From Megaustenia siamemsis (taxonomy: Eukaryota; Mollusca; Gastropoda; Stylommatophora; Ariophantidae), in assembly GCA_032433765.1 (NCBI GenBank), contig JAVIAB010000160.1, positions 38,446,723-38,510,722 of the forward strand: a DNA stretch of 64,000 nucleotides, in the 5' to 3' direction. A program made the position numbers and the translations under genes. Each line of letters starts with the position of its first letter. Position 1 is the stretch's first letter. Under the pieces are notes generated by a model. The model saw nothing but the letters and a program-made list of their open reading frames with translations. It did not search any database and was not told where the DNA came from. This document shows positions 1 to 64,000 of the stretch, piece by piece.

Positions 1-37
1 TCGAATTATCATTCGGTGATGTTTAAAAGGTAATGTT

Positions 38-795
38 TAAGGTCTCAGTCTGAACAGTAAGAAAACAGAAGTAATAGTCACATCGAAGAAACAATCATCA
101 GAATTAATAGTCACATCAAAGAAACAATCATCACCATCATGCAGCATACAAATAAACAGGACAAATCTGAAACAAGTGCAACGTTTCAAATACGTTGGCA
201 CAATAATAATATCAGATGAAGATACAACACAGAAACAAAAAGCAGAATAGCTCACGTCAAAATAGCATTTCAGAAAATAAAAAACATCTTATGCAACAAA
301 TATACATGTATGTCAATAGAACTGAGAAAGGGAGCTTATCAGTACTATTTAGAGCCAATTCTGATCTATGGAAGCGAATCATGGACAGTAAATAAACAAA
401 TGAAAAGACGATTAGAGGCCTCAGAGGTGGAATTTCTCAGAAGAATGTTGAAAGTTCTCTGGACAACTAAAAATACCAATGAGGAAGTTCTCAAAGAGGT
501 CAACACAAAAAGGGAGCTCCTTAAAAACATCAGAAAGAAACAATCAACATTTTTCGGGCACATCATGAGAAGAGGAAAGTTGGAATACTTGGTTACAACT
601 GGAAAATAAAAGGAAAGAGAGATCTCGGACGACAAAGAGAGAAAATACTTGATAGCTTGGTGTCATGGCATGGCAAACAATCAACAACAGAACTGATACG
701 ATGCACTGTAGATAGAAGATTGTGGAAGGGCATGATGGCCTACGCCAACCGGTAAGGCACATGATGATGATGATGATGAAGATGATGATGATGTT
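38..795 (+). mobile_element. RTE-A LINE 3' fragment, copy 1
   Basis: 3' end of a non-LTR retrotransposon pol ORF. The readable part (310-609) has the post-RT signature of RTE-like elements: YGSESWTV, an RRLEA..FLRRML block, W...NTNEEVL, FGHIMRR and TTGK. The frame is broken upstream and after TTGK. The copy ends in a (GATGAT)n-type tail at about 760-795, as RTE-clade elements usually do. The start may lie before the window. It is the first half of a tandem duplication with 1030-1876. It is dead: the RT core and endonuclease are absent. Clade assignment rests on the tail and the C-terminal motif only. Confidence 0.75.
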
Positions 796-796
796 T

Positions 797-1029
797 AAAA
801 GGAAGTTAAGTCACTGACTTTGAGTGAACAAACTTTTGACTAAATAGACATTTAGTCTACACAATGCAAACTCTGCGGCTTTGTTTTTTTTGGTTAAAAA
901 GCCAACCCGTCAGTTAATGACGTTTTGAAATGATTTTGTTTATTCCTTATAGCAGTTGGAACCTTTTTTTTTTGGTTACAATTGTAATCTTGTTAGTGTG
1001 TCTTTTATTGCTACTGTATTATTTTTCAA
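797..1029 (+). repeat. Flank unit duplicated at 1641-1876
   Basis: AT-rich non-coding sequence after the first LINE tail (CACTGACTTTGAGTGAAC... to ...GCTACTGTATTATTTTTCA). It recurs at about 1641-1876 after the second LINE tail with small indels. This makes a direct duplication with a period of about 850 bp. The second copy runs into a long poly-T at about 1891-1924. Confidence 0.7.
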
Positions 1030-1640
1030 ATTTGAAACAAGTGCAACGTTTCAAATACTTGGGCACAATAATAACATCAGATGGGAGATGCACCACAGAA
1101 ATAAAAAGCAGAATAGCTCAGGCCAAAATGGCATTTCAGAAAATGAAAAATATCTTATGCAACAAATCTATGTCAATAAAAATGAGAAAGAGATTTCATC
1201 GGTGCTATATAGAACCAATTCTGACCTATGGAAGCGAATCATGGACAGTAGACAAACAAATGAAAAGACGATTAGAGTCCACAGAGAAGGGATTTCTCAG
1301 AAGAATGTTGAAAGTTCTCTGGACAGCTAAAAATACCAATGAGGAAGTTCTCAAATAGGTCAACACAAAAGGGAGCTCCTTAAAAACATCAGAAAGAAAC
1401 AATCAACATTTTTCGGGTACATCATGAGAAGAGGAAAGTTGGAATACTTGGTTACAACTGGCAAAATAAAAGGAAAGAGAGATCTCGGACGACAAAGAGA
1501 GAAAATACTGGATAGCTTGGTGTCATGGCATGGAAAACAGTCAACAACAGAACTGATACGATGCACTGTAGATAGAAGATTATTGGAAGGGCATGATGGC
1601 CTATGCCAACCGGTATGGCACATGATGATGATGATGATGT
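1030..1640 (+). mobile_element. RTE-A LINE 3' fragment, copy 2
   Basis: Second copy of the same LINE 3' end. The ORF at 930-1358 reads ..RFKYLGTIITSDGRCTTEIKSRIAQAK.. then YGSESWTVDKQMKRRLE and stops at 1356-1358 where copy 1 stays open. A second frame continues with MRRGKLEYLVTTGKIKGKRD to a (ATG)n tail at 1622-1640. The 230 bp after the tail repeat the 230 bp after copy 1's tail, so LINE and flank were duplicated together. Confidence 0.75.
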
Positions 1641-1889
1641 TTAAAATTATGTTTAGTCACTGACTTTGAGTGAACAAACTTTTGACTAAATAGACATTTA
1701 GTCAACTACACAGCGCAAACTCTACGGCTTTGTTTTTTATTTGTTAAAAAGACAATCCGTCAGTTACTGACGTTTTGAAATGATTTTGTTTATTCCTTAT
1801 AGCAGCTAGAACCATTTTTTTTTTACAATTGTGATCTTGTTAGTGTGTCTTTTATTGCTACTGTATTATTTTTCATTAATGCTGAGCTT

Positions 1890-1925
<36 letters not shown>

Positions 1926-2184
1926 GGTGTAAAATACATTCTAGAAAACCATGTCTTAAAATATATAGTCTGTGAGTGAATTAGTAAGGCTGTAGTGTAT
2001 GAGGTGGAGGAGAATGGGTCTCTTCCTAACTGTTAATGCCTTTTCTAACTCAGCGATAAATTAGTCATTAATTGAGGCAGTGGCGTGGCTGGTGGGTGAA
2101 AGTTGATAACTATTTTCTTGGGCGCAACAATCTTATGACGCAATAACTAAAGTAGTAATAATCGAAAACTAACAGGCTTAAATG

Positions 2185-2446
2185 GGGAGCTGCGATAGCT
2201 CAGTGGTTAGTGAACTGGACTACCATGGACAAGGGGTAGGGTTCGATCCCAACCGACGGCTTCCGGGTTCACCCAGCCTTAAAATGGGTACCGGATTTTT
2301 TCTGGGAAAGTAAATCAGCACGGGCGTAATAACGACCACATTACCCAAAGATCATGTGCTGAAGGTCTGTAAAGTATAGGGTCACTAACACCATATTTCC
2401 CTATACGCTACTTGGCGTGACGGGGGTACTTTACTTTCTTTTTTTT
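2185..2446 (+). mobile_element. tRNA-headed SINE (family S1), copy 1
   Basis: Starts GGGAGCTGCGATAGCTCAGTGG, which holds a pol III A box (TAGCTCAGTGGTTAG). The B box GGTTCGATCCC follows about 45 bp later. The body contains GGGAAAGTAAA and ...CACCATATTTCCCTATACGC...; the 3' end is GTACTTTACTTTC plus a T-run. The same unit recurs at 4473, 29990(-), 30611(-) and, truncated, 62165(-). Confidence 0.85.
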
Positions 2447-2483
2447 AACAGGCTAAAATACTTGACTTTTCTCGGCTCGGTGC

Positions 2484-3775
2484 AGTGACACACTACATAC
2501 TTACTTGCCCTTTCTCCGCGTAGTATCACACTACATACTTACCTGCCCTTTCTCCGGGCAGTGTCACACTACATACTTACTTGTCCTTTCTGCGAGCAGT
2601 GTCACACTACATACTTACTTGCCCTTTCTCCAGGCAGTGTCACACTACATACTTACTTGCCCTTTCTGCGAGCAGTGTCACACTACATACTTACTTGCCC
2701 TTTCTGCGAGCAGTGTCACACTACATACTTACCTGCCCTTTCTCCGGGCAGTGTCACACTACATACTTACTTGTCCTTTCTGCGAGCAGTGTCACACTAC
2801 ATACTTACTTGCCCTTTCTCCAGGCAGTGTCACACTACATACTTACTTGCCCTTTCTGCGAGCAGTGTCACACTACATACTTACCTGCCCTTTCTCCGCG
2901 TAGTATCACACTACATACTTACTTGTTCTTTCTGCGAGAAGTGTCACACTACATACTTACTTGTCCTTTCTGCGAGCAGTGTCACACTACATACTTACTT
3001 GCCCTTTCTCCGCGTAGTGTCACACCACATACTTACCTGCCCTTTCTCCGAGCAGTGTCACACTACATACTTACTTGTCCTTTCTCCGGGCAGTGTCACA
3101 CTACATACTTACTTGTCCTTTCTGCGAGCAGTGTCACACTACATACTTACTTGCCCTTTCTCCAGGCAGTGTCACACTACATACTTACTTGCCCTTTCTC
3201 CGCGTAGTGTCACACTACATACTTACCTGCCCTTTCTCCAGGCAGTGTCACACTACATACTTACCTGCCCTTTCTCCAGGCAGTGTCACACTACATACTT
3301 ACTTGTCCTTTCTGCGAGCAGTGTCACACTACATTCTTACCTGCCCTTTCTCCAGGCAGTGTCACACTACATACTTACTTGTCCTTTCTCCAGGCAGTGT
3401 CACACTACATACTTACTTGCCCTTTCTCCAGGCAGTGTCACACTACATACTTACTTGTCCTTTCTCCAGGCAGTGTCACACTACATACATACTTGACCTT
3501 TCACAGGGCAGTGCCACACTACATACTTACTTGCCCTTTCTGCGAGCAGTGTCACACTACATACTTACCTGCCCTTTCTCCAGGCAGTGTCACACTAGAT
3601 ACTTACTTGCCCTTTCTCCAGGCAGTGTCACACTACATACATACTTGCCCTTTCACAGGGCAGTGTCACACTACATACTTACTTACCTTTCTGCGAGCAA
3701 TGACACACTACATACTTACTTGCCCTTTCTCCAGGCAGTGTCACACTACATACTTACTTGCCTTTTTCGCGACTC
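2484..3775 (+). repeat. 38-bp minisatellite, about 34 copies
   Basis: Direct repeat with a unit near GCAGTGTCACACTACATACT followed by TACTTGCCCTTTCTCCAG. Variants alternate CCAG/GCGA/CCGC and CTTG/CCTG in a patchy order. All three plus frames stay open because the unit lacks stops; I do not read them as protein. Confidence 0.9.
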
Positions 3776-4472
3776 CGACACCTCACTCTACTCCCCATGT
3801 TTAGATTACTAGGTAAAGTAGAGTGGTTACATCTAAAATTGAATGACAAAGACTTTATGAAGTCAGTGCGCTGCCAATTCCGCTACTGCTAAATCTCCTA
3901 AACATAAGAAACAGACTTTTAAAATATCGTCAGTCTTGTTCCCTTCCAACACGTACATGAGAAAGAAGAGAGATTCTATATCCATACTCAACACACTGTC
4001 AATATTACTGGATTCGATAGCACTTTTTCAAAATTAAAAAAAAACCCCGTAAATTGTGGTAAAATGTAGGAAAATAAAGCTAGGTAGAGAGATGTGTGCA
4101 ATTTTATTATCAGGTCTTAAGAGCTTTACTTCCATGATTACTGACTACTCAACACTTCAAAGCGACGTTGAAAAAAACAGACACGGCTGGGAAGGATAAT
4201 GATTCATCTCTGTCTTTAATTTATGCGAACTTTCAAGCTTCAAAGATGAATTGATTAGTTGAAGTAAAGTAGTTGTAAGCCCAGTGATTGTGACGTTTCA
4301 GTAGGGTTTGTATTGTGTAGTGATTTATGAATGTGATCGATATCAATGGTCTTGTGGTAAGCATATAGGTAGCTCTTTCTGCTAGTTGCGAAAGCTGTTG
4401 TGATAATGCTAGTTAGAGGACAGTGGGGTAATGAAATAGCAGGCATTATAATGAGTACTATGCCACAAACAC
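3776..4472. other. No gene seen
   Basis: AT-rich unique-looking sequence between the 38-bp array and SINE copy 2. A 63-codon minus ORF at 4255-4446 has no recognisable domain and no supporting signal. Confidence 0.4.
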
Positions 4473-4733
4473 GGGAGCCGCGATAGCTCAGTGGTTAGTT
4501 AACTGGACTACAAAGGACAAGAGGTATGGTTCGATTCCAACCGACGGCTTCCGGTTCATCCAGCCTTTAATGGAAACCAATTTTTTTTTTCTGGGAAATT
4601 AAAGCGGCACGGGCGTAATACCGACCACATTACCCCAAAAATCATGTGCCGAAGGGTCTGTAAAATGTATAGTCACTAACACCATATTCCCTATACGCCA
4701 CTTGGCGTAACGGGGGGACTTTACTTTACTTTT
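4473..4733 (+). mobile_element. tRNA-headed SINE S1, copy 2, with target duplication
   Basis: Full-length S1 copy (GGGAGCCGCGATAGCTCAGTGG, B box GGTTCGATTCC). It is flanked by a 14-bp target-site duplication, TATGCCACAAACAC at 4459-4472 and TATGCCACAGACAC at 4734-4747, with one mismatch. This fixes both ends and shows LINE-mediated retroposition. Confidence 0.88.
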
Positions 4734-5109
4734 TATGCCACAGACACATTACAGTGAGCTTTTGACTCTATTTTTCCTGGATTCTGCAATGCAGTAAAAT
4801 CAGTGGTAGTATGACGAAAGCATAAATCCTGAGAACAGCAGCATTTCAGTATTTTGTAGCAATTAGCATCACTAGGGCTGCGAAAGTTGTGTGTCAATCC
4901 AAAACATTCATTTTACTAAAACATTATTTGTGCCGTATTTCACTTTCCTCGTAAATTCGTCTTTAAAAAAAAACAAAACCAGTCTGGATTGCTTCAATCA
5001 GAGATAACTATGTGGAGTCCTGATTTATCGACGGAGACGACAGCAGTTAATTATAGATCATTGCCTGCTATAACAAAACACAACAAATATAATGTTTCAA
5101 CATTGCAGA

Positions 5110-5663
5110 TCATCATCATCATCACGTGCCATGTCGTTGGTGTCAACGATCGTATCCTTCAACAATTTTCTATTCACGGTGTTGTATCAATTTGTTCTTG
5201 ACTGTTTTTCATCGCATGACATCAAGCTATCTAGTTTTTTTTCTCTCTTTGTCGTCTGCTATCTCTCTTTCCCTGAATTATGCCAGTTAAAACCAAGTAT
5301 TCCAACTTTCCTCAATTTATGATGTGCCCGAAAAATGTTGATTGTTTCGTTCTGATGTTTTTATGAGCTGCATTTTTGTTTTACCCTCTTTGAGAATGTC
5401 CTCATTGGTCTTTTTAGCTGTCCAAGGGAACTTTCAACAATCTTCTGAGAAATCCCATCTCTGTGGCCTCTAATCGTCTTTTTATTTGTTTGTTTACTGT
5501 TCATGATTCGCTTCTATAGGTCAGAATTGCTTTTATATAACACCGATAAACTTTCTTGCTCAACTTTATGGACATAGACTTATTGCATAAGACTTTTTTC
5601 CATTTTCCAAACAGCTATTTTGGCCTGAACTGTTCTACTTTTTATTTCTGTGGTGCATCTACC
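5110..5663 (-). mobile_element. RTE-A LINE 3' fragment (minus)
   Basis: Reverse-complement copy of the RTE-A 3' end, with its (ATG)n tail seen as CATCATCATCATCA at about 5110. Reading leftwards it includes degraded equivalents of the YGSESWT, FLRRML/LW and GH-MR blocks with many stops. It abuts RTE-B at 5669. Confidence 0.65.
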
Positions 5664-5668
5664 ATTTC

Positions 5669-6276
5669 ATCATCATCACCATCGAGTGCCGTCTCCGCAA
5701 AGAAGGTTGGCTACCATGGAGCGCCATTCTGATCTGTCTCTTGCTTTGATGGTACAGGTTGTCATAGGCTGATTTGTCCATCTTTTAATGTTACTCGTCC
5801 ATGTTAGTCTTGGTCTGCCTCTGCCTCCTTTACCTTGTATTTTCCCCTCCAGGATTACTTTTAGTAGGCTGTTGTGTCTTTTAACTTGGCCCAAAAATCA
5901 CATTTGTCTTGTTTGAATTGTGTTTAGTAGTTCTCTTTTCATTGTTAGTTGTTTTAATTAAGACTTCGTCGTTTGTTTTCTTTTCCTTCCATCCAATTCT
6001 ACCTATTCTACTATATATCCTCATTTCAAAGGCTTCAATTCTCTGTTCAGTTTTCTTGTCCAATGTCCATGTTTCTGCACCATATATGAATATTGAGAAG
6101 ATGTAATATTTTGATATTCTTAGTTTAGCCCTAGTGTTATTTGTTTTGATGTTAGTATGTTCTTCATGACATTAAAATTACTTTTTGTCATTCCTATTCT
6201 TTTGTTTATTTCAGTTGTACATTTTCCATCACTGGCTATAGTATGTCCAAGGTAGTTGTAGTTCTCAACTGTCTCC
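5669..6276 (-). mobile_element. RTE-B LINE 3' fragment (minus)
   Basis: Second LINE family. Minus ORFs at 5676-5894 and 5881-6063 carry DKKTEQRIEAFEMRIYSRIG, VKRHNSLLKVILEGKIQGKG, GRPRLTWTSNIKRW and EWRSMVANL..GDGTR, followed by the ATG-repeat tail. Frameshifts separate the pieces. It is broken off at about 6276, where Penelope-like sequence begins. Related copies are at 31760(+), 36486-37497(-) and 39217(-). Confidence 0.75.
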
Positions 6277-8486
6277 AGGTCTTACACAAAGGAGAAAGAA
6301 TAGAACAGAAGAATAACAGGTACTCGAAAGGCGGAAAAAGTGAGATGTCTGAGAGTGGGCTACCATAAAAAAACATATGGAAGGAAAGTAGCACGGACAA
6401 AAGAGGTATATAAGTCCACCGAATTGTCTCAGTGGGGACTAGTGGAGGAGAACTATGAATAGCATGGCATAGTAGATAGACTAACGTGCCGAAACATGGG
6501 CTGCAGAGAAGGCTATGCAATAGGGAAGGAGCAACTAAAAGTAAACTATGTGTACGAGTGAGATACATTCATGCCTCGTGGAGTCAGCGAACCAAACTTG
6601 ACTATAAGGCGATTCTCCAAAGCAGTGACAAAGGACAATACCAGTGATACGGATCTCGTCTTAGCCCTTGTGTTCTGAGGAATTGAAATAGGAAGACACT
6701 GGAGTGCCAGTATTCTGTTGAACATCTCGAAGATGTCCACAAAATCATCCCGCGAATCGTCTCCACTCTCGCCAATATAAATCATGTGGCATCGTTGGCA
6801 TATGATGGCATAAATGATGTTTCGGGACATACATGTGAAGCCATGCTTAATCTTGAATCGTCCGTTAGGGAATACGACAGAGTCAGTGCGGAGCACATAG
6901 ACGCAGGTGATGCAGTTACGACCACAAGGGACCGTACCCAAGTGTTAATGGTCGGAGCGGGGGAGATGGCTACTAACCAGAATATCTCCCAAATTCCTGT
7001 CACGTTTGAAGGCGATCATAGGGGGATCACTAAAATGTAGACGAGTAGTTGGATCAGAGTGGAGAATGGAACGGTAGCGGTTGAGTATCTTCACAGCAGT
7101 CAGGTTGTGACGATGATAGGTAAGGGTGAGTATAGTTCTCTCAGAGGGGGCGGGACGGTTGGTAGGAGTGAGTGCTTCGGGATGAGAGATAAGGAGGACC
7201 GCTTGAAGGCAGACTGGAGGATCGAATCTGTATAAAGCAGGCGGCTAAAGAAACCTAACATGAGGTGAGCCTGTTGGAGGAAATCTTGGTCATCCTCGCA
7301 GATGCGAGAAAGACGCAATAATTATGAAAACAGAATCGAATCACGACAAGAAGGTGAATGGGATGAAGTATAGAGAAGATAAAATTTGGCGTCTGTGGTT
7401 TTATAGAAAACCGAGATATGGAGGCTAGAAGTACCCAAGGAAACAATAAGATCTAGGAAGACAACAGAGGAAGTGGATATGCAAGATGTGGATCTTGATA
7501 GCTTTGTGATAGCTACCAATGTAGTCGATAAACCTGGAGAGGTCATCCTCAGGTAGATCGGTAATTCCGAAGCAGTCATCAATGTACCGAAGGTATATGA
7601 TGGAAATGGGACCTTGTTATGATTTGAGAATGTGGTGGTCAAGGTAACCCATAAATAGGCAAGCATAGCCGGGGCCCATCTTGGTGCCCATGGCTACTCC
7701 ACTAACTTGGTCATAGAAGTTACCATCGAACTCAAAGGTATTGAGGTTGAGTACAAGCTCAGTAAGGTGGAGAAGAGTGGCAGTATCAACAGAGGGGTGT
7801 TGTCTCTGGTCAAGAAAGAACCGTAGAGCCAGGAGGCCGTTGGAGTAGGGGATAGAGGTGTAGAGAGAATAAACATCAAGGGCGAAAAGTCGGTATGAGC
7901 GACCTCGGGAGAGAGAGATGGAAGAAAAGATTCTCAAGGCATGGTTTGTGTCCTTGACATATGAGGGAAGACTATCATGGGCTGGAAGATACTGTCTAGA
8001 TAATCAGATATGTGTTCAGTTGGGCAAGCACACGCTGACACGACTGGACGTCCTGGATTGTCGATTTTGTTAATTTTAGGGGGCATGTAGAATGATGGTT
8101 TGCAGAGAAAACTATTGGGATAATGAGGCGGGGCGCAGTAGGAGGAAGGAGGTCTCGGATCAGTTCCTTGATGGTAGATTGGACCTGCTTGTTGTGGAGG
8201 ACAGTGGCGTCGTCAGGGCGGGGTTTATAAAACATGGTATTGGGTAACTGTGTGTTGCCCTCTAAAATGTATAAGTCTTTACGCCAACTCTACTACCACC
8301 GCTCCCCCCTTGTCTGCCGTTTTGATAACGATGCCCTCCCGGCGGCGGAGATTATAGAGGGCCCGAAACTCAGAGGGAGTTAAATTAGAGCGATGAAGTA
8401 TTCTAGGGCGCAGTTGTTGCATCTCACGTGAGGTGACCTTTATGTAGAGATCCAAGGCATGTGAGGCGCCAGTTTGTGGGGTACAA
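6277..8486 (-). mobile_element. Penelope-like retroelement, decayed, copy 1
   Basis: Minus-strand element with the Penelope order: N-terminal RT region (8279-8509), RT core, then GIY-YIG endonuclease (6546-6941). It has several frameshifts and no intact pol. The 5' side ends at a 23-bp tandem array (8487-8607) and the 3' side at an RTE-B fragment, so both termini are lost. A second copy holding only the 3' half is at 40680-42060 (+). Confidence 0.88.
6546..6941 (-). pseudogene. Penelope-like GIY-YIG endonuclease region
   Basis: C-terminal endonuclease domain of the Penelope-like pol. The 131-codon frame opens with PCGRNCITC, the Cys pair of the linker that usually precedes GIY-YIG in these elements. 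It continues HGFTCMSRNIIYAIICQRCHMIYIGESG, in two parts, giving the family's I-Y...YIG core. Downstream ALENRLIVKFGSL and PRGMNVSHSYT close the protein. After YIGESG the reading (DDSRDDFVD) lacks the expected R...R..EH helix that the second copy partly keeps (YIGESGRRLAEGF), so a local frameshift is likely. In active elements this nuclease nicks DNA to prime reverse transcription. Here it is part of a dead copy. Confidence 0.85.
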
Positions 8487-8509
8487 TCCGATTTACGGGT
8501 GGGGTCCAA
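7322..8509 (-). pseudogene. Penelope-like reverse transcriptase, frameshifted
   Basis: RT region in several minus-strand frames. Visible blocks, N to C: LTPSEFRALYNLRRREGIVI and KTADKGGAVVV (8279-8509), FYMPPKINKIDNPGRPVVSA and CPTEHISDYLD (about 7990-8100), FALDVYSLYTSIPYSNGLLA (motif A region, about 7860-7900), VSGVAMGTKMGPGYACLFMG (about 7640-7710) and YLRYIDDCFGITDLPEDD (catalytic motif C with the Asp pair, about 7530-7590). These are the order and wording of Penelope-like RTs rather than LINE or LTR RTs. The catalytic residues survive, but at least three frame changes separate the blocks, so no full protein is made. Confidence 0.85.
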
Positions 8510-8607
8510 TCCGATTTACGAGTGGGGTCCAATCCGATTTACGGGTGGGGTCCAATCCGATTTGCGGGTGGGGTCCAATCCGATTTACGGGTGGGGTCCA
8601 ATCCTAT
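8487..8607 (+). repeat. 23-bp tandem repeat, about 5 copies
   Basis: Unit near CGATTTACGGGTGGGGTCCA plus ATC, nearly perfect, ending in a diverged last copy. It marks the broken 5' side of the Penelope-like element. Confidence 0.9.
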
Positions 8608-8991
8608 TTAAAACGTAAGCCTGCTTTTTGGTGCACAGTGTTGCAATATTTGCTCAATCCTGTATTTACATCAGTTTTTACCCGGCACAGCATTATGTGG
8701 TCAGAGCCTATTTCAGCTATGACCACTGTTATGTTGTACGATTGTATCTCAAAACTGTATGGTTTGTCAAGATTCATCGCGCGCTGATAATTATAGAGCA
8801 TTATATTTAACAATTGATTACATCAACCATTTCTTTTTTGCTGTGGTCGGTCGGTCGGTTTTATTTAGGATTTCAGACATTAACTGGTGTAATAACAAAA
8901 CTTAGGTTATTAATAGCTTGTATTTTTTCCCACAGCAACATGCTGCTGGGAAACCACGTGACATATCTGCAGATGTGCTAACAGTGCTAAA
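8608..8991. other. No gene seen
   Basis: Non-repetitive sequence with a short GGTCGGTCGGTCGG stretch near 8845-8860. Small ORFs on both strands (8604-8813) overlap each other and resemble no family I know. Confidence 0.35.
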
Positions 8992-9155
8992 ATCTATCTA
9001 TCTATTGACCTTTCGAGCTGTAGCCGGCCCATAGGGCGTAGACCAAGATACTCCCTCTGTAATCTGAATTTTTGTTCTAGCAGTTTTCAATTCTTTTAAA
9101 GATATTTTATCAAATCTCGCCATTTGTCTCTGTTCTGCGCAAGCAGCTCTAAGAA
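8992..9155 (-). mobile_element. LINE-J 3' end with (GATA)n tail
   Basis: On the minus strand this reads into the C-terminus ..AEQRQMARFDKISL-like coding remnant, then a 3' untranslated region with GCCCTATGGGCCGGCTACAG, CTCGAAAGG and a (GATA)n tail at 8992-9005. The same end is found at 61922-62135(-). The last part of the tail is shared with SINEs at 51204 and 53066. Confidence 0.65.
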
Positions 9156-9164
9156 TACTCAGAA

Positions 9165-9475
9165 TACCATTTCAGTGAAAAGAACAAACAGATACAATCT
9201 CCATGAACTAAAAATTCCAGAAAACTTGTCGGTAAGGAACATCAAAACAAGGAAAATAAAATATAGTTGTCATGTAAAACGACATAATAGCTTAAAGAAG
9301 AAGATTATTGAAGACATATCACTGGATAAACATGTGAGAGAAAACCTTAGAACGAGGTGAGTGCAAAATATCACAGAAAGGGGCTAGGATTGACTGATTC
9401 AGACGCTGGATATCTCGCGCAGGGCCAGATAACATGAGAGTAGCTGTTATGGAAATCAAGTTCCAGTTGGGACAA
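9165..9475 (+). mobile_element. LINE C-terminal fragment
   Basis: Short frame 9124-9360 with NLSVRNIKTRKIKYSCHVKR then HNSLKKKIIE. The CHVKRHNSL..IIE wording matches the post-RT part of the RTE-B family (GHVKRHNSLLKVILEGK), strongly diverged. A weak continuation (QNITERG) follows the stop. Confidence 0.5.
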
Positions 9476-9752
9476 ATTAGCTTATGATGATTTTTTTTTT
9501 CTATTTGTAATGTCCAATTTGAATCAAAATATAAATTGCAATTACTTTTTATTTACATGTTAACTGTTAACTTCATGAAACTACTACATTAGTGTGTACG
9601 GTAATTATTTCAATTTAATTTACTAAGTCGTTATTTCGTGCAATGTAAGCTGTACTGGCTTGTAGTGATGAGCTGGCAGAATATTGTTCTGTTTCGCTCT
9701 GACGTAGAAGCCCCATCCTCAATATTTCAAACCTCGTCCCACAGGTCCATTA
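9476..9752. other. No gene seen
   Basis: AT-rich sequence up to the hAT target site. GAGCTGGCAGAATATTGTTC... at 9669 resembles a stretch near 30948, suggesting an old dispersed repeat. Confidence 0.3.
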
Positions 9753-9982
9753 GTCTAGAACAGGGGTGGCCAAATGGCGGCCCGCGGGCCGGATCCGGCC
9801 CGCCAGCCTAGTTTTCTTGGCCCGCGAAGCTCCACGGACTTACTTCATTTTTTACCCCTAATAGCGGATTTCTCCTGGTTTTAATCCGTGTCGGAGATAA
9901 CTCTTCTATCGTTCAAGAATACACAATTTGAAAATCTCTGTCAATTTCTCGCAACAGCTAGATTGGCAACATAATTTCAAAT

Positions 9983-10087
<105 letters not shown>

Positions 10088-11524
10088 ACTAATGGTGCCG
10101 ACAATATTCAAAGTCTTTGCTTCGAGTTGGTACCGCAAAGTTGCTTTATTGTCAGTGCGGTGATAGCGTCAGATCTTTGGCTCAACATTTGTCGTCTGGA
10201 CTTGTGGTGGCTCTTTCATTTCGCGGTAAGGGGTTAATGAGGTTGGGAGGGACAGGGGTGAGGGGACTTCGTAGCTCTAATTCTGTCTTTGAAGTTACAT
10301 TCAAAATGTTTCACTGTTCGCCTTCATTCCCTTTGATCCCATCGTCTTGTCTTGTCCATAAAATGACTGCAACGTGTTTATTTGGTCACAATCTTTTGAT
10401 TTCATTGTCAAACACAAGTCTGTGTATAACTGTCAAATCTGGACTTATTTTCGATAGTGGACCAACATTCTGTGACTTTTAACTTTGATGTGAGATTTTG
10501 TATTAAATCATGTTAAAACGTAGAAAAGTTGATTGTGAAAATCGCATATTTAAACCTGAATGGGAATTAGATTATTTGTTCATCTTCAATAAGGATAGTA
10601 AACCTCAGTGCTTAATTTGCGTTCAAGTGTTAGCCGTTTTGAAGGAATATAATTTAAAACGGCACTATGCCACACATCATCAAAACATGTATGAGAAACA
10701 TAGCATTGAAGCTAGGAAGCTTTTGGTTGAACAGCTGAAGACAAAGTTGAATCAACAGCAAAGTATGTATACAAAGGGCAATAAAATTAAAGAGTCATCG
10801 ATCATTGCATCATATACAGTTACCTATGAGCTTGCAAAATCTAAAAAAACCCTTTACTGACGGAAATTTTGTGAAGAAATGTGCGATTCAAATGGCAAAG
10901 GCATTCGGTCAAGAAAAAATAGCCAAAGAATTTGAATCTGTGCCTCTTTCAAAACAAACTGTAGCCAGAAGAACAGAAGACATCAGTCTGCAACTGTCTC
11001 AAAGTTTAAAATCTTGTATTGAAAACTGCTCATATTTTTCGCTCGCGATTGATGAAAGTACTGACATCACTGACACTTGCCAGCTTCTTATTTTTGTTAA
11101 AGTTATCCAGGAGGATTTTACTGTTATTGAAGAATTGTTGAAAGTTTGCTCTTTGCATGACACTTGTAGAGGGACAGACATATTTTCTGCAGTTCATAGT
11201 GCCGTAGATGAAGTAGGTGTTTTGGAAAGTTGTCTGCAGTGTGTACTGATGGTTGCAAAGCTTTTATTGGTCCAAATACTGGTTTTGTTGGACTTCTAAA
11301 GCAAAACAAAATTAACGTACCTACATTGCATTGCATAATTCATCAAGAGGCCCTTTGTGCAAAGTCCATAAATCTAAAAGACACCATGGCTACTGTTGTG
11401 AAAATAACAAATTTGATAAGAGGAGGACACCAGTCTTTAAATCACAGGAAGTTTTTATCATTTTTAGAGGAAGTAGATTCTAGCTACGGTGATCTCCTGC
11501 TTTATACAGAAGTAAGATGGCTTA

Positions 11525-14500
11525 CTGGTAACAAATAATAATACATAAATATTATTATATGGGGAACTTCCGAGGCGATAATAGGGAATAATAGAACAAA
11601 TAAGTATGTGTTAGCACTCGGAAAAATTAACAGACAAACAACAACAGAAAAAAACGAAGAACAATATATGGTCCGAAGTGGGATCGAACCCGTACTCCCT
11701 GGCACCGCGCCTTGCCACGAGAGGCCGAACGCTTGGCACACTGCCACTCAGCCAACTAAAAAATTGGCTATTGTAGTAGTGTCTTCCACGAAAGGCGCTC
11801 TCAATGACTATAGCATAGGGTAACGATCTCAGACCGGAAATAAATTGTATATTTGTACTTTCCTATTAATGCAAGTATCTCCCAGTAGGGCTGAATACTT
11901 GTGTTGTAGACAAACATTTATTGGACGAAACAGCACGAATAGTAGTTTCCAGTGGTTATATACTGGTAACAAATAATAATACATAAATATTATTATATGG
12001 GGAACTTCCGAGGCGATAATAGGGAATAATAGAACAAATAAGTATGTGTTAGCACTCGGAAAAATTAACAGACAAACAACAACAGAAAAAAACGAAGAAC
12101 AATATATGGTCCGAAGTGGGATCGAACCCGTACTCCCTGGCACCGCGCCTTGCCACGAGAGGCCGAACGCTTGGCACACTGCCACTCAGCCAACTAAAAA
12201 ATTGGCTATTGTAGTAGTGTCTTCCACGAAAGGCGCTCTCAATGACTATAGCATAGGGTAACGATCTCAGACCGGAAATAAATTGTATATTTGTACTTTC
12301 CTATTAATGCAAGTATCTCCCAGTAGGGCTGAATACTTGTGTTGTAGACAAACATTTATTGGACGAAACAGCACGAATAGTAGTTTCCAGTGGTTATATA
12401 CTGGTAACAAATAATAATACATAAATATTATTATATGGGGAACTTCCGAGGCGATAATAGGGAATAATAGAACAAATAAGTATGTGTTAGCACTCGGAAA
12501 AATTAACAGACAAACAACAACAGAAAAAAACGAAGAACAATATATGGTCCGAAGTGGGATCGAACCCGTACTCCCTAGCACCGCGCCTTGCCACGAGAGG
12601 CCGAACGCTTGGCACACTGCCACTCAGCCAACTAAAAAATTGGCTATTGTAGTAGTGTCTTCCACGAAAGGCGCTCTCAATGACTATAGCATAGGGTAAC
12701 GATCTCAGACCGGAAATAAATTGTATATTTGTACTTTCCTATTAATGCAAGTATCTCCCAGTAGGGCTGAATACTTGTGTTGTAGACAAACATTTATTGG
12801 ACGAAACAGCACGAATAGTAGTTTCCAGTGGTTATATACTGGTAACAAATAATAATACATAAATATTATTATATGGGGAACTTCCGAGGCGATAATAGGG
12901 AATAATAGAACAAATAAGTATGTGTTAGCACTCGGAAAAATTAACAGACAAACAACAACAGAAAAAAACGAAGAACAATATATGGTCCGAAGTGGGATCG
13001 AACCCGTACTCCCTGGCACCGCGCCTTGCCACGAGAGGCCGAACGCTTGGCACACTGCCACTCAGCCAACTAAAAAATTGGCTATTGTAGTAGTGTCTTC
13101 CACGAAAGGCGCTCTCAATGACTATAGCATAGGGTAACGATCTCAGACCGGAAATAAATTGTATATTTGTACTTTCCTATTAATGCAAGTATCTCCCAGT
13201 AGGGCTGAATACTTGTGTTGTAGACAAACATTTATTGGACGAAACAGCACGAATAGTAGTTTCCAGTGGTTATATACTGGTAACAAATAATAATACATAA
13301 ATATTATTATATGGGGAACTTCCGAGGCGATAATAGGGAATAACGTGGCAAGGCGCGGTGCCAGGGAGTACGGGTTCGATCCCACTTCGGACCATATATT
13401 GTTCTTCGTTTTTTTCTGTTGTTGTTTGTCTGTTAATTTTTCCGAGTGCTAACACATACTTATTTGTTCTATTATTCCCTATTATCGCCTCGGAAGTTCC
13501 CCATATAATAATATTTATGTATTATTATTTGTTACCAGTATATAACCACTGGAAACTACTATTCGTGCTGTTTCGTCCAATAAATGTTTGTCTACAACAC
13601 AAGTATTCAGCCCTACTGGGAGATACTTGCATTAATAGGAAAGTACAAATATACAATTTATTTCCGGTCTGAGATCGTTACCCTATGCTATAGTCATTGA
13701 GAGCGCCTTTCGTGGAAGACACTACTACAATAGCCAATTTTTTAGTTGGCTGAGTGGCAGTGTGCCAAGCGTTCGGCCTCTCGTGGCAAGGCGCGGTGCC
13801 AGGGAGTACGGGTTCGATCCCACTTCGGACCATATATTGTTCTTCGTTTTTTTCTGTTGTTGTTTGTCTGTTAATTTTTCCGAGTGCTAACACATACTTA
13901 TTTGTTCTATTATTCCCTATTATCGCCTCGGAAGTTCCCCATATAATAATATTTATGTATTATTATTTGTTACCAGTATATAACCACTGGAAACTACTAT
14001 TCGTGCTGTTTCGTCCAATAAATGTTTGTCTACAACACAAGTATTCAGCCCTACTGGGAGATACTTGCATTAATAGGAAAGTACAAATATACAATTTATT
14101 TCCGGTCTGAGATCGTTACCCTATGCTATAGTCATTGAGAGCGCCTTTCGTGGAAGACACTACTACAATAGCCAATTTTTTAGTTGGCTGAGTGGCAGTG
14201 TGCCAAGCGTTCGGCCTCTCGTGGCAAGGCGCGGTGCCAGGGAGTACGGGTTCGATCCCACTTCGGACCATATATTGTTCTTCGTTTTTTTCTGTTGTTG
14301 TTTGTCTGTTAATTTTTCCGAGTGCTAACACATACTTATTTGTTCTATTATTCCCTATTATCGCCTCGGAAGTTCCCCATATAATAATATTTATGTATTA
14401 TTATTTGTTACCAGTATATAACCACTGGAAACTACTATTCGTGCTGTTTCGTCCAATAAATGTTTGTCTACAACACAAGTATTCAGCCCTACTGGGAGAT

Positions 14501-14794
14501 ACTTGCATTAATAGGAAAGTACAAATATACAATTTATTTCCGGTCTGAGATCGTTACCCTATGCTATAGTCATTGAGAGCGCCTTTCGTGGAAGACACTA
14601 CTACAATAGCCAATTTTTTAGTTGGCTGAGTGGCAGTGTGCCAAGCGTTCGGCCTCTCGTGGCAAGGCGCGGTGCCAGGGAGTACGGGTTCGATAACACT
14701 TCGGACCATATATTGTTCTTCGTTTTTTTCTGTTGTTGTTTGTCTGTTAATTTTTCCGAGTGCTAACACATACTTATTTGTTCTATTATTCCTC
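11525..14794. repeat. 438-bp unit array, palindromic, inserted in hAT
   Basis: Four full direct units plus 64 bp (11525-13343; unit starts at 11527, 11965, 12403, 12841, 13279), then a switch at 13343/13344 to about 3.3 units in the opposite orientation. Units are almost identical; I noted one change near 12577 and a small difference at about 14693. The insertion is flanked by 14-bp AGTAAGATGGCTTA at 11511-11524 and 14795-14808, a target-site duplication in hAT coding sequence. Folding the two arms gives a stem of about 1.3 kb with a loop of about 130 bases. Each unit carries a tRNA-like pol III promoter region. Short ORFs of 71 and 118 codons repeat per unit and look meaningless. Confidence 0.92.
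11667..11756 (-). promoter_or_regulatory. tRNA-like pol III promoter in 438-bp unit (example)
   Basis: On the minus strand of the first unit: A-box-like TTGGCTGAGTGGCAGTGTGC, then a long variable-arm-like stretch (CGGCCTCTCGTGGCAAGG) and B box GGGTTCGATCCC. The layout resembles a class II (Ser/Leu-type) tRNA. It recurs every 438 bp on the minus strand to 13,080 and on the plus strand from 13,740. Confidence 0.75.
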
Positions 14795-15802
14795 AGTAAG
14801 ATGGCTTAGTCGAGGGAAATGTTTAATAATATTTTTTGAACTGAAGAATGACATTTTTGACTTCCTGCGAGAGAACTTACCATGCTCCATTGATCTTCAA
14901 CATGCACTCAAAGACATTAATTTCCTTCATAATCTGGCATATCTCACAGACATCACACAACATTTGAACATATTGAATTTGCAGCTACAAGGGGAAAAGC
15001 AAACCATTTTTCAATTGATGGGATATGTTGATGGTTTTAAAAAGAAGCTGAATCTATTTAGACTTTCTTTGCAAAAAAATGATCTGTTCCATTTTTCAAG
15101 TTGTAAGCAGTTGTTGTCAGAGATAGAAAGTGCAAACTTCAGTAAGTACGCAGCTGACATTGAACATTTGATTTGTGAATTTGATCGACGATTTCAAGAT
15201 TTTGAAATGTTTCGTCCGCAAACGGAACTTTTTAATAACCCAATTAAGTGCACAGTGGAGTGCCAGCCATCAGATCTTCAACTAGAGTTGTGTGACCTTC
15301 AGTGTGACCCCTTCCTCAGTACTGTAAAGGCATTAGGAGCTGACTTCTGGAAATTGCTACCAAATGAACGTTACCCGTGTCTGAGAAAATGGGCACTAAA
15401 GATGTGCTCTATATTCGGCAGCACATATCTCTGCGAGACAACATTCTCTTCCATGAAGTTAATTAAATCTAAGACCAGGAACAGAATGACCGATTCGACA
15501 TTGTCCCATACTCTCCGAATCGCCACGTCAAAAATGGAAGTGGACTTCAAATCTCTGGTGGAAAGCTGTGACAAGTCACAATCGTCGCACTGAGACATTA
15601 AAGGTAATTTTAAAATGAATAATTAATGGATTTGTTACAAATCAAATATGTAGTCAAAGTGCAAGCATTATTTATATATTACTATATCGCATAGGTCCCT
15701 ACTGTCATTTTTGACGATATTCTTAAGTGTGGCCCGCGGGTCTTGGCCTTGGCTTTAATCCGGCCCTCGGGCAACCTCAAGTTGGCCACCACTGGTCTAG
15801 AA

Positions 15803-16330
15803 GCATAAAGAGGAAAAAGAAAGACGAAGGAGAAGAAGAAGAAAAAAGAAGAAGTAGTTCAAAAAGCAAAAAGAGGAAACAAAAGGAAATGGAATGAGAA
15901 AGAAGACGTGGAAGAATGAGGAAGAAAAAGACGAATAAGAAAGAGTCATAAAAAGACGAAGATGAGTGTGTAAAAAGAAGAAAAAAGAGAGAAAAGAAGA
16001 AAAAAGTAAGAAGAAGAAAGAGGAAGAGGTTTTCTTCTTCTTCTTCTTCTTCTTTCTTTCCTCATCTACCTTTCAGCGTCGAGGGGAAGAGGTATAGACA
16101 GAAAAAAAAGAAAGAGGAGAAAGAAAGCACAGGAATCGAATACAAAGAAGAAAGAGAAGAAGTATAGAAAAAAAAAGAAAAGAAAGCGGAGGAAGGAGAA
16201 AGTGGGAGGAACAAGAAGACAAAAAGGAAGACAAAATATAAAGAAGGAAAAAAAGAAAAAAGCAGTGGAAGAAAAAGAAGAAGACGATGAAGAAAGAAGA
16301 AGAAGAAATTGAAGGAAAAGAAGCAACTTA
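15803..16330. repeat. GAA-rich polypurine tract
   Basis: Simple-sequence AGAAGAAGAAAA-type DNA. A short piece (16053-16086, CTTTCAGCGTCGAGGGG) matches the 3' end of LINE-D on the minus strand. Confidence 0.8.
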
Positions 16331-16860
16331 AAAGGTTGCAGGTTTCGTCACACTTCATCATAGGTTTCTTCTTATTTTTTTCTTTCGCCCAACGGAAAGT
16401 CCTCTTCATGGACAGCACTTAACGTGACATTAATTTTGCGTAGATGTGGTGCATTTTAGTAGACAGCATGTAGCAATATTTGCTCAAACATCACATCCGA
16501 CCTCGGTGTGTTTCTGAATTATTTCCTTCTGCTTTCATTACAAAAAACTTGAATTAATTACCTTTTATATGTCTTACTTTCAACGCTACTATCAGCATAC
16601 GTAATGACTTTCACACAACAGTGTCAAAACAACTTAATTGACTTTCACAGTTTTAGAGCAGACACAATTTATTACAAGCAAGCTCAAAAATAGCACGAAA
16701 TAAATTCGAAAGAGATATTCAGGCAATTTTTAAGCAAATGAATGTATCACAAAATGTAATATTTTAATCAGCAGCGTAACGTATGTTTGTTTGGGAGGGG
16801 GGAGTGGGCAGGTGCAGGGAGTAGTCCTGAAAGACGGTTTGTCTAGAGTGCTAAATTGTT
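16331..16860. other. No gene seen
   Basis: AT-rich sequence with no coherent ORF or repeat unit that I can identify. Confidence 0.35.
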
Positions 16861-16874
16861 AGGTGTTTTAATTA

Positions 16875-16992
16875 AATGGAGACGAAGAAAGAAAGACAAA
16901 AAAGAAGGAAAGAAAGAATTGACATGAGAAGAAAGAAAGGAAGAATTTAATAATTTACATGAGAAGAAAAAAAGAGTTGACATGAGAAGAAA

Positions 16993-17025
<33 letters not shown>

Positions 17026-17080
17026 AATAAAGAAAGAAAAAAAAGAATTGACACGAGAAAGAAAGAAAGAAGGAAAGAAG
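16875..17080 (+). repeat. GAAA-rich microsatellite
   Basis: (GAAA)n with interspersed TTGACATGAGAA segments repeated several times. Confidence 0.9.
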
Positions 17081-17545
17081 TAATAAAACATTTTAAAACG
17101 TGTAAGTTAGGGAGCACAATACGTTAGCTTGCCCTGGGCGCTGGCAGCCCAGACTAGGTCACTGATTAAAATATTTTGAGCAAACCATATAAAACAATAT
17201 ATGTTATTGTCATGCTATGTTAACAAATATGTATTACATTATTTTATGTTCCTACATAACAAAATACTGTGCGTGTACATAACTTAAACTAATTCTCTTA
17301 TTTACTGGATTCTACATTGCCCTTCTAATTTCATGCACCCAGTAACTGACAAGCCTCTTTTTATTTGTTAGATTTACGTATTATTTCTTTTGGCGCACCA
17401 ATTTTACTTCTGCCATTTAGCGTACACAAAAGTGCCTGAAATGTAAAGTAGTTTCACTTATTGTGAGTACATACTCAAATCAATAGTTTTTGCATAATAT
17501 AGATTTAAATACATTCTTGACCAATATTGACAGGAACGCTTTATT
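17081..17545. other. No gene seen
   Basis: AT-rich sequence without recognisable coding or repeat structure. Confidence 0.35.
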
Positions 17546-17554
17546 TAATTTTAG

Positions 17555-18060
17555 TTGTTAACATCACCACTATTGTCCAACAAGGAAATAACTCTGGAGG
17601 CAAAACGGGCACTCTACAATACAATCTTCATCCCAACGTTGTGTTACCAATGCCAGACCTGGACCCTAGATGCAAGAACAATAAGAAAAATAACCTATAC
17701 AGAGATGAAATGTGTTAGACGAATGACAGGAAACAGTCTGAGAGATATGATCAGAAATGAAGAACTGAGAAAAAAGCTAGGAATAGCCCCCGCCATAGAA
17801 TATATAAGGAAACAACAGATACAATGGTTTGGCCACGTGACAAGGCAGAAAGAACAAAACACAACACAATGAGCCTTCAACAAACGTTGTGAGAACACCA
17901 GACCCAAGAGTCGACCACGAAAAAGATGGGTCGATGCAATATTAGAAGCACTAGGAAACATAACAGCAGCAGAGGCGAACAGAAGAGCAAAAGACCGCAG
18001 ATTATATCTCCCCTCGACGCCGAAAGGCAGATGAGGAAGGAAAGAAGTAGAAGATGTTAA
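17555..18060 (+). mobile_element. LINE-D 3' fragment
   Basis: The frame 17555-17872 reads LSNKEITLEAKRALYNTIFI then PTLCYQCQTWTLDARTIRK, RRMTGNSLRDMIRNEELRKK, IQWFGHVTRQ. This is the usual post-RT segment of a LINE: a C-terminal Y..QTWTL block and a FGHV block. After a stop the coding wording continues (RPRKRWVDAI-like) to a 3' end with CCCCTCGACGCCGAAAGGCA. That end recurs at 16053(-), 32560(-) and 61440(-). Confidence 0.7.
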
Positions 18061-18510
18061 CAAACAGCTTACAAGAGCTAGAAATATTTGTTTTCAAAAA
18101 TATATTTATATATTCTTCCGGTTTTTTTTTATATGATTGTACTGGTTTTTCGCATGAATTTATTCAGTTTTTAAAATATATTTTATTTAATCATTATTTT
18201 TTTTTAAATAATGCCCTAAATTATTTTTTATTGACAATAGTTTGCGCTAAAGTCTTCTTAACAGATTTAGTAGCCTCGTCCTGATTTAATTAAAAATAAT
18301 AGATGTGTTAATTAATTTCATTAAAGACGAGATACATTGTTTTGTTCAAAGTTCTTACAGTGGATATAATGTAAATAAACATTCATGACAAGATCAGTTA
18401 TTGTAGTCTAAGTTTCAAAATCTGCCTACTGCCTCAGTCTATAAACATAATTATTTCTTTGTTTTTCTTCCCAATTTTCATTTTGCAGAATATCAGTTAT
18501 AACCGAATTA
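18061..18510. other. No gene seen
   Basis: Very AT-rich sequence; a 76-codon ORF at 18054-18284 is low-complexity and unconvincing. Confidence 0.35.
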
Positions 18511-18960
18511 ATCATCATCATTATCATCAAGTACCATGCCTGCTGGCGTAGGTGATCATGTTTCTCTACAACTTTCAATCTCGACAGTTATTTATCATTT
18601 GTGTTGTTGATCTTCTACCAATCTATTCTCTTAAGCTGTCTGGTATTTTTTTCTCTTTGCTTCCCTCTATCTCGTCCCTCAATTTTCCCAGTTGTTACAA
18701 CATATTCCAACTGTTCCCTTCTCACTACATGGCAAAAAAATTGTGATTGTTTCTTCCGAATAGTGGATATTAGCTCTCTTTTTGATTTGGCCTCTTTCTG
18801 AACGTTTTTCATTAATCTTCTTATCTGTTCATGATATTCTCAACATTCTTCTGTAAAACCACATTTCTACAGACTCCAGTGATTTTCTTGTCTGTTGTCC
18901 TATTTCCATTATTCACATCCATATATTAAGACTGGCTCTACGTAACATTTAAGATCATGG
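18511..18960 (-). mobile_element. RTE-C LINE 3' fragment (minus)
   Basis: Begins with the inverted ATG tail (CATCATCATTATCATC), then the reverse of the RTE-C end: ..GKIEGRDRGKQREKN, RREQLEYVVTTGKIE, KRELISTIRKKQSQFF on the minus strand at 18615-18812. Upstream coding blocks are degraded. Confidence 0.72.
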
Positions 18961-19884
18961 ATCATGTTGCTGCATACATTTGGTTATTCTCTAATTACAC
19001 ACATGTTTAAATAAAATCTATTTTATGTTTTCTTGTACTTTATAATTTGTTACGGCTAAAGAAGGTGTAACTAAATAAATACAGATTGTAAACAATAAAA
19101 CATATGTCTAAAACACATTATACTTGTATGTGATGTTTGTGCTCCTATCTAAATTGAGTATCCACATATTTGATGTTTTAGCCAATTTACTATCTTATTT
19201 GTATATCATATTACATCTGCGTGTTGATTTTCAAGCCATTACTGTCTTATTTTACGTGTATGTTATATTTATCTGTCGATGTGTAAGCCATCACTAGAAC
19301 AATCTATTTCTTCTAAATATCAGGATTGCCTTCTGCTGTGAAGCTCTGCATAAAGAATTTCCTGTCGGTGGTACTCATACAATAACGTCGGCCTGTTCAA
19401 TGAATATCAGTCTATTTAGTTTCATAATTACACACTATTGTTTATACGTATCATAGTGTTTAAGTCTGAGATAAACACAATTACTTTCAACTTCATTAAT
19501 AAAATTACTTTCAATTTCATGAATAAAATTACTTTCAAGTTCTACTAATAAAACTGTTTAATATCACAGAAACAAGAAACTGTGTCACAATTCACACCTT
19601 GAGAAACGTGATTACCTTACTGAGTACTGAGTGTGATTAAAGCAAACATATAATTAGGAATTTCTAATCAAACGTTGATGTACAATATCAAATATATCAC
19701 ATTTCATTGCATTGTTTGTATCTTACTTTTGTATATGTCTAGATAACAATTGTAGAATTACTTTAGCCAATACTAAAATTGTTCAATTTTTTTTAAAAAT
19801 CAAGGATGTAATTATTTCGGGTTTGTTCTACAATGGCGCACCAAAATGTAACACTGGAGAACTTTGTCCTTGTCATATAAACGA
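18961..19884. other. No gene seen
   Basis: AT-rich. Near 19480-19550 the phrase AAAATTACTTTCAA(C/T)TTC is repeated three times. The ORF at 19712-19924 runs into the following minisatellite and looks like diverged repeat units. Confidence 0.35.
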
Positions 19885-20727
19885 AACTGAAGTCAAACGC
19901 TTAATTACTTTGTTCCTTTCATAGAGATACTGTTTAAGTCAAACACTCAATTACTTTGTTCTTTTCATAGAGATACTGTTTAAGTCAAACACTCAATTAC
20001 TTTGTTCTTTTCATAGAGATACTGTTTAAGTCAAACACTCAATTACTTTGTTCTTTCCATAGAAATACTGTTTAAGTCAAACACTCATTTACTGTGTTCT
20101 TTTCATAGAAATACTGTTTAAGTCAAACACTCAATTACTTTGTTCTTTTCATAGAAATACTGTTTAAGTCCAACACTCATTTACTGTGTTCTTTTCATAG
20201 AAATACTGTTTAAGTCAAACACTTAATTACCTTGTCATTGTGCTAGAAAAAAAACTGTTTAGTCAAATACTTAATTATTCTCACCTTATCCTAGAAAACG
20301 ACCGTTTAGTCACGGTTAATTTGTCATCATCCTAGAAAACAACTGTTTAGTTACTCAATTACTGTGTCATCGTCCAAGAAAACAACTATTTAGTTACTCA
20401 ATTACTGTGTCATCGTCCTAGAAAACAACTATTTAGTTACTCAATTACTGTGTCATCGTCCAATAAACAACTATTTAGTTACTCAATTACTGTGTCATCG
20501 TCCAAGAAACAACTATTTAGTTACTCAATTACTGTGTCATCGTCCAAGAAACAACTATTTAGTTACTCAATTACTGTGTCATCGTCCTAGAAAACAACTG
20601 TTTAGTTACTCAATTACTGTGTCATCGTCCAAGAAAACAACTATTTAGTTACTCAATTACTGTGTCCTCGTTCTAGAAAACAACTATTTAGTTACTCAAT
20701 TACTGTGTCCTCGTCCAAGAAAACAAC
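19885..20727 (+). repeat. 46-bp then 43-bp minisatellite (left part)
   Basis: From 19932 the unit is GTTTAAGTCAAACACTCAAT plus TACTTTGTTCTTTTCATAGA and GATACT (46 bp). From about 20290 it becomes TTTAGTTACTCAATTACTGT plus GTCATCGTCCAAGAAAACAA and CTA (43 bp). The two units share CTCAATTACT and the TTTAG phrase. The array is interrupted by Tigger at 20730 and resumes at 23112. Confidence 0.9.
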
Positions 20728-20729
20728 TA

Positions 20730-23109
20730 CAGTCGAACCTGGTCTTAGGACCACCTGTTTAAAGCGTTTCCCTGGTTATAGGACCGGGTCTACAATTTCC
20801 CGAGTTTTTTACTATATGCTAACACTGATTACGGCGCTCACCGTATGACGCGACCAGAGACCAGGCTAATTAACCGCCGCCAATGTTATTTATCCCGTTT
20901 ACGACGACCAGCCAGTCCTTCGTCTCGCTGGGGGCCATAAACGATCGACACAGGTGTCTACAGGTGTTGATGTTTTCCCGTATTTAGTGAGTCCCAGATT
21001 ACAGTGGGACGTGTTACGTTTATCAGTCAATACTGGTGCAGACACAGATCTATGATTCGTGAAGTGACATCACTTCGCGGTTCCGTCTAGACCAGAGTAG
21101 ACCATTGCGTGGCCCGTATAAATTACAGGAATTAACTAAAGAATTAGTCATTGCCCGCTTAGAGTGTATTCATGTACATGTACAGTATCTCAGTGAATTA
21201 TTTTTGTGGATTTTAAAAGTGTTACACACAATATAGGAAATGGCCAGTGTCAAAAGTGTAAAACCAAAAGCATTAACGCTGGAAGAACGAATATCAGTGA
21301 TTCGACAAAATCAGCAAGGTAAAAGTTCGCGATTATTGGCAGAACAGTTTGGAGTGGGAAAGACACAGATTTTACGTACGTTAAAGAGAAAAGCCGAGTA
21401 TATGAATGACTTTGAAAATAATGCACCAAGTATGAAAAGAAGGAATAGCAGGAAAACGGGAAATGAAGACATAAATACACTTTGTTGGAAATGGTGTCAA
21501 TCAGCACTTGCACGAAAAATTCCGTTATCTGGGCCGATGATCAAAGAACGAGCTTTACAGTTTGCAAAAGAATTGGAAAACTCAGTCTTTAAAGCATCGA
21601 ACGGCTGGTTAGAGGCCTTCATTAAAAGACACAATCTTGTGTTTGGTAAGCAATGTGGCGAAGTCGGTGATTCAGATATGAGTGCTGCGGCTGACTGGAC
21701 TTCTAAATTATCCGAGATATGCTATGGTTACGCTGCTCAAGACATTTTTAATTTAGATGAAACCGGGTTATTTTTCAAAGCGACTACGGACAAAATATTT
21801 TTTGTCAAAGGAGAAAAATGCGCTGGGGGTAAAAAAAGCAAAGAGCGAATAACAGTGATGCTATGCACTAACATGGGGAACGAGAACCGGCTTTAGTGAT
21901 TGGGAAAGCAGCTAACCCTAGGATTTTTAAAAACATCAACATAAACACACTGCCAGTGATTTACAGAAACAACAAAAAGGCATGGATGACTGCAGCTATA
22001 TTTGAAGATTGGCTGAAAAGTTTTGACCGTAAGATGCAGAAAAAAAAGCGCCACATTATTTTATTTGTTGACAACGCTACCTGTCATCCCAAGATCGAAC
22101 TACAGAATGTTAAGCTGCAGTTTCTGCCACCCAACACAACTGCATTAGTTCAACCCCTAGACCAGGGTGTCATTCAGACATTTAAATTAAAGTTTAGACA
22201 AAAACAGCTTCTACATCTTATCACAGTCATGGAATCAAACAAGGATGCTTCCGGAACCGAACTCATGAAACAGGTCAATTTACTGGATGTAGTCTACTGG
22301 ATTGCTGCAGCATGGAAAGAAGTGGACAACTCAACCATCCTTAAGTGTTTCTGTAAAGCAGGTTTTCATTGTCCTGCTGAAACACACGCATATTCTCTGA
22401 CGCACATGGAATCTGCATCAAAGACCGACGTGCAAATTGTTTCTACTGCAATTTCTACTGCTTTGGATAACCTTTCAAAAGAATTGTTTGGATACCAATT
22501 GACAGACATCTCCATGATTGATTCAGGGCTCCAAACTTGCAACACAATAGAAACAAACTGGGATCTTCCTGCCACTGCAATTTTAGCTGCTGAGGATGTG
22601 AATAGTGAATCAGACAACGAACAAGATTCTACTGACATTGAGAAAACATACACTATCGCAGATGCACATAATGCTTTGGAGCTTCTGCGCACCTATTCAA
22701 TAACAAACGGGAGATCTGACATACTAGACGTTATCATGGACTTGAGAGAAAAATTGAACTTATCGTTTATTTCATCTGTCAAACAACAGACTACCATATT
22801 GGATTTTTTTTCAAGTCAAAAGTGATACATGTACAGTATAAGTGGAATCTGTGTATGTGTGTTTTATTTTTGTGTGTTTAACTATCGTGTTTTATGAAAA
22901 GTGTCCAACCAGTGGCTATTGTAGACCGACATGTGCACTATGTTCTACTCATGGATTACGCTGATTTGCAGGTTAGTTTTCATAGTGCTTAGGATAAAAA
23001 TTTTTTTATCGCTCTATTTATTATGTGAAACCTGTGAGGCAGGACCACCTGTCCTATGGGACCAGTTTTTGAAAGTCCCGTGAATGGTCGCCTTAGACAG
23101 GTTCGACTG
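20730..23109 (+). mobile_element. Tigger/pogo-like DNA transposon
   Basis: 2,380 bp, with ends CAGTCGAACCTG and CAGGTTCGACTG forming a perfect 12-bp inverted repeat that extends imperfectly to about 24 bp. It is flanked by TA on both sides (20728-20729, 23110-23111), the Tc1/mariner-superfamily target duplication. It encodes one transposase with a single frameshift and sits inside the 43-bp minisatellite, so it inserted after the array formed. Confidence 0.95.
21240..22825 (+). pseudogene. Tigger/pogo transposase, one frameshift
   Basis: Two frames together cover a near-normal length of about 527 residues. The first (21240-21896) starts MASVKSVKPKALTLEERISV. It has an N-terminal helix-turn-helix (RQNQQGKSSRLLAEQFGVGK), then a CENP-B-type DNA-binding domain (LCWKWCQSALARKIPLSGPM; SNGWLEAFIKRHNLVFG), and ends just after NLDETGLFF, which holds the first catalytic Asp (about residue 173). 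The second frame (21896-22825) opens inside LVIGKAANPRIFKN and holds LFVDNATCHP (second Asp) and PPNTTALVQPLDQGVIQTFK (third Asp). One missing base near 21885 would explain the break. All three DDD residues are intact, so the copy is young. A sequencing error instead of a mutation cannot be excluded. Confidence 0.93.
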
Positions 23110-23111
23110 TA

Positions 23112-23790
23112 TTTAGTTACTCAATTACTGTGTCCTCGTTCTAGAAAACAACTATTTAGTTACTCAGCTACTTTGTCCTCGTCCTAGAAAATAACTGTTT
23201 AAGTTACTCAGTTACTTTTTCCTCGTACAAGAAAACAATTGTTTAGTTACTCAGTTATTTTTTCCTTACCTAGAAAACAACTGTTTAGTTACTCAGTTAC
23301 TTTTTCCTCGTCCTAGAAAATAACTGTTTAGTTACTCAGTTACTTTGTCCTCGTGCAAGAAAACAACTGTTTAGTTACTCAGTTACTTTGTCCTCGTCCT
23401 AGAAAACAACTATTTAGTTACTCAATTACTTTGTCCTTACCTAGAAAACAACTGTTTAGTTACTCAGTTACTTTGTCCTCGTACAAGAAAACAACTGTTT
23501 AGTTACTCAGATACTTTGTCCTCGTACAAGAAAACAACTGTTTAGTTACTCAGTTACTTTGTCCTCGTACAAGAAAACAACTGTTTAGTTACTCAGTTAC
23601 TTTTTCCTTATCCAAGAAAACAACTATTTAGTTACTCAATTACTTTGTCCTCGTACAAGAAACAACTATTTAGTTACTCAATTACTTTGTCCTCGTACAA
23701 GAAAACAACTATTTAGTTACTCAGTTACTTTTTCCTTACCTAGAAAACAACTGTTTAGTTACTTCGTTTATTTGTGCTCGTCCTAGAGAA
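23112..23790 (+). repeat. 43-bp minisatellite (right part)
   Basis: Continuation of the array beyond Tigger: TTTAGTTACTCAGTTACTTT then GTCCTCGTACAAGAAAACAA and CTG. The right half favours CAGTTACTTTGTCC, whereas the left half favours CAATTACTGTGTCAT. Confidence 0.9.
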
Positions 23791-23931
23791 ACTATAATAG
23801 AAAATATGTTTAGGTAAAACACTCAACTACCTGTTTTATACAACAGCAACAAAATAGATATGGGAATGTCCTGTCCCGACTGCGGTGATGGCAGTCAGAA
23901 CTAGAGACTTGTATACTTTGTCCATGTCCTA

Positions 23932-24006
23932 GCTCTCTCTCTCTCTCTGTGTTTCTTTCTCTCTCTATCTCTCTATCTCTCTCTCTCTCTCTCTCTCTGT
24001 GTTTCT

Positions 24007-24048
<42 letters not shown>
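23932..24048 (+). repeat. (CT)n microsatellite
   Basis: CTCTCT runs interrupted by two TGTGTTTCTTT segments. Confidence 0.95.
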
Positions 24049-24050
<2 letters not shown>

Positions 24051-24186
24051 GTTTGAACATTTTCTGATCATGCTCTAACTTCCCTCTGTCACCAGATCGC
24101 AGCTAGTAGTCCAGGTCTCCATATCGTCCGACAGTTTTAGTTTGTCTATGTCGTTTGATCAGGTTTGACTTCGTAGTTCAGCTTAG

Positions 24187-24465
24187 ATGTTGAGCTCTGA
24201 AGAAAATATTCCAGCTTTCGAACATCTCTTCAGCAGTGGCATTCATCGGTGTATATTATTCATAAGCAGTAACGGTTACTCACAATCTGCGGAGGCCTGT
24301 TCTGAAGATGATGGCCTTGGTGTGCCTTGGCAGCATGTTTATGTAATCCTGGGCATCCTTTTGCTTCTAGCTTGTACTATATTGGTCTATGTCCTAAAAG
24401 TGTGGTCTATGTCAAATGTGCAATTGCTCTGTCGTTATTGTCACAAAAGTATGTCCATTTCAAGC
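24187..24465 (+). other. ORF segment with one hydrophobic helix; possible exon
   Basis: An ATG at 24187, right after an in-frame TAG, opens a frame leading to EDDGLGVPWQHVYVILGILL and then LLACTILVYVLKVW, which looks like a single membrane helix with a basic residue after it. From 24466 the frame runs into a 72-bp minisatellite, where openness is an artefact of the unit length. A pyrimidine tract and CAG at about 24083-24095 and another AG near 24237 could be acceptors. I recognise no family. It could equally be chance. Confidence 0.2.
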
Positions 24466-24865
24466 AATGGCTTATTGACCCTATCAAATGTTCAATTACT
24501 TTGCCGTTATTGTCACAAAAGTATGTTCATTTCAAGCAATGGCTTATTGACCCTATCAAATGTTCAATTACTTTGCTGTTATTGTCACAAAAGTATGTCC
24601 ATTTCAAGCAATGGCTTATTGACCCTATCAAATGTCCAATTACTTTGCCGTTATTGTCACAAAAGTATGTTCATTTCAAGCAATGGCTTATTGACCCTAT
24701 CAAATGTTCAATTACTTTGCCGTTATTGTCACAAAAGTATGTCCATTTCAAGCAATGGCTTATTGACCCTATCAAATGTTCAATTACTTTGCCGTTATTG
24801 TCACAAAAGTATGTCCATTTCAAGCAATGGCTTATTGACCCTATCAAATGTTCAATTACTTTGCA
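24466..24865 (+). repeat. 72-bp minisatellite, about 5.5 copies
   Basis: Unit: AATGTTCAATTACTTTGCCG, TTATTGTCACAAAAGTATGT, CCATTTCAAGCAATGGCTTA, TTGACCCTATCA. Copies are almost identical, differing mainly at CC/TC. The CAATTACTTTG..GTTATTGTC..AAA part resembles the 43/46-bp unit to the left. Confidence 0.9.
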
Positions 24866-25087
24866 AATGTCCTAACGCCGTCTTTTAATGTTTACATCAA
24901 GAACCAATTACACTACATCTGTATATTTATGACATCTAAGATTTCGATATTCAAATTGTGCATCGTCAAAAATAGAAAAAACAAAATAATCCGAGTTAAG
25001 TAGTCTTATTTTCTATATGTTGAAAAATGTATCGTTGTATAATTCTTTAGTAAATATTTTTTTTTAATGTACATACTTGTATGTATA

Positions 25088-25436
25088 TATGGAATTTCTC
25101 AGAAGAATGTTGAAAGTTCCCTGGACAGCTAAAAAGACCAATGAGGAAGTTCTCAAAGAGGCCAACACAAAAAGGGAGCTCTTACAAAACGTATGAAAGA
25201 AGCAATCAACATTTTTCGGGCACATCATGGGAAGAGGAAAGTTGGAATACTTGGTTACAACTGGCAAAATAAAGGAAAGAGAGATCGCGAGCGACAAAGA
25301 GAGAAAATACTGGATAGCTTGGTGTCATGGCATGGAAAACAGTCAACAACAGAACTGATACGATGCACTGTGAATAGAAGATTGTGGAGGGACATGATCA
25401 CCTACGCCAACCGGTATGGCACATGATGATAATGAT
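25088..25436 (+). mobile_element. RTE-A LINE 3' fragment, 5'-truncated
   Basis: Starts abruptly within GGAATTTCTCAGAAGAATG (FLRRML block), continues NEEVLKEANTKRELL, then MGRGKLEYLVTTGKI with a frameshift, and ends at CATGATGATAATGATG. It is the shortest recognisable RTE-A copy here. Confidence 0.78.
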
Positions 25437-26299
25437 GTATGTATATGTTAATATAATCAACATATGTATTTCTGTTGGTCTGAAAATCAGATTAATTCAG
25501 ATGAAAAGATCTTCCAGTTTTTTTGGGGGGTCTTTTTTTTAAAGAGGACGCTACAATTCTTCAATAAAAACGTAAAGATTGATGTTACTTTTGTCGATAA
25601 GTTTAGTTCATATTCTGTAAGAGCAATAGGTCTATAAAATAAAGAAAGTGCTATTTGAAATGGTTTAATCATAAAAGTGTTAAATACAAATAAAATGTAA
25701 ATACAATCTTATCATTAGTTTTATTTCATCTTCATTGTTATTGTATGTATGAAACTTTACTTGTGTTAACACTCAGTATAAAAGCTGAAACAATCTGCAT
25801 CTACGACTGCTGTATATCATTGAACATTACTAAGTCTTTCATCTTCACGTCTACTAATACATTTCCAGTGTTGGATTGTGTATAAAAATGAATGTTTCTG
25901 GCTTTACTTGCCGTTTCAAACATTTAATACTTTTATAGTGTTTTCTTGTTGTTGTTACTCTATCGTGTTGTAGATTTGTTGCCATGTATCTTTATGTGCC
26001 TTATATGTAGTTGAATAACAAGGCATTCTTTTTATGCAAACAACAATTCTAATTATTAGCACAGTGTGTATTTGAAGAGTAGTTGACATATTTTGTTACC
26101 TAGTCTTTTCATGGATTATTATTTGATTTGATTTGAAATTTCTCAGTTTAACATTCAATAGACTTCCCAAGCTTCGCATTAATTAACTTCACTATTACAA
26201 GTAGTTACTTATATAACAAAATGTGCAATATGTAATGTGCTTTGCGATATATATATATATAATTTTTAAAATTTTTTTATTAAAGGCTTCAAAATGTAT
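25437..26299. other. AT-rich; distal part is the 3' flank of peptide gene 1
   Basis: No ORF of interest. From about 26150 it aligns with 39640-39850 (shared TATATAACAAAATG, and AATTAATT near it), so it belongs to the duplicated peptide locus. Confidence 0.5.
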
Positions 26300-26305
26300 T
26301 TTATT
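26276..26305 (-). terminator. Candidate poly(A) signals for peptide gene 1
   Basis: On the minus strand AATAAA occurs at 26300-26305 and again at 26276-26281, about 140-165 bp after the stop codon. This is a plausible 3' UTR length. Confidence 0.45.
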
Positions 26306-26441
26306 TAAAGCGCAGGAAGAATAAGCTATAATTTGAGAGTTTGCATAGATAAAGAAATAGTTTTGTCAAATTTCTTGAATCTTTCTTGCGGTGTCCAACG
26401 ATGATGTCAGAACCTACAAGATTGATTTATCATCTGCTTCT

Positions 26442-26639
26442 TCACGGCATGTCACGTCTGTTCTCATAGCAGTCGCGGAGACACATCTCCAGCTCCCTGC
26501 AGAGGCCTGGCGTATGCTTAGACCTCATTTCTTCCATATCACATTCATGTTCGTCTCTGCAGCGTTGCATGCAACCAGGAAAATCGTTGTACGACAAGGC
26601 CATTACAAGCAGACAGGCGATGATTAGCATCCGCATCAT
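26442..26639 (-). CDS. Secreted six-Cys peptide 1
   Basis: 65 residues. MMRMLIIACLLVMALS is a classical signal peptide, with cleavage likely after Ser16. The mature part, about 49 residues, is acidic and basic with no long hydrophobic stretch. Its six cysteines at 23, 27, 33, 47, 53 and 57 give C-x3-C-x5-C-x13-C-x5-C-x3-C. The spacing is mirror-symmetric, which suggests a disulfide-stapled helical hairpin with nested pairing (inference). The ORF looks complete. Just upstream CTCTTTCAAG precedes GTAACCATCACTATC-ATG, so a 5' UTR splice acceptor is possible. Peptide 2 at 39931 shares the signal peptide, the first three Cys positions, the pre-ATG sequence and part of the 3' UTR. Function is unknown. 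Such small secreted Cys peptides can be antimicrobial, pheromonal or venom-like; nothing here decides. Confidence 0.75.
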   Translation of the reverse strand: MMRMLIIACLLVMALSYNDFPGCMQRCRDEHECDMEEMRSKHTPGLCRELEMCLRDCYENRRDMP

Positions 26640-27060
26640 GATAGTGATGGTTACCTTGAAAGAGAAAAAATAAGAGAAATAAAATAAAGAAGACGGCGGT
26701 TTGTGAACGTGACAACCATGCCGGAAGTCAAGAGAATTTGTGCAACAGAAGGCAAATTACTGAAAACAGATGTTTTCAAACTATACTGTAATACTGCGCG
26801 TATTGTGTTTATCATAAAAAGGACAACATTATAATAGTAATGACTGGAACTAGCAATGGCGTAATGCTCACCATATTACCAGATGATGTCTTTATGGAAC
26901 TGCTTCTCTCGAGGCTGAATCTGTCAATATATGATAGATCCGATGATGCCTGGACTTATCTTCTTTCCCCTGAAATTTTTGTTTTCTGAATTTGTCATCA
27001 GTGCTACCGCGAATTTTGCTGACCCTTATTTTTACATTTGTATTCTCCAAGTGCTATTAT
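26640..27060 (-). promoter_or_regulatory. Upstream region of peptide gene 1, duplicated
   Basis: The first 80 bp upstream align with the region upstream of peptide gene 2. A block at about 26890-27060 (AACTGCTTCTCTCGAGGCTG, AATCTGTCAATAT) aligns with 42200-42420 (CAGCTTCTCTCGTCGCTGAA, TCTGCCAATATTTGAT). It may hold a promoter or 5' exon. No TATA match is obvious here. Confidence 0.45.
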
Positions 27061-28345
27061 CTGACTATATTTGTATTCTCTAAGTGCTACCATCTTACTA
27101 TATTTGTATTCTCTAAGTGCTACTATCTTACTATATTTGTATTCTCCAAGTGCTACTATCTGACTATATTTGTATTCTCTAAGTGGTACTATCTTACTAT
27201 ATTTGTATTCTCCAAGTGCTACTATCTGACTATATTTGTATTCTCTAAGTGCTACTATCTTACTATATTTGTATTCTCTAAGTGCTACTATCTGACTATA
27301 TTTGTATTCTATAAGTGCTACCATCTTACTATATTTGTATTCTCTAAGTGCTACTATCTTACTATATTTGTATTCTCTAAGTGCTACTATCTTACTATAT
27401 TTGTATTCTCTAAATGCTACTATCTGACTATATTTGTATTCTCTAAGTGCTACTATCTTACTATATTTGTATTCTCTAAGTGCTACTATCTTACTATATT
27501 TGTATTCTCTAAGTGCTACTATCTGACTATATTTGTATTCTCTAAGTGCTACTATCTTACTATATTTGTATTCTCTAAGTGCTACTATCTTACTATATTT
27601 GTATTCTCTAAGTGCTACTATCTGACTATATTTGTATTCTCTAAGTGCTACTATCTTACTATATTTGTATTCTCTAAGTGCTACTATCTGACTATATTTG
27701 TATTCTATAAGTGCTACTATCTGACTATATTTGTATTCTCTAAGTACTACTATCTGACTATATTTGTATTCTCTAAGTGCTACTATCTGACTATATTTGT
27801 ATTCTCTAAGTGCTTCTATCTTACTATATTTGTATTCTCCAAGTGCTACTATCTGACTATAATTGTATTCTCCAAGTGCTACTATCTGACTATATTTGTA
27901 TTCTCCAAGTGCTACTATCTGACTATATTTGTATTCTCCAAGTGCTACTATCTGACCATATTTGTATTCTCCAAGTGCTACTATCTGACTATATTTGTAT
28001 TCTCCAAGTGCTACTATCTGACTATATTTGTATTCTCCAAGTGCTACTATCTGACTATAATTGTATTCTCCAAGTGCTACTATCTGACTATATTTGTATT
28101 CTCTAAGTGCTACTATCTGACTATAATTGTATTCTCCAAGTGCTACTATCTGACTATATTTGTATTCTCCAAGTGCTACTATCTGACTATATTGTATTCT
28201 CCAAGTGCTACTATCTGACTATAATTGTATTCTCCAAGTGCTACTATCTGACTATATTTGTATTCTCCAAGTGCTACTATCTGACTATATTTGTATTCTC
28301 CAAGTGCTACTATCTGACCATATATGTATTCTCCAAGTGCTACTA
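27040..28345 (+). repeat. 33-bp minisatellite, about 40 copies
   Basis: Unit TTTGTATTCTCTAAGTGCTA then CTATCTGACTATA. Two diagnostic sites vary: CTCTAAG versus CTCCAAG, and TCTTAC versus TCTGAC. CTCTAAG dominates on the left and CTCCAAG on the right. The unit is a multiple of three, so a 408-codon frame (FVFSKCYYLTI repeated) stays open on the plus strand and shorter ones on the minus strand. Confidence 0.93.
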
Positions 28346-28509
28346 TCTGATGCTAATTTCTTTCGTTGATATGTAAGCTCGTATTTAAGGTTCCTTTCGT
28401 TTAGCCTTTGATTATAATGTCATGAGTTCCAGTCTTGTGACAGCATAATAATGACGTCACATCAAGTTAGTTGTCATCTGGCGCTGCAGCATGTAAGTCA
28501 GCATTTTTT

Positions 28510-29025
28510 GGAAACGGAGAGAAAAAGAGTGAGAGAAAGAGAGAGAGAAAAAAAGAGAAAAAACAGAGAGAGAAAGAGATAAAGAGTGAGAGAAAGAAAG
28601 AGAGAAAGAAAGGGAGAAAGAAAGAGAAAAGTAAGAGAGAAAGAAAGAGAACGAAATATAGAGAAAGAGAGAAAGAAATAGAGACAGAAATAGAGATAGA
28701 AATAGAAATAGAAAGAGAGAGAAAGAGATATAAAGAGAAAGAAAAAGAGAGAAAGCGAGAGAAAGAGAAAATGAAAGAGAGTGTAAGAGTGAGAGAAAGA
28801 GAGAGAAAGAGAGAGAGAGAAAGAGAGAGAGAAAGAGAGAGAAAGAGAGAGAAAGTGAGAGAAATAGAAAGAAAGAGATAGAAGGAGGTAAAAAGAGAGA
28901 GAGGAAGGGAGAGAGAAAGAAAGAGAGAACGACAGAGAAAGAGAAAGAGAGAGATAGAAAGAGAGAGATAGAAAGAGAGAGACAAAGAGAGAGAGAAAGG
29001 GAGACAGAAAAAAGAGAGAGAGTTA
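28510..29025 (+). repeat. GA-rich microsatellite tract
   Basis: (GAGA/GAAA)n polypurine sequence of about 515 bp. Frames on both strands are open through low complexity only. Confidence 0.95.
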
Positions 29026-29044
29026 TTGAGTTATTTGAGGGTCA

Positions 29045-29700
29045 TCATCATTGCACTCCGAACATGTCCATCATAGGTGCTCAGATCCCCTCCTCAGCAA
29101 GCACTGCTGGGTCAAGCGATTGACGACTCCAGTTCTGTGTTGGTTGATAAGTCTTCTTACACGCCCACTAAGTTTCTCATTTCTGGCTGTGCCCATCTTA
29201 ACTCCCATCTCTTTCATCCGAAGAAGTGACGTGGATTTGTGTTTGTCGAAGTCCTGTGCTCTTCCCACATCTCGGAGGGCATTGATGATGTCCCCCCGAT
29301 CCATTGGTTGACCGTCCTCAACGACAGCGCAGCTAGCCAACCTGTCCGCTCTTTCATTTCCTCTTACACCCACATGTCCAGGGACATAGACAAAGGTGAC
29401 CCTATGTATTTTGGATTTCTGCAACGACTCTACCCATTGCATGCGTATAGAGCCCGCCTCCACTTTTTTTATCATGCTCATCGAATCACTCAGTATACAT
29501 GCGTGCATGTAGTCTTGTGACTATAACCATTTGAATGCCTTGGTCACTGCCATCACCTCCATTGTCATGCTACTCGTGGTCATGACGTATGCACCACTGT
29601 CTTCGTAGAATATTCTGCCCGCCGAGCGTGCTATAAATGCTCATTCACTTCTTTGGTGTCGTATTACAGATCCTTAAGTATAGATAACTGCATCTTTCTC
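29045..29700 (-). mobile_element. LINE with RNase H domain, 3' fragment, copy 1
   Basis: Minus strand. The 145-codon frame 29071-29508 has HACILSDSMSMIKKVEAG (third acidic position, LSDS), FVYVPGHVGVRGNERADRLA (last catalytic Asp with the usual GH..V.GNE.AD), and a C-terminal tail LLRMKEMGVKMGTARN, LSGRVRRLINQHRTGV, CLLRRGSEHL. Upstream, other frames hold a TDGSV-like start and an MEVMAV helix. The RNase H type places it with I/Nimb/R1-like LINEs rather than RTE (family knowledge). The copy at 47030(+) is its close relative. Confidence 0.82.
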
Positions 29701-29989
29701 ACCGGTGTTATTGCATATGAGACCATTGATCTCCATATTGACCACGACTGAGTTCTGTTCCCTAATTTTCCTGTCAAATATGACAATACACGAGGATATA
29801 CCCTTGAATGACGTAGACACAGGTATTCACTCCTCGCTAACGTTGATATTGGTAAGCCCACATACCCGTTTGATGACATCTTCTGCTCGGCCCAACCATG
29901 ATTTGAAAGAGAGAATGTTTCGATACTGAGATTGGGTAGTTTCATCCACGGACGATTCTTACGAAGTGTCACTTAATGTGTAGTAAAAG
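29701..29989 (-). mobile_element. Probable upstream part of the same RNase H LINE
   Basis: Minus ORF 29664-29972 (102 codons) leads into the RNase H region with no stop-rich gap, e.g. RKMQLSILKDL. It has no motif I can name with confidence. Confidence 0.35.
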
Positions 29990-30273
29990 TGGTAAATAGC
30001 CCCCGTCACGTCAAGTGGCGTATAGGGAATATGGTGTTAGTGACCATACATTTTACAGACCTTCGGCACATGATTTTTGAGGCAATGTGGTCGGTATTAC
30101 GCCCGTGCCGCTTTACTTTCCCAGAAAAAATCATGTACCCATTAAGGCTGGGTGAACCCGGAAGCTGTCAGTTGGGATCGAACCCTACCTCTTGTCCTTT
30201 GTAGTTCAGTTCACTACCCTACCTCTTGTCCTTTGTAGTTCAGTTCACAAATCAATGTTCTATCGCGGCTCCC
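29990..30273 (-). mobile_element. SINE S1 copy 3 (minus), internal duplication
   Basis: Inverted S1 copy ending GGGAGCCGCGATAG on the minus strand. About 37 bp around CTACCTCTTGTCCTTTGTAG are duplicated in tandem at 30181-30250, between the A and B boxes, so the promoter spacing is disrupted. Confidence 0.82.
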
Positions 30274-30431
30274 GTCACTGGTGTGTGCTTTTATTTATTT
30301 CTCTTATCCTAAATTAATTTTTTTATTGCAATTATTTTTCCAGTCTGAAGTTATTTTGTTTTTCAAACTTCAATTTCATAAAAATCAAAATTTGAAAAAA
30401 AACATTAATCTGTGATTATTGTTATCACACG

Positions 30432-30443
30432 CAGTCCTGTGTT

Positions 30444-30481
<38 letters not shown>

Positions 30482-30503
30482 GGTGTGTGTGTGTGTGTGT
30501 GTG

Positions 30504-30538
<35 letters not shown>
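30432..30538 (+). repeat. (TG)n followed by (GA)n
   Basis: Compound microsatellite: TG repeats at about 30444-30504, then GA repeats to 30538. Confidence 0.95.
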
Positions 30539-30540
<2 letters not shown>

Positions 30541-30606
30541 ATTATCTGCAATTATTTTTATTTGAATATAAGTACAGAAAGTCACATTAGCGTGTACAGG
30601 TATATA

Positions 30607-30872
30607 AAAGTAGTAAAGTAAAAGTAAAGAGCCCCCGTCACGCCAAGTGGCGTATAGGGAATATGGTGTTAGTGGCCATAAATTTTACAGACCTTCGGCA
30701 CATGATTTTGGGGGTAATGTGGTCGGTATTACGTCCGTGCTACTTTACTTTCCCAGAAAAAAATCTGGTACCCATGTAAGGCTGGGTGAACCGGAAACCG
30801 TCGGTTGGGATCGAACCCTACCTCTTGTCCTTTGTAGTCCAGTTCACTAACCACTGAGCTATCGCGGCTCCC
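30607..30872 (-). mobile_element. SINE S1 copy 4 (minus), with target duplication
   Basis: Inverted full-length copy. The A box (CACTGAGCTATCGCGGCTCC read inverted) and B box (GGGATCGAACC) are intact. It is flanked by CAGGTATATA at 30597-30606 and 30879-30888. Confidence 0.87.
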
Positions 30873-31064
30873 GGTGTTCAGGTATATATTCCAATTAAAT
30901 TAGTGATACTGGGAGGTTTTTTATTTTCTTTTGCAATCTAAATTGTGCCAGCTTGCAGCGATGGGTGACCGACGATAATTCTCTTTCGCTCTGACATAGA
31001 AAGTCTATCATGATTTCAAACATCACCTCACAGAACCATCAGTCAACACTAGGGCAAAGAAGGT

Positions 31065-31215
31065 TAGAAGATGATGGAAAGAAATAAAAAAGAAAGTATA
31101 ATAAAACATAAGAAGAAGAGGAAGAGAAAGAAGAACGAGAAGAAGAAGCAAAAGAAGTAAAAGTAGAAGAAGAAAAGATAAGAAGAATAATGAAGATAAA
31201 AGACAAAGCATCTAA
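31065..31215 (+). repeat. GAA-rich tract
   Basis: AGAAGAAG-type simple repeat. The sequences just before (about 30950-31060) and after (GCCACACTTCATTCTGGATT) resemble those around 9669-9760 and 16340-16400, so this may be a degraded dispersed element. Confidence 0.6.
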
Positions 31216-31759
31216 ATGCAGAGAGGATTGCCATTGCCACACTTCATTCTGGATTTCTTTTTCTGCAATTTTTTCTCCTTTCACTCTACACCTCTACTAC
31301 TCTCCTCTTCAGTGAGTGAACAGCAAAGACATCATTCAAGCATAAATACTTTGTGTCATTGCTTACAGCAAGCAGTTTGATATGAATATTTCTGCCCAGC
31401 GCAACCGTTTTCAGCATTATGGTGCGTATTTCTTTTTGCTGTGATTTTTACTTTTAATTGCCAGTTCGTATTTCTTTATTTCAATGTTATAATCAGCATG
31501 AAGCCTGCCTTTCACACAAGTTTCAAGACAAAGTACAGGAAAGTGTGATATAATTTTTAAGAGCGTATAATTTATTACAATTACAAGGAATAAAGCAAAA
31601 AAAGGTTTCATAACAAATAAATAGGACATTTTTTTAGTAAAATTAATATTTGATACACTTTAAAAATGAAAAATGGTTATTTTATGCATCATATAGTAAA
31701 ACATATATTTTTGAAATGGTATGTTACATTATAGTGTATATGTTATGTTGATAATATTC
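31216..31759. other. No gene seen
   Basis: AT-rich with no convincing ORF. Confidence 0.35.
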
Positions 31760-32360
31760 CTACAGACCCTAACTACCTGTGGACATACTACAACCAGTGA
31801 TGGAAACTGTACAACTGAAATAAACAAAAGAATAGGAATGGCAAAAAGTAATTTTAATGTCATGAAAAATATACTAACATCAAAACAAATGACACCAGGG
31901 CTAAAACTAAGAATAGCAAAATTTACATCTTCTCAATATTCCTGTATGGTGCAGAAACATGAAAATTAGACCAGAAAACAGAATAGAAAGTTGAAGCCTT
32001 TGAAATGTGGATTTATAGAAGAATAGGTAGAATTGGATGGAGAGAAAAGAAAACAAACGATGAAATTTTAAAACAACTAAAAATGAAAAGAGAACTACTA
32101 AATACAATTAGAACAAGACAAATGACATTTTTGGGGCACGTTAAAAGACACAACAGCCTAATAAAAGTAATATTGGAAGGGAAAATACAAGGTAAAAGAG
32201 GCAGAGGCAGACCAAGACTAACATGGACGAGTAACATCAAAAGATGGACAAGTCAACCAATGACAATCTACACCATCAAAACAAGAGACAGAGCAGAATG
32301 GCGCTCCATGGTAGCCAACCTTGGATGCGGAGACGGCACTCAATGATGATGATGATGATT
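31760..32360 (+). mobile_element. RTE-B LINE 3' fragment (plus)
   Basis: Contains GHTTTSDGNCTTEINKRIG then MAKSNFNVMKNILTSKQM, and in another frame MWIYRRIGRIGWREKKTNDE, LGHVKRHNSLIKVILEGKIQ, GRPRLTWTSNIKRW, EWRSMVANLGCGDGTQ, then (ATG)n. Several stops lie in the middle. Confidence 0.8.
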
Positions 32361-32559
32361 CCTACAGAACCAAATGCTGGTCATAAATCGATTATTTGAC
32401 TGCGTTTCTATATTCGTTTTTCCTAGATTCTATTTTAAACCCGTGATGGAAACTTCTCATTTGGTAGTTTCTTGAAGTTTCCCTATTGGTCTACCTACTC
32501 TACTTTCACCACCTAGTATCAACATCTGATATGCAAAGTCTTCTTCTGCTTTTCTTCTA

Positions 32560-32660
32560 TCCTTCCTCTATTGCCGTTGGCGTCGAGGGGAGATACAATC
32601 TGCGATTCTTTACTCTTCTGTTGGCCTCTTCTGGTGTTATCCCTCCTAGTGACTCTTCTG
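32560..32660 (-). mobile_element. LINE-D 3' end fragment
   Basis: CGTTGGCGTCGAGGGGAGAT and the following sequence match the reverse of LINE-D's end at 17990-18030. Confidence 0.6.
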
Positions 32661-32689
32661 TATGATCGCGATTGTTTCACCATTATTTT

Positions 32690-32852
32690 GACTGAGCACT
32701 GTTGTGTGTATGTTACATTGTCCTCTGAGTACTGTTGTGTGTATGTTACATTGTCCTCTGAGCACTGTTGTGTGTATGTTACATTGTCCTCTGAGCACTG
32801 TTGTGTGTATGTTACATTGTCCTCTGAGCACTGTTGTGTGCATGTTACATTG
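32690..32852 (+). repeat. 33-bp minisatellite, 5 copies
   Basis: Unit TCTGAGCACTGTTGTGTGTA then TGTTACATTGTCC. Nearly perfect; frames are open because the length is a multiple of three. Confidence 0.92.
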
Positions 32853-33117
32853 TCTTGTGCCGCTGTACTAGTTCTGTCGCAGAGTAACGGCTGTTGTTTA
32901 TGTTACCAGTGCTTGCCCGTGCACTGTGATCACTGTTGTCCGTGACCCGTATGCAAAGTAGTTTTACTTTTTCTGAGTGCACATCAGGCAAAGATCCACC
33001 GTCTTTATATGTATGTATTCAGTCTCTTCGTGCACCATTTGATTACATTTAGTTTTTGACAGTCAGTATTTTAGTTTAAGTATTCGTTTTGAGGTATTCG
33101 TATCCGCAGTGCACAAT
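32853..33117. other. No gene seen
   Basis: Unique-looking sequence between the minisatellite and the RTE-C fragment. Confidence 0.3.
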
Positions 33118-33712
33118 AAAGACAAGTGGAAAAAGACTAACACAGGTAAATGAATTTAAATATATGGGAACAATGTTAACCTCAGATGGTAGATGTACAG
33201 CAGATTGAGATGCAGAATGGCTCAGGCAAAAGCAGCTTTCCAAAAATTGAGGAAGATACTATGCAATCCATTTTAAACAATAGAAACAAGAAAAAGAATT
33301 CTTAAATGTTATGTAGAGCCTGTCTTAACATATGAATGTTAACCATGAACATAGTAGGAAAACAGAAGAAAATCACTGGAGACTGTGAAGATGTGGTCAA
33401 TGTTGAGAATACCATGGACAGCTAAGAAAAGTAATGAAAATGTTATGAAAGAGGCCAAAGCAGAAAGAGAACAAATTTCCAATATTAGGAAGAAACTATA
33501 TATAAGAAAATATATATATATTGTGACAACTGAGAAAGTTGAGGGACGAAGAGATAGACGAAAGCAAAGAGAAAAGATACCAGACAGCTTAAGAGAATGG
33601 CCTGGAAGAAGGTCGACAACGGAAATGATAAATAACTGTCGAGATCGAAAGTTATGGAGAGACATGATCACACACGTCAGCAAACATGGTACTTGGGTAT
33701 GATGATGATGGT
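33118..33712 (+). mobile_element. RTE-C LINE 3' fragment, copy 1
   Basis: Third RTE-like family: ..EFKYMGTMLTSDGRCTAD then frameshifts, KMWSMLRIPWTAKKSNENVM, KEAKAEREQISNIRKK, VEGRRDRRKQREKIPDSLRE, RDRKLWRDMITHVSKHGTW and an ATG tail. A small TATATATA insertion replaces the FFGH block. Confidence 0.75.
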
Positions 33713-33894
33713 TCGTTTTCACGGACGTTCATATCTGTTCCCAGTGTATGCATGAGTTGACTTCGTGCAGCCATTGGTATGTTAGTATAGGTATCTCGCA
33801 GGAATAGGCCAGTCTAGAGTTTATCTTTTCTTCTTTTAAAAAAAATATAACTGTCTTATGTTATTTTTATTTAAAATACTATAACCACCATCTG

Positions 33895-34430
33895 ACGGCT
33901 GTGTTTATATGTTCGGAATTGGAGTCAACAACGATGTTCTAACATCATCAAAGCGCTATGCATTTTAAAAAAAATATGACGATCATCATTTTCAGGAGGA
34001 CGTGAACTTTCGGCCAATATGGTGGATAGGCGGCAGGAACCATTGAAGGCTATGTATGAAAAGTGTTCCTTTTTGCAGTTTCATTATATTCCAAGCCCGG
34101 CTTGTTGCAGGAGCTACTGAGTTAAGTGCTCTGTGCACACCGTGAGCTGTGTGTTTCATCCGTTTTGATCATGTTTCGATATTCCGATTGTTTACGATGA
34201 ATGATAATATCGTATGAACATGAACAGTTGCCTGTGTTCACTTTCTGTGCGGTTTCGCCTTATGTCTTTTGGCGTGTGCTGAGACTGCTATAATGGGGAC
34301 TACTGTTACCTTTATTTGTTTAGGAATTGAGTTAGTAATTCGGATGATTCCCCTGGCACAGGCGGTTGAGCAATTATGTATTTTAATTCGTTTGCAATGA
34401 TACCGTGGCCTTCCATAACTATGACCATAA
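33895..34430 (+). repeat. Unclassified element U1, 3' half, copy 1
   Basis: Aligns with 38200-38742 over its whole length (GTGTTTATATGTTCGG, GATAGGCGGCAGGAACCATT, AGGAGCTACTGAG, CCTTCCATAAC). No ORF is maintained between copies, so I treat it as non-coding. Confidence 0.7.
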
Positions 34431-34439
34431 CCACCAGAG

Positions 34440-34960
34440 AAACTATGTTAAAGGGAACATACAAATAATTGCAATGCTGCGCTGATGCTGGTAGTGAGGA
34501 GCTAGTGGTGGGTGTACTAAACACTCCAAAGTATGGTGACAGCCTTACAAGGATGGAACACAACACAATAATGACGTTTCGGCCTGTGGCCTTCTTCAGA
34601 ATACAAGGACAACGACAACAAACGGTGAAGCACAGTTATCTATAACTACATGTTAGATGATCAAGCGGAGGGCGAGGAAAGTAGGATGTTGAAATAAGAA
34701 AGGAGAGGGAAGAGAGAAATCTATACTACATGAGGAGAGGTAGGATGGGTGTCAAGATATATAAAATAGAAAAAGAGAAAAATATAAAAAAAAGAGAACA
34801 ATGTATCATAAAATGCACGCTTAAAACAGCAAGTCTGTCCTCCGTGCTGGAACACATCAGAATGACTTGGAGTTTTAAGGATGTGTCTATAAAGTAACAC
34901 GTGACTGAAACACGCGAGTTTAGAAGGTCAAGAGGACCTGTGTGTCTACTACACTGTGTG
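34440..34960 (-). mobile_element. Penelope-like terminal region (pLTR-like), fragment
   Basis: Minus-strand sequence containing the hammerhead-like core at 34575-34601. The order and wording (CTGAAGA.. GGCC.. GAAACGTC) match the terminal repeats of Penelope-like elements as I know them. No coding part remains. Confidence 0.5.
34575..34601 (-). ncRNA. Hammerhead-ribozyme-like core, copy A
   Basis: Read on the minus strand: CTGAAGA (fits CUGANGA), A, stem II GGCC / loop ACA / GGCC, then GAAAC and GTC. The conserved core positions are all present. Helix III is minimal and helix I pairs poorly (about half of seven positions), so single-unit cleavage is doubtful. Minimal type I hammerheads are known in Penelope-like elements. 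Confidence 0.5.
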
Positions 34961-34964
34961 TAAA

Positions 34965-35290
34965 TTATGTTAAAGTCAAACATCGAGTTACTTTGTGCTT
35001 GTCCTAGAGAAACGTATTTCAAGTCAAATACTTCATTATTGTGTTCTTATCCTAGAGTACCATGATTATTTCAAAAGCTCATTTCGTTCATTCTTGCCCT
35101 AAAATTGTGGATTTGTCAAATAAATTTTACATAACCTTGCCATTATCAAAAAACTTGATTTGGACATGAAATGTTCAATTACTTTGTCTCATAAAACTAG
35201 GTATATGTCATATGTTTAATTCCTTTGTCATTGTCATAAAAATATATTCTAATAGATGTATCAACAATTAATTTCTCTCTACCTGTTTAT
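34965..35290 (+). repeat. Degenerate minisatellite related to 19.9-23.8 kb
   Basis: Phrases such as GTCAAACATCGAGTTACTTT, GTCAAATACTTCATTATTGT and TTCAATTACTTTGTC recur at intervals of about 45-50 bp with heavy divergence, matching the 46-bp unit at 19932. Confidence 0.55.
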
Positions 35291-35429
35291 AACATTTCAG
35301 TGTCAAGCACTGTCAGATATGACGAATGTATGAGCTAAACTATCTTAATATGCGTATGTTTCTCATTGTATTCTTCTATATTTCTTTTGTAAATATATTG
35401 GACGTTTCATATTTTCCCATTTGCATATG

Positions 35430-35996
35430 TATGTCAGTATGACGGAAGATGTACAAAAGAGGTGAGATGCAGAATGGCTCAGGCAAAAGCAGCTTTCAAA
35501 AAATGAGGAAGTTACTATGCAACATATTTTTGATAATGGAAACAAGAAAAAGAGTTCTTAAATGTTATGTAGAGCCAGTCTTAACATATGGATGCGAATC
35601 ATGGACAATAGGACAACAGACAAGAAAATCACTGGAGTCTGTAGAAATGTGGTTTTACAGAAGAATGTTGAGAATACCATGGACAGCTAAGAAGAATAAT
35701 GAAGATGTTGTGAGAGAGGTCAAAGCAAAAAGAGAACTAATCTCCAATATTAGGAAGAAACAATCATCATTTTTTGGTCATTTAATGAGAAGAGAATAAC
35801 TGGAATATAGTGTAACAAATGGAAAAATTGAGGGACGAAGAGATAGAGGGAAGCAAAGAGAAAAAATAACAGACAGCTTAAGAGAATGGCTTGGCCGAAG
35901 GTCAACAACAGAAATGATAAATAACTGTCGTGATCGAAAGTTGTGGAGAGACATGATCACCTACGCCAGTAGGCCCGGTACTTGATGATGATGGTG
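35430..35996 (+). mobile_element. RTE-C LINE 3' fragment, copy 2
   Basis: Best-preserved RTE-C. The frame 35449-35799 reads YVEPVLTYGCESWTIGQQTR, KSLESVEMWFYRRMLRIPW, KNNEDVVREVKAKRELISNI and SSFFGHLMRRE, then a stop. It continues degraded to CCCGGTACTTGATGATGATG. Confidence 0.8.
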
Positions 35997-36084
35997 ATGA
36001 CAGTATAAACAACATAGCTATTTTTTGTGGTCTGAGAATTAAATCAAGGTTAGTATAAAGATCTTCTAGTTTAAACCAAAAAAA

Positions 36085-36483
36085 TGTTATTACAATCTTT
36101 CAGTCATGCTCTTGCAATCCTTCAATCATGCTATTACAATCCTTCAATCGTGCTATTACAATCTTTCAATCTTGCTATTACAATCCTTTAATCATGCTAT
36201 TACAATCTTTCAATCATGCTATTACAATCCTTCAATCATGTTATTACAATCCTTCAATCATGCCATTACAGTCCTTCAATCATGCTATTACAATCGTTCA
36301 ATTTGCTATTACAATCCTTCAATAATGATATTACAATCTTTCAATCATGCTATTACAATCCTTCAATCACGCTATTACTATATTTCAATCATACTATTAC
36401 AATCTTCAATCATGCTATTACAATCTTTCAATCCTGCTATTACAATCCTTCAATCATGCTGTTACAATATTTCAATAATGCTA

Positions 36484-36485
<2 letters not shown>
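36085..36485 (+). repeat. 22-bp minisatellite, left part
   Basis: Unit CATGCTATTACAATCCTTCA plus AT, about 18 copies. It is interrupted by RTE-B (36486-37497) and resumes at 37498-37590 with the variant CATGCTATTACGACCCTTCA. Confidence 0.9.
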
Positions 36486-36525
<40 letters not shown>

Positions 36526-37497
36526 GAGTGCCCTCTCCGCAACGAAGGTTGGCTACCATGGATCGCCATTCTACTGTGTTTCTTGCTTTGATGGTGCAGG
36601 CTGTCATAGAATGACTTGTCCATCTTTTGATGTTACTCGTCCATGTTAGTCTTGGTCTGCCTCTGCCTCTTTTACCTTGTATTTTTCCTTCCAATATTAC
36701 TTTTAGTAGGCTGTTGTGTCTTTTAACATGCCCCAAAAATGTCATTTGTCTTGTCTTAATTGTATTTAGTAGTTCTCTTTTATTTTCAGTTGTTTTAAAA
36801 CTTCATCGTTTGTTATCTTTTGTTTCCATCCAATTCTACCTATTCTTCTATAAATCCACATTTCAAAGGCTTCAATTTTCTGTTCTGTTTTCTTGTCTAA
36901 TGTCCTTGTTTCTGCACCATGCAGGAATATTGAGAAGATGTAACATTTTGCCATTCTTAGTTTCAGCCCTGTTGATATTTGTTTTGTTGTTAATATATTT
37001 TTCATGGTATTAAAATTACTTTTTGCCATACCTATTCTTTTGTTTATTTCATTTTTGCATTTTCCATCATTGGTTATAGTATATCCCAGGTAGCTGTAGC
37101 TCTGGACTGTCTCCAGATGTATTCCCTCAACTGTGATATTTAATTGTAGGTCTTGAGAATTTTCTTTGTTTATGATAATAGTTTTAGTCTTTTTGATATT
37201 CATTTCTAGTCCATATTTTTTGCTCGTTATGTTTATCACATTAAGCAATTGTTGTCGGTCTTTAGGATTTTCTGCTAGTAGAACTGTATCATCAGCATAT
37301 CTTAGGTTATTGATTATCTTTCCATTAATGTTTAGGCCTGGTATCTCTGAGATGTTTTTAAAGATTTGCTCAGTGTATAGATTGAACAAGCTTGGCGATA
37401 GGATGCATCCTTGTCTTACTCCTTTTCTTATGTACATGGGTGTAGAGTTCTCCTTGTTATATCTTATTATTGCTGTTTGCTCCCAGTACAAATTACA
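36486..37497 (-). mobile_element. RTE-B LINE, 5'-truncated, with RT core
   Basis: Minus-strand insertion into the 22-bp minisatellite. It has the inverted (ATG)n tail (CATCAT repeats) at 36486-36525, and the 5' end is truncated inside the RT domain. It is the only copy here that keeps the RT catalytic region. Confidence 0.9.
36521..37491 (-). pseudogene. RTE-B reverse transcriptase C-terminal half
   Basis: The 241-codon frame (36766-37491) begins inside the RT. RKGVRQGCILSPSLFNLYTE is RT motif 4/B, and NLRYADDTVLLAENPKDRQQ is motif C with the catalytic YADD. SKKYGLEMNIKKTKTIIIN is the following motif, then SYLGYTITNDGKCKNEINKR and the thumb-like MWIYRRIGRIGWKQK. A frameshift near 36750 separates the last part (36521-36745: MTFLGHVKRHNSLLKVILEG, GRPRLTWTSNIKRW, EWRSMVANLRCGEGTR). 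The endonuclease and N-terminal RT are missing through 5' truncation, the usual outcome of LINE insertion. The RT motifs themselves are undamaged, so the insertion is fairly recent. Confidence 0.88.
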
Positions 37498-37590
37498 TAA
37501 TCATGCTATTACGACCCTTCAATCATGCTATTACGACCCTTTAATCATGCTATTACGACCCTTCAATCATGCTATTACAATCCTTCAATC
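37498..37590 (+). repeat. 22-bp minisatellite, right part
   Basis: Four more units (AATCATGCTATTACGACCCT), the other side of the RTE-B insertion. Confidence 0.88.
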
Positions 37591-37656
37591 TTAAACTTCT
37601 TCCACGACGGTTGATACAGTGACAGATAAGATTAATTAAGACTTTAATCCAGAGTG

Positions 37657-38974
37657 AATAACCATGGACAGCTAAGAAGAGTAATGAAAACTTTCTGAAA
37701 GGGGCCAAAGCAAAAAGAGAGCTAATTTCCAATATTAGGAAGAAACAATCATCATTGACTTCCGTTTCAAAATGGTGGAACTTTTCACGTTCTCTCGACC
37801 GCTGCAGACAATGCATCTGGGGTTTGATTAATTTCGGCTCTCTGATTGCAATTTTCTGTGTTGAAATCAAAATGATGTTCTACTTAGCAAATCTGCGCGA
37901 CGAAGTGGACAAATCTGCACCGGCGATGTGCATACAGCAATGTTTCTTTTTGACAAGTCAAGTATTGTAACGGCGACCTTCACCATCTAGTGTTGAGATG
38001 CGGTTTACGTCACATTGAGTGCTATTCAATGGCCGACTTTGGGATTTTGGACGCAAGTTATTTACATGCTGAAACGCATTAATGGATATCTCCGTCAAGT
38101 CGACCGATTTTCATCTTTGGGAATTTGCACCGTGTTTTGTTCGTTGTACGCTAACCGTAGTGTCTGTTGTTTGATGTGTGACGGTGATAATTCGACGACA
38201 AACTGTGTGTTTATATGTTCGGTTGGTGTACTGTCAAGAACGATGTCCTAACATCATCAAGCGCTATACATTTTTTGTTCTCAATATGACGATCATCATT
38301 TTCGGGAGGACGTGAACTTCCATGGTATATGGTGGATAGGCGGCAGGAACCATTGAAGGCTATGTCTGAAGGGTGTTCCTTTGCTGCAGTTTCCTCATAT
38401 TCCAAGTCCGGCTTGTTGCAGGAGCTACTGAGTGAAGTGCTCTGTGCACACTGTGAGCTGTGTGTTTCATCCGTTTTGATCATGTTTCGATGTCCAAATT
38501 GTTTACGATGAATGATGATATCGTATGACAGGGAATAGTTGGCTGTGTTCACTTTCTGCGCGGTTTCGCCTTATGTCTTTTGGCGCGTGCTGAGACTGCT
38601 ACGATGGGGACTACAGTTACCTTTCTTTGTTTGGGAGATGAGTTAGTAATTCGGATGATTCCACTGGTGCGGGCGGTTGAGCAATTATGGATTTTGATTC
38701 GTTTGCAGTGATACCGGGGCCTTCCATAACCAATAACCAATGATCATTTCTGGCCATGTAATGAGAAGAGAACACAGCTGGAATATATTGAACCAACAGG
38801 GAAAATTGAGGGACGAAGAGATAGAGGGAAGCAAAGAGAAAAGATACCAGACAGCTTAAGAGGAATGGCTAGGTAGAAGGTCAACAACAGAAATGATAAA
38901 TAACTGTAGTGATCGAAAGTTGCGGAGAGACATGATCACCTATGCCAGCAGCCTGGTACTTGATGATGATGATG
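37657..38974 (+). mobile_element. RTE-C LINE 3' fragment, copy 3, split by U1
   Basis: The left piece 37657-37756 (ACCATGGACAGCTAAGAAGA ... AGGAAGAAACAATCATCATT) and right piece 38743-38974 (TCTGGCCATGTAATGAGAAG ... GGTACTTGATGATGATGATG) join exactly where copy 2 is continuous. The intervening 986 bp is element U1. Confidence 0.85.
37757..38742 (+). mobile_element. Unclassified element U1, complete copy
   Basis: 986 bp bounded by ATCATT on both sides (37751-37756, 38743-38748), a 6-bp target duplication in RTE-C. It starts GACTTCCGTTTCAAAATGGT; a second copy at 58066 starts GACTTCCG too, which confirms the left end. It ends CCAATAACCAATG. No inverted terminal repeats, no poly-A and no conserved ORF. 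The start resembles the CAAGATGGCGG-type 5' ends of some retroelements (inference). Confidence 0.75.
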
Positions 38975-39216
38975 AATGACGCACTTTCATTTTGGAATAT
39001 TGCAGTTTTTATTGAAATAGTGTTTATATAACAAACATATGATAAACACTTTTAGCATAGGTGTTTTATTTAACGAGTTATATGTTGAGTATGTTCAGAT
39101 TATGAGGTAAAACCTCAGGTTGAGAATAGTTTTCTCTCCAGGTGGGCAACAAATGGTTTTGTTTATTATCGCTGTATGCTTGTCATAGGCTGACCTGTTC
39201 ATCTGTGCAAGATTTT
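38975..39216. other. No gene seen
   Basis: AT-rich sequence between the LINE tail and a tandem triplication. Confidence 0.3.
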
Positions 39217-39565
39217 CATTTAGCGCCGTCTGCGCATCGCAGCTTGGCTACCATGGAGCGTCATTCTGCTCTGTCTCTTGATTTGATGATCCAGGTTGTC
39301 ATAAGTTGACCTGTCCATCTATACAAGATTTTCCTTTTCATTGAGTGCCGTCTCCGCATCGCAGGTTGGCTACCATGGAGCGTCATTCTGCTCTGTCTCT
39401 TGATTTGATGATCCAGGTTGTCATAAGTTGACCTGTCCATCTATACAAGATTTTCCTTTTCATTGAGTGCCGTCTCCGCATCGCAGGTTGGCTACCATGG
39501 AGCGTCATTCTGCTCTGTCTCTTGATTTGATGATCCAGGTTGTCAAAGGTTGACCTGTCCATCTA
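39217..39565 (-). repeat. RTE-B tail triplicated, 122-bp period
   Basis: Three copies of the last 122 bp of RTE-B (GGCTACCATGGAGCGTCATT at 39246, 39368, 39490). They read inverted as ..EWR SMVA.. C-terminus plus tail. This is a short LINE end that became a tandem repeat. Confidence 0.85.
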
Positions 39566-39639
39566 TGCAAGATTAGTTAAAGTCTAGTATTATTTATAGA
39601 TGTTCCTTATTATGTTTCTTTGATGTGGGTTGAAATCCT

Positions 39640-39930
39640 TCAAGTTAATTTTTTATAGCGTTCATTAGCTTCACATTAAATAATTAATTTCATTACTAAA
39701 ATAGTGGTTTATATAACAAAATGCACAACAAGTAATCAGCTTTGCAAAAAGTAAAATAAAAATTAAATGTTTAAAAACATCTGAAATTGAAAGCACAGTG
39801 AGAAATCAGCAATTGTATTAAAGTTTGCATAGATAAAGAAATAGTTTAGTAAAAATTTGCAGATTTTCTGCACATTTCTTGGAAAGCTCTTGCACTGTCC
39901 AATAATGGTGTCAGAAAGTGTTTGTAAGAT
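39640..39930 (-). other. 3' UTR and flank of peptide gene 2
   Basis: Aligns with the flank of peptide gene 1: AAACTATTTCTTTATCTATG and CAAACT (minus strand) are shared, as is TTATATAACAAAATG further out. AATAAA-like signals are less clear than in copy 1. Confidence 0.55.
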
Positions 39931-40137
39931 CTATCGTCTGCTCCATCGATGGCCGCTCCGTCTTTGCTGATAGCATTTCAAGATACATTTCTCTTGCTTC
40001 TTGCAGGCTGACGTTAGTTGAGACATAATCTCCGTGTCGCAGACATGCTTCATTCCGCAGTCATCCACGCAGTCAGTAAAGTCATCGGAAGACACGGCTA
40101 TCACAAGGAGACAGGCGATGATCAGCGTCCGCATCAT
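39931..40137 (-). CDS. Secreted six-Cys peptide 2
   Basis: 68 residues. The signal peptide MMRTLIIACLLVIAVSS is almost that of peptide 1. Six cysteines at 23, 27, 33, 45, 51 and 55 give C-x3-C-x5-C-x11-C-x5-C-x3-C. The first half is acidic (DDFTDC, DDC) and the tail strongly basic (QQRRSGHRWSRR), which may be trimmed at basic pairs. Between the two peptides the cysteines and signal are kept while most mature residues differ. That pattern is typical of fast-evolving secreted peptides. A TATA-like TATATAAG lies at 40264-40271, 127 bp before the ATG. The ORF looks intact. Function is unknown, as for peptide 1. Confidence 0.77.
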   Translation of the reverse strand: MMRTLIIACLLVIAVSSDDFTDCVDDCGMKHVCDTEIMSQLTSACKKQEKCILKCYQQRRSGHRWSRR

Positions 40138-40263
40138 GATAGTGATGATTACCTTTAGAACAGTCAGAGAAACAAAATAAAGAAAGTAGCTTTTGTAAAC
40201 TTGAAATTAAAAGAAGAGGACAGGCTCTGGAAATGAAGTGTTGTAGAGAGATCTGGCGGGTTT

Positions 40264-40271
40264 CTTATATA
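40264..40271 (-). promoter_or_regulatory. TATA-like box for peptide gene 2
   Basis: TATATAAG on the minus strand, 127 bp upstream of the peptide 2 ATG. A transcript starting about 30 bp downstream would have a 5' UTR of about 100 bases. No equivalent is obvious at peptide gene 1. Confidence 0.4.
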
Positions 40272-40509
40272 GATCACATCAACAATAAGGAAGCGAGCAA
40301 GAAAATTCAGCGATCCATGAAAAATCCAGAATATCCATCGATGATTAAAAGAACAAATATTAAAAAGGTATGAACATTTTGCAAGAACTAATGACTATTC
40401 TATAGGGCACAATACCAGGAGAAAGATGACAAGGAAGACAGAGTTATGCTATTGGAAGACAGCGTTAAACGATTGGTAGACAGAGTTACGTGCTGAGAGG
40501 ACAGTGTTA

Positions 40510-40678
40510 CGTGATGACGAAGAGATAGAGGGAAGCAAAGAGAAAAAGTACCAGACAGCTTAAGAGAATGGTTGGCAGAAGGTCAACAACAGAAATGTGA
40601 AATAACTGTCGAGATCGAAAGTTGTGGAGAGACATGATCACCTACGCCAACAGGCCCGGTACTTGATGATGATGATAG
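40510..40678 (+). mobile_element. RTE-C LINE 3' tail, copy 4
   Basis: GACGAAGAGATAGAGGGAAG ... GATCACCTACGCCAACAGGC, CCGGTACTTGATGATGATG. Only the last 170 bp are present; it sits upstream of peptide gene 2. Confidence 0.8.
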
Positions 40679-40771
40679 CATTTGGTGTTTTGACAGACGG
40701 TTGGTAGCAAGCAATCATATCAACACTTCGGTACGGCCCCTTGTGGCCGTAACTGTATCACCTGTGCCTAT

Positions 40772-41095
40772 GTGCTCCCCATTGACTCTATCTTATTCCC
40801 TACTGGACGGTTCGAGATTAAGCATGGCTTCACATGTGTGTCCTGTAAAATCATTTATGCCGTCATATGCCAACGATACCACATGACTTATATTGGCGAG
40901 TCTGGGAGGCGATTAGCAGAAGGTTTTTTTGAAAATCTTCGAGATGTTCAACAGAATACTGGCACTCCCGTGTCTTCCCATTTCAACTCCTCAAACTACA
41001 AGGGCAAAGACGACATCCGTATCACTGGTATTGTCCTTTGTCACTCTGGCACCGCAGTCAGTTTGCTTTGGAGAATCGCCTTATAGTCCAGCTTG
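40772..41095 (+). pseudogene. Penelope-like GIY-YIG endonuclease, copy 2
   Basis: The frame has DSILFPTGRFEIKHGFTCVS, CKIIYAVICQRYHMTYIGES and GRRLAEGFFENLRDVQQNTG, then TPVSSHFNSSNYKGKDDIRI. The I-Y/YIG core and the following Arg-rich helix (GRRL) are present, so this copy is better than the one at 6546 in that helix. The frame breaks after SGTAVSLLWRIAL, where copy 1 reads ALENRLIVKFG. The linker Cys pair lies upstream in another frame. Not functional alone: no RT is attached. Confidence 0.82.
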
Positions 41096-41529
41096 CCTCG
41101 CTGACCCCACGAAGCATGAATGTATCTCACTCGTACACATAGTTTCCCTTTAGTTGCTCCTCCCCTATTTCATAGCCTTCTCTACAGCCCTTGTTTCGGC
41201 ACTTTAGTCTATCCACTATGCCATGCTATTCATAGTTCTCCGCCACTAGTCCCCACTGAGACACTTCGGTGGTTTCCTATACTTCTTGTTTTCTGTTCTA
41301 CTTACCCTTCATATGTTTTTATTGTACCCCACTCTCAGACATCTCACTTTTTCCGCCTTTTGAGTACCTGTTATTCTTCTGTTCAATTCTTTCTCCGTTG
41401 TTTTTGCACACTGACTTCGGTGTGTACCCTTCTGGTTATGTGGGCGTTATGCGCACATTTCTACACATATATGATCGTCCCCGTATGGGTGTGCACATGC
41501 ATTATGTGTTCATATGTATGGGTGTTGAT

Positions 41530-41690
41530 ATATATAAATATATGCATGTATGCATGTATGTGTGTATGTATATATATAAATATATATATATATATGTATT
41601 TGTAGATGTATTTAGGTATGTGCATGTCTGTTTGTACGTGTATATATGTATATACGCATCTGTGTGTGTGTATATATACATGTATGTGTG
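41530..41690 (+). repeat. TATATA/TGTATG low-complexity tract
   Basis: Alternating purine-pyrimidine repeat inside the Penelope-like 3' region. Confidence 0.8.
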
Positions 41691-41993
41691 GGCCCTTTGA
41701 TACTTTTAGACATTATCAGTGTCTTTGCAGTAGACGTAACCTAGACAGCGTTCCCCCCACACGCATATTTTTAGAAGCCTTCACACCGTCTTGACCAGCA
41801 GTGTATAATTACAGCTACACCCGTGTGACGATCTCTTTCCCATTCTGACCACGGTCCACGACACAGGGAAGTCATTTTTCTTATCTTAAACCAGTTTCGA
41901 TTATTTTGTTTTTTGATGTTTCATTACTAGTTAGCTATGTAGGATTAGTTTTATTTACTTACACATCTGTGTGTGCGTGTTGTTTGTTTGTTC

Positions 41994-42022
41994 CTGCTGA
42001 AGGCCTTTTGAGCCGAAACGTC
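41994..42022 (+). ncRNA. Hammerhead-ribozyme-like core, copy B
   Basis: CTGCTGA, A, stem II GGC / loop CTTTTGA / GCC, then GAAAC and GTC. Compared with copy A, the conserved A of CUGA is C, which should abolish cleavage. Flanking bases can form helix I with an internal loop: GTTTG before pairs with CAAAT after, and C-G closes next to the core. This fits a decayed type I hammerhead. Confidence 0.45.
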
Positions 42023-42189
42023 GTTCAAATCTGTGTCGTCTATCAATCACGTAAAGCTTTTAACATACCATTATTTCTATTTTTTTTTTATTCTCCCTCA
42101 CATTTAGCTTTACTGCAGCTTCGCATTTGTATGCATTCATTTGCATTTATTTGCCTTAACCCCATGATAAGTCAGTAGTTTGGTAAAAA

Positions 42190-42420
42190 TATTAGTGTCT
42201 TGTGGTGGATGCTGCTTTGCTGAACAGCTTCTCTCGTCGCTGAATCTGCCAATATTTGATAGACAGATCCATCCACAGAACAAACAAGATGCATTCGTGT
42301 TGCCTGGCCTGTCTCCGTTTTCCTGCGCCTTTTGTCTTCTGAATTTGATATCAGCACTGCCTCGAAAGTTGCTGTGCCATTTTTTTTTTTTTTGTTCTCC
42401 GCGTGCTACGATCAGAAGCC
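42190..42420. repeat. Duplicated upstream block of the peptide locus
   Basis: Aligns with 26890-27060 (CAGCTTCTCTCGTCGCTGAA, TCTGCCAATATTTGATAGAC, ...TCTGAATTTGATATCAGCAC). In copy 1 this block lies 250 bp upstream of peptide gene 1. Here it is about 2 kb upstream of peptide gene 2 because RTE-C and Penelope-like DNA lie between. Confidence 0.65.
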
Positions 42421-42439
42421 AGATTTGCTGTTTCTTTAC

Positions 42440-43567
42440 TGATGGAGAATTCCCTCAAGGAAGCCCCGCAAACATCCTTATATCTCAGCACTGGTCTGTC
42501 CTTTGGTCTCTTTCACTGATGGAGAATTCCCTCAAGGAAGCCCCGCAAACATCCTTATATCTCAGCACTGGTCTGTCCTTTGGTCTCTTTCACTGATGGA
42601 GAATTCCCTCAAGGAAGCCAACAAACATCCTTATATCTCAGCACTGGTCTGTCCTTTGGTCTCTTTCACTGATGGAGAATTCCCTCAAGGAAGCCCCGCA
42701 AACATCCTTATATCTCAGCACTGGTCTGTCCTTGGTCTCTTTCACTGATGGAGATTCCCTCAAGGAAGCCAACAAACATCCTTATATCTCAGCACTGGTC
42801 TGTCCTTTGGTCTCTTCACTGATGAAGAATTCCCTCAAGGAAGCCCCGCAACATCCTTATATCTCAGCACTGGTCTGTCCTTTGGGTCTTTCACTGATGA
42901 AGAATTCCTCAAGGAAGCCAACAAACATCCTTATATCTCAGCACTGGTCTGTCCTTTGGTCTCTTTCACTGATGGAGAATTCCTCAAGGAAGCCAACAAA
43001 CATCCTTATATCTCAGCACTGGTCTGTCCTTTGGTCTCTTTCACTGATGGAGAATTCCCTCAAGGAAGCCAACAAACATCCTTATATCTCAGCACTGGTC
43101 TGTCCTTTGGTCTCTTTCACTGATGGAGAATCCCTCAAGGAAGCCAACAAACATCCTTATATCTCAGCACTGGTCTGTCCTTTGGTCTCTTTCACTGATG
43201 GAGAATTCCTCAAGGAAGCCAACAACATCCTTATATCTCAGCACTGTCTGTCCTTTGGTCTCTTTCACTGATGGAGAATTCCCTCAAGGAAGCCCCGCAA
43301 ACATCCTTATATCTCAGCACTGGTCTGTCCTTTGGTCTCTTCACTGATGGAGAATTCCCTCAAGGAAGCCAACAAACATCCTTATATCTCAGCACTGGTC
43401 TGTCCTTGGTCTCTTTCACTGATGGAGAATTCCCTCAAGGAAGCCAAAAACATCCTTATATCTCAGCACTGGTCTGTCCTTTGGTCTCTTTCACTGATGG
43501 AGAATTCCCTCAAGGAAGCCAACAAACATCCTTATATCTCAGCACTGGTCTGTCCTTTGGTCTCTTT
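42440..43567 (+). repeat. 77-bp minisatellite, about 15 copies
   Basis: Unit: GATGGAGAATTCCCTCAAGG, AAGCCAACAAACATCCTTAT, ATCTCAGCACTGGTCTGTCC, TTTGGTCTCTTTCACT. CCCCGC/CAAC variants alternate and many single-base indels occur, so frames are not kept. Confidence 0.92.
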
Positions 43568-43589
43568 CAGTCCTGAAGTTCACCATACA

Positions 43590-43933
43590 ATATTTGTTTG
43601 GTAATACGAATGTTTGCCATTCTTCTTACATGGCCCAGTCACCTTAGTCTACGACTCCTAAGTGCTGCCATGATGGATGGGAGTTTGGCTCATTGTAAGA
43701 CATTAGAGTTGGTTACTTTGTTCTACCATTTGATGTTTCCAATGCAACGCACATGAACGCTGTTTAAACTTTCTCTTGCCCTGCATAGGTAGTCCAAGTT
43801 TCTGATCCGTAAAGAAGTGTACTAAGCACACCACTTTGGTGAATTTGAATCTTAGTCCTGAGTGTTAATTTGGTGTTGGCCCATGCTCCATCTTTAAGTT
43901 TACCAAATATGGAAGCTGCCTTTCCGATTAATA

Positions 43934-43940
<7 letters not shown>
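43590..43940 (-). mobile_element. LINE-F 3' fragment (minus)
   Basis: On the minus strand: ..ASIFGKLKDGAWANTKLTLR then TKIQIHQSGVLSTLLYGSET WT-like, ALETSNGRTK and a degraded GDW region. This is the F.KL...W......T K...Y...VL.TLLYGSE.WT pattern common after the RT of many metazoan LINEs. It is broken by stops. Confidence 0.65.

Positions 43941-43941
<1 letters not shown>

Positions 43942-43971
<30 letters not shown>
43942..43971 (+). repeat. (TA)n microsatellite
   Basis: About 15 TA repeats between two LINE fragments. Confidence 0.95.
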
Positions 43972-43973
<2 letters not shown>

Positions 43974-43974
<1 letters not shown>

Positions 43975-44281
43975 TCATCATCATCATCATCATCAAGTAC
44001 CGGGCCTGCTTTCGTAGGTGATCATGTCTCTCCACAACTTTCGATCTAGACAGTTATTTATCATTTCTGTTGTTGACCTTCTGCCAAGACATTCTCTTAA
44101 GCTGTCTGGTAATTTTTCTCTTGCTTCCCTCTATCTCTTTGTCCCTCAATTTGTCCAGTTGTTACAATATATTCCAGCTGTTCTCTCTCATGACTTTACA
44201 TGGCCAAAAAATTATAATTGTTTCTTCCTAATGTTGGAAATTAGCTCTCTTTTTGCTTTGACCTCTTTCAGAATATATAAT
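43974..44281 (-). mobile_element. RTE-C LINE 3' fragment (minus)
   Basis: The inverted ATG tail (CATCATCATCATC), then AAGTACCGGGCCTGCTTTCG, ATCATGTCTCTCCACAACTT and the rest of the RTE-C end, truncated at about 44281. Confidence 0.8.
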
Positions 44282-44367
44282 ATATGTGCATAGTGTGTAG
44301 TAATATATATGCATATTAAAACTTAAAACATAAAACTATGTTTGCCATTCTTTTTCTTCGTAATGTA

Positions 44368-44560
44368 GTGACGAAGTCTTAGTGGCTGAGTGGCTATTGC
44401 ACCCTCTACTGGCCAGAATGTTCTTGGTTCAATTCCCAGATGAAGCGAATTTGTTCGGGGTTCAACCAGTCTCTGAAAATGGGTAGGAGAGACTTTGTTT
44501 CTGTGATAGACTGTCGGCCTGGCGTAATTCCTACCACACTACCATAAAATTTGTCTTGGT
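44368..44560 (+). mobile_element. tRNA-headed SINE, second family (S2)
   Basis: A box TTAGTGGCTGAGTGG and B box GGTTCAATTCC about 45 bp apart, then a body (GGGGTTCAACCAGTCTCTGA). It differs from S1 in head and body. No target duplication was found by eye. Confidence 0.6.
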
Positions 44561-45089
44561 TAGTGAATTATACAGATACTATACACGCTTTAAGGAGAGG
44601 AAGAGATATAGTTCATCCGAAAACACAACCGGAGAGCTGCCTGACACAGTTGTTTATCAGTGATACTTTAATTGATTTTATCTCTTGTGTCCTTACAGGA
44701 AATTATCATAAATATGCTTCTTCTATTAAGCGTTCAAAGTGATTAGAAGAAACAGTATCTTAAGGTTTATAAGCTTTTGTGGTTAAAAATGTAATATCAC
44801 ACACTTAGAAACTCAGATTTTGCGCTAATATTTTTTTTTTTTGCAACAGGAATTAACTACTAAAATATCATTCATACATTCAATATTTACTTGAACTAAA
44901 GTTCTAAATTTTGTTTGTGGTGCCACGAATTGAAGCCTCTCCAATCAAATATCCATTTTAAGAGTGAGCGGAATGAACTGTGTGTCAGGTCATCTTCATT
45001 CATAATCGATGCAAAAATTCACAAACGTAGAACTAAAATTCCCATTTAAGATGAAAACAAACAGCTGATAATGTTATTAAAATCCAACA
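44561..45089. other. No gene seen
   Basis: AT-rich sequence; nothing recognised. Confidence 0.3.
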
Positions 45090-45490
45090 AGAAAAATGGT
45101 ACGAATAAAACCCTGCCAAGAATATATAGACCATGGTGATGTTAAAATATGGTTCTTTGAGCCAAGTAGGGAACAACTAGAGCGTGTTATAACAACTGGA
45201 GAAATAAAGGAAACATCATCAATTTGTGGCCATGTAATAAGTAGGGAACAACTAGAGCGTGTTATAACAACTGGAGAAATAAAGGAAACATCATCAATTT
45301 GTTGGCCATGTAATAAGTAGGGAACAACTAGAGCGTGTTATAACAACTGGAAAATAAAGGAAACATCATCCATTTGTTGGCCATGTAATAAGTAGGGAAC
45401 AACTAGAGCGTGTTATAACAACTGGAAAAATAAAGGAAACATCATCCATTTGTTGGCCATGTAATAAGAAGGGAACAACTAGAGCGTGTT
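45090..45490 (+). repeat. LINE fragment with about 75-bp tandem repeats
   Basis: 45090-45160 (RIKPCQEYIDHGDVKIWF) matches LINE-D2 at 60760 (TKPCKEYIEQQQLKWLG). Four to five copies of AGTAGGGAACAACTAGAGCG, TGTTATAACAACTGGAGAAA, TAAAGGAAACATCATC... follow, a LINE-like piece (SREQLERVITTGEIKE) amplified in tandem. Confidence 0.7.
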
Positions 45491-45566
45491 TCTAATATGA
45501 GTCTATATTTTTTTCACCGTAGCGAATATATTGTTAGTGAACGTGGTGACCTGGGTACACTATCCA

Positions 45567-45804
45567 CACACACACACTACGGAAGCAAACTGAGAGTATT
45601 ACACAACAGGCCCTTTTTTGGAATCCCCAGGGGAAAAGACAAAGAGGAAGACCAAGGAATTCTTGGAGAAGACAGATCGAAGCATAGATGAAGATGATGG
45701 GGAAGACATGGAATGATCTTAAAAGAATTGCAAAAAACAGAACGACTTGGAAAGTGTTTGTTGAAGACCTATGCTCCACTGGGAGCTAAAAGGTAGAAGA
45801 AGAA
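45567..45804 (+). mobile_element. LINE-H 3' end, 28-bp target duplication
   Basis: 238 bp with [24 protein letters not shown] coding remnant, a NDLKRIAKNRTTWKVFVEDL-like C-terminus and a (GAA)n tail. It is flanked by GAACGTGGTGACCTGGGTAC plus ACTATCCA at 45539-45566, repeated with one mismatch at 45805-45832. Related ends are at 46758-47000(-) and 63740-64000(+). Confidence 0.8.
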
Positions 45805-45805
45805 G

Positions 45806-46130
45806 AACGTGGTAACCTGGGTACACTATCCAAGGCACGCTGGTGTACACGGCCATGTAGTAGCCGATAATCTCATCTCGTTGGTAGCTCTGTCACTGAG
45901 TGTGACCTTACTCTCGATGAAAGAAGACATCGCTAAGTTTGTTCTTCATTCCTTAACAGAAAAGGAGGAGAATATGTGGGACAATGATGTAAATATTAAG
46001 AGACTGAGGCGTCTGAATGTGTAAAAGGGATCTGGTCGATCCGGAGTGTTTTGTGGGAAAATCAGATGCATCTATACACAACACCTTACAAGAACAGTCA
46101 GTCTGCATACGCTTCGATAAATGCTGGGTC
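45806..46130 (+). mobile_element. RNase H LINE C-terminal fragment
   Basis: VTWVHYPRHAGVHGHVVADN corresponds to the V..V.GH.GV.GNE.AD block of RNase H, with the Asp kept and the GNE changed. A C-terminal tail follows to about 46130. It was split by LINE-H. Confidence 0.6.
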
Positions 46131-46249
46131 GGGCAGTGGAGCGGATATGGGGATGTTCCGACTGAAATGAAACTGATTCCATGAAAAGAATATAATATTT
46201 TGTTAGTTGTTGCCAGTAATACGCCAGTGCTGTATTTTATTTTAAGAAA

Positions 46250-46330
46250 AACTCCGTTTATCGGGATCGAACCCAAACTCATATCCCTAGCAGCCCAGCT
46301 CTGTAACCACTGCACTAAAGCGACCCTTTC
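46250..46330 (-). mobile_element. tRNA-like SINE head (S3), minus
   Basis: Minus strand: GGTCGCTTTAGTGCAGTGGT (A-box-like), GCTGGGCTGCTAGGGATATG, and GGGTTCGATCCC (B box). The body leads left to about 46200. Confidence 0.55.
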
Positions 46331-46429
46331 CAAAATTAACGGCCGCCATTACAATATTTTTCTTTCACTTATTACTCCTCGTTTACTTTTAATCATCTTC
46401 CCTTTCTACTTTTCTTCTTACTATCATTC

Positions 46430-46545
46430 TTCTCCTGCTTCTTCTTCTTTTCTCATATAGTCTTCTATTTTTCTTCCTCTTCTATTTCTTCCTCCTTCTT
46501 TCTCTTCTGTTCTTAATCTTCTTCTACTTCTTTGTTGATCTCTTA
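46430..46545 (+). repeat. CTT-rich pyrimidine tract
   Basis: TTCTTCTTCT-type simple repeat. A 93-codon minus ORF through it is low complexity. Confidence 0.8.
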
Positions 46546-46757
46546 CTCTCATTGACAAAAGAATCAGTGATCGACAAGTACTGTGGCTTCTTGAAGCACA
46601 ACAACAAAAACTCAGGAAGTACATATTTATAAATACATATAACTCTTTGCCAAGCGAATAGTACCAAAACACATAAAAAACACAACTATTAGAACTTTGT
46701 TCCAAAGATAGGATCCACTGTGCAATTTACAGAAGAATCATTAAAATATATAGTTAA

Positions 46758-47000
46758 TTCTGCTTCTTCTACCTTTCAACTCCCTGTGGAGCCTTGATCG
46801 TCAATAAACACTTCCTAAGTCGTTCTGTTTTTCTTGCCATTCTATTAACGCCATTCCTTGTCTTCCTCATCATCTTCATCTCTCCTTCTACCTGTTTTCT
46901 CTAAGAATATTTTGGTCTTCCTCTTTGTCTCTTCCCCTGGGGATTCGAAAAAGGGCCTGGCATGTAACAATTTCATTTGACTTCCGCAGTGTATGTCCTA
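46758..47000 (-). mobile_element. LINE-H 3' end (minus)
   Basis: Reverse of the LINE-H end: CTTCTTCTACCTTTCAACTC (tail), CTAAGTCGTTCTGTTTTTCT, ... CCCTGGGGATTCGAAAAAGG. It aligns with 45567-45804. Confidence 0.75.
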
Positions 47001-47027
47001 TACAGATGAGAAAGATGCAGCCATATA

Positions 47028-47665
47028 AACAGACGGATCTGTAATACGACAACAAAAAAGTGCATGGGCATTTACAGCACGCTCGGCAGGCAGAATAGTC
47101 AAAAAAGATATTTGTGCATACGTCATGACCACGAGTAGCATGCCGATGGAGGTGATGGCAGTGACCAGGGCATACACATGGTTAGAGTCACAAGACTACA
47201 CCCACGCATGTATACTGAGTGATTCGATGAGCATCATAAGAAAAGTGGAGGCGTGCCCTGTACGCATGCAATGGCTAGAGTCATTACAGAAGTAAAAAAT
47301 ACGTAGGGTCACCTTTGTCTATGACCCTGGACATGCAGGTGTACGGGGAAATGAAAGTGCGGACAGGTTGGCTAGCTGCGTTGTCAACCAATGGATCGGG
47401 CGGACATCATCAGTGCCCTCCGAGATGTGAGATAAACTACTTCGACAACCACAAATCCACGTCACTCCTTCGGATGAAAGAGATGGGAGTTAAGATGGGC
47501 ACAGCCAGAAATAAGAAACTTAGTGGGCGTGTAAGAAGACTTATCAACCAACACAGAACTGGAGTCGTCAGTCGCTGGACACTGCGGGACTTGCTGAAGA
47601 GGGGATCTGAGCATCTATGGACATGTTCGAAGTGCAATGATGATGACCTGCAAATAACTCAATAA
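47028..47665 (+). mobile_element. LINE with RNase H domain, 3' fragment, copy 2
   Basis: Plus-strand relative of 29045. TDGSVIRQQKSAWAFTARSA (first Asp), TTSSMPMEVMAVTRAYTW (Glu helix) and HACILSDSMSIIRKVEA (Asp) precede a stop. Another frame gives VRGNESADRLAS-like sequence and LLRMKEMGVKMGTARN, LSGRVRRLINQHRTGV, LLKRGSEHLWTCSKCNDDD. Stops and frameshifts make it inactive. It ends at a GATGATG-like 3' end. Confidence 0.83.
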
Positions 47666-47673
47666 CTCAATTT

Positions 47674-47950
47674 CTATTCGTTTATTCTGTGCAAGCATCC
47701 ATTAATGAGGGTCTGTATTTTCGTGATTGCCATTTTTGTTATTTTCCATGTTTCATAGTCATATAACAGGACTGACTTAACATCGAAGCTGAAAATGTAT
47801 ATTTTTGTATTATACCTAATTTCTTTGAACTTCCATATGTTTCCTAGTGCAACGAAGGCTCCTCTTGCTTTTTGTATTCTTATTTTGATGCCATTCTCTG
47901 TCCTTATACAGTTAATTACAGCGGTTCCATTAGTTAACATTTTGCGCTAT
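47674..47950 (-). mobile_element. LINE-G fragment (minus)
   Basis: The frame TENGIKIRIQKARGAFVALG then NIWKFKEIRYNTKIYIFS, VKSVLLYDYETWKITK and IQTLINGCLHRI is the well-known I.KAR.AF..L..IW.S....TK..IF...VKSVLLYG.ETW segment after the RT of many LINEs. It is one open block of 88 codons, truncated on both sides. Confidence 0.75.
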
Positions 47951-48407
47951 ATATTTTCTTTATATTCACCACTGAGTAAATGACATTCAAATTGAGAAAA
48001 GGTGATAAGAGCAAGAAATCGCATTGTCTTTACAGTCCCCAAGTGCTGTTGATAATTACTGTGAGGTTAAAATGGGCCACAGACCTACAACAATGTATGT
48101 AGCAGTCGAAATTCTGCGCTTCTTTTAGTAGCAGTATTCTAACTGTGAAGACATAAGTAAACAATGATAATCAAAGCAGGAGTTTCCAGAAATAACACAT
48201 TAAATTGTTTGGGTAAGTCACAAAACAGACACAACAAAATACAATCCACATAGTCATTAACAAGCCCTACCAAAATAACAGACCTAGAAAACTTTCTCGA
48301 AAGTAATGACGGATAGAAAAATACCAGGAACATTTGGAAGCGTAACAACAGATGGGGTCAACCAACAATAAAATGACTACAATATATCGTTCCTCTCATC
48401 TCAATGT
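47951..48407. other. No gene seen
   Basis: Unique-looking sequence before the large satellite. Confidence 0.3.
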
Positions 48408-51203
48408 CTTTATTTGACATAACAGAACTAAATGTCTCTACTAGATATAATAGAGCTAAATGTTTCTACTAGATATAACAGAACTAAATGTCTCTTCTAG
48501 ATATAACAGAGCTAAACGTTTCTACTAGATATAACAGAATTAATGTTTCTACTAGATATAACAGAGCTAAATGTTTCTACTAGATATAACAGAACTAAAT
48601 GTCTCTACTAGATATAACAGAGCTAAATGTTTCTACTAGATATAACAGAACTAAATGTCTCTACGAGATATAACAGAACTAAATGTTTCTACTAGATATA
48701 ACAGAACTAAATGTTTCTACTAGATATAACAGAACTAAATGTTTCTACTAGATATAACACAACTAAATGTCTCTACTTGATATAACAGAACTAAATGTTT
48801 CTACTAGATAAAACACAACTAAATGTCTCTACTTGATATAACACAACTAAATGTTTCTACTAGATATAACACAACTAAATGTTTCTACTAGATATAACAG
48901 AACTAAATGTTTCTACTAGATATAACACAACTAAATGTCTCTACTAGATATAACACAACTAAATGTCTCTACTTGATATAACAGAACTAAATGTTTCTAC
49001 TAGATAAAACACAACTAAATGTCTCTACTTGATATAACACAACTAAATGTTTCTACTAGATATAACACAACTAAATGTTTCTACTAGATATAACAGAACT
49101 AAATGTTTCTACTAGATATAACAGAACTAAATGTGTCTTAGAGATATAACACAACTAAATGTTTCTACTAGATATAACAGAACTAAATGTGTCTATTAGA
49201 GATATAACACAACTAAATGTTTCTACTAGATATAACACAACTAAATGTTTCTACTAGATATAACACAACTAAATGTTTCTACTAGATATAACAGAACTAA
49301 ATGTCTCTACTTGATATAACAGAACTAAATGTGTCTATTAGAGATATAACACAACTAAATGTTTCTACTAGATATAACAGAACTAAATGTTTCTACTAGA
49401 TATAACACAACTAAATGTCTCTACTTGATATAACAGAACTAAATGTTTCTACTAGATATAACACAACTAAATGTCTCTACTTGATATAACAGAACTAAAT
49501 GTTTCTACTAGATATAACACAACTAAATGTCTCTACTTGATATAACAGAACTAAATGTGTCTATTAGAGATATAGCACAACTAAATGTTTCTACTAGATA
49601 TAACAGAACTAAATGTTTCTATTAGAGATATAACACAACTAAATGTTTCTACTAGATATAACTGAACAAAATTTCTACTAGATATAACACAACTAAATGC
49701 TTCTACTAGATATAACTGAACTAAATGTTTCTACTAGATATAACAGAACTAAATGCTTCTACTAGATATAACAGAACTAAATGCTTCTACTAGATATAAC
49801 ACAACTAAATGTTTCTACTAGATATAACTTAACTAAATGTTTCTACTAGATATAACAGAACTAAATGCTCTACTTGTTATAACAGATTTAAATGCTTCTA
49901 CTAGATATAACAGAACTAAATGCTTCTACTAGATATAACACAACTAAATGTTTCTACTTAATATAACAGAACTAAATGTTTCTACTAGATATAACAGAAC
50001 TAAATGTCTCTACTAGATATAACACAACTAAATGTTTCTACTAGATATAACACAACTAAATGTTTCTACTAGATATAACAGAACTAAATGTTTCTACTAG
50101 ATATAACTGAACAAAATGTTTCTACTAGATATAACACAACTAAATGCTTCTACTAGATATAACTGAACTAAATGTTTCTACTAGATATAACAGAACTAAA
50201 TGCTTCTACTAGATATAACAGAACTAAATGGTTCTACTAGATATAACACAACTAAATGTTTCTACTAGATATAACTTAACTAAATGTTTCTACTAGATAT
50301 AACAGAACTAAATGTCTCTACTTGTTATAACAGATTTAAATGCTTCTACTAGATATAACAGAACTAAATGTTTCTACTAGATATAACACAACTAAATGTT
50401 TCTACTAGATATAACAGAACTAAATGTTTCTACTAGATATAACTGAACAAAATGTTTCTACTTGATATAACACAACTAAATGCTTCTACTAGATATAACT
50501 GAACTAAATGTTTCTACTAGATATAACAGAACTAAATGCTTCTACTAGATATAACAGAACTAAATGCTTCTACTAGATATAACACAACTAAATGTTTCTA
50601 CTAGATATAACTTAACTAAATGTTTCTACTAGATATAACAGAACTAAATGTCTCTACTTGTTATAACAGATTTAAATGCTTCTACTAGATATAACAGAAC
50701 TAAATGCTTCTACTAGATATAACACAACTAAATGTTTCTACTTAATGTAACAGAACTAAATGTTTCTACTAGATATAACAGAACTAAATGTCTCTACTAG
50801 ATATAACACAACTAAATGTTTCTACTAGATATAACAGAACTAAATGTCTCTACTAGATATAGCAGAACTAAATGTGTCTATTAGAGATATAACACAACTA
50901 AATGTTTCTACTAGATATAACAGAACTAAATGTGTCTATTAGAGATATAACACAACTAAATGTTTCTACTAGATATAACAGAACTAAATGTGTCTACTTG
51001 ATATAACAGAACTAAATGTTTCTACTAGATATAACACAACTAAATGTCTCTACTTGATATAACAGAACTAAATGTTTCTACTAGATATAACACAACTAAA
51101 TGTTTCTACTAGATATAACAGATCTAAATGTTTCTACTAGATATAACACAACTAAATGTCTCTACTTGATATAACAGAACTAAATGTGTCTATTAGAGAT
51201 ATA

Positions 51204-51474
51204 TATCTATCTATCGTCCTTTCGAGCCGAAGACGGCACATAGGGCAGAACCACAATTTTAAAAAACAGAAACCTTGCGTGCCAAAATGGCACATATTGC
51301 AGAGATCGCTGCTTCCCAAACTCATGGCTCTGTTTCCATAACAATACTTTTTACAATGACAGCTTGTCAAGCCATCGATCAACCTCCTTAGTCGCCTCTT
51401 ACGACATGCCTGGAAGGTCACAGTGTCACTATTCTTTACTTCCCTCATAATGAGGCCCCGGTAACACACAGGAG
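51204..51474 (-). mobile_element. SINE-like element S4, copy 1 in satellite
   Basis: 271 bp flanked by TATTAGAGATATA (51191-51203, 51475-51487). On the minus strand it starts CTCCTGTGTGTTACCGGGGC, contains GCATGTCGTAAGAGGCGACT, and ends GCCCTATGTGCCGTCTTCGG, CTCGAAAGGACGATAGATAG. The last 40 bp match the LINE-J tail. No tRNA-type A/B boxes are evident. Confidence 0.8.
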
Positions 51475-53065
51475 TATTAGAGATATAACACAACTAAATG
51501 TTTCTACTAGATATAACAGAACTAAATGTGTCTATTAGAGATATAACACAACTAAATGTTTCTACTAGATATAACACAACTAAATGTTTCTACTAGATAT
51601 AACACAAATAAATGTTTCTACTAGATATAACAGAACTAAATGTCTCTACTTGATATAACAGAACTAAATGTGTCTATTAGAGATATAACACAACTAAATG
51701 TTTCTACTAGATATAACAGAACTAAATGTTTCTACTAGATATAACACAACTAAATGTCTCTACTTGATATAACAGAACTAAATGTTTCTACTAGATATAA
51801 CACAACTAAATGTCTCTACTTGATATAACAGAACTAAATGTTTCTACTAGATATAACACAACTAAATGTCTCTACTTGATATAACAGAACTAAATGTGTC
51901 TATTAGAGATATAGCACACCTAAATGTTTCTACTAGATATAACAGAACTAAATGTGTCTATTAGAGATATAATACAACTAAATGTTTCTACTAGATATAA
52001 CTGAACAAAATGTTTCTACTAGATATAACACAACTAAATGCTTCTACTAGATATAACTGAACTAAATGTTTCTACTAGATATAACAGAACTAAATGCTTC
52101 TACTAGATATAACAGAACTAAATGCTTCTACTAGATATAACACAACTAAATGTTTCTACTAGATATAACTTAACTAAATGTTTCTACTAGATATAACAGA
52201 ACTAAATGTCTCTACTTGTTATAACAGATTTAAATGCTTCTACTAGATATAACAGAACTAAATGCTTCTACTAGATATAACACAACTAAATGTTTCTACT
52301 TAATATAACAGAACTAAATGTTTCTACTAGATATAACAGAACAAAATGTCTCTACTAGATATAACACAACTAAATGTTTCTACTAGATATAACACAACTA
52401 AATGTTTCTACTAGATATAACAGAACTAAATGTTTCTACTAGATATAACTGAACAAAATGTTTCTACTAGATATAACACAACTAAATGCTTCTACTAGAT
52501 ATAACTGAACTAAATGTTTCTACTAGATATAACAGAACTAAATGCTTCTACTAGATATAACCGAACTAAATGCTTCTACTAGATATAACACAACTAAATG
52601 TTTCTACTAGATATAACTTAACTAATTGTTTCTACTAGATATAACAGAACTAAATGTCTCTACTTGATATAACAGATTTAAATGCTTCTACTAGATATAA
52701 CAGAACTAAATGCTTCTACTAGATATAACACAACTAAATGTTCTACTTAATATAACAGAACTAAATGTTTCTACTAGATATAACAGAACTAAATGTGTCT
52801 ATTAGAGATATAACACAACTAAATGTTTCTACTAGATATAACAGAACTAAATGTGTCTACTTGATATAACAGAACTAAATGTTTCTACTAGATATAACAC
52901 AACTAAATGTCTCTACTTGATATAACAGAACTAAATGTTTCTACTAGATATAACACAACTAAATGTTTCTACTAGATATAACAGATCTAAATGTTTCTAC
53001 TAGATATAACACAACTAAATGTCTCTACTTGATATAACAGAACTAAATGTGTCTATTAGAGATAT

Positions 53066-53337
53066 CTATCTATCTATCGTCCTTTCGAGCCGAAGACGAC
53101 ACATAGGGCAGAACCACAATTTAAAAAAACAGAAACCTTGCGTGCCAAAATGGCACATATTGCAGAGATCGCTGCTTCCCAAACTTATGGCTCTGTTTCC
53201 ATAACAATACTTTTTACAATGACAGCTTGTCAAGCCATCGATCAACCTCCTTAGTCGCCTCTTACGACATGCCTGGAAGGTCACAGTGTCACTATTCTTT
53301 ACTTCCCTCATAATGAGGCCCCAGTAACACACAGGAG
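53066..53337 (-). mobile_element. SINE-like element S4, copy 2 in satellite
   Basis: Nearly identical to copy 1 (a few substitutions: GACGGC/GACGAC, CTCATGG/CTTATGG, CCCGG/CCCAG). It is 1,863 bp further on and sits at the same satellite site TATTAGAGATAT. The flanking satellite variants also match, so it came by duplication of a larger block, not by a second insertion. Confidence 0.85.
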
Positions 53338-55479
53338 TATTAGAGATATAACACAACTAAATGTTTCTACTAGATATAACAGAACTAAATGTGTCTATTA
53401 GAGATATAACACAACTAAATGTTTCTACTAGATATAACACAACTAAATGTTTCTACTAGATATAACACAACTAAATGTTTCTACTAGATATAACAGAACT
53501 AAATGTCTCTACTTGATATAACAGAACTAAATGTGTCTATTAGAGATATAACACAACTAAATGTTTCTACTAGATATAACAGAACTAAATGTTTCTACTA
53601 GATATAACACAACTAAATGTCTCTACTTGATATAACAGAACTAAATGTTTCTACTAGATATAACACAACTAAATGTCTCTACTTGATATAACAGAACTAA
53701 ATGTTTCTACTAGATATAACACAACTAAATGTCTCTACTTGATATAACAGAACTAAATGTGTCTATTAGAGATATAGCACACCTAAATGTTTCTACTAGA
53801 TATAACAGAACTAAATGTGTCTATTAGAGATATAATACAACTAAATGTTTCTACTAGATATAACTGAACAAAATGTTTCTACTAGATATAACACAACTAA
53901 ATGCTTCTACTAGATATAACTGAACTAAATGTTTCTACTAGATATAACAGAACTAAATGCTTCTACTAGATATAACACAACTAAATGTTTCTACTAGATA
54001 TAACTTAACTAAATGTTTCTACTAGATATAACAGAACTAAATGTCTCTACTTGTTATAACAGATTTAAATGCTTCTACTAGATATAACAGAACTAAATGC
54101 TTCTACTAGATATAACACAACTAAATGTTTCTACTTAATATAACAGAACTAAATGTTTCTACTAGATATAACAGAACTAAATGTCTCTACTAGATATAAC
54201 ACAACTAAATGTTTCTACTAGATATAACACAACTAAATGTTTCTACTAGATATAACAGAACTAAATGTTTCTACTAGATATAACTGAACAAAATGTTTCT
54301 ACTAGATATAACACAACTAAATGCTTCTACTAGATATAACTGAACTAAATGTTTCTACTAGATATAACAGAACTAAATGCTTCTACTAGATATAACCGAA
54401 CTAAATGCTTCTACTAGATATAACACAACTAAATGTTTCTACTAGATATAACTTAACTAAATGTTTCTACTAGATATAACATAACTAAATGTCTCTACTT
54501 GTTATAACAGATTTAAATGCTTCTACTAGATATAACAGAACTAAATGCTTCTACTAGATATAACACAACTAAATGTTTCTACTTAATATAACAGAACTAA
54601 ATGTTTCTACTAGATATAACAGAACTAAATGTCTCTACTAGATATAACACAACTAAATGTTTCTACTAGATATAACAGAACTAAATGTTTCTACTTGATA
54701 TAACAGAACTAAATGTTTCTACTAGATATAACACAACTAAATGTCTCTACTTGATATAACAGAACTAAATGTTTCTACTAGATATAACACAACTAAATGT
54801 TTCTACTAGATATAACAGAACTAAATGTCTCTACTAGATATAACACAACTAAATGTTTCTACTAGATATAGCAGAACTAAATGTGTCTATTAGAGATATA
54901 ACACAACTAAATGTTTCTACTAGATATAACAGAACTAAATGTGTCTATTAGAGTTATAACACAACTAAATGTTTCTACTAGAATTAACAGAACTAAATGT
55001 TCCTACTAGGTATAACAAAACTAAATGCTTCTACTAGATATAACAGAACTAAATGTTTCTACTAGATATAACACAACTAAATGTTTCTACTAGATATAAC
55101 ACAAGTAAATGTTTCTACTAGATATAACACAACTAAATGTTACTACTAGATATAACACAACTAAATGTTCTACTAGATATAACACAACTAAATGTTTCTA
55201 CTAGATATAACAAAACTAAATACTTCTACTAGATATAACACAACTAAATGTTTCTTCTAGATATAACAGAACTAAATGTTTCTACTAGATATAACACAAC
55301 TAAATGCTTCTACTAGATATAACACAACTAAATGTCTCTACTTGTTATAACAGAATTAAATGTTTTTACTAGATAAAATGCAACTAAATGTCTTTATTTG
55401 ACATAACACAACTAAATATAATCTGTAAATATAATAGCAGAGAATGAACTGCAATAAATGATAGACACAATAGTGAGAG

Positions 55480-56188
55480 AAAACAACCAGAAAGACCTCA
55501 GCCTGAAAGTAGTAAAACAGAAGTAATGATCATATCGAAGAAACAATCGTCACCATCATGCAAAATAAAAATAAACAGAACAAATCTGAAACAAGTATAA
55601 AGCGTCACATAATTAGGCACAATAACAACATCAGATGGAAGATGCACCGCAGAAATAAAAAGTAGAATAGCTCAGGCTAAAATAGTATTTCAGAAAAAAA
55701 AAGAAAAGAAAGAAAGACAGTTCATCGGCTCTATATAAAGTCAATTCTCACTGATGGAAATGAATCATGGACAGTGGACAAGGAAATGAATCATGGACAG
55801 TGGACAAGGAAATGAAAAGGCGATTAGAGGCCACAGAGATGGAGTTTCTCACAAGATGTTGAGAGCTCCTTGGATAGTCAAAAAGAAAATGAAAAAAAAA
55901 AACTCAAAAAAACAGAGAACTCCAAAAAAAAAAAAAACAACGAATATCAATGAACATTTTTCGGGCACATCATGAGAAGAGAAAAGTTGGAATACTTGGT
56001 TACAACGGCAAAATACAAGGAAAGAAAGGTCGTGGAAAACAAAAAGAGATGATACTGGGTGGTTTGGCGTAGTGGGACACAAAACAGTCAACAACGGAGC
56101 TGATACATTCAATGTGTGCAGGCAAATGTGAAAACGCCTATTTTCAACCAGTATGGCACGTGATGATGATGATGGTGAAATACCAAAA
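55480..56188 (+). mobile_element. RTE-A LINE 3' fragment between two satellites
   Basis: Matches 38-795: AAAACAGAAGTAATGATCAT, ATCGAAGAAACAATC, GATGGAAGATGCACCGCAG, then GAATCATGGACAGTGGACA (duplicated in tandem at 55765-55805), TTTTTCGGGCACATCATGAG, and a GATGATGATGATGG tail at 56161-56175. It is heavily degraded. Confidence 0.8.
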
Positions 56189-56194
56189 GTCCAT

Positions 56195-56708
56195 GTCACT
56201 ACTTCATGCATCAGAACTACATGTCACTACTTCATGCATCAGAACTACGTGTCACTACTTGATGCATCGGAACTACATGTCACTACTTCATGCATCGGAA
56301 CTACATGTCACTACTTCATGTATCAGAACTACATGTCACTACTTCATGCATTGGAACTACATGTCACTACTTCATGCATCGAAACTACATGTCACTACTT
56401 CATGCATCGGAACTAAATGTCACTACTTCATGCATCGGAACTACATGTCACTACTTCATGCATCGAAACTACATGTCACTACTTCATGCATCGAACTACA
56501 TGTCACTACTTCATGCATCAGAACTACATGTCACTATTCATGCATCAGAACTACATGTCACTACTTCATGCATCGGAACTACATGTCACTACTTCATGCA
56601 TCAGAACTACATGTCACTACTTCATGCATCAGAACTACATGTCACTACTTCATGCATCGGAACTACATGTCACTACTTCATGCATCAGAACTACATGTCA
56701 ATACTTGA
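56195..56708 (+). repeat. 28-bp satellite, diverged type, 18 copies
   Basis: Unit AACTACATGTCACTACTTCA then TGCATCGG. It has the same length as the 48.4-55.4 kb unit and matches it at AACTA-ATGT--CTACT---AT positions, so it is probably a diverged branch. It is followed by a unit of the first type (TTGATATAGCAGAATTAAAT). Confidence 0.9.
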
Positions 56709-56749
56709 TATAGCAGAATTAAATGTCTCTGTTTGACATATATATTTCT

Positions 56750-57200
56750 AGTCGATATAACAACAACTGACATCTATAAATACAATTACCCAAAAACAAC
56801 TAATTGCTCACAAAACTATCACACACCTCTTCCTACTGATAACTCCAAGGAATAACTCCATATTCTCTCACAATTTTATATGTTATCATATATTCGCTAT
56901 TAAAACTCACCACAGAGAGCGACAATTATACAATTCGTGCAAACTCTACTGACGTCAGCAGTAGTTGCTCCATTTCATTTCTGATAATCTGAAGTTGATA
57001 AAATATATTTAGCTGAAAATAGCTTTGAGCAACATCCAGTTTGTTGGAACTATCGACTCTGTGTGCCGAATCTGTTGACGTCCTTGGTTTTATTTATGTT
57101 ATCAACTATTATGAATTCGATTTCAGATCTACGCCAAATGTGTTTCAGATAACAACTCTTTTTTATTAATTGTGTAGACTTCACAAGAATTCTACTCCAC
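56750..57200. other. No gene seen
   Basis: AT-rich sequence; nothing recognised. Confidence 0.3.
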
Positions 57201-57204
57201 ATTA

Positions 57205-57660
57205 TTAGAAGAGGAGAAGGAAGAGAAAAAGTAGAATAATGGAATGAGGGTGAGGAAAGGAAGGAAAGATAAAATGGAAACAAATAAAAAAGAGGAGAAG
57301 GAGACACAGGGAAAAAGCAGGAGGAGAGAAAATTAAAAGAAGAAAAACAAGATGAAAATAATTTTTAGAAGAGAAAGAGAAGGATATGTACAATAAGAGA
57401 GGAGGAGATGGACGAAGATCAGGAGAATGAGAGGAAGAAAAAAATGAGAGGAGAATGACAGGAAGAAAAAAATGAGAAGGAGAAAGAGATGAAGCAAGTG
57501 AAATTGAGTCGAAGAACAAAACAAAGAGAATAAAGACAAAAATAGGAGAGAGAGAGAAGTGAATAAACGGGAGATGACGGAGAAAATGAAGCTGAAGCTG
57601 TGAAAGACGGAGAGGAAAAACATGTAAGAGAAGGAGAGAAAGTAGAACAAGAAGATTTTC
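57205..57660 (+). repeat. GA-rich polypurine tract
   Basis: AGGAGAAAGAGAA-type low-complexity DNA. Long minus frames (to 171 codons) are pure Leu/Ser/Phe low complexity. Confidence 0.85.
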
Positions 57661-57684
57661 TCTCAGTATATATAATTTATATCT

Positions 57685-57810
57685 GTCTTGTATGAGATAT
57701 GTATACTTTAACATCGACAATTTCTGTCTGTCTTGTATGAGATATGTCTACTTTAACATCGACAATTTATGCCTGTCTTGTATGAGATATGTCAACTTTA
57801 ACATCGAAAA
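57685..57810 (+). repeat. 45-bp tandem repeat, 3 copies
   Basis: Unit CTTGTATGAGATATGTCTAC, TTTAACATCGACAATTTATG, CCTGT. Confidence 0.88.
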
Positions 57811-57904
57811 TTTAAATTCTACTGATCACCACAATAAAACATTTATTAATATTTCACAGCAACCATTACATGGAACATGATATTGATTGTTACAGAAATA
57901 AATG

Positions 57905-58065
57905 TATGTCATTGCTGAGATAATTATTGCTTGGGTTAAACGCATTTCTTTGCTGAGATATGTATTGTTATTGAGTTATTTGCGGGTCATTATCATTGCA
58001 CTCCGAATATGGGTTAAACGTATTTCTTTGCTGAGATATTTATAGCTTTGTTTAAACACATGTCT
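57905..58065 (+). repeat. 36-bp minisatellite, left part
   Basis: Diverged units with TTGCTGAGATA, TTATTGCTT and GGTTAAACGCATTTC. It is interrupted at TTTAAACACATGTCT (58051-58065) by element U1 and resumes at about 59098. Confidence 0.75.
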
Positions 58066-59090
58066 GACTTCCGTCTCCAAGTTGGCGGATCTAGTCCACG
58101 TCCTCTCGATCGCTGCAGAAAATGCACCCAGGGTCTGAGTAATTTCGGATCTTCATTGCATTTTTCTGCGTAAAAGTCAAAATGATGATATGCTTGATAC
58201 ATCTGTGTCGCTAAAGCGAGGTCGTAGGTCGACAACAGTCCGTTTTTGACGAATCAAGTGTTGTGAGTGAGACCTTCCACCGTCTAGACTTTATCTGCGC
58301 TTTACGTCACATTAGTGCTGTTCATGCCCGTTATTGGAATTCTTTGACGCAAGTTATTTCCATGTTACACATTAATGTAAACTACTTCGTCAGCCGCAGC
58401 TTTGTCTCTTTGGGGGAGTTTACTTCGTGTTTTGTTCGTCGTAGGCTGCTTACACTTGAGTAATCAGAAATACATCTAAAGGTATCGAGATTATGAGTTT
58501 GGCGACATTGTTGTTTGCTACGTCATCGTAATGGTTCCCTAAACCAGCCGTGCGCAAATATTACGGTCTGCTGTTTGATGTGCGACGATGATAATTTGAC
58601 GTCTGACTGTGTGTCTCTATGTTCGGAATAGGAGTCAAGAACGATGGCCTAACATTATCAAGTGCTACGACGATCATCATTTTCAAGAGGACGTGACTTA
58701 CCGGTATATGGGGATAGGCGGCGGGAACAATTGAAGGCTATGCATGTTGCAGTTTCCTCATAATACAAGTCGCATGTCTGTGTTAGTCACCTCTAGTGAC
58801 TCGGGCAGATGGTGCTCGTAAACCTGAGAAGGTCGACCATCTAAGGGCAGAATCCCCCCACAGAAAAGATCACTTGCTGCCTTGCAGGAAGATTGTGGAC
58901 AATCAAAGGCTAAGGAAAGCAAACCTGAAAAAATGCTGGCTGAAATCGGATGCACTGGGCCACTGGCGCAGAACACAGTGCAACGTTTTAACAAGTATTC
59001 AATCGGAGTGGATCTAACAAGCTTAAACAGACAGCTGTCTTCGTACGAGAATCTGGAGTCCTAATCTGATTGAGTCCTGATCGCAGAGAG
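58066..59090 (+). mobile_element. Element U1-related insertion, copy 3
   Basis: Starts GACTTCCGTCTCCAAGTTGG, matching the U1 start at 37757, and aligns with U1 to about 58770 (CTCGA-CGCTGCAGA, TTTACGTCACATT, GGCGGGAACAATTGAAGGCT). Beyond that its 3' part is different. Flanking ACACATGTCT (58056-58065; about 59100-59109) looks like a target duplication in the 36-bp array. Confidence 0.65.
58833..59064 (+). pseudogene. Protein-like C-terminal remnant, unknown family
   Basis: In one plus frame after a stop at about 58828: KGRIPPQKRSLAALQEDCGQ, then KPEKMLAEIGCTGPLAQN and TVQRFNKYSIGVDLTSLNRQ, ending at a TAA. Composition is protein-like and not repetitive. It lies in the 3' part of the U1-related insertion, so it may be the C-terminus of a transposon protein. 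I do not recognise the family. Confidence 0.3.
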
Positions 59091-59097
59091 AGAGAGA

Positions 59098-59575
59098 AAC
59101 ACATGTCTTTGCTGAGATATTTATTGCTTTGGTCAAATACATGTCTTTGAGATATTTATTGTTTGATTTAAACGCATGTCCTTGAGATATTTATTGCTTC
59201 GGTTAAATCCATTTCTTTGCAGAGATATTTATTGCTTAAGTTAAACACGTCTTTGCTGAGATATTTATTGCTTAAGTTAAACACGTCTATGGTGAGATAT
59301 TTATTGCTTAAGTTAAACACATCTTTGGTGAGATATTTATTGCCTAAGTTAAACACGTCTATGGTGAGATATTTATTGCATAAGTTAAACACGTCTTTGG
59401 TGAGATATTTATTGCTTAAGTTAAACACGTCTATGGTGAGATATTTATTGCTTTAGCTAAGCACGTCTTTGGTGAGATATTTATTGCTTAAGTTAAACAC
59501 GTCTTTGGTGAGATATTTATTGCTTTAGCTAAACACGTCTTTGGTGAGATATTTATTGCCTAAGTTAAAAACATG
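59098..59575 (+). repeat. 36-bp minisatellite, right part, about 13 copies
   Basis: Unit GAGATATTTATTGCTTAAGT then TAAACACGTCTATGGT. The middle is homogeneous and the edges degenerate. Confidence 0.92.
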
Positions 59576-59714
59576 TCTTAATGTTGATATTTAATGGATA
59601 ATTAAGCACAAGTTTTCGTGTACTGAAGATAACATACTTTTGTAGATGTACAGGAATTGTGTCCTAGAAATACATACTTCAAGAACAAATATATATCTGC
59701 GTGTTGAACTCATG

Positions 59715-60285
59715 AGCTAACAGTGGAGACTGACAGATAAAGATCAAAAGAATATTAGCAACATCAAATACAAAAGTTAAACGCCATGAAAAACATGTGG
59801 CACAATACCAGAAAGGCAGTAAAATTCAAATTACTAAGACCATATATCTTTCCGATAGCAACATACAGTTGTGAATCATGGACAATCTCGCAAACAGTAA
59901 GAAAGAAAAGCGATTCATTCGAAACAAAATGCTACAGAAAGAATCCTTAAGATACCTTGGATAATGAAAAAAGAGCAATAAAACACATTAAAAGATTTCA
60001 ACATTAAAAAGAGCTGGCTTATAAGCACCATTCTAAAGGGGAAATTAAAATACTATGGACACTTCAAAAGACACAGCAGGTTGGAAGGAGCAAAGGTAGA
60101 AGGCATGGTTTCGACGCACCAGGGACAGACCAGAAGAAGGTGGGTTCAAGGCATCAGGGAAACCTTGGACATGGCAACAGAAGTAGCGGGAGATTTGGCT
60201 GGAAACAGATTCTTTCAGACGGGCTGTGGTAAGTGTAACGTTCTGCAAAGGACATGCTACCTGATGACGATGACGACTAATTCAT
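59715..60285 (+). mobile_element. LINE-E 3' fragment
   Basis: Degraded post-RT segment: TYSCESWTISQ, KYYGHFKRHSRLEGAKVEGM and RRRWVQGIRETLDMATEVAG, with a GATGACGATGACGAC tail. The pattern is RTE-like but the wording differs from RTE-A, -B and -C. Confidence 0.65.
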
Positions 60286-60414
60286 GAATTAACTTGTGTT
60301 CTAAAAATACGTGTTTTTCCTCTTTGTTTCCTTTTTTTTTTGCCGGATATCAGACGCTTATTTCGATTTTATTTAAGTTCTTAGATTGTCGTCTTGGATT
60401 TATCTCCCATAGTC

Positions 60415-61000
60415 TAAGATCAAAGGTACAGAAATAAAACAAGTAGAGGAATTCAAGTATTTGGGCGCAATGCGTACAGAAGAGGGAAAACTAGACAGAG
60501 AAATTGACATGAGAATACAAAAAGCAAATGTTATCACATACCAGTTTTCGCCATTGTTAAGACATCCAAACATTTCTATAGCAGCTAAACAACAAATTAT
60601 AAATAGCATTTTCACACCAACTTTGTGCTATGAAAGTCAAACATGGAACCTTTCTAAATGACATTTAATAAAGACATGTGAGATGCGATTCTTGAGAAAA
60701 ATAACAAACAACACAAGAAGAGATAGAATACCAAGTGAAACCATAAGAAAAATGGATGGAACAAAACCCTGCAAAGAATATATAGAGCAACAACAACTTA
60801 AATGGTTGGGCCAGCTGGTCAGAATGAATCCTTACCAATCACCATCAAGGGCGTTCTTCTGGAGAATGCTTGGAAAAAGACTAGGAGGAAGACCTAGAAG
60901 AAGATGGATAGATGCAGTGACAGAGACATGTAACAACAAAGGAAAATCACTAATTCAGACAGTTCGAGCAGCACAAGAACGACAAATGATATAACCACGA
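60415..61000 (+). mobile_element. LINE-D2 3' fragment
   Basis: IKQVEEFKYLGAMRTEEGKL and DREIDMRIQKANVITYQFSP precede IINSIFTPTLCYESQTWNLS and a stop (60461-60661). Then MRFLRKITNNTRRDRIPSET, TKPCKEYIEQQQLKWLGQLV and GGRPRRRWIDAVTETCNNKG (60683-60994). It has one in-frame stop and one frame change. It is related to LINE-D at 17555 (PTLCYQCQTW, IQWFGHV). Confidence 0.8.
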
Positions 61001-61437
61001 CACCTTTTCGGTATCAGTGAGAAAGAGAAAAGAAGTCTGTATAACATGGGTAGCAGAACATCGTTTTCTGGAGACTGATAAGAACAACCAAGGCAAAGTT
61101 TGTTGTGATCAGTTCTTATTTCTATCAGATTGTCCATTTCCTCTTCGTGTTTTTGAAAGCTTTATAAAGAGATCGTTAAGTCTATAGGGAACGTGAAATA
61201 AGAGTCACTCTACTTCACTTCGAATTGATTTAGTTGGATATTTGAATGTCTTCGATATTCTATAATTATTTCACACCTGTTTTATCACTTATATTTTGGT
61301 TGCCTTGTTTATTTCCTCGTTTGATAACAATAACCTAAATATGGCAAGCGGGTAATCGATAATGTGTTGTATTTCAATCCTGAATGTGGATTCGAGTCGC
61401 GGTAGGGTCAAAGGTTATTTTTGTCAATCTTATTCCT
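61001..61437. other. No gene seen
   Basis: AT-rich; nothing recognised. Confidence 0.3.
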
Positions 61438-61510
61438 CCTCTTTTTTCCTTCCTCGTCTGCCTTTCAGCGTCGAGGGGAGATATAATTTGTGGTCTTTTG
61501 CTCTCTTCTT
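61438..61510 (-). mobile_element. LINE-D 3' end fragment
   Basis: CCTCGTCTGCCTTTCAGCGT then CGAGGGGAGATATAAT is the reverse of LINE-D's end at 17990-18035. Confidence 0.65.
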
Positions 61511-61921
61511 TCAATGGGAGGTGAAATAAACTCTGATCCAAAAACCTCCGTTCGACCGCTCAGGACGAACAGCCATTATTCTCCAATGCAAGTGCTCCCA
61601 GCAGGAGCTAGAAGCGGAATAAATGCAACACAGATAGTTATTTTCTTGAATAATATGTGTACGATTATTCTGTAATTCATCAAAAATTAATTACAAGAAG
61701 CACACTTTCAACGATATTTTCGGTAGGAAATTAAATAATTTACTCAAGAACGGTTATTAACTTTTGAAATATGTTTTCTATTAAGCATAAAGCTACAAAA
61801 TAATCACACTAACATGTTTTTTTCTGGTGTAAAATTCGCATTATTGTGTGGGAGTCAACTGGAATCACTTTCATGCGCTATCAAAGAAAAAAGAACAATG
61901 TAGTAGAATCAGAGCATCGTC
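61511..61921. other. No gene seen
   Basis: AT-rich; small ORFs only, none convincing. Confidence 0.3.
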
Positions 61922-62140
61922 ACCAATCTATCTATCTTTTGATCTTTCGAGCCGTAGCCGGCCCATAGGGCGTAGACCCAGATACTCCTTCTCTTATCTA
62001 AATTTTGATTGTAGCAGTTTTCAATTCTTTTAAAGATAGTTTACCAAATCTCGCCATTTGTCTCTGTTCTGTGCAAGCAGCTCTATCTCATTGAGGGAGC
62101 CGATTCCTGCTGCTCTTGCCTCTCTCATCAATGTTCTTAT
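61922..62140 (-). mobile_element. LINE-J 3' end, copy 2
   Basis: On the minus strand: REARAAGIGSLNEIELLAQN and RDKWRDLVNYL then stop, a short 3' UTR, GCCCTATGGGCCGGCTACGG, CTCGAAAGATC and a GATA tail. This gives the coding C-terminus that is missing from the 8992 copy. Confidence 0.75.
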
Positions 62141-62164
62141 CAATCGTCATCAGCTTCACTTTCC

Positions 62165-62283
62165 CTGAAATAAATCAGGTACCTTTTAAAGGCTTGGTGA
62201 ACCAGAAGCCGTCGGTTGGGATCGAACCCTACATCTTGTCCTTTGTAGTGCAGTTCACTAACCACTGAGCTATCGCGGCTCCC
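62165..62283 (-). mobile_element. SINE S1 copy 5, truncated
   Basis: Only the tRNA-like head plus about 50 bp remain (inverted: AAGCCGTCGGTTGGGATCGA, CCACTGAGCTATCGCGGCTC). A and B boxes are intact and the body is lost. Confidence 0.83.
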
Positions 62284-62514
62284 AAGTCCTAATGTAACCA
62301 GCTCTTATTGAAGTAAGGACATATCGTCATTTTTTTAGCTAACCCTGGAATAATCAAATGTCTTCATTTAGCTAGTTATTGCTGAAAATATAAAGTCTTG
62401 ACTTAGTCTGTTTTTTACTGAAAGTAATCACATGTCCAAACGTAATGAAATAATAATTTGCGAAGTATTTTTTTTTTTCTGAGACAAAAATTGTATATCT
62501 TAGTCACTTATAGC

Positions 62515-63000
62515 TGGGATAATCACATGTCTTCTGTGTTTAGCTGTTGCTGGAATAATCACATGTCTTTTGTGTTTAGCTGTTGCTGGAATAATCACAT
62601 GTCTTCTGTGTTTAGCTGTTGCTGAAATAATCCCATGTCTTCTGTGTTTAGCTGTTGCTGGAATAATCACATGTCTTCTGTGTTTAGCTGTTGCTGGAAT
62701 AATCACATGTTTTCTGTGTTTAGCTGTTGCTGAAATAATCACATGTCTTCTGTGTTTAGCTGTTGCTGGAATAATCACATGTCTTCTGTGTTTAGCTGTT
62801 GCTGGAATAATCACATGTCTTCTGTATTTAGCTGTTGCTGAAATAAGCACATGTCTTAACGTTCTCAATTACCGTTGATATAATCACATGTTTTTATGTA
62901 CTTAAGTACTGAGAAAATAATCACGTGTCATGATGTAGTCAATTGGTACTGAGATAATCACATGTCCTGGTGTAATCAGTTCGTGAGGGAATAATTACGT
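62515..63000 (+). repeat. 36-bp minisatellite, about 10 good copies
   Basis: Unit TCACATGTCTTCTGTGTTTA then GCTGTTGCTGGAATAA. It degrades to the right up to about 63160 (GAGATAATCACATGTCCTGG). Long frames on both strands are repeat artefacts. Confidence 0.92.
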
Positions 63001-63163
63001 GCTCTAATGTGGTCAATTGGTGCTGAGCTAATTAGATGTCCTAGCGTAGGCAAATAAGTGCTGAAATAATTACACGTTTAGGTCATGTAATTATCACTGC
63101 TGATATAATTGCATGACCTAACGTAGTCAGTCGTTGCTATAGTAATCACATACTTTCACTTTG

Positions 63164-63400
63164 CTAACTATTGCAAGAGTAAACACATGTTCTCACTTGG
63201 TTGATACAGTCATCCTCGGGAATGTGTCCTATTATGTTGGAGTGAGGCAAAACTGACCAGTGGTCATTGTCGATGCTTGGACAGTGCGCGTTAAGCCGTA
63301 GACAGTTCTGCTTGCATTCCTCATTGCAAAACACTGAAGACGTAAGAAGTCCAAACATGATAGCGATGAGGAAAGTGAGCGTGCGATGATGACCAACCAT
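63164..63400 (-). CDS. Secreted six-Cys peptide 3
   Basis: 78 residues. MVGHHRTLTFLIAIMFGLLT and SSVFC form a signal peptide, with cleavage likely near 25. Mature cysteines at 29, 33, 40, 65, 72 and 76 give C-x3-C-x6-C-x24-C-x6-C-x3-C. This is the same mirror-symmetric plan as peptides 1 and 2, with one extra residue in each arm and a longer middle loop (contains HWSVLPHSNIIGHIPEDD). Residues outside the cysteines are not alignable with peptides 1 and 2, so shared ancestry is plausible but unproven. The stop (TAG) lies close to the end of the degenerate 36-bp minisatellite. CTTGGAACAG just before the ATG could be a splice acceptor. Function is unknown. The ORF is complete and not repetitive, which argues against chance. 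Confidence 0.65.
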   Translation of the reverse strand: MVGHHRTLTFLIAIMFGLLTSSVFCNEECKQNCLRLNAHCPSIDNDHWSVLPHSNIIGHIPEDDCINQVRTCVYSCNS

Positions 63401-63419
63401 TCTGTTCCAAGGGAGTTAA

Positions 63420-63719
63420 ACTGGCGTTAAGATTCTCTGTAAGGCCGGTAACCCTGCACGATGCAAGGCAAGTAACTCGTCAATCGTTAAAGTATGATCT
63501 TTTACTAACATTTTAATTTAACTACACGTCATTGTACAAACAGTTCACAAATAAAGCCTCTAATCTACATCTGAAAGCATTTCTAAAAAACAAAACGTTC
63601 GATCCAATAATGGAGGAAGTGTGATTGGTCTTCTGAAATGTATTTTGTTTTGTTTGTGAATTTATTTTTTTATTCCAGGATTTTCTTTTGGACACTCTCC
63701 GACAAGTTTTGTTATATTG
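63420..63719. other. No gene seen; upstream of peptide 3
   Basis: Unique-looking sequence that would hold the promoter of peptide gene 3. I see no clear TATA box on the minus strand. Confidence 0.3.
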
Positions 63720-63734
63720 TTTTTTTTTTTTTTA

Positions 63735-64000
63735 AATCAAACGCAGAAAGGTGCCAGGTCAACACTAATGGACAAAATGATTCGACAAAAACGATGGCTC
63801 AGGTTAGGACACGTTGAGGAAGCAAGTGAGGGAATTACACGACATGCACATGTTTGTAATACTGAGGGAAGAAGACAAAACGGCGGGCTAAAATATACTT
63901 AGGAAAGACAGGTGGTAGCATAGATAAAGAGGATGGAGAAGAATTGGAATGATCTTAAGAAAATGGCACCAAATAGAACGGCATGGAATGTGCTTGTAAA
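63735..64000 (+). mobile_element. LINE-H-like 3' fragment, cut by window end
   Basis: MDKMIRQKRWLRLGHVEEAS then EGITRHAHVCNTEGRRQNGG, and in another frame WNDLKKMAPNRTAWNVLV. It matches the LINE-H end at 45567 (EWNDLKRIAKNRTTW). The 3' end lies beyond the window. Confidence 0.7.

Follow-up and report, generated by a model that had tools for sequence, protein, structure and literature searches.

Using open reading frame and motif scans together with tblastn, we identified two genes, A and B, on the minus strand of the window (the whole 64,000-nucleotide stretch of DNA analysed here). As judged from their sequences, A, B and probably a third gene, C, appear to code for small secreted proteins with six mirror-arranged cysteines, which are candidate extracellular signals or effectors. 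The coding exons of A and B comprise the following:

26442..26639, minus strand: coding exon of gene A, 65 aa, signal peptide and six-Cys mature peptide (ORF scan, motif scan, tblastn)
26592..26639, minus strand: signal-peptide region of A, residues 1-16, h-region LIIACLLVMAL (hydropathy)
26469..26573, minus strand: Cys core of A, C-x3-C-x5-C-x13-C-x5-C-x3-C (motif scan)
26454..26459, minus strand: Arg-Arg of A after C6-Y-x-x, candidate dibasic cleavage site common to A and B (alignment)
39931..40137, minus strand: coding exon of gene B, 68 aa, signal peptide and six-Cys mature peptide (ORF scan, motif scan, tblastn)
40090..40137, minus strand: signal-peptide region of B, residues 1-16, h-region LIIACLLVIAV (hydropathy)
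39973..40071, minus strand: Cys core of B, C-x3-C-x5-C-x11-C-x5-C-x3-C (motif scan)
39958..39963, minus strand: Arg-Arg of B after C6-Y-x-x, candidate dibasic cleavage site (alignment)

The original prediction had described a shared signal peptide and six-Cys spacing with central loops of 13 (A) and 11 (B) residues, and both minus-strand ORFs are present with the motif and loops as claimed. A six-frame scan of the window confined this motif to A, B and the translation of a CVCVCV microsatellite near 9986-10080. The interval 26442..40137 consists mostly of the 13.3 kb separating the two genes, and ORFs antisense to A and in alternative frames over A are also present.

The h-regions of A and B have a mean hydropathy of 3.31 and 3.58, respectively, and small residues (A-x-S) occupy -3/-1 of the presumed cut, so that both look like generic secreted peptides by hydropathy and the -3/-1 rule, applied without a trained predictor. 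By this rule A would be cleaved after Ser16, and B likewise after about residue 16. A cut at the Arg-Arg would yield acidic peptides (pI 4.74 for A and 4.65 for B), whereas uncut B, with its natural C-terminal end, has a pI of 8.27 and a charge of +2.

With A as query, tblastn recovers B at E=2.7e-15 (46.8% identity over 62 columns) and no third copy of A in the window. The homology, which extends over 621 columns of DNA including noncoding flanks, bears out the claim of a paralogous pair. The duplicated elements are:

26119..26712, minus strand: A copy of the duplicated gene block, with 73 nt before the ATG, the CDS and 323 nt past the stop (DNA alignment)
39616..40204, minus strand: B copy of the duplicated gene block (DNA alignment)
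26655..26656, minus strand: putative 3' splice site of A, with a pyrimidine tract and AAG before GTAACCATCACTATC-ATG
40153..40154, minus strand: putative 3' splice site of B
26882..27073, minus strand: A upstream block, candidate promoter or noncoding first exon (DNA alignment)
42208..42427, minus strand: B upstream block, 2.07 kb before the B ATG (DNA alignment)

After the putative splice site of A, 14 of 15 nt are conserved in B. The two upstream blocks are 65% identical over 223 columns (E=2.8e-17), a divergence equal to that of the gene block; that of A matches only its counterpart, except for its first 41 bases, which also match an adjacent 33-bp minisatellite. GT donor-like sites at the end of this homology are present in A and absent in B. 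A and B are DNA duplicates over the gene block, and the alignment makes the same likely for the upstream block. A repeat element as the agent that brought the pair together was rejected: the gene block was matched once between the compared arms (18000-33000 and 33001-48400), there is no further tblastn copy in the window, and the upstream block adjoins the paralogues only. An mRNA-derived retrocopy is likewise not favoured, because the homology runs beyond the AATAAA-like sites of A and the upstream block is shared. The surroundings, of animal-type genome character, hold many tandem repeats and transposon fragments, and a repeat between B and its upstream block recurs at 6286-6949. Of 7997 scored matches to a nearby reverse transcriptase, 7606 reach E 1e-5 or better; among the 120 listed, the relatives that carry an organism name come from sea slugs (three) and insects (three), at 42-47%.

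Searches of Pfam with full-length A and B (E up to 1) and with their mature parts (E up to 10, where HMMER filters discard most matches above 0.1) returned only sub-threshold rows, namely PAN_3 for A (E 0.63 and 0.49) and Ibs_toxin for B (E 0.61); C had no Pfam match. None of the three matched PDB sequences, and a profile of A and B recovered six PDB chains, none with E below 0.65, led by a casein signal peptide. No homologue of A or B was recovered from a set of 5.8 billion proteins using B and the A+B alignment as queries and requiring three shared 5-residue words; among IMG/VR contigs B gave four pattern matches, none of them confirmed, and Rfam and tRNA searches gave nothing useful. An animal family with the literal A/B Cys spacing is likewise absent from the literature matches listed, in keeping with the original statement that no named family is known with exactly this spacing.

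Chance ORFs were ruled out by homology, shuffling and simulation. Excluding CVCVC runs, a Met-led ORF with the motif arose in 0 of 60 order-3 Markov shuffles of the window. Of 20000 neutral simulations at a distance of 0.32 without indels, 46 for A and 18 for B preserved both the open frame and the Cys spacing; with indels at assumed rates of 0.02 or 0.035 per site, at most one in 20000 did. These simulations show that the reading frame and the six cysteines were kept by selection. The predicted contrast between a conserved signal and a divergent mature part is seen at the nucleotide level, with A and B 85% identical in the signal, 57-61% in the mature part and 73% in noncoding sequence. In this one pair, the mature part diverged faster than the adjacent noncoding DNA (61% vs 73% identity, p=0.01), while the difference in conservation between signal and flank is not significant (p=0.078). 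The dN/dS between A and B is 0.16-0.21 in the signal (16 codons) and 0.4-0.5 in the mature part; because both values lie below 1, positive selection on the pair is not supported. The original characterization of the peptides as rapidly evolving therefore rests on the divergence of the mature part relative to the flank. That these ORFs are untranscribed or decaying, functionless pseudogene relics might be suggested by the repeat- and transposon-rich surroundings and the want of a homologue in the protein set; yet both copies keep an intact frame, signal and all six cysteines next to flanks that carry indels and differ at 27% of ungapped sites, and this, along with the low dN/dS of the signal, makes such an origin very unlikely.

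Before C was noticed, a filter had been fixed that retained ORFs with a signal-like start and at least five Cys after it and discarded CVCVC runs and low-complexity sequences. Four ORFs passed, namely A, B, one lying mostly antisense to the reverse transcriptase, and C:

63164..63400, minus strand: C, probable third family member, 78 aa, signal peptide and mirror-symmetric Cys pattern (ORF filter, relaxed motif)
63173..63316, minus strand: Cys core of C, C-x3-C-x6-C-x24-C-x6-C-x3-C, 48 residues (relaxed motif scan)

Both arms of C have x10 between outer and inner Cys. The relaxed motif that includes C occurred in 0 of 100 shuffles (ORFs below 600 residues), a count that is partly post hoc, the motif having been chosen after C was seen. 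C, which lies on the same strand as A and B, is probably a more distant third member of their family.

In terms of helix geometry, the cysteines of A and B occupy positions 0, 4 and 10 of the first arm and, in mirror order, 10, 4 and 0 of the second; the three of each arm lie inside a 120-degree arc, with heights in register for nested staples of an antiparallel hairpin. The originally proposed fold of two antiparallel helices with nested disulfides is consistent with this geometry. The structure models back it less firmly: both are helical but of low confidence with no disulfide readable, that of B having two helices, the first including part of the signal, and that of A three segments after the signal. 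Foldseek found no PDB match to the models at E 0.001 or better; weak structural neighbours include alpha-hairpinins (model A) and small Tim chains, and the re-aligned neighbours contain no attractin, CHCH or kappa-KTx entries. The intermembrane space of mitochondria houses the CHCH (twin CX9C) and small Tim (twin CX3C) proteins, which lack a secretory signal. A and B combine both spacings, in register for an antiparallel hairpin: C1-C2 and C5-C6 are C-x3-C, while C1-C3 and C4-C6 form two C-x9-C arms (C23/C33 and C47/C57 in A; C23/C33 and C45/C55 in B). Membership of either class is nonetheless extremely improbable given the strongly hydrophobic N-termini and the absence of any CHCH or small-Tim row in the Pfam searches with full-length A and B (E up to 1) or their mature parts (E up to 10).

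A and B are small and have a CX3C in either arm, as do the plant alpha-hairpinins, a class that is defined by a helix-loop-helix fold with two or more disulfides between the helices and that includes VBP-8. Alpha-hairpinins such as nigellin-1.1 have two antiparallel helices and a loop, with the cysteines sometimes the sole conserved residues, and follow a 4C motif, CX3C-X4-20-CX3C without loop Cys, or a 6C motif, CX3CX3C-X4-20-CX3CX3C (passages of PMC11591084). Neither motif occurs in A or B, whose inner Cys lies five residues further in (six in C) instead of three, and A, B and C, unlike the plant peptides, come from an animal-type genome and have no sequence match to them. An antimicrobial family with a mode similar to that of alpha-hairpinins would draw on the CX3C arms and helix-loop-helix idea common to both (passages of PMC11591084), on the hairpinin-type neighbours of model A and on the better fit of uncut B, but it is highly unlikely in view of the pI of the cut peptides and the departure from the published motifs. 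Of the antimicrobial, pheromone or venom-like roles first envisaged, a cationic antimicrobial one is disfavoured because the peptides cut at Arg-Arg are acidic, with the charge of uncut B pointing the other way.

Conotoxin superfamilies have a conserved signal and Cys frame. CS-alpha-alpha peptides, in which 2-4 disulfides tie two helices together, are used in the venoms of several animal groups, and the disulfide-stapled helical hairpin is known from scorpions, cone snails, marine worms, sea anemones and plants (passages of PMC11722136). Examples are scorpion kappa-KTx, conotoxin vil14a, Cerebratulus B-IV and acrorhagin I, of which the last two have four disulfides each, unlike the six-Cys A, B and C; A, B and C also had no match among PDB sequences and none above cut-off in Pfam. 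A venom or salivary toxin family on this scaffold, its mature part diversifying against prey channels, would agree with cone-snail toxin genes, in which the mature exon is more divergent and the flanks are TE-rich (passages of PMC10561478). We consider it unlikely, since the source animal need not be venomous and since A and B are acidic once cut and carry signal and mature part in a single coding exon with no visible propeptide before the Cys core, as against three exons in most Conus betulinus conotoxin genes (passages of PMC10561478).

The precursors of A and B would share dibasic processing and disulfides with the secreted molluscan precursors of SP-alpha/beta, the sex pheromones of Sepia officinalis. 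Attractin has nested disulfide pairing in a helical hairpin, belongs to a family included in Pfam and differs from A and B in Cys spacing. This Aplysia peptide has 58 residues and three intrachain disulfides and is present once per precursor, whereas SP-alpha/beta precursors of 248-252 aa contain several peptides (passages of PMC3484142); the passages of PMC2762978 and PMC10075465 do not give the Cys spacing of attractin. A reproductive or waterborne pheromone family of this kind, with six Cys, three intrachain disulfides and one peptide per precursor, is rather unlikely, since the spacing differs and neither A, B nor C reached the cut-off of any Pfam family.

We think it fairly probable that A, B and probably C instead make up a small family of clustered genes, and that their secreted helical-hairpin peptides, stapled by disulfides, serve as diversifying extracellular ligands. 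A unit of upstream block, single coding exon and 3' flank would have been duplicated to give A and B, with an upstream exon spliced to the GTAAYCATCACTATC-ATG exon in the gene model, and selection would hold the frame, six Cys and signal peptide while the rest of the mature part diverges. The precursor would enter the secretory pathway and be cut after about residue 16, staples 1-6, 2-5 and 3-4 would nest across the two antiparallel helices, and a cut at the conserved Arg-Arg would release an acidic peptide, 44 residues long in A and 42 in B. This peptide may act outside the cell as a ligand or effector whose sequence diversifies, with a receptor or channel as its target. The acidity of the cut peptides tips the balance slightly towards a signalling or pheromone-like ligand and away from a cationic antimicrobial, a venom role being a further possibility. 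More tentatively, the cluster may represent an undescribed animal family of secreted hairpins, in which CX3C and CX9C (or CX10C) staples on each arm form three nested disulfides clamping a short antiparallel hairpin; because such a clamp would tolerate near-free replacement of most other mature residues, the cluster could work as a scaffold for fast-evolving extracellular ligands. If expressed, these peptides would add a three-staple version to the disulfide-stapled helical hairpin scaffold, and ligand design would gain a compact framework that tolerates substitution. The A/B pair itself is a case of a mature coding segment more diverged than its own flanks, with the cysteines fixed.

The two open reading frames of the original prediction, A and B, each coding for a signal peptide followed by a six-cysteine mature peptide, were confirmed on the minus strand, as was their mirror-symmetric spacing: C-x3-C-x5-C and C-x5-C-x3-C on either side of a loop that counts 13 residues in A and 11 in B. 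Elsewhere in the 64-kb window, only the translation of a CVCVCV microsatellite matched this pattern. The proteins align with 46.8% amino-acid identity over 62 columns (E=2.7e-15), and their proposed paralogy is borne out by DNA homology reaching past the coding sequence on both sides, in a gene block made up of the coding exon and its flanks (67%, 621 columns) and in a second duplicated stretch 5' of it, the upstream block (65%, 223 columns, E=2.8e-17). These features, with a further reading frame, C, a probable third member absent from the original prediction, are:

26639..26442, minus strand: ORF A, 65 aa, confirmed in the window
40137..39931, minus strand: ORF B, 68 aa, confirmed in the window
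63400..63164, minus strand: ORF C, 78 aa, mirror-symmetric C-x3-C-x6-C-x24-C-x6-C-x3-C, from ORF scan and motif
26712-26119: gene block, A copy, from 73 nt before the ATG to 323 nt past the stop
40204-39616: gene block, B copy, ending 315 nt past the stop
27073-26882: upstream block of A, matching that of B
42427-42208: upstream block of B, matching that of A

Within the window each upstream block matches only its partner, except that the first 41 bases of A's also match the adjoining 33-bp minisatellite. A and B are true duplicates: counted by identical ungapped columns (145/189 against 274/375; p=0.36), the upstream blocks and the flanks of the gene itself show no difference in divergence, as expected from one duplication. 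In B the two blocks lie ~2 kb apart, separated by a stretch that holds a repeat also found at 6286-6949. Directly 5' of both starts is a pyrimidine-rich tract with AAG, followed by GTAAYCATCACTATC-ATG (14/15 positions identical); the tract and AAG, a weak acceptor, form a putative 3' splice site ahead of a single coding exon.

In neutral simulations at a distance of 0.32, frame and cysteine spacing were both kept in 46/20000 (A) and 18/20000 (B) runs without indels, and in 1/20000 and 0/20000 with indels at either assumed rate. The DNA alignment puts the non-coding flank at 73% nucleotide identity, with the signal at 85% and the mature part at 61%. The deficit of the mature part against the flank has p=0.0097; the excess of the signal over the flank is not significant (p=0.078). 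A codon alignment, which is less free in gap placement so that its smaller p-value is less conservative, gives 51% identity for non-cysteine mature codons (58/114; p=1.9e-5 against the flank) and 94% for cysteine codons (17/18; p=0.052). Windows of 120 ungapped columns lying entirely in the 3' non-coding side (n=186) never fall below 0.68 identity; the overall minimum of 0.60 lies mainly in the mature region, extending at most 29 nt beyond A's stop. The dN/dS ratio is 0.16-0.21 for the signal and 0.41-0.50 for the mature part, where dS is likewise high (1.15; bootstrap P(dN>dS)=0.065). Hence, the mature segment is accelerated as a whole, without demonstrated positive selection on amino acids. 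The same picture would arise from gene conversion of the flanks and signal. A and B are a real duplicated pair selected for frame and cysteines.

When the window was scanned for reading frames that open with a hydrophobic stretch and contain five or more cysteines after it, four came up: A, B, C and one largely antisense to a reverse transcriptase. A relaxed cysteine motif, loosened only after C had been seen, matched A, B and C among reading frames shorter than 600 residues, as against 0 in 100 shuffles. Neither A nor B resembles C at the DNA level, and no protein similarity between them and C reaches significance; homology with C, argued from architecture, is therefore probable but unproven. 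Signal cleavage after Cys25 would leave C with exactly six cysteines, otherwise seven. Past the last cysteine C has 2 residues, A 8 and B 13, and Cys6-Tyr-x-x-Arg-Arg is kept in both A and B. If cut at Arg-Arg, the predicted peptides are acidic (A: 44 residues, pI 4.74, charge -5; B: 42 residues, pI 4.65, charge -3), which speaks against a cationic membrane-active type of the antimicrobial role once suggested, unless B stays uncut: to the natural ends the computed charges are -4 (A, pI 4.97) and +2 (B, pI 8.27).

No relative of A, B or C was found above cut-off in Pfam or PDB sequences, nor of B in viral contigs. A and B likewise had none in a large protein set that includes named animal proteins, in a search needing shared 5-residue words, easily absent from a fast-evolving 65-residue peptide. 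Together with the probable member C, they are read as secreted six-cysteine peptides, most likely stapled helical hairpins predicted to act outside the cell; this scaffold is of a known sort, and what is new is the present variant.

The surroundings are rich in minisatellites and transposon fragments, the latter comprising, in the window, reverse transcriptase, hAT dimerisation region, Tc5/DDE_1 transposase and RNase H. Conotoxin genes of Conus are likewise reported to have transposon-rich surroundings and a more divergent mature exon (PMC10561478); the likeness is one of pattern, not membership. The 33-bp minisatellite (40 copies, 27036-28350) abuts A's upstream block, and B's begins, by eye, with one diverged copy of the unit; the array may have grown from a formerly single-copy part of the duplicated unit. 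Downstream of C, a 36-bp minisatellite (62513-62857) translating to KTCDYSSNS resembles C's end, RTCVYSCNS (tblastn E 6.1, possibly chance), as if grown out of C's 3' end. A 438-bp unit forms two arrays side by side at 11523-14792; to the eye, their TRF consensus strings appear reverse-complementary. Transposase-like ORFs at 10751-11296 (sub-threshold DUF4371 match) and 14751-15590 (hAT dimerisation region) flank the two arrays, which look as if inserted into a hAT element; no in-register palindrome was found at their junction. A satellite array fills 48419-55417, 7 kb in all, with about 248 copies of a 28-bp unit (83% matches, GC about 0.28). At 21237-22822 (plus strand) lies a transposase, by our reading Tigger-like, in two overlapping ORFs, in which DDE_1 follows the DNA-binding domains Tc5 and CENP-B. 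The reverse transcriptase fragment (RVT_1) at 36769-37500 (minus strand) has, among the matches listed, a best relative 68% identical; the named relatives, 42-47% identical, belong to Elysia, Plakobranchus and insects.
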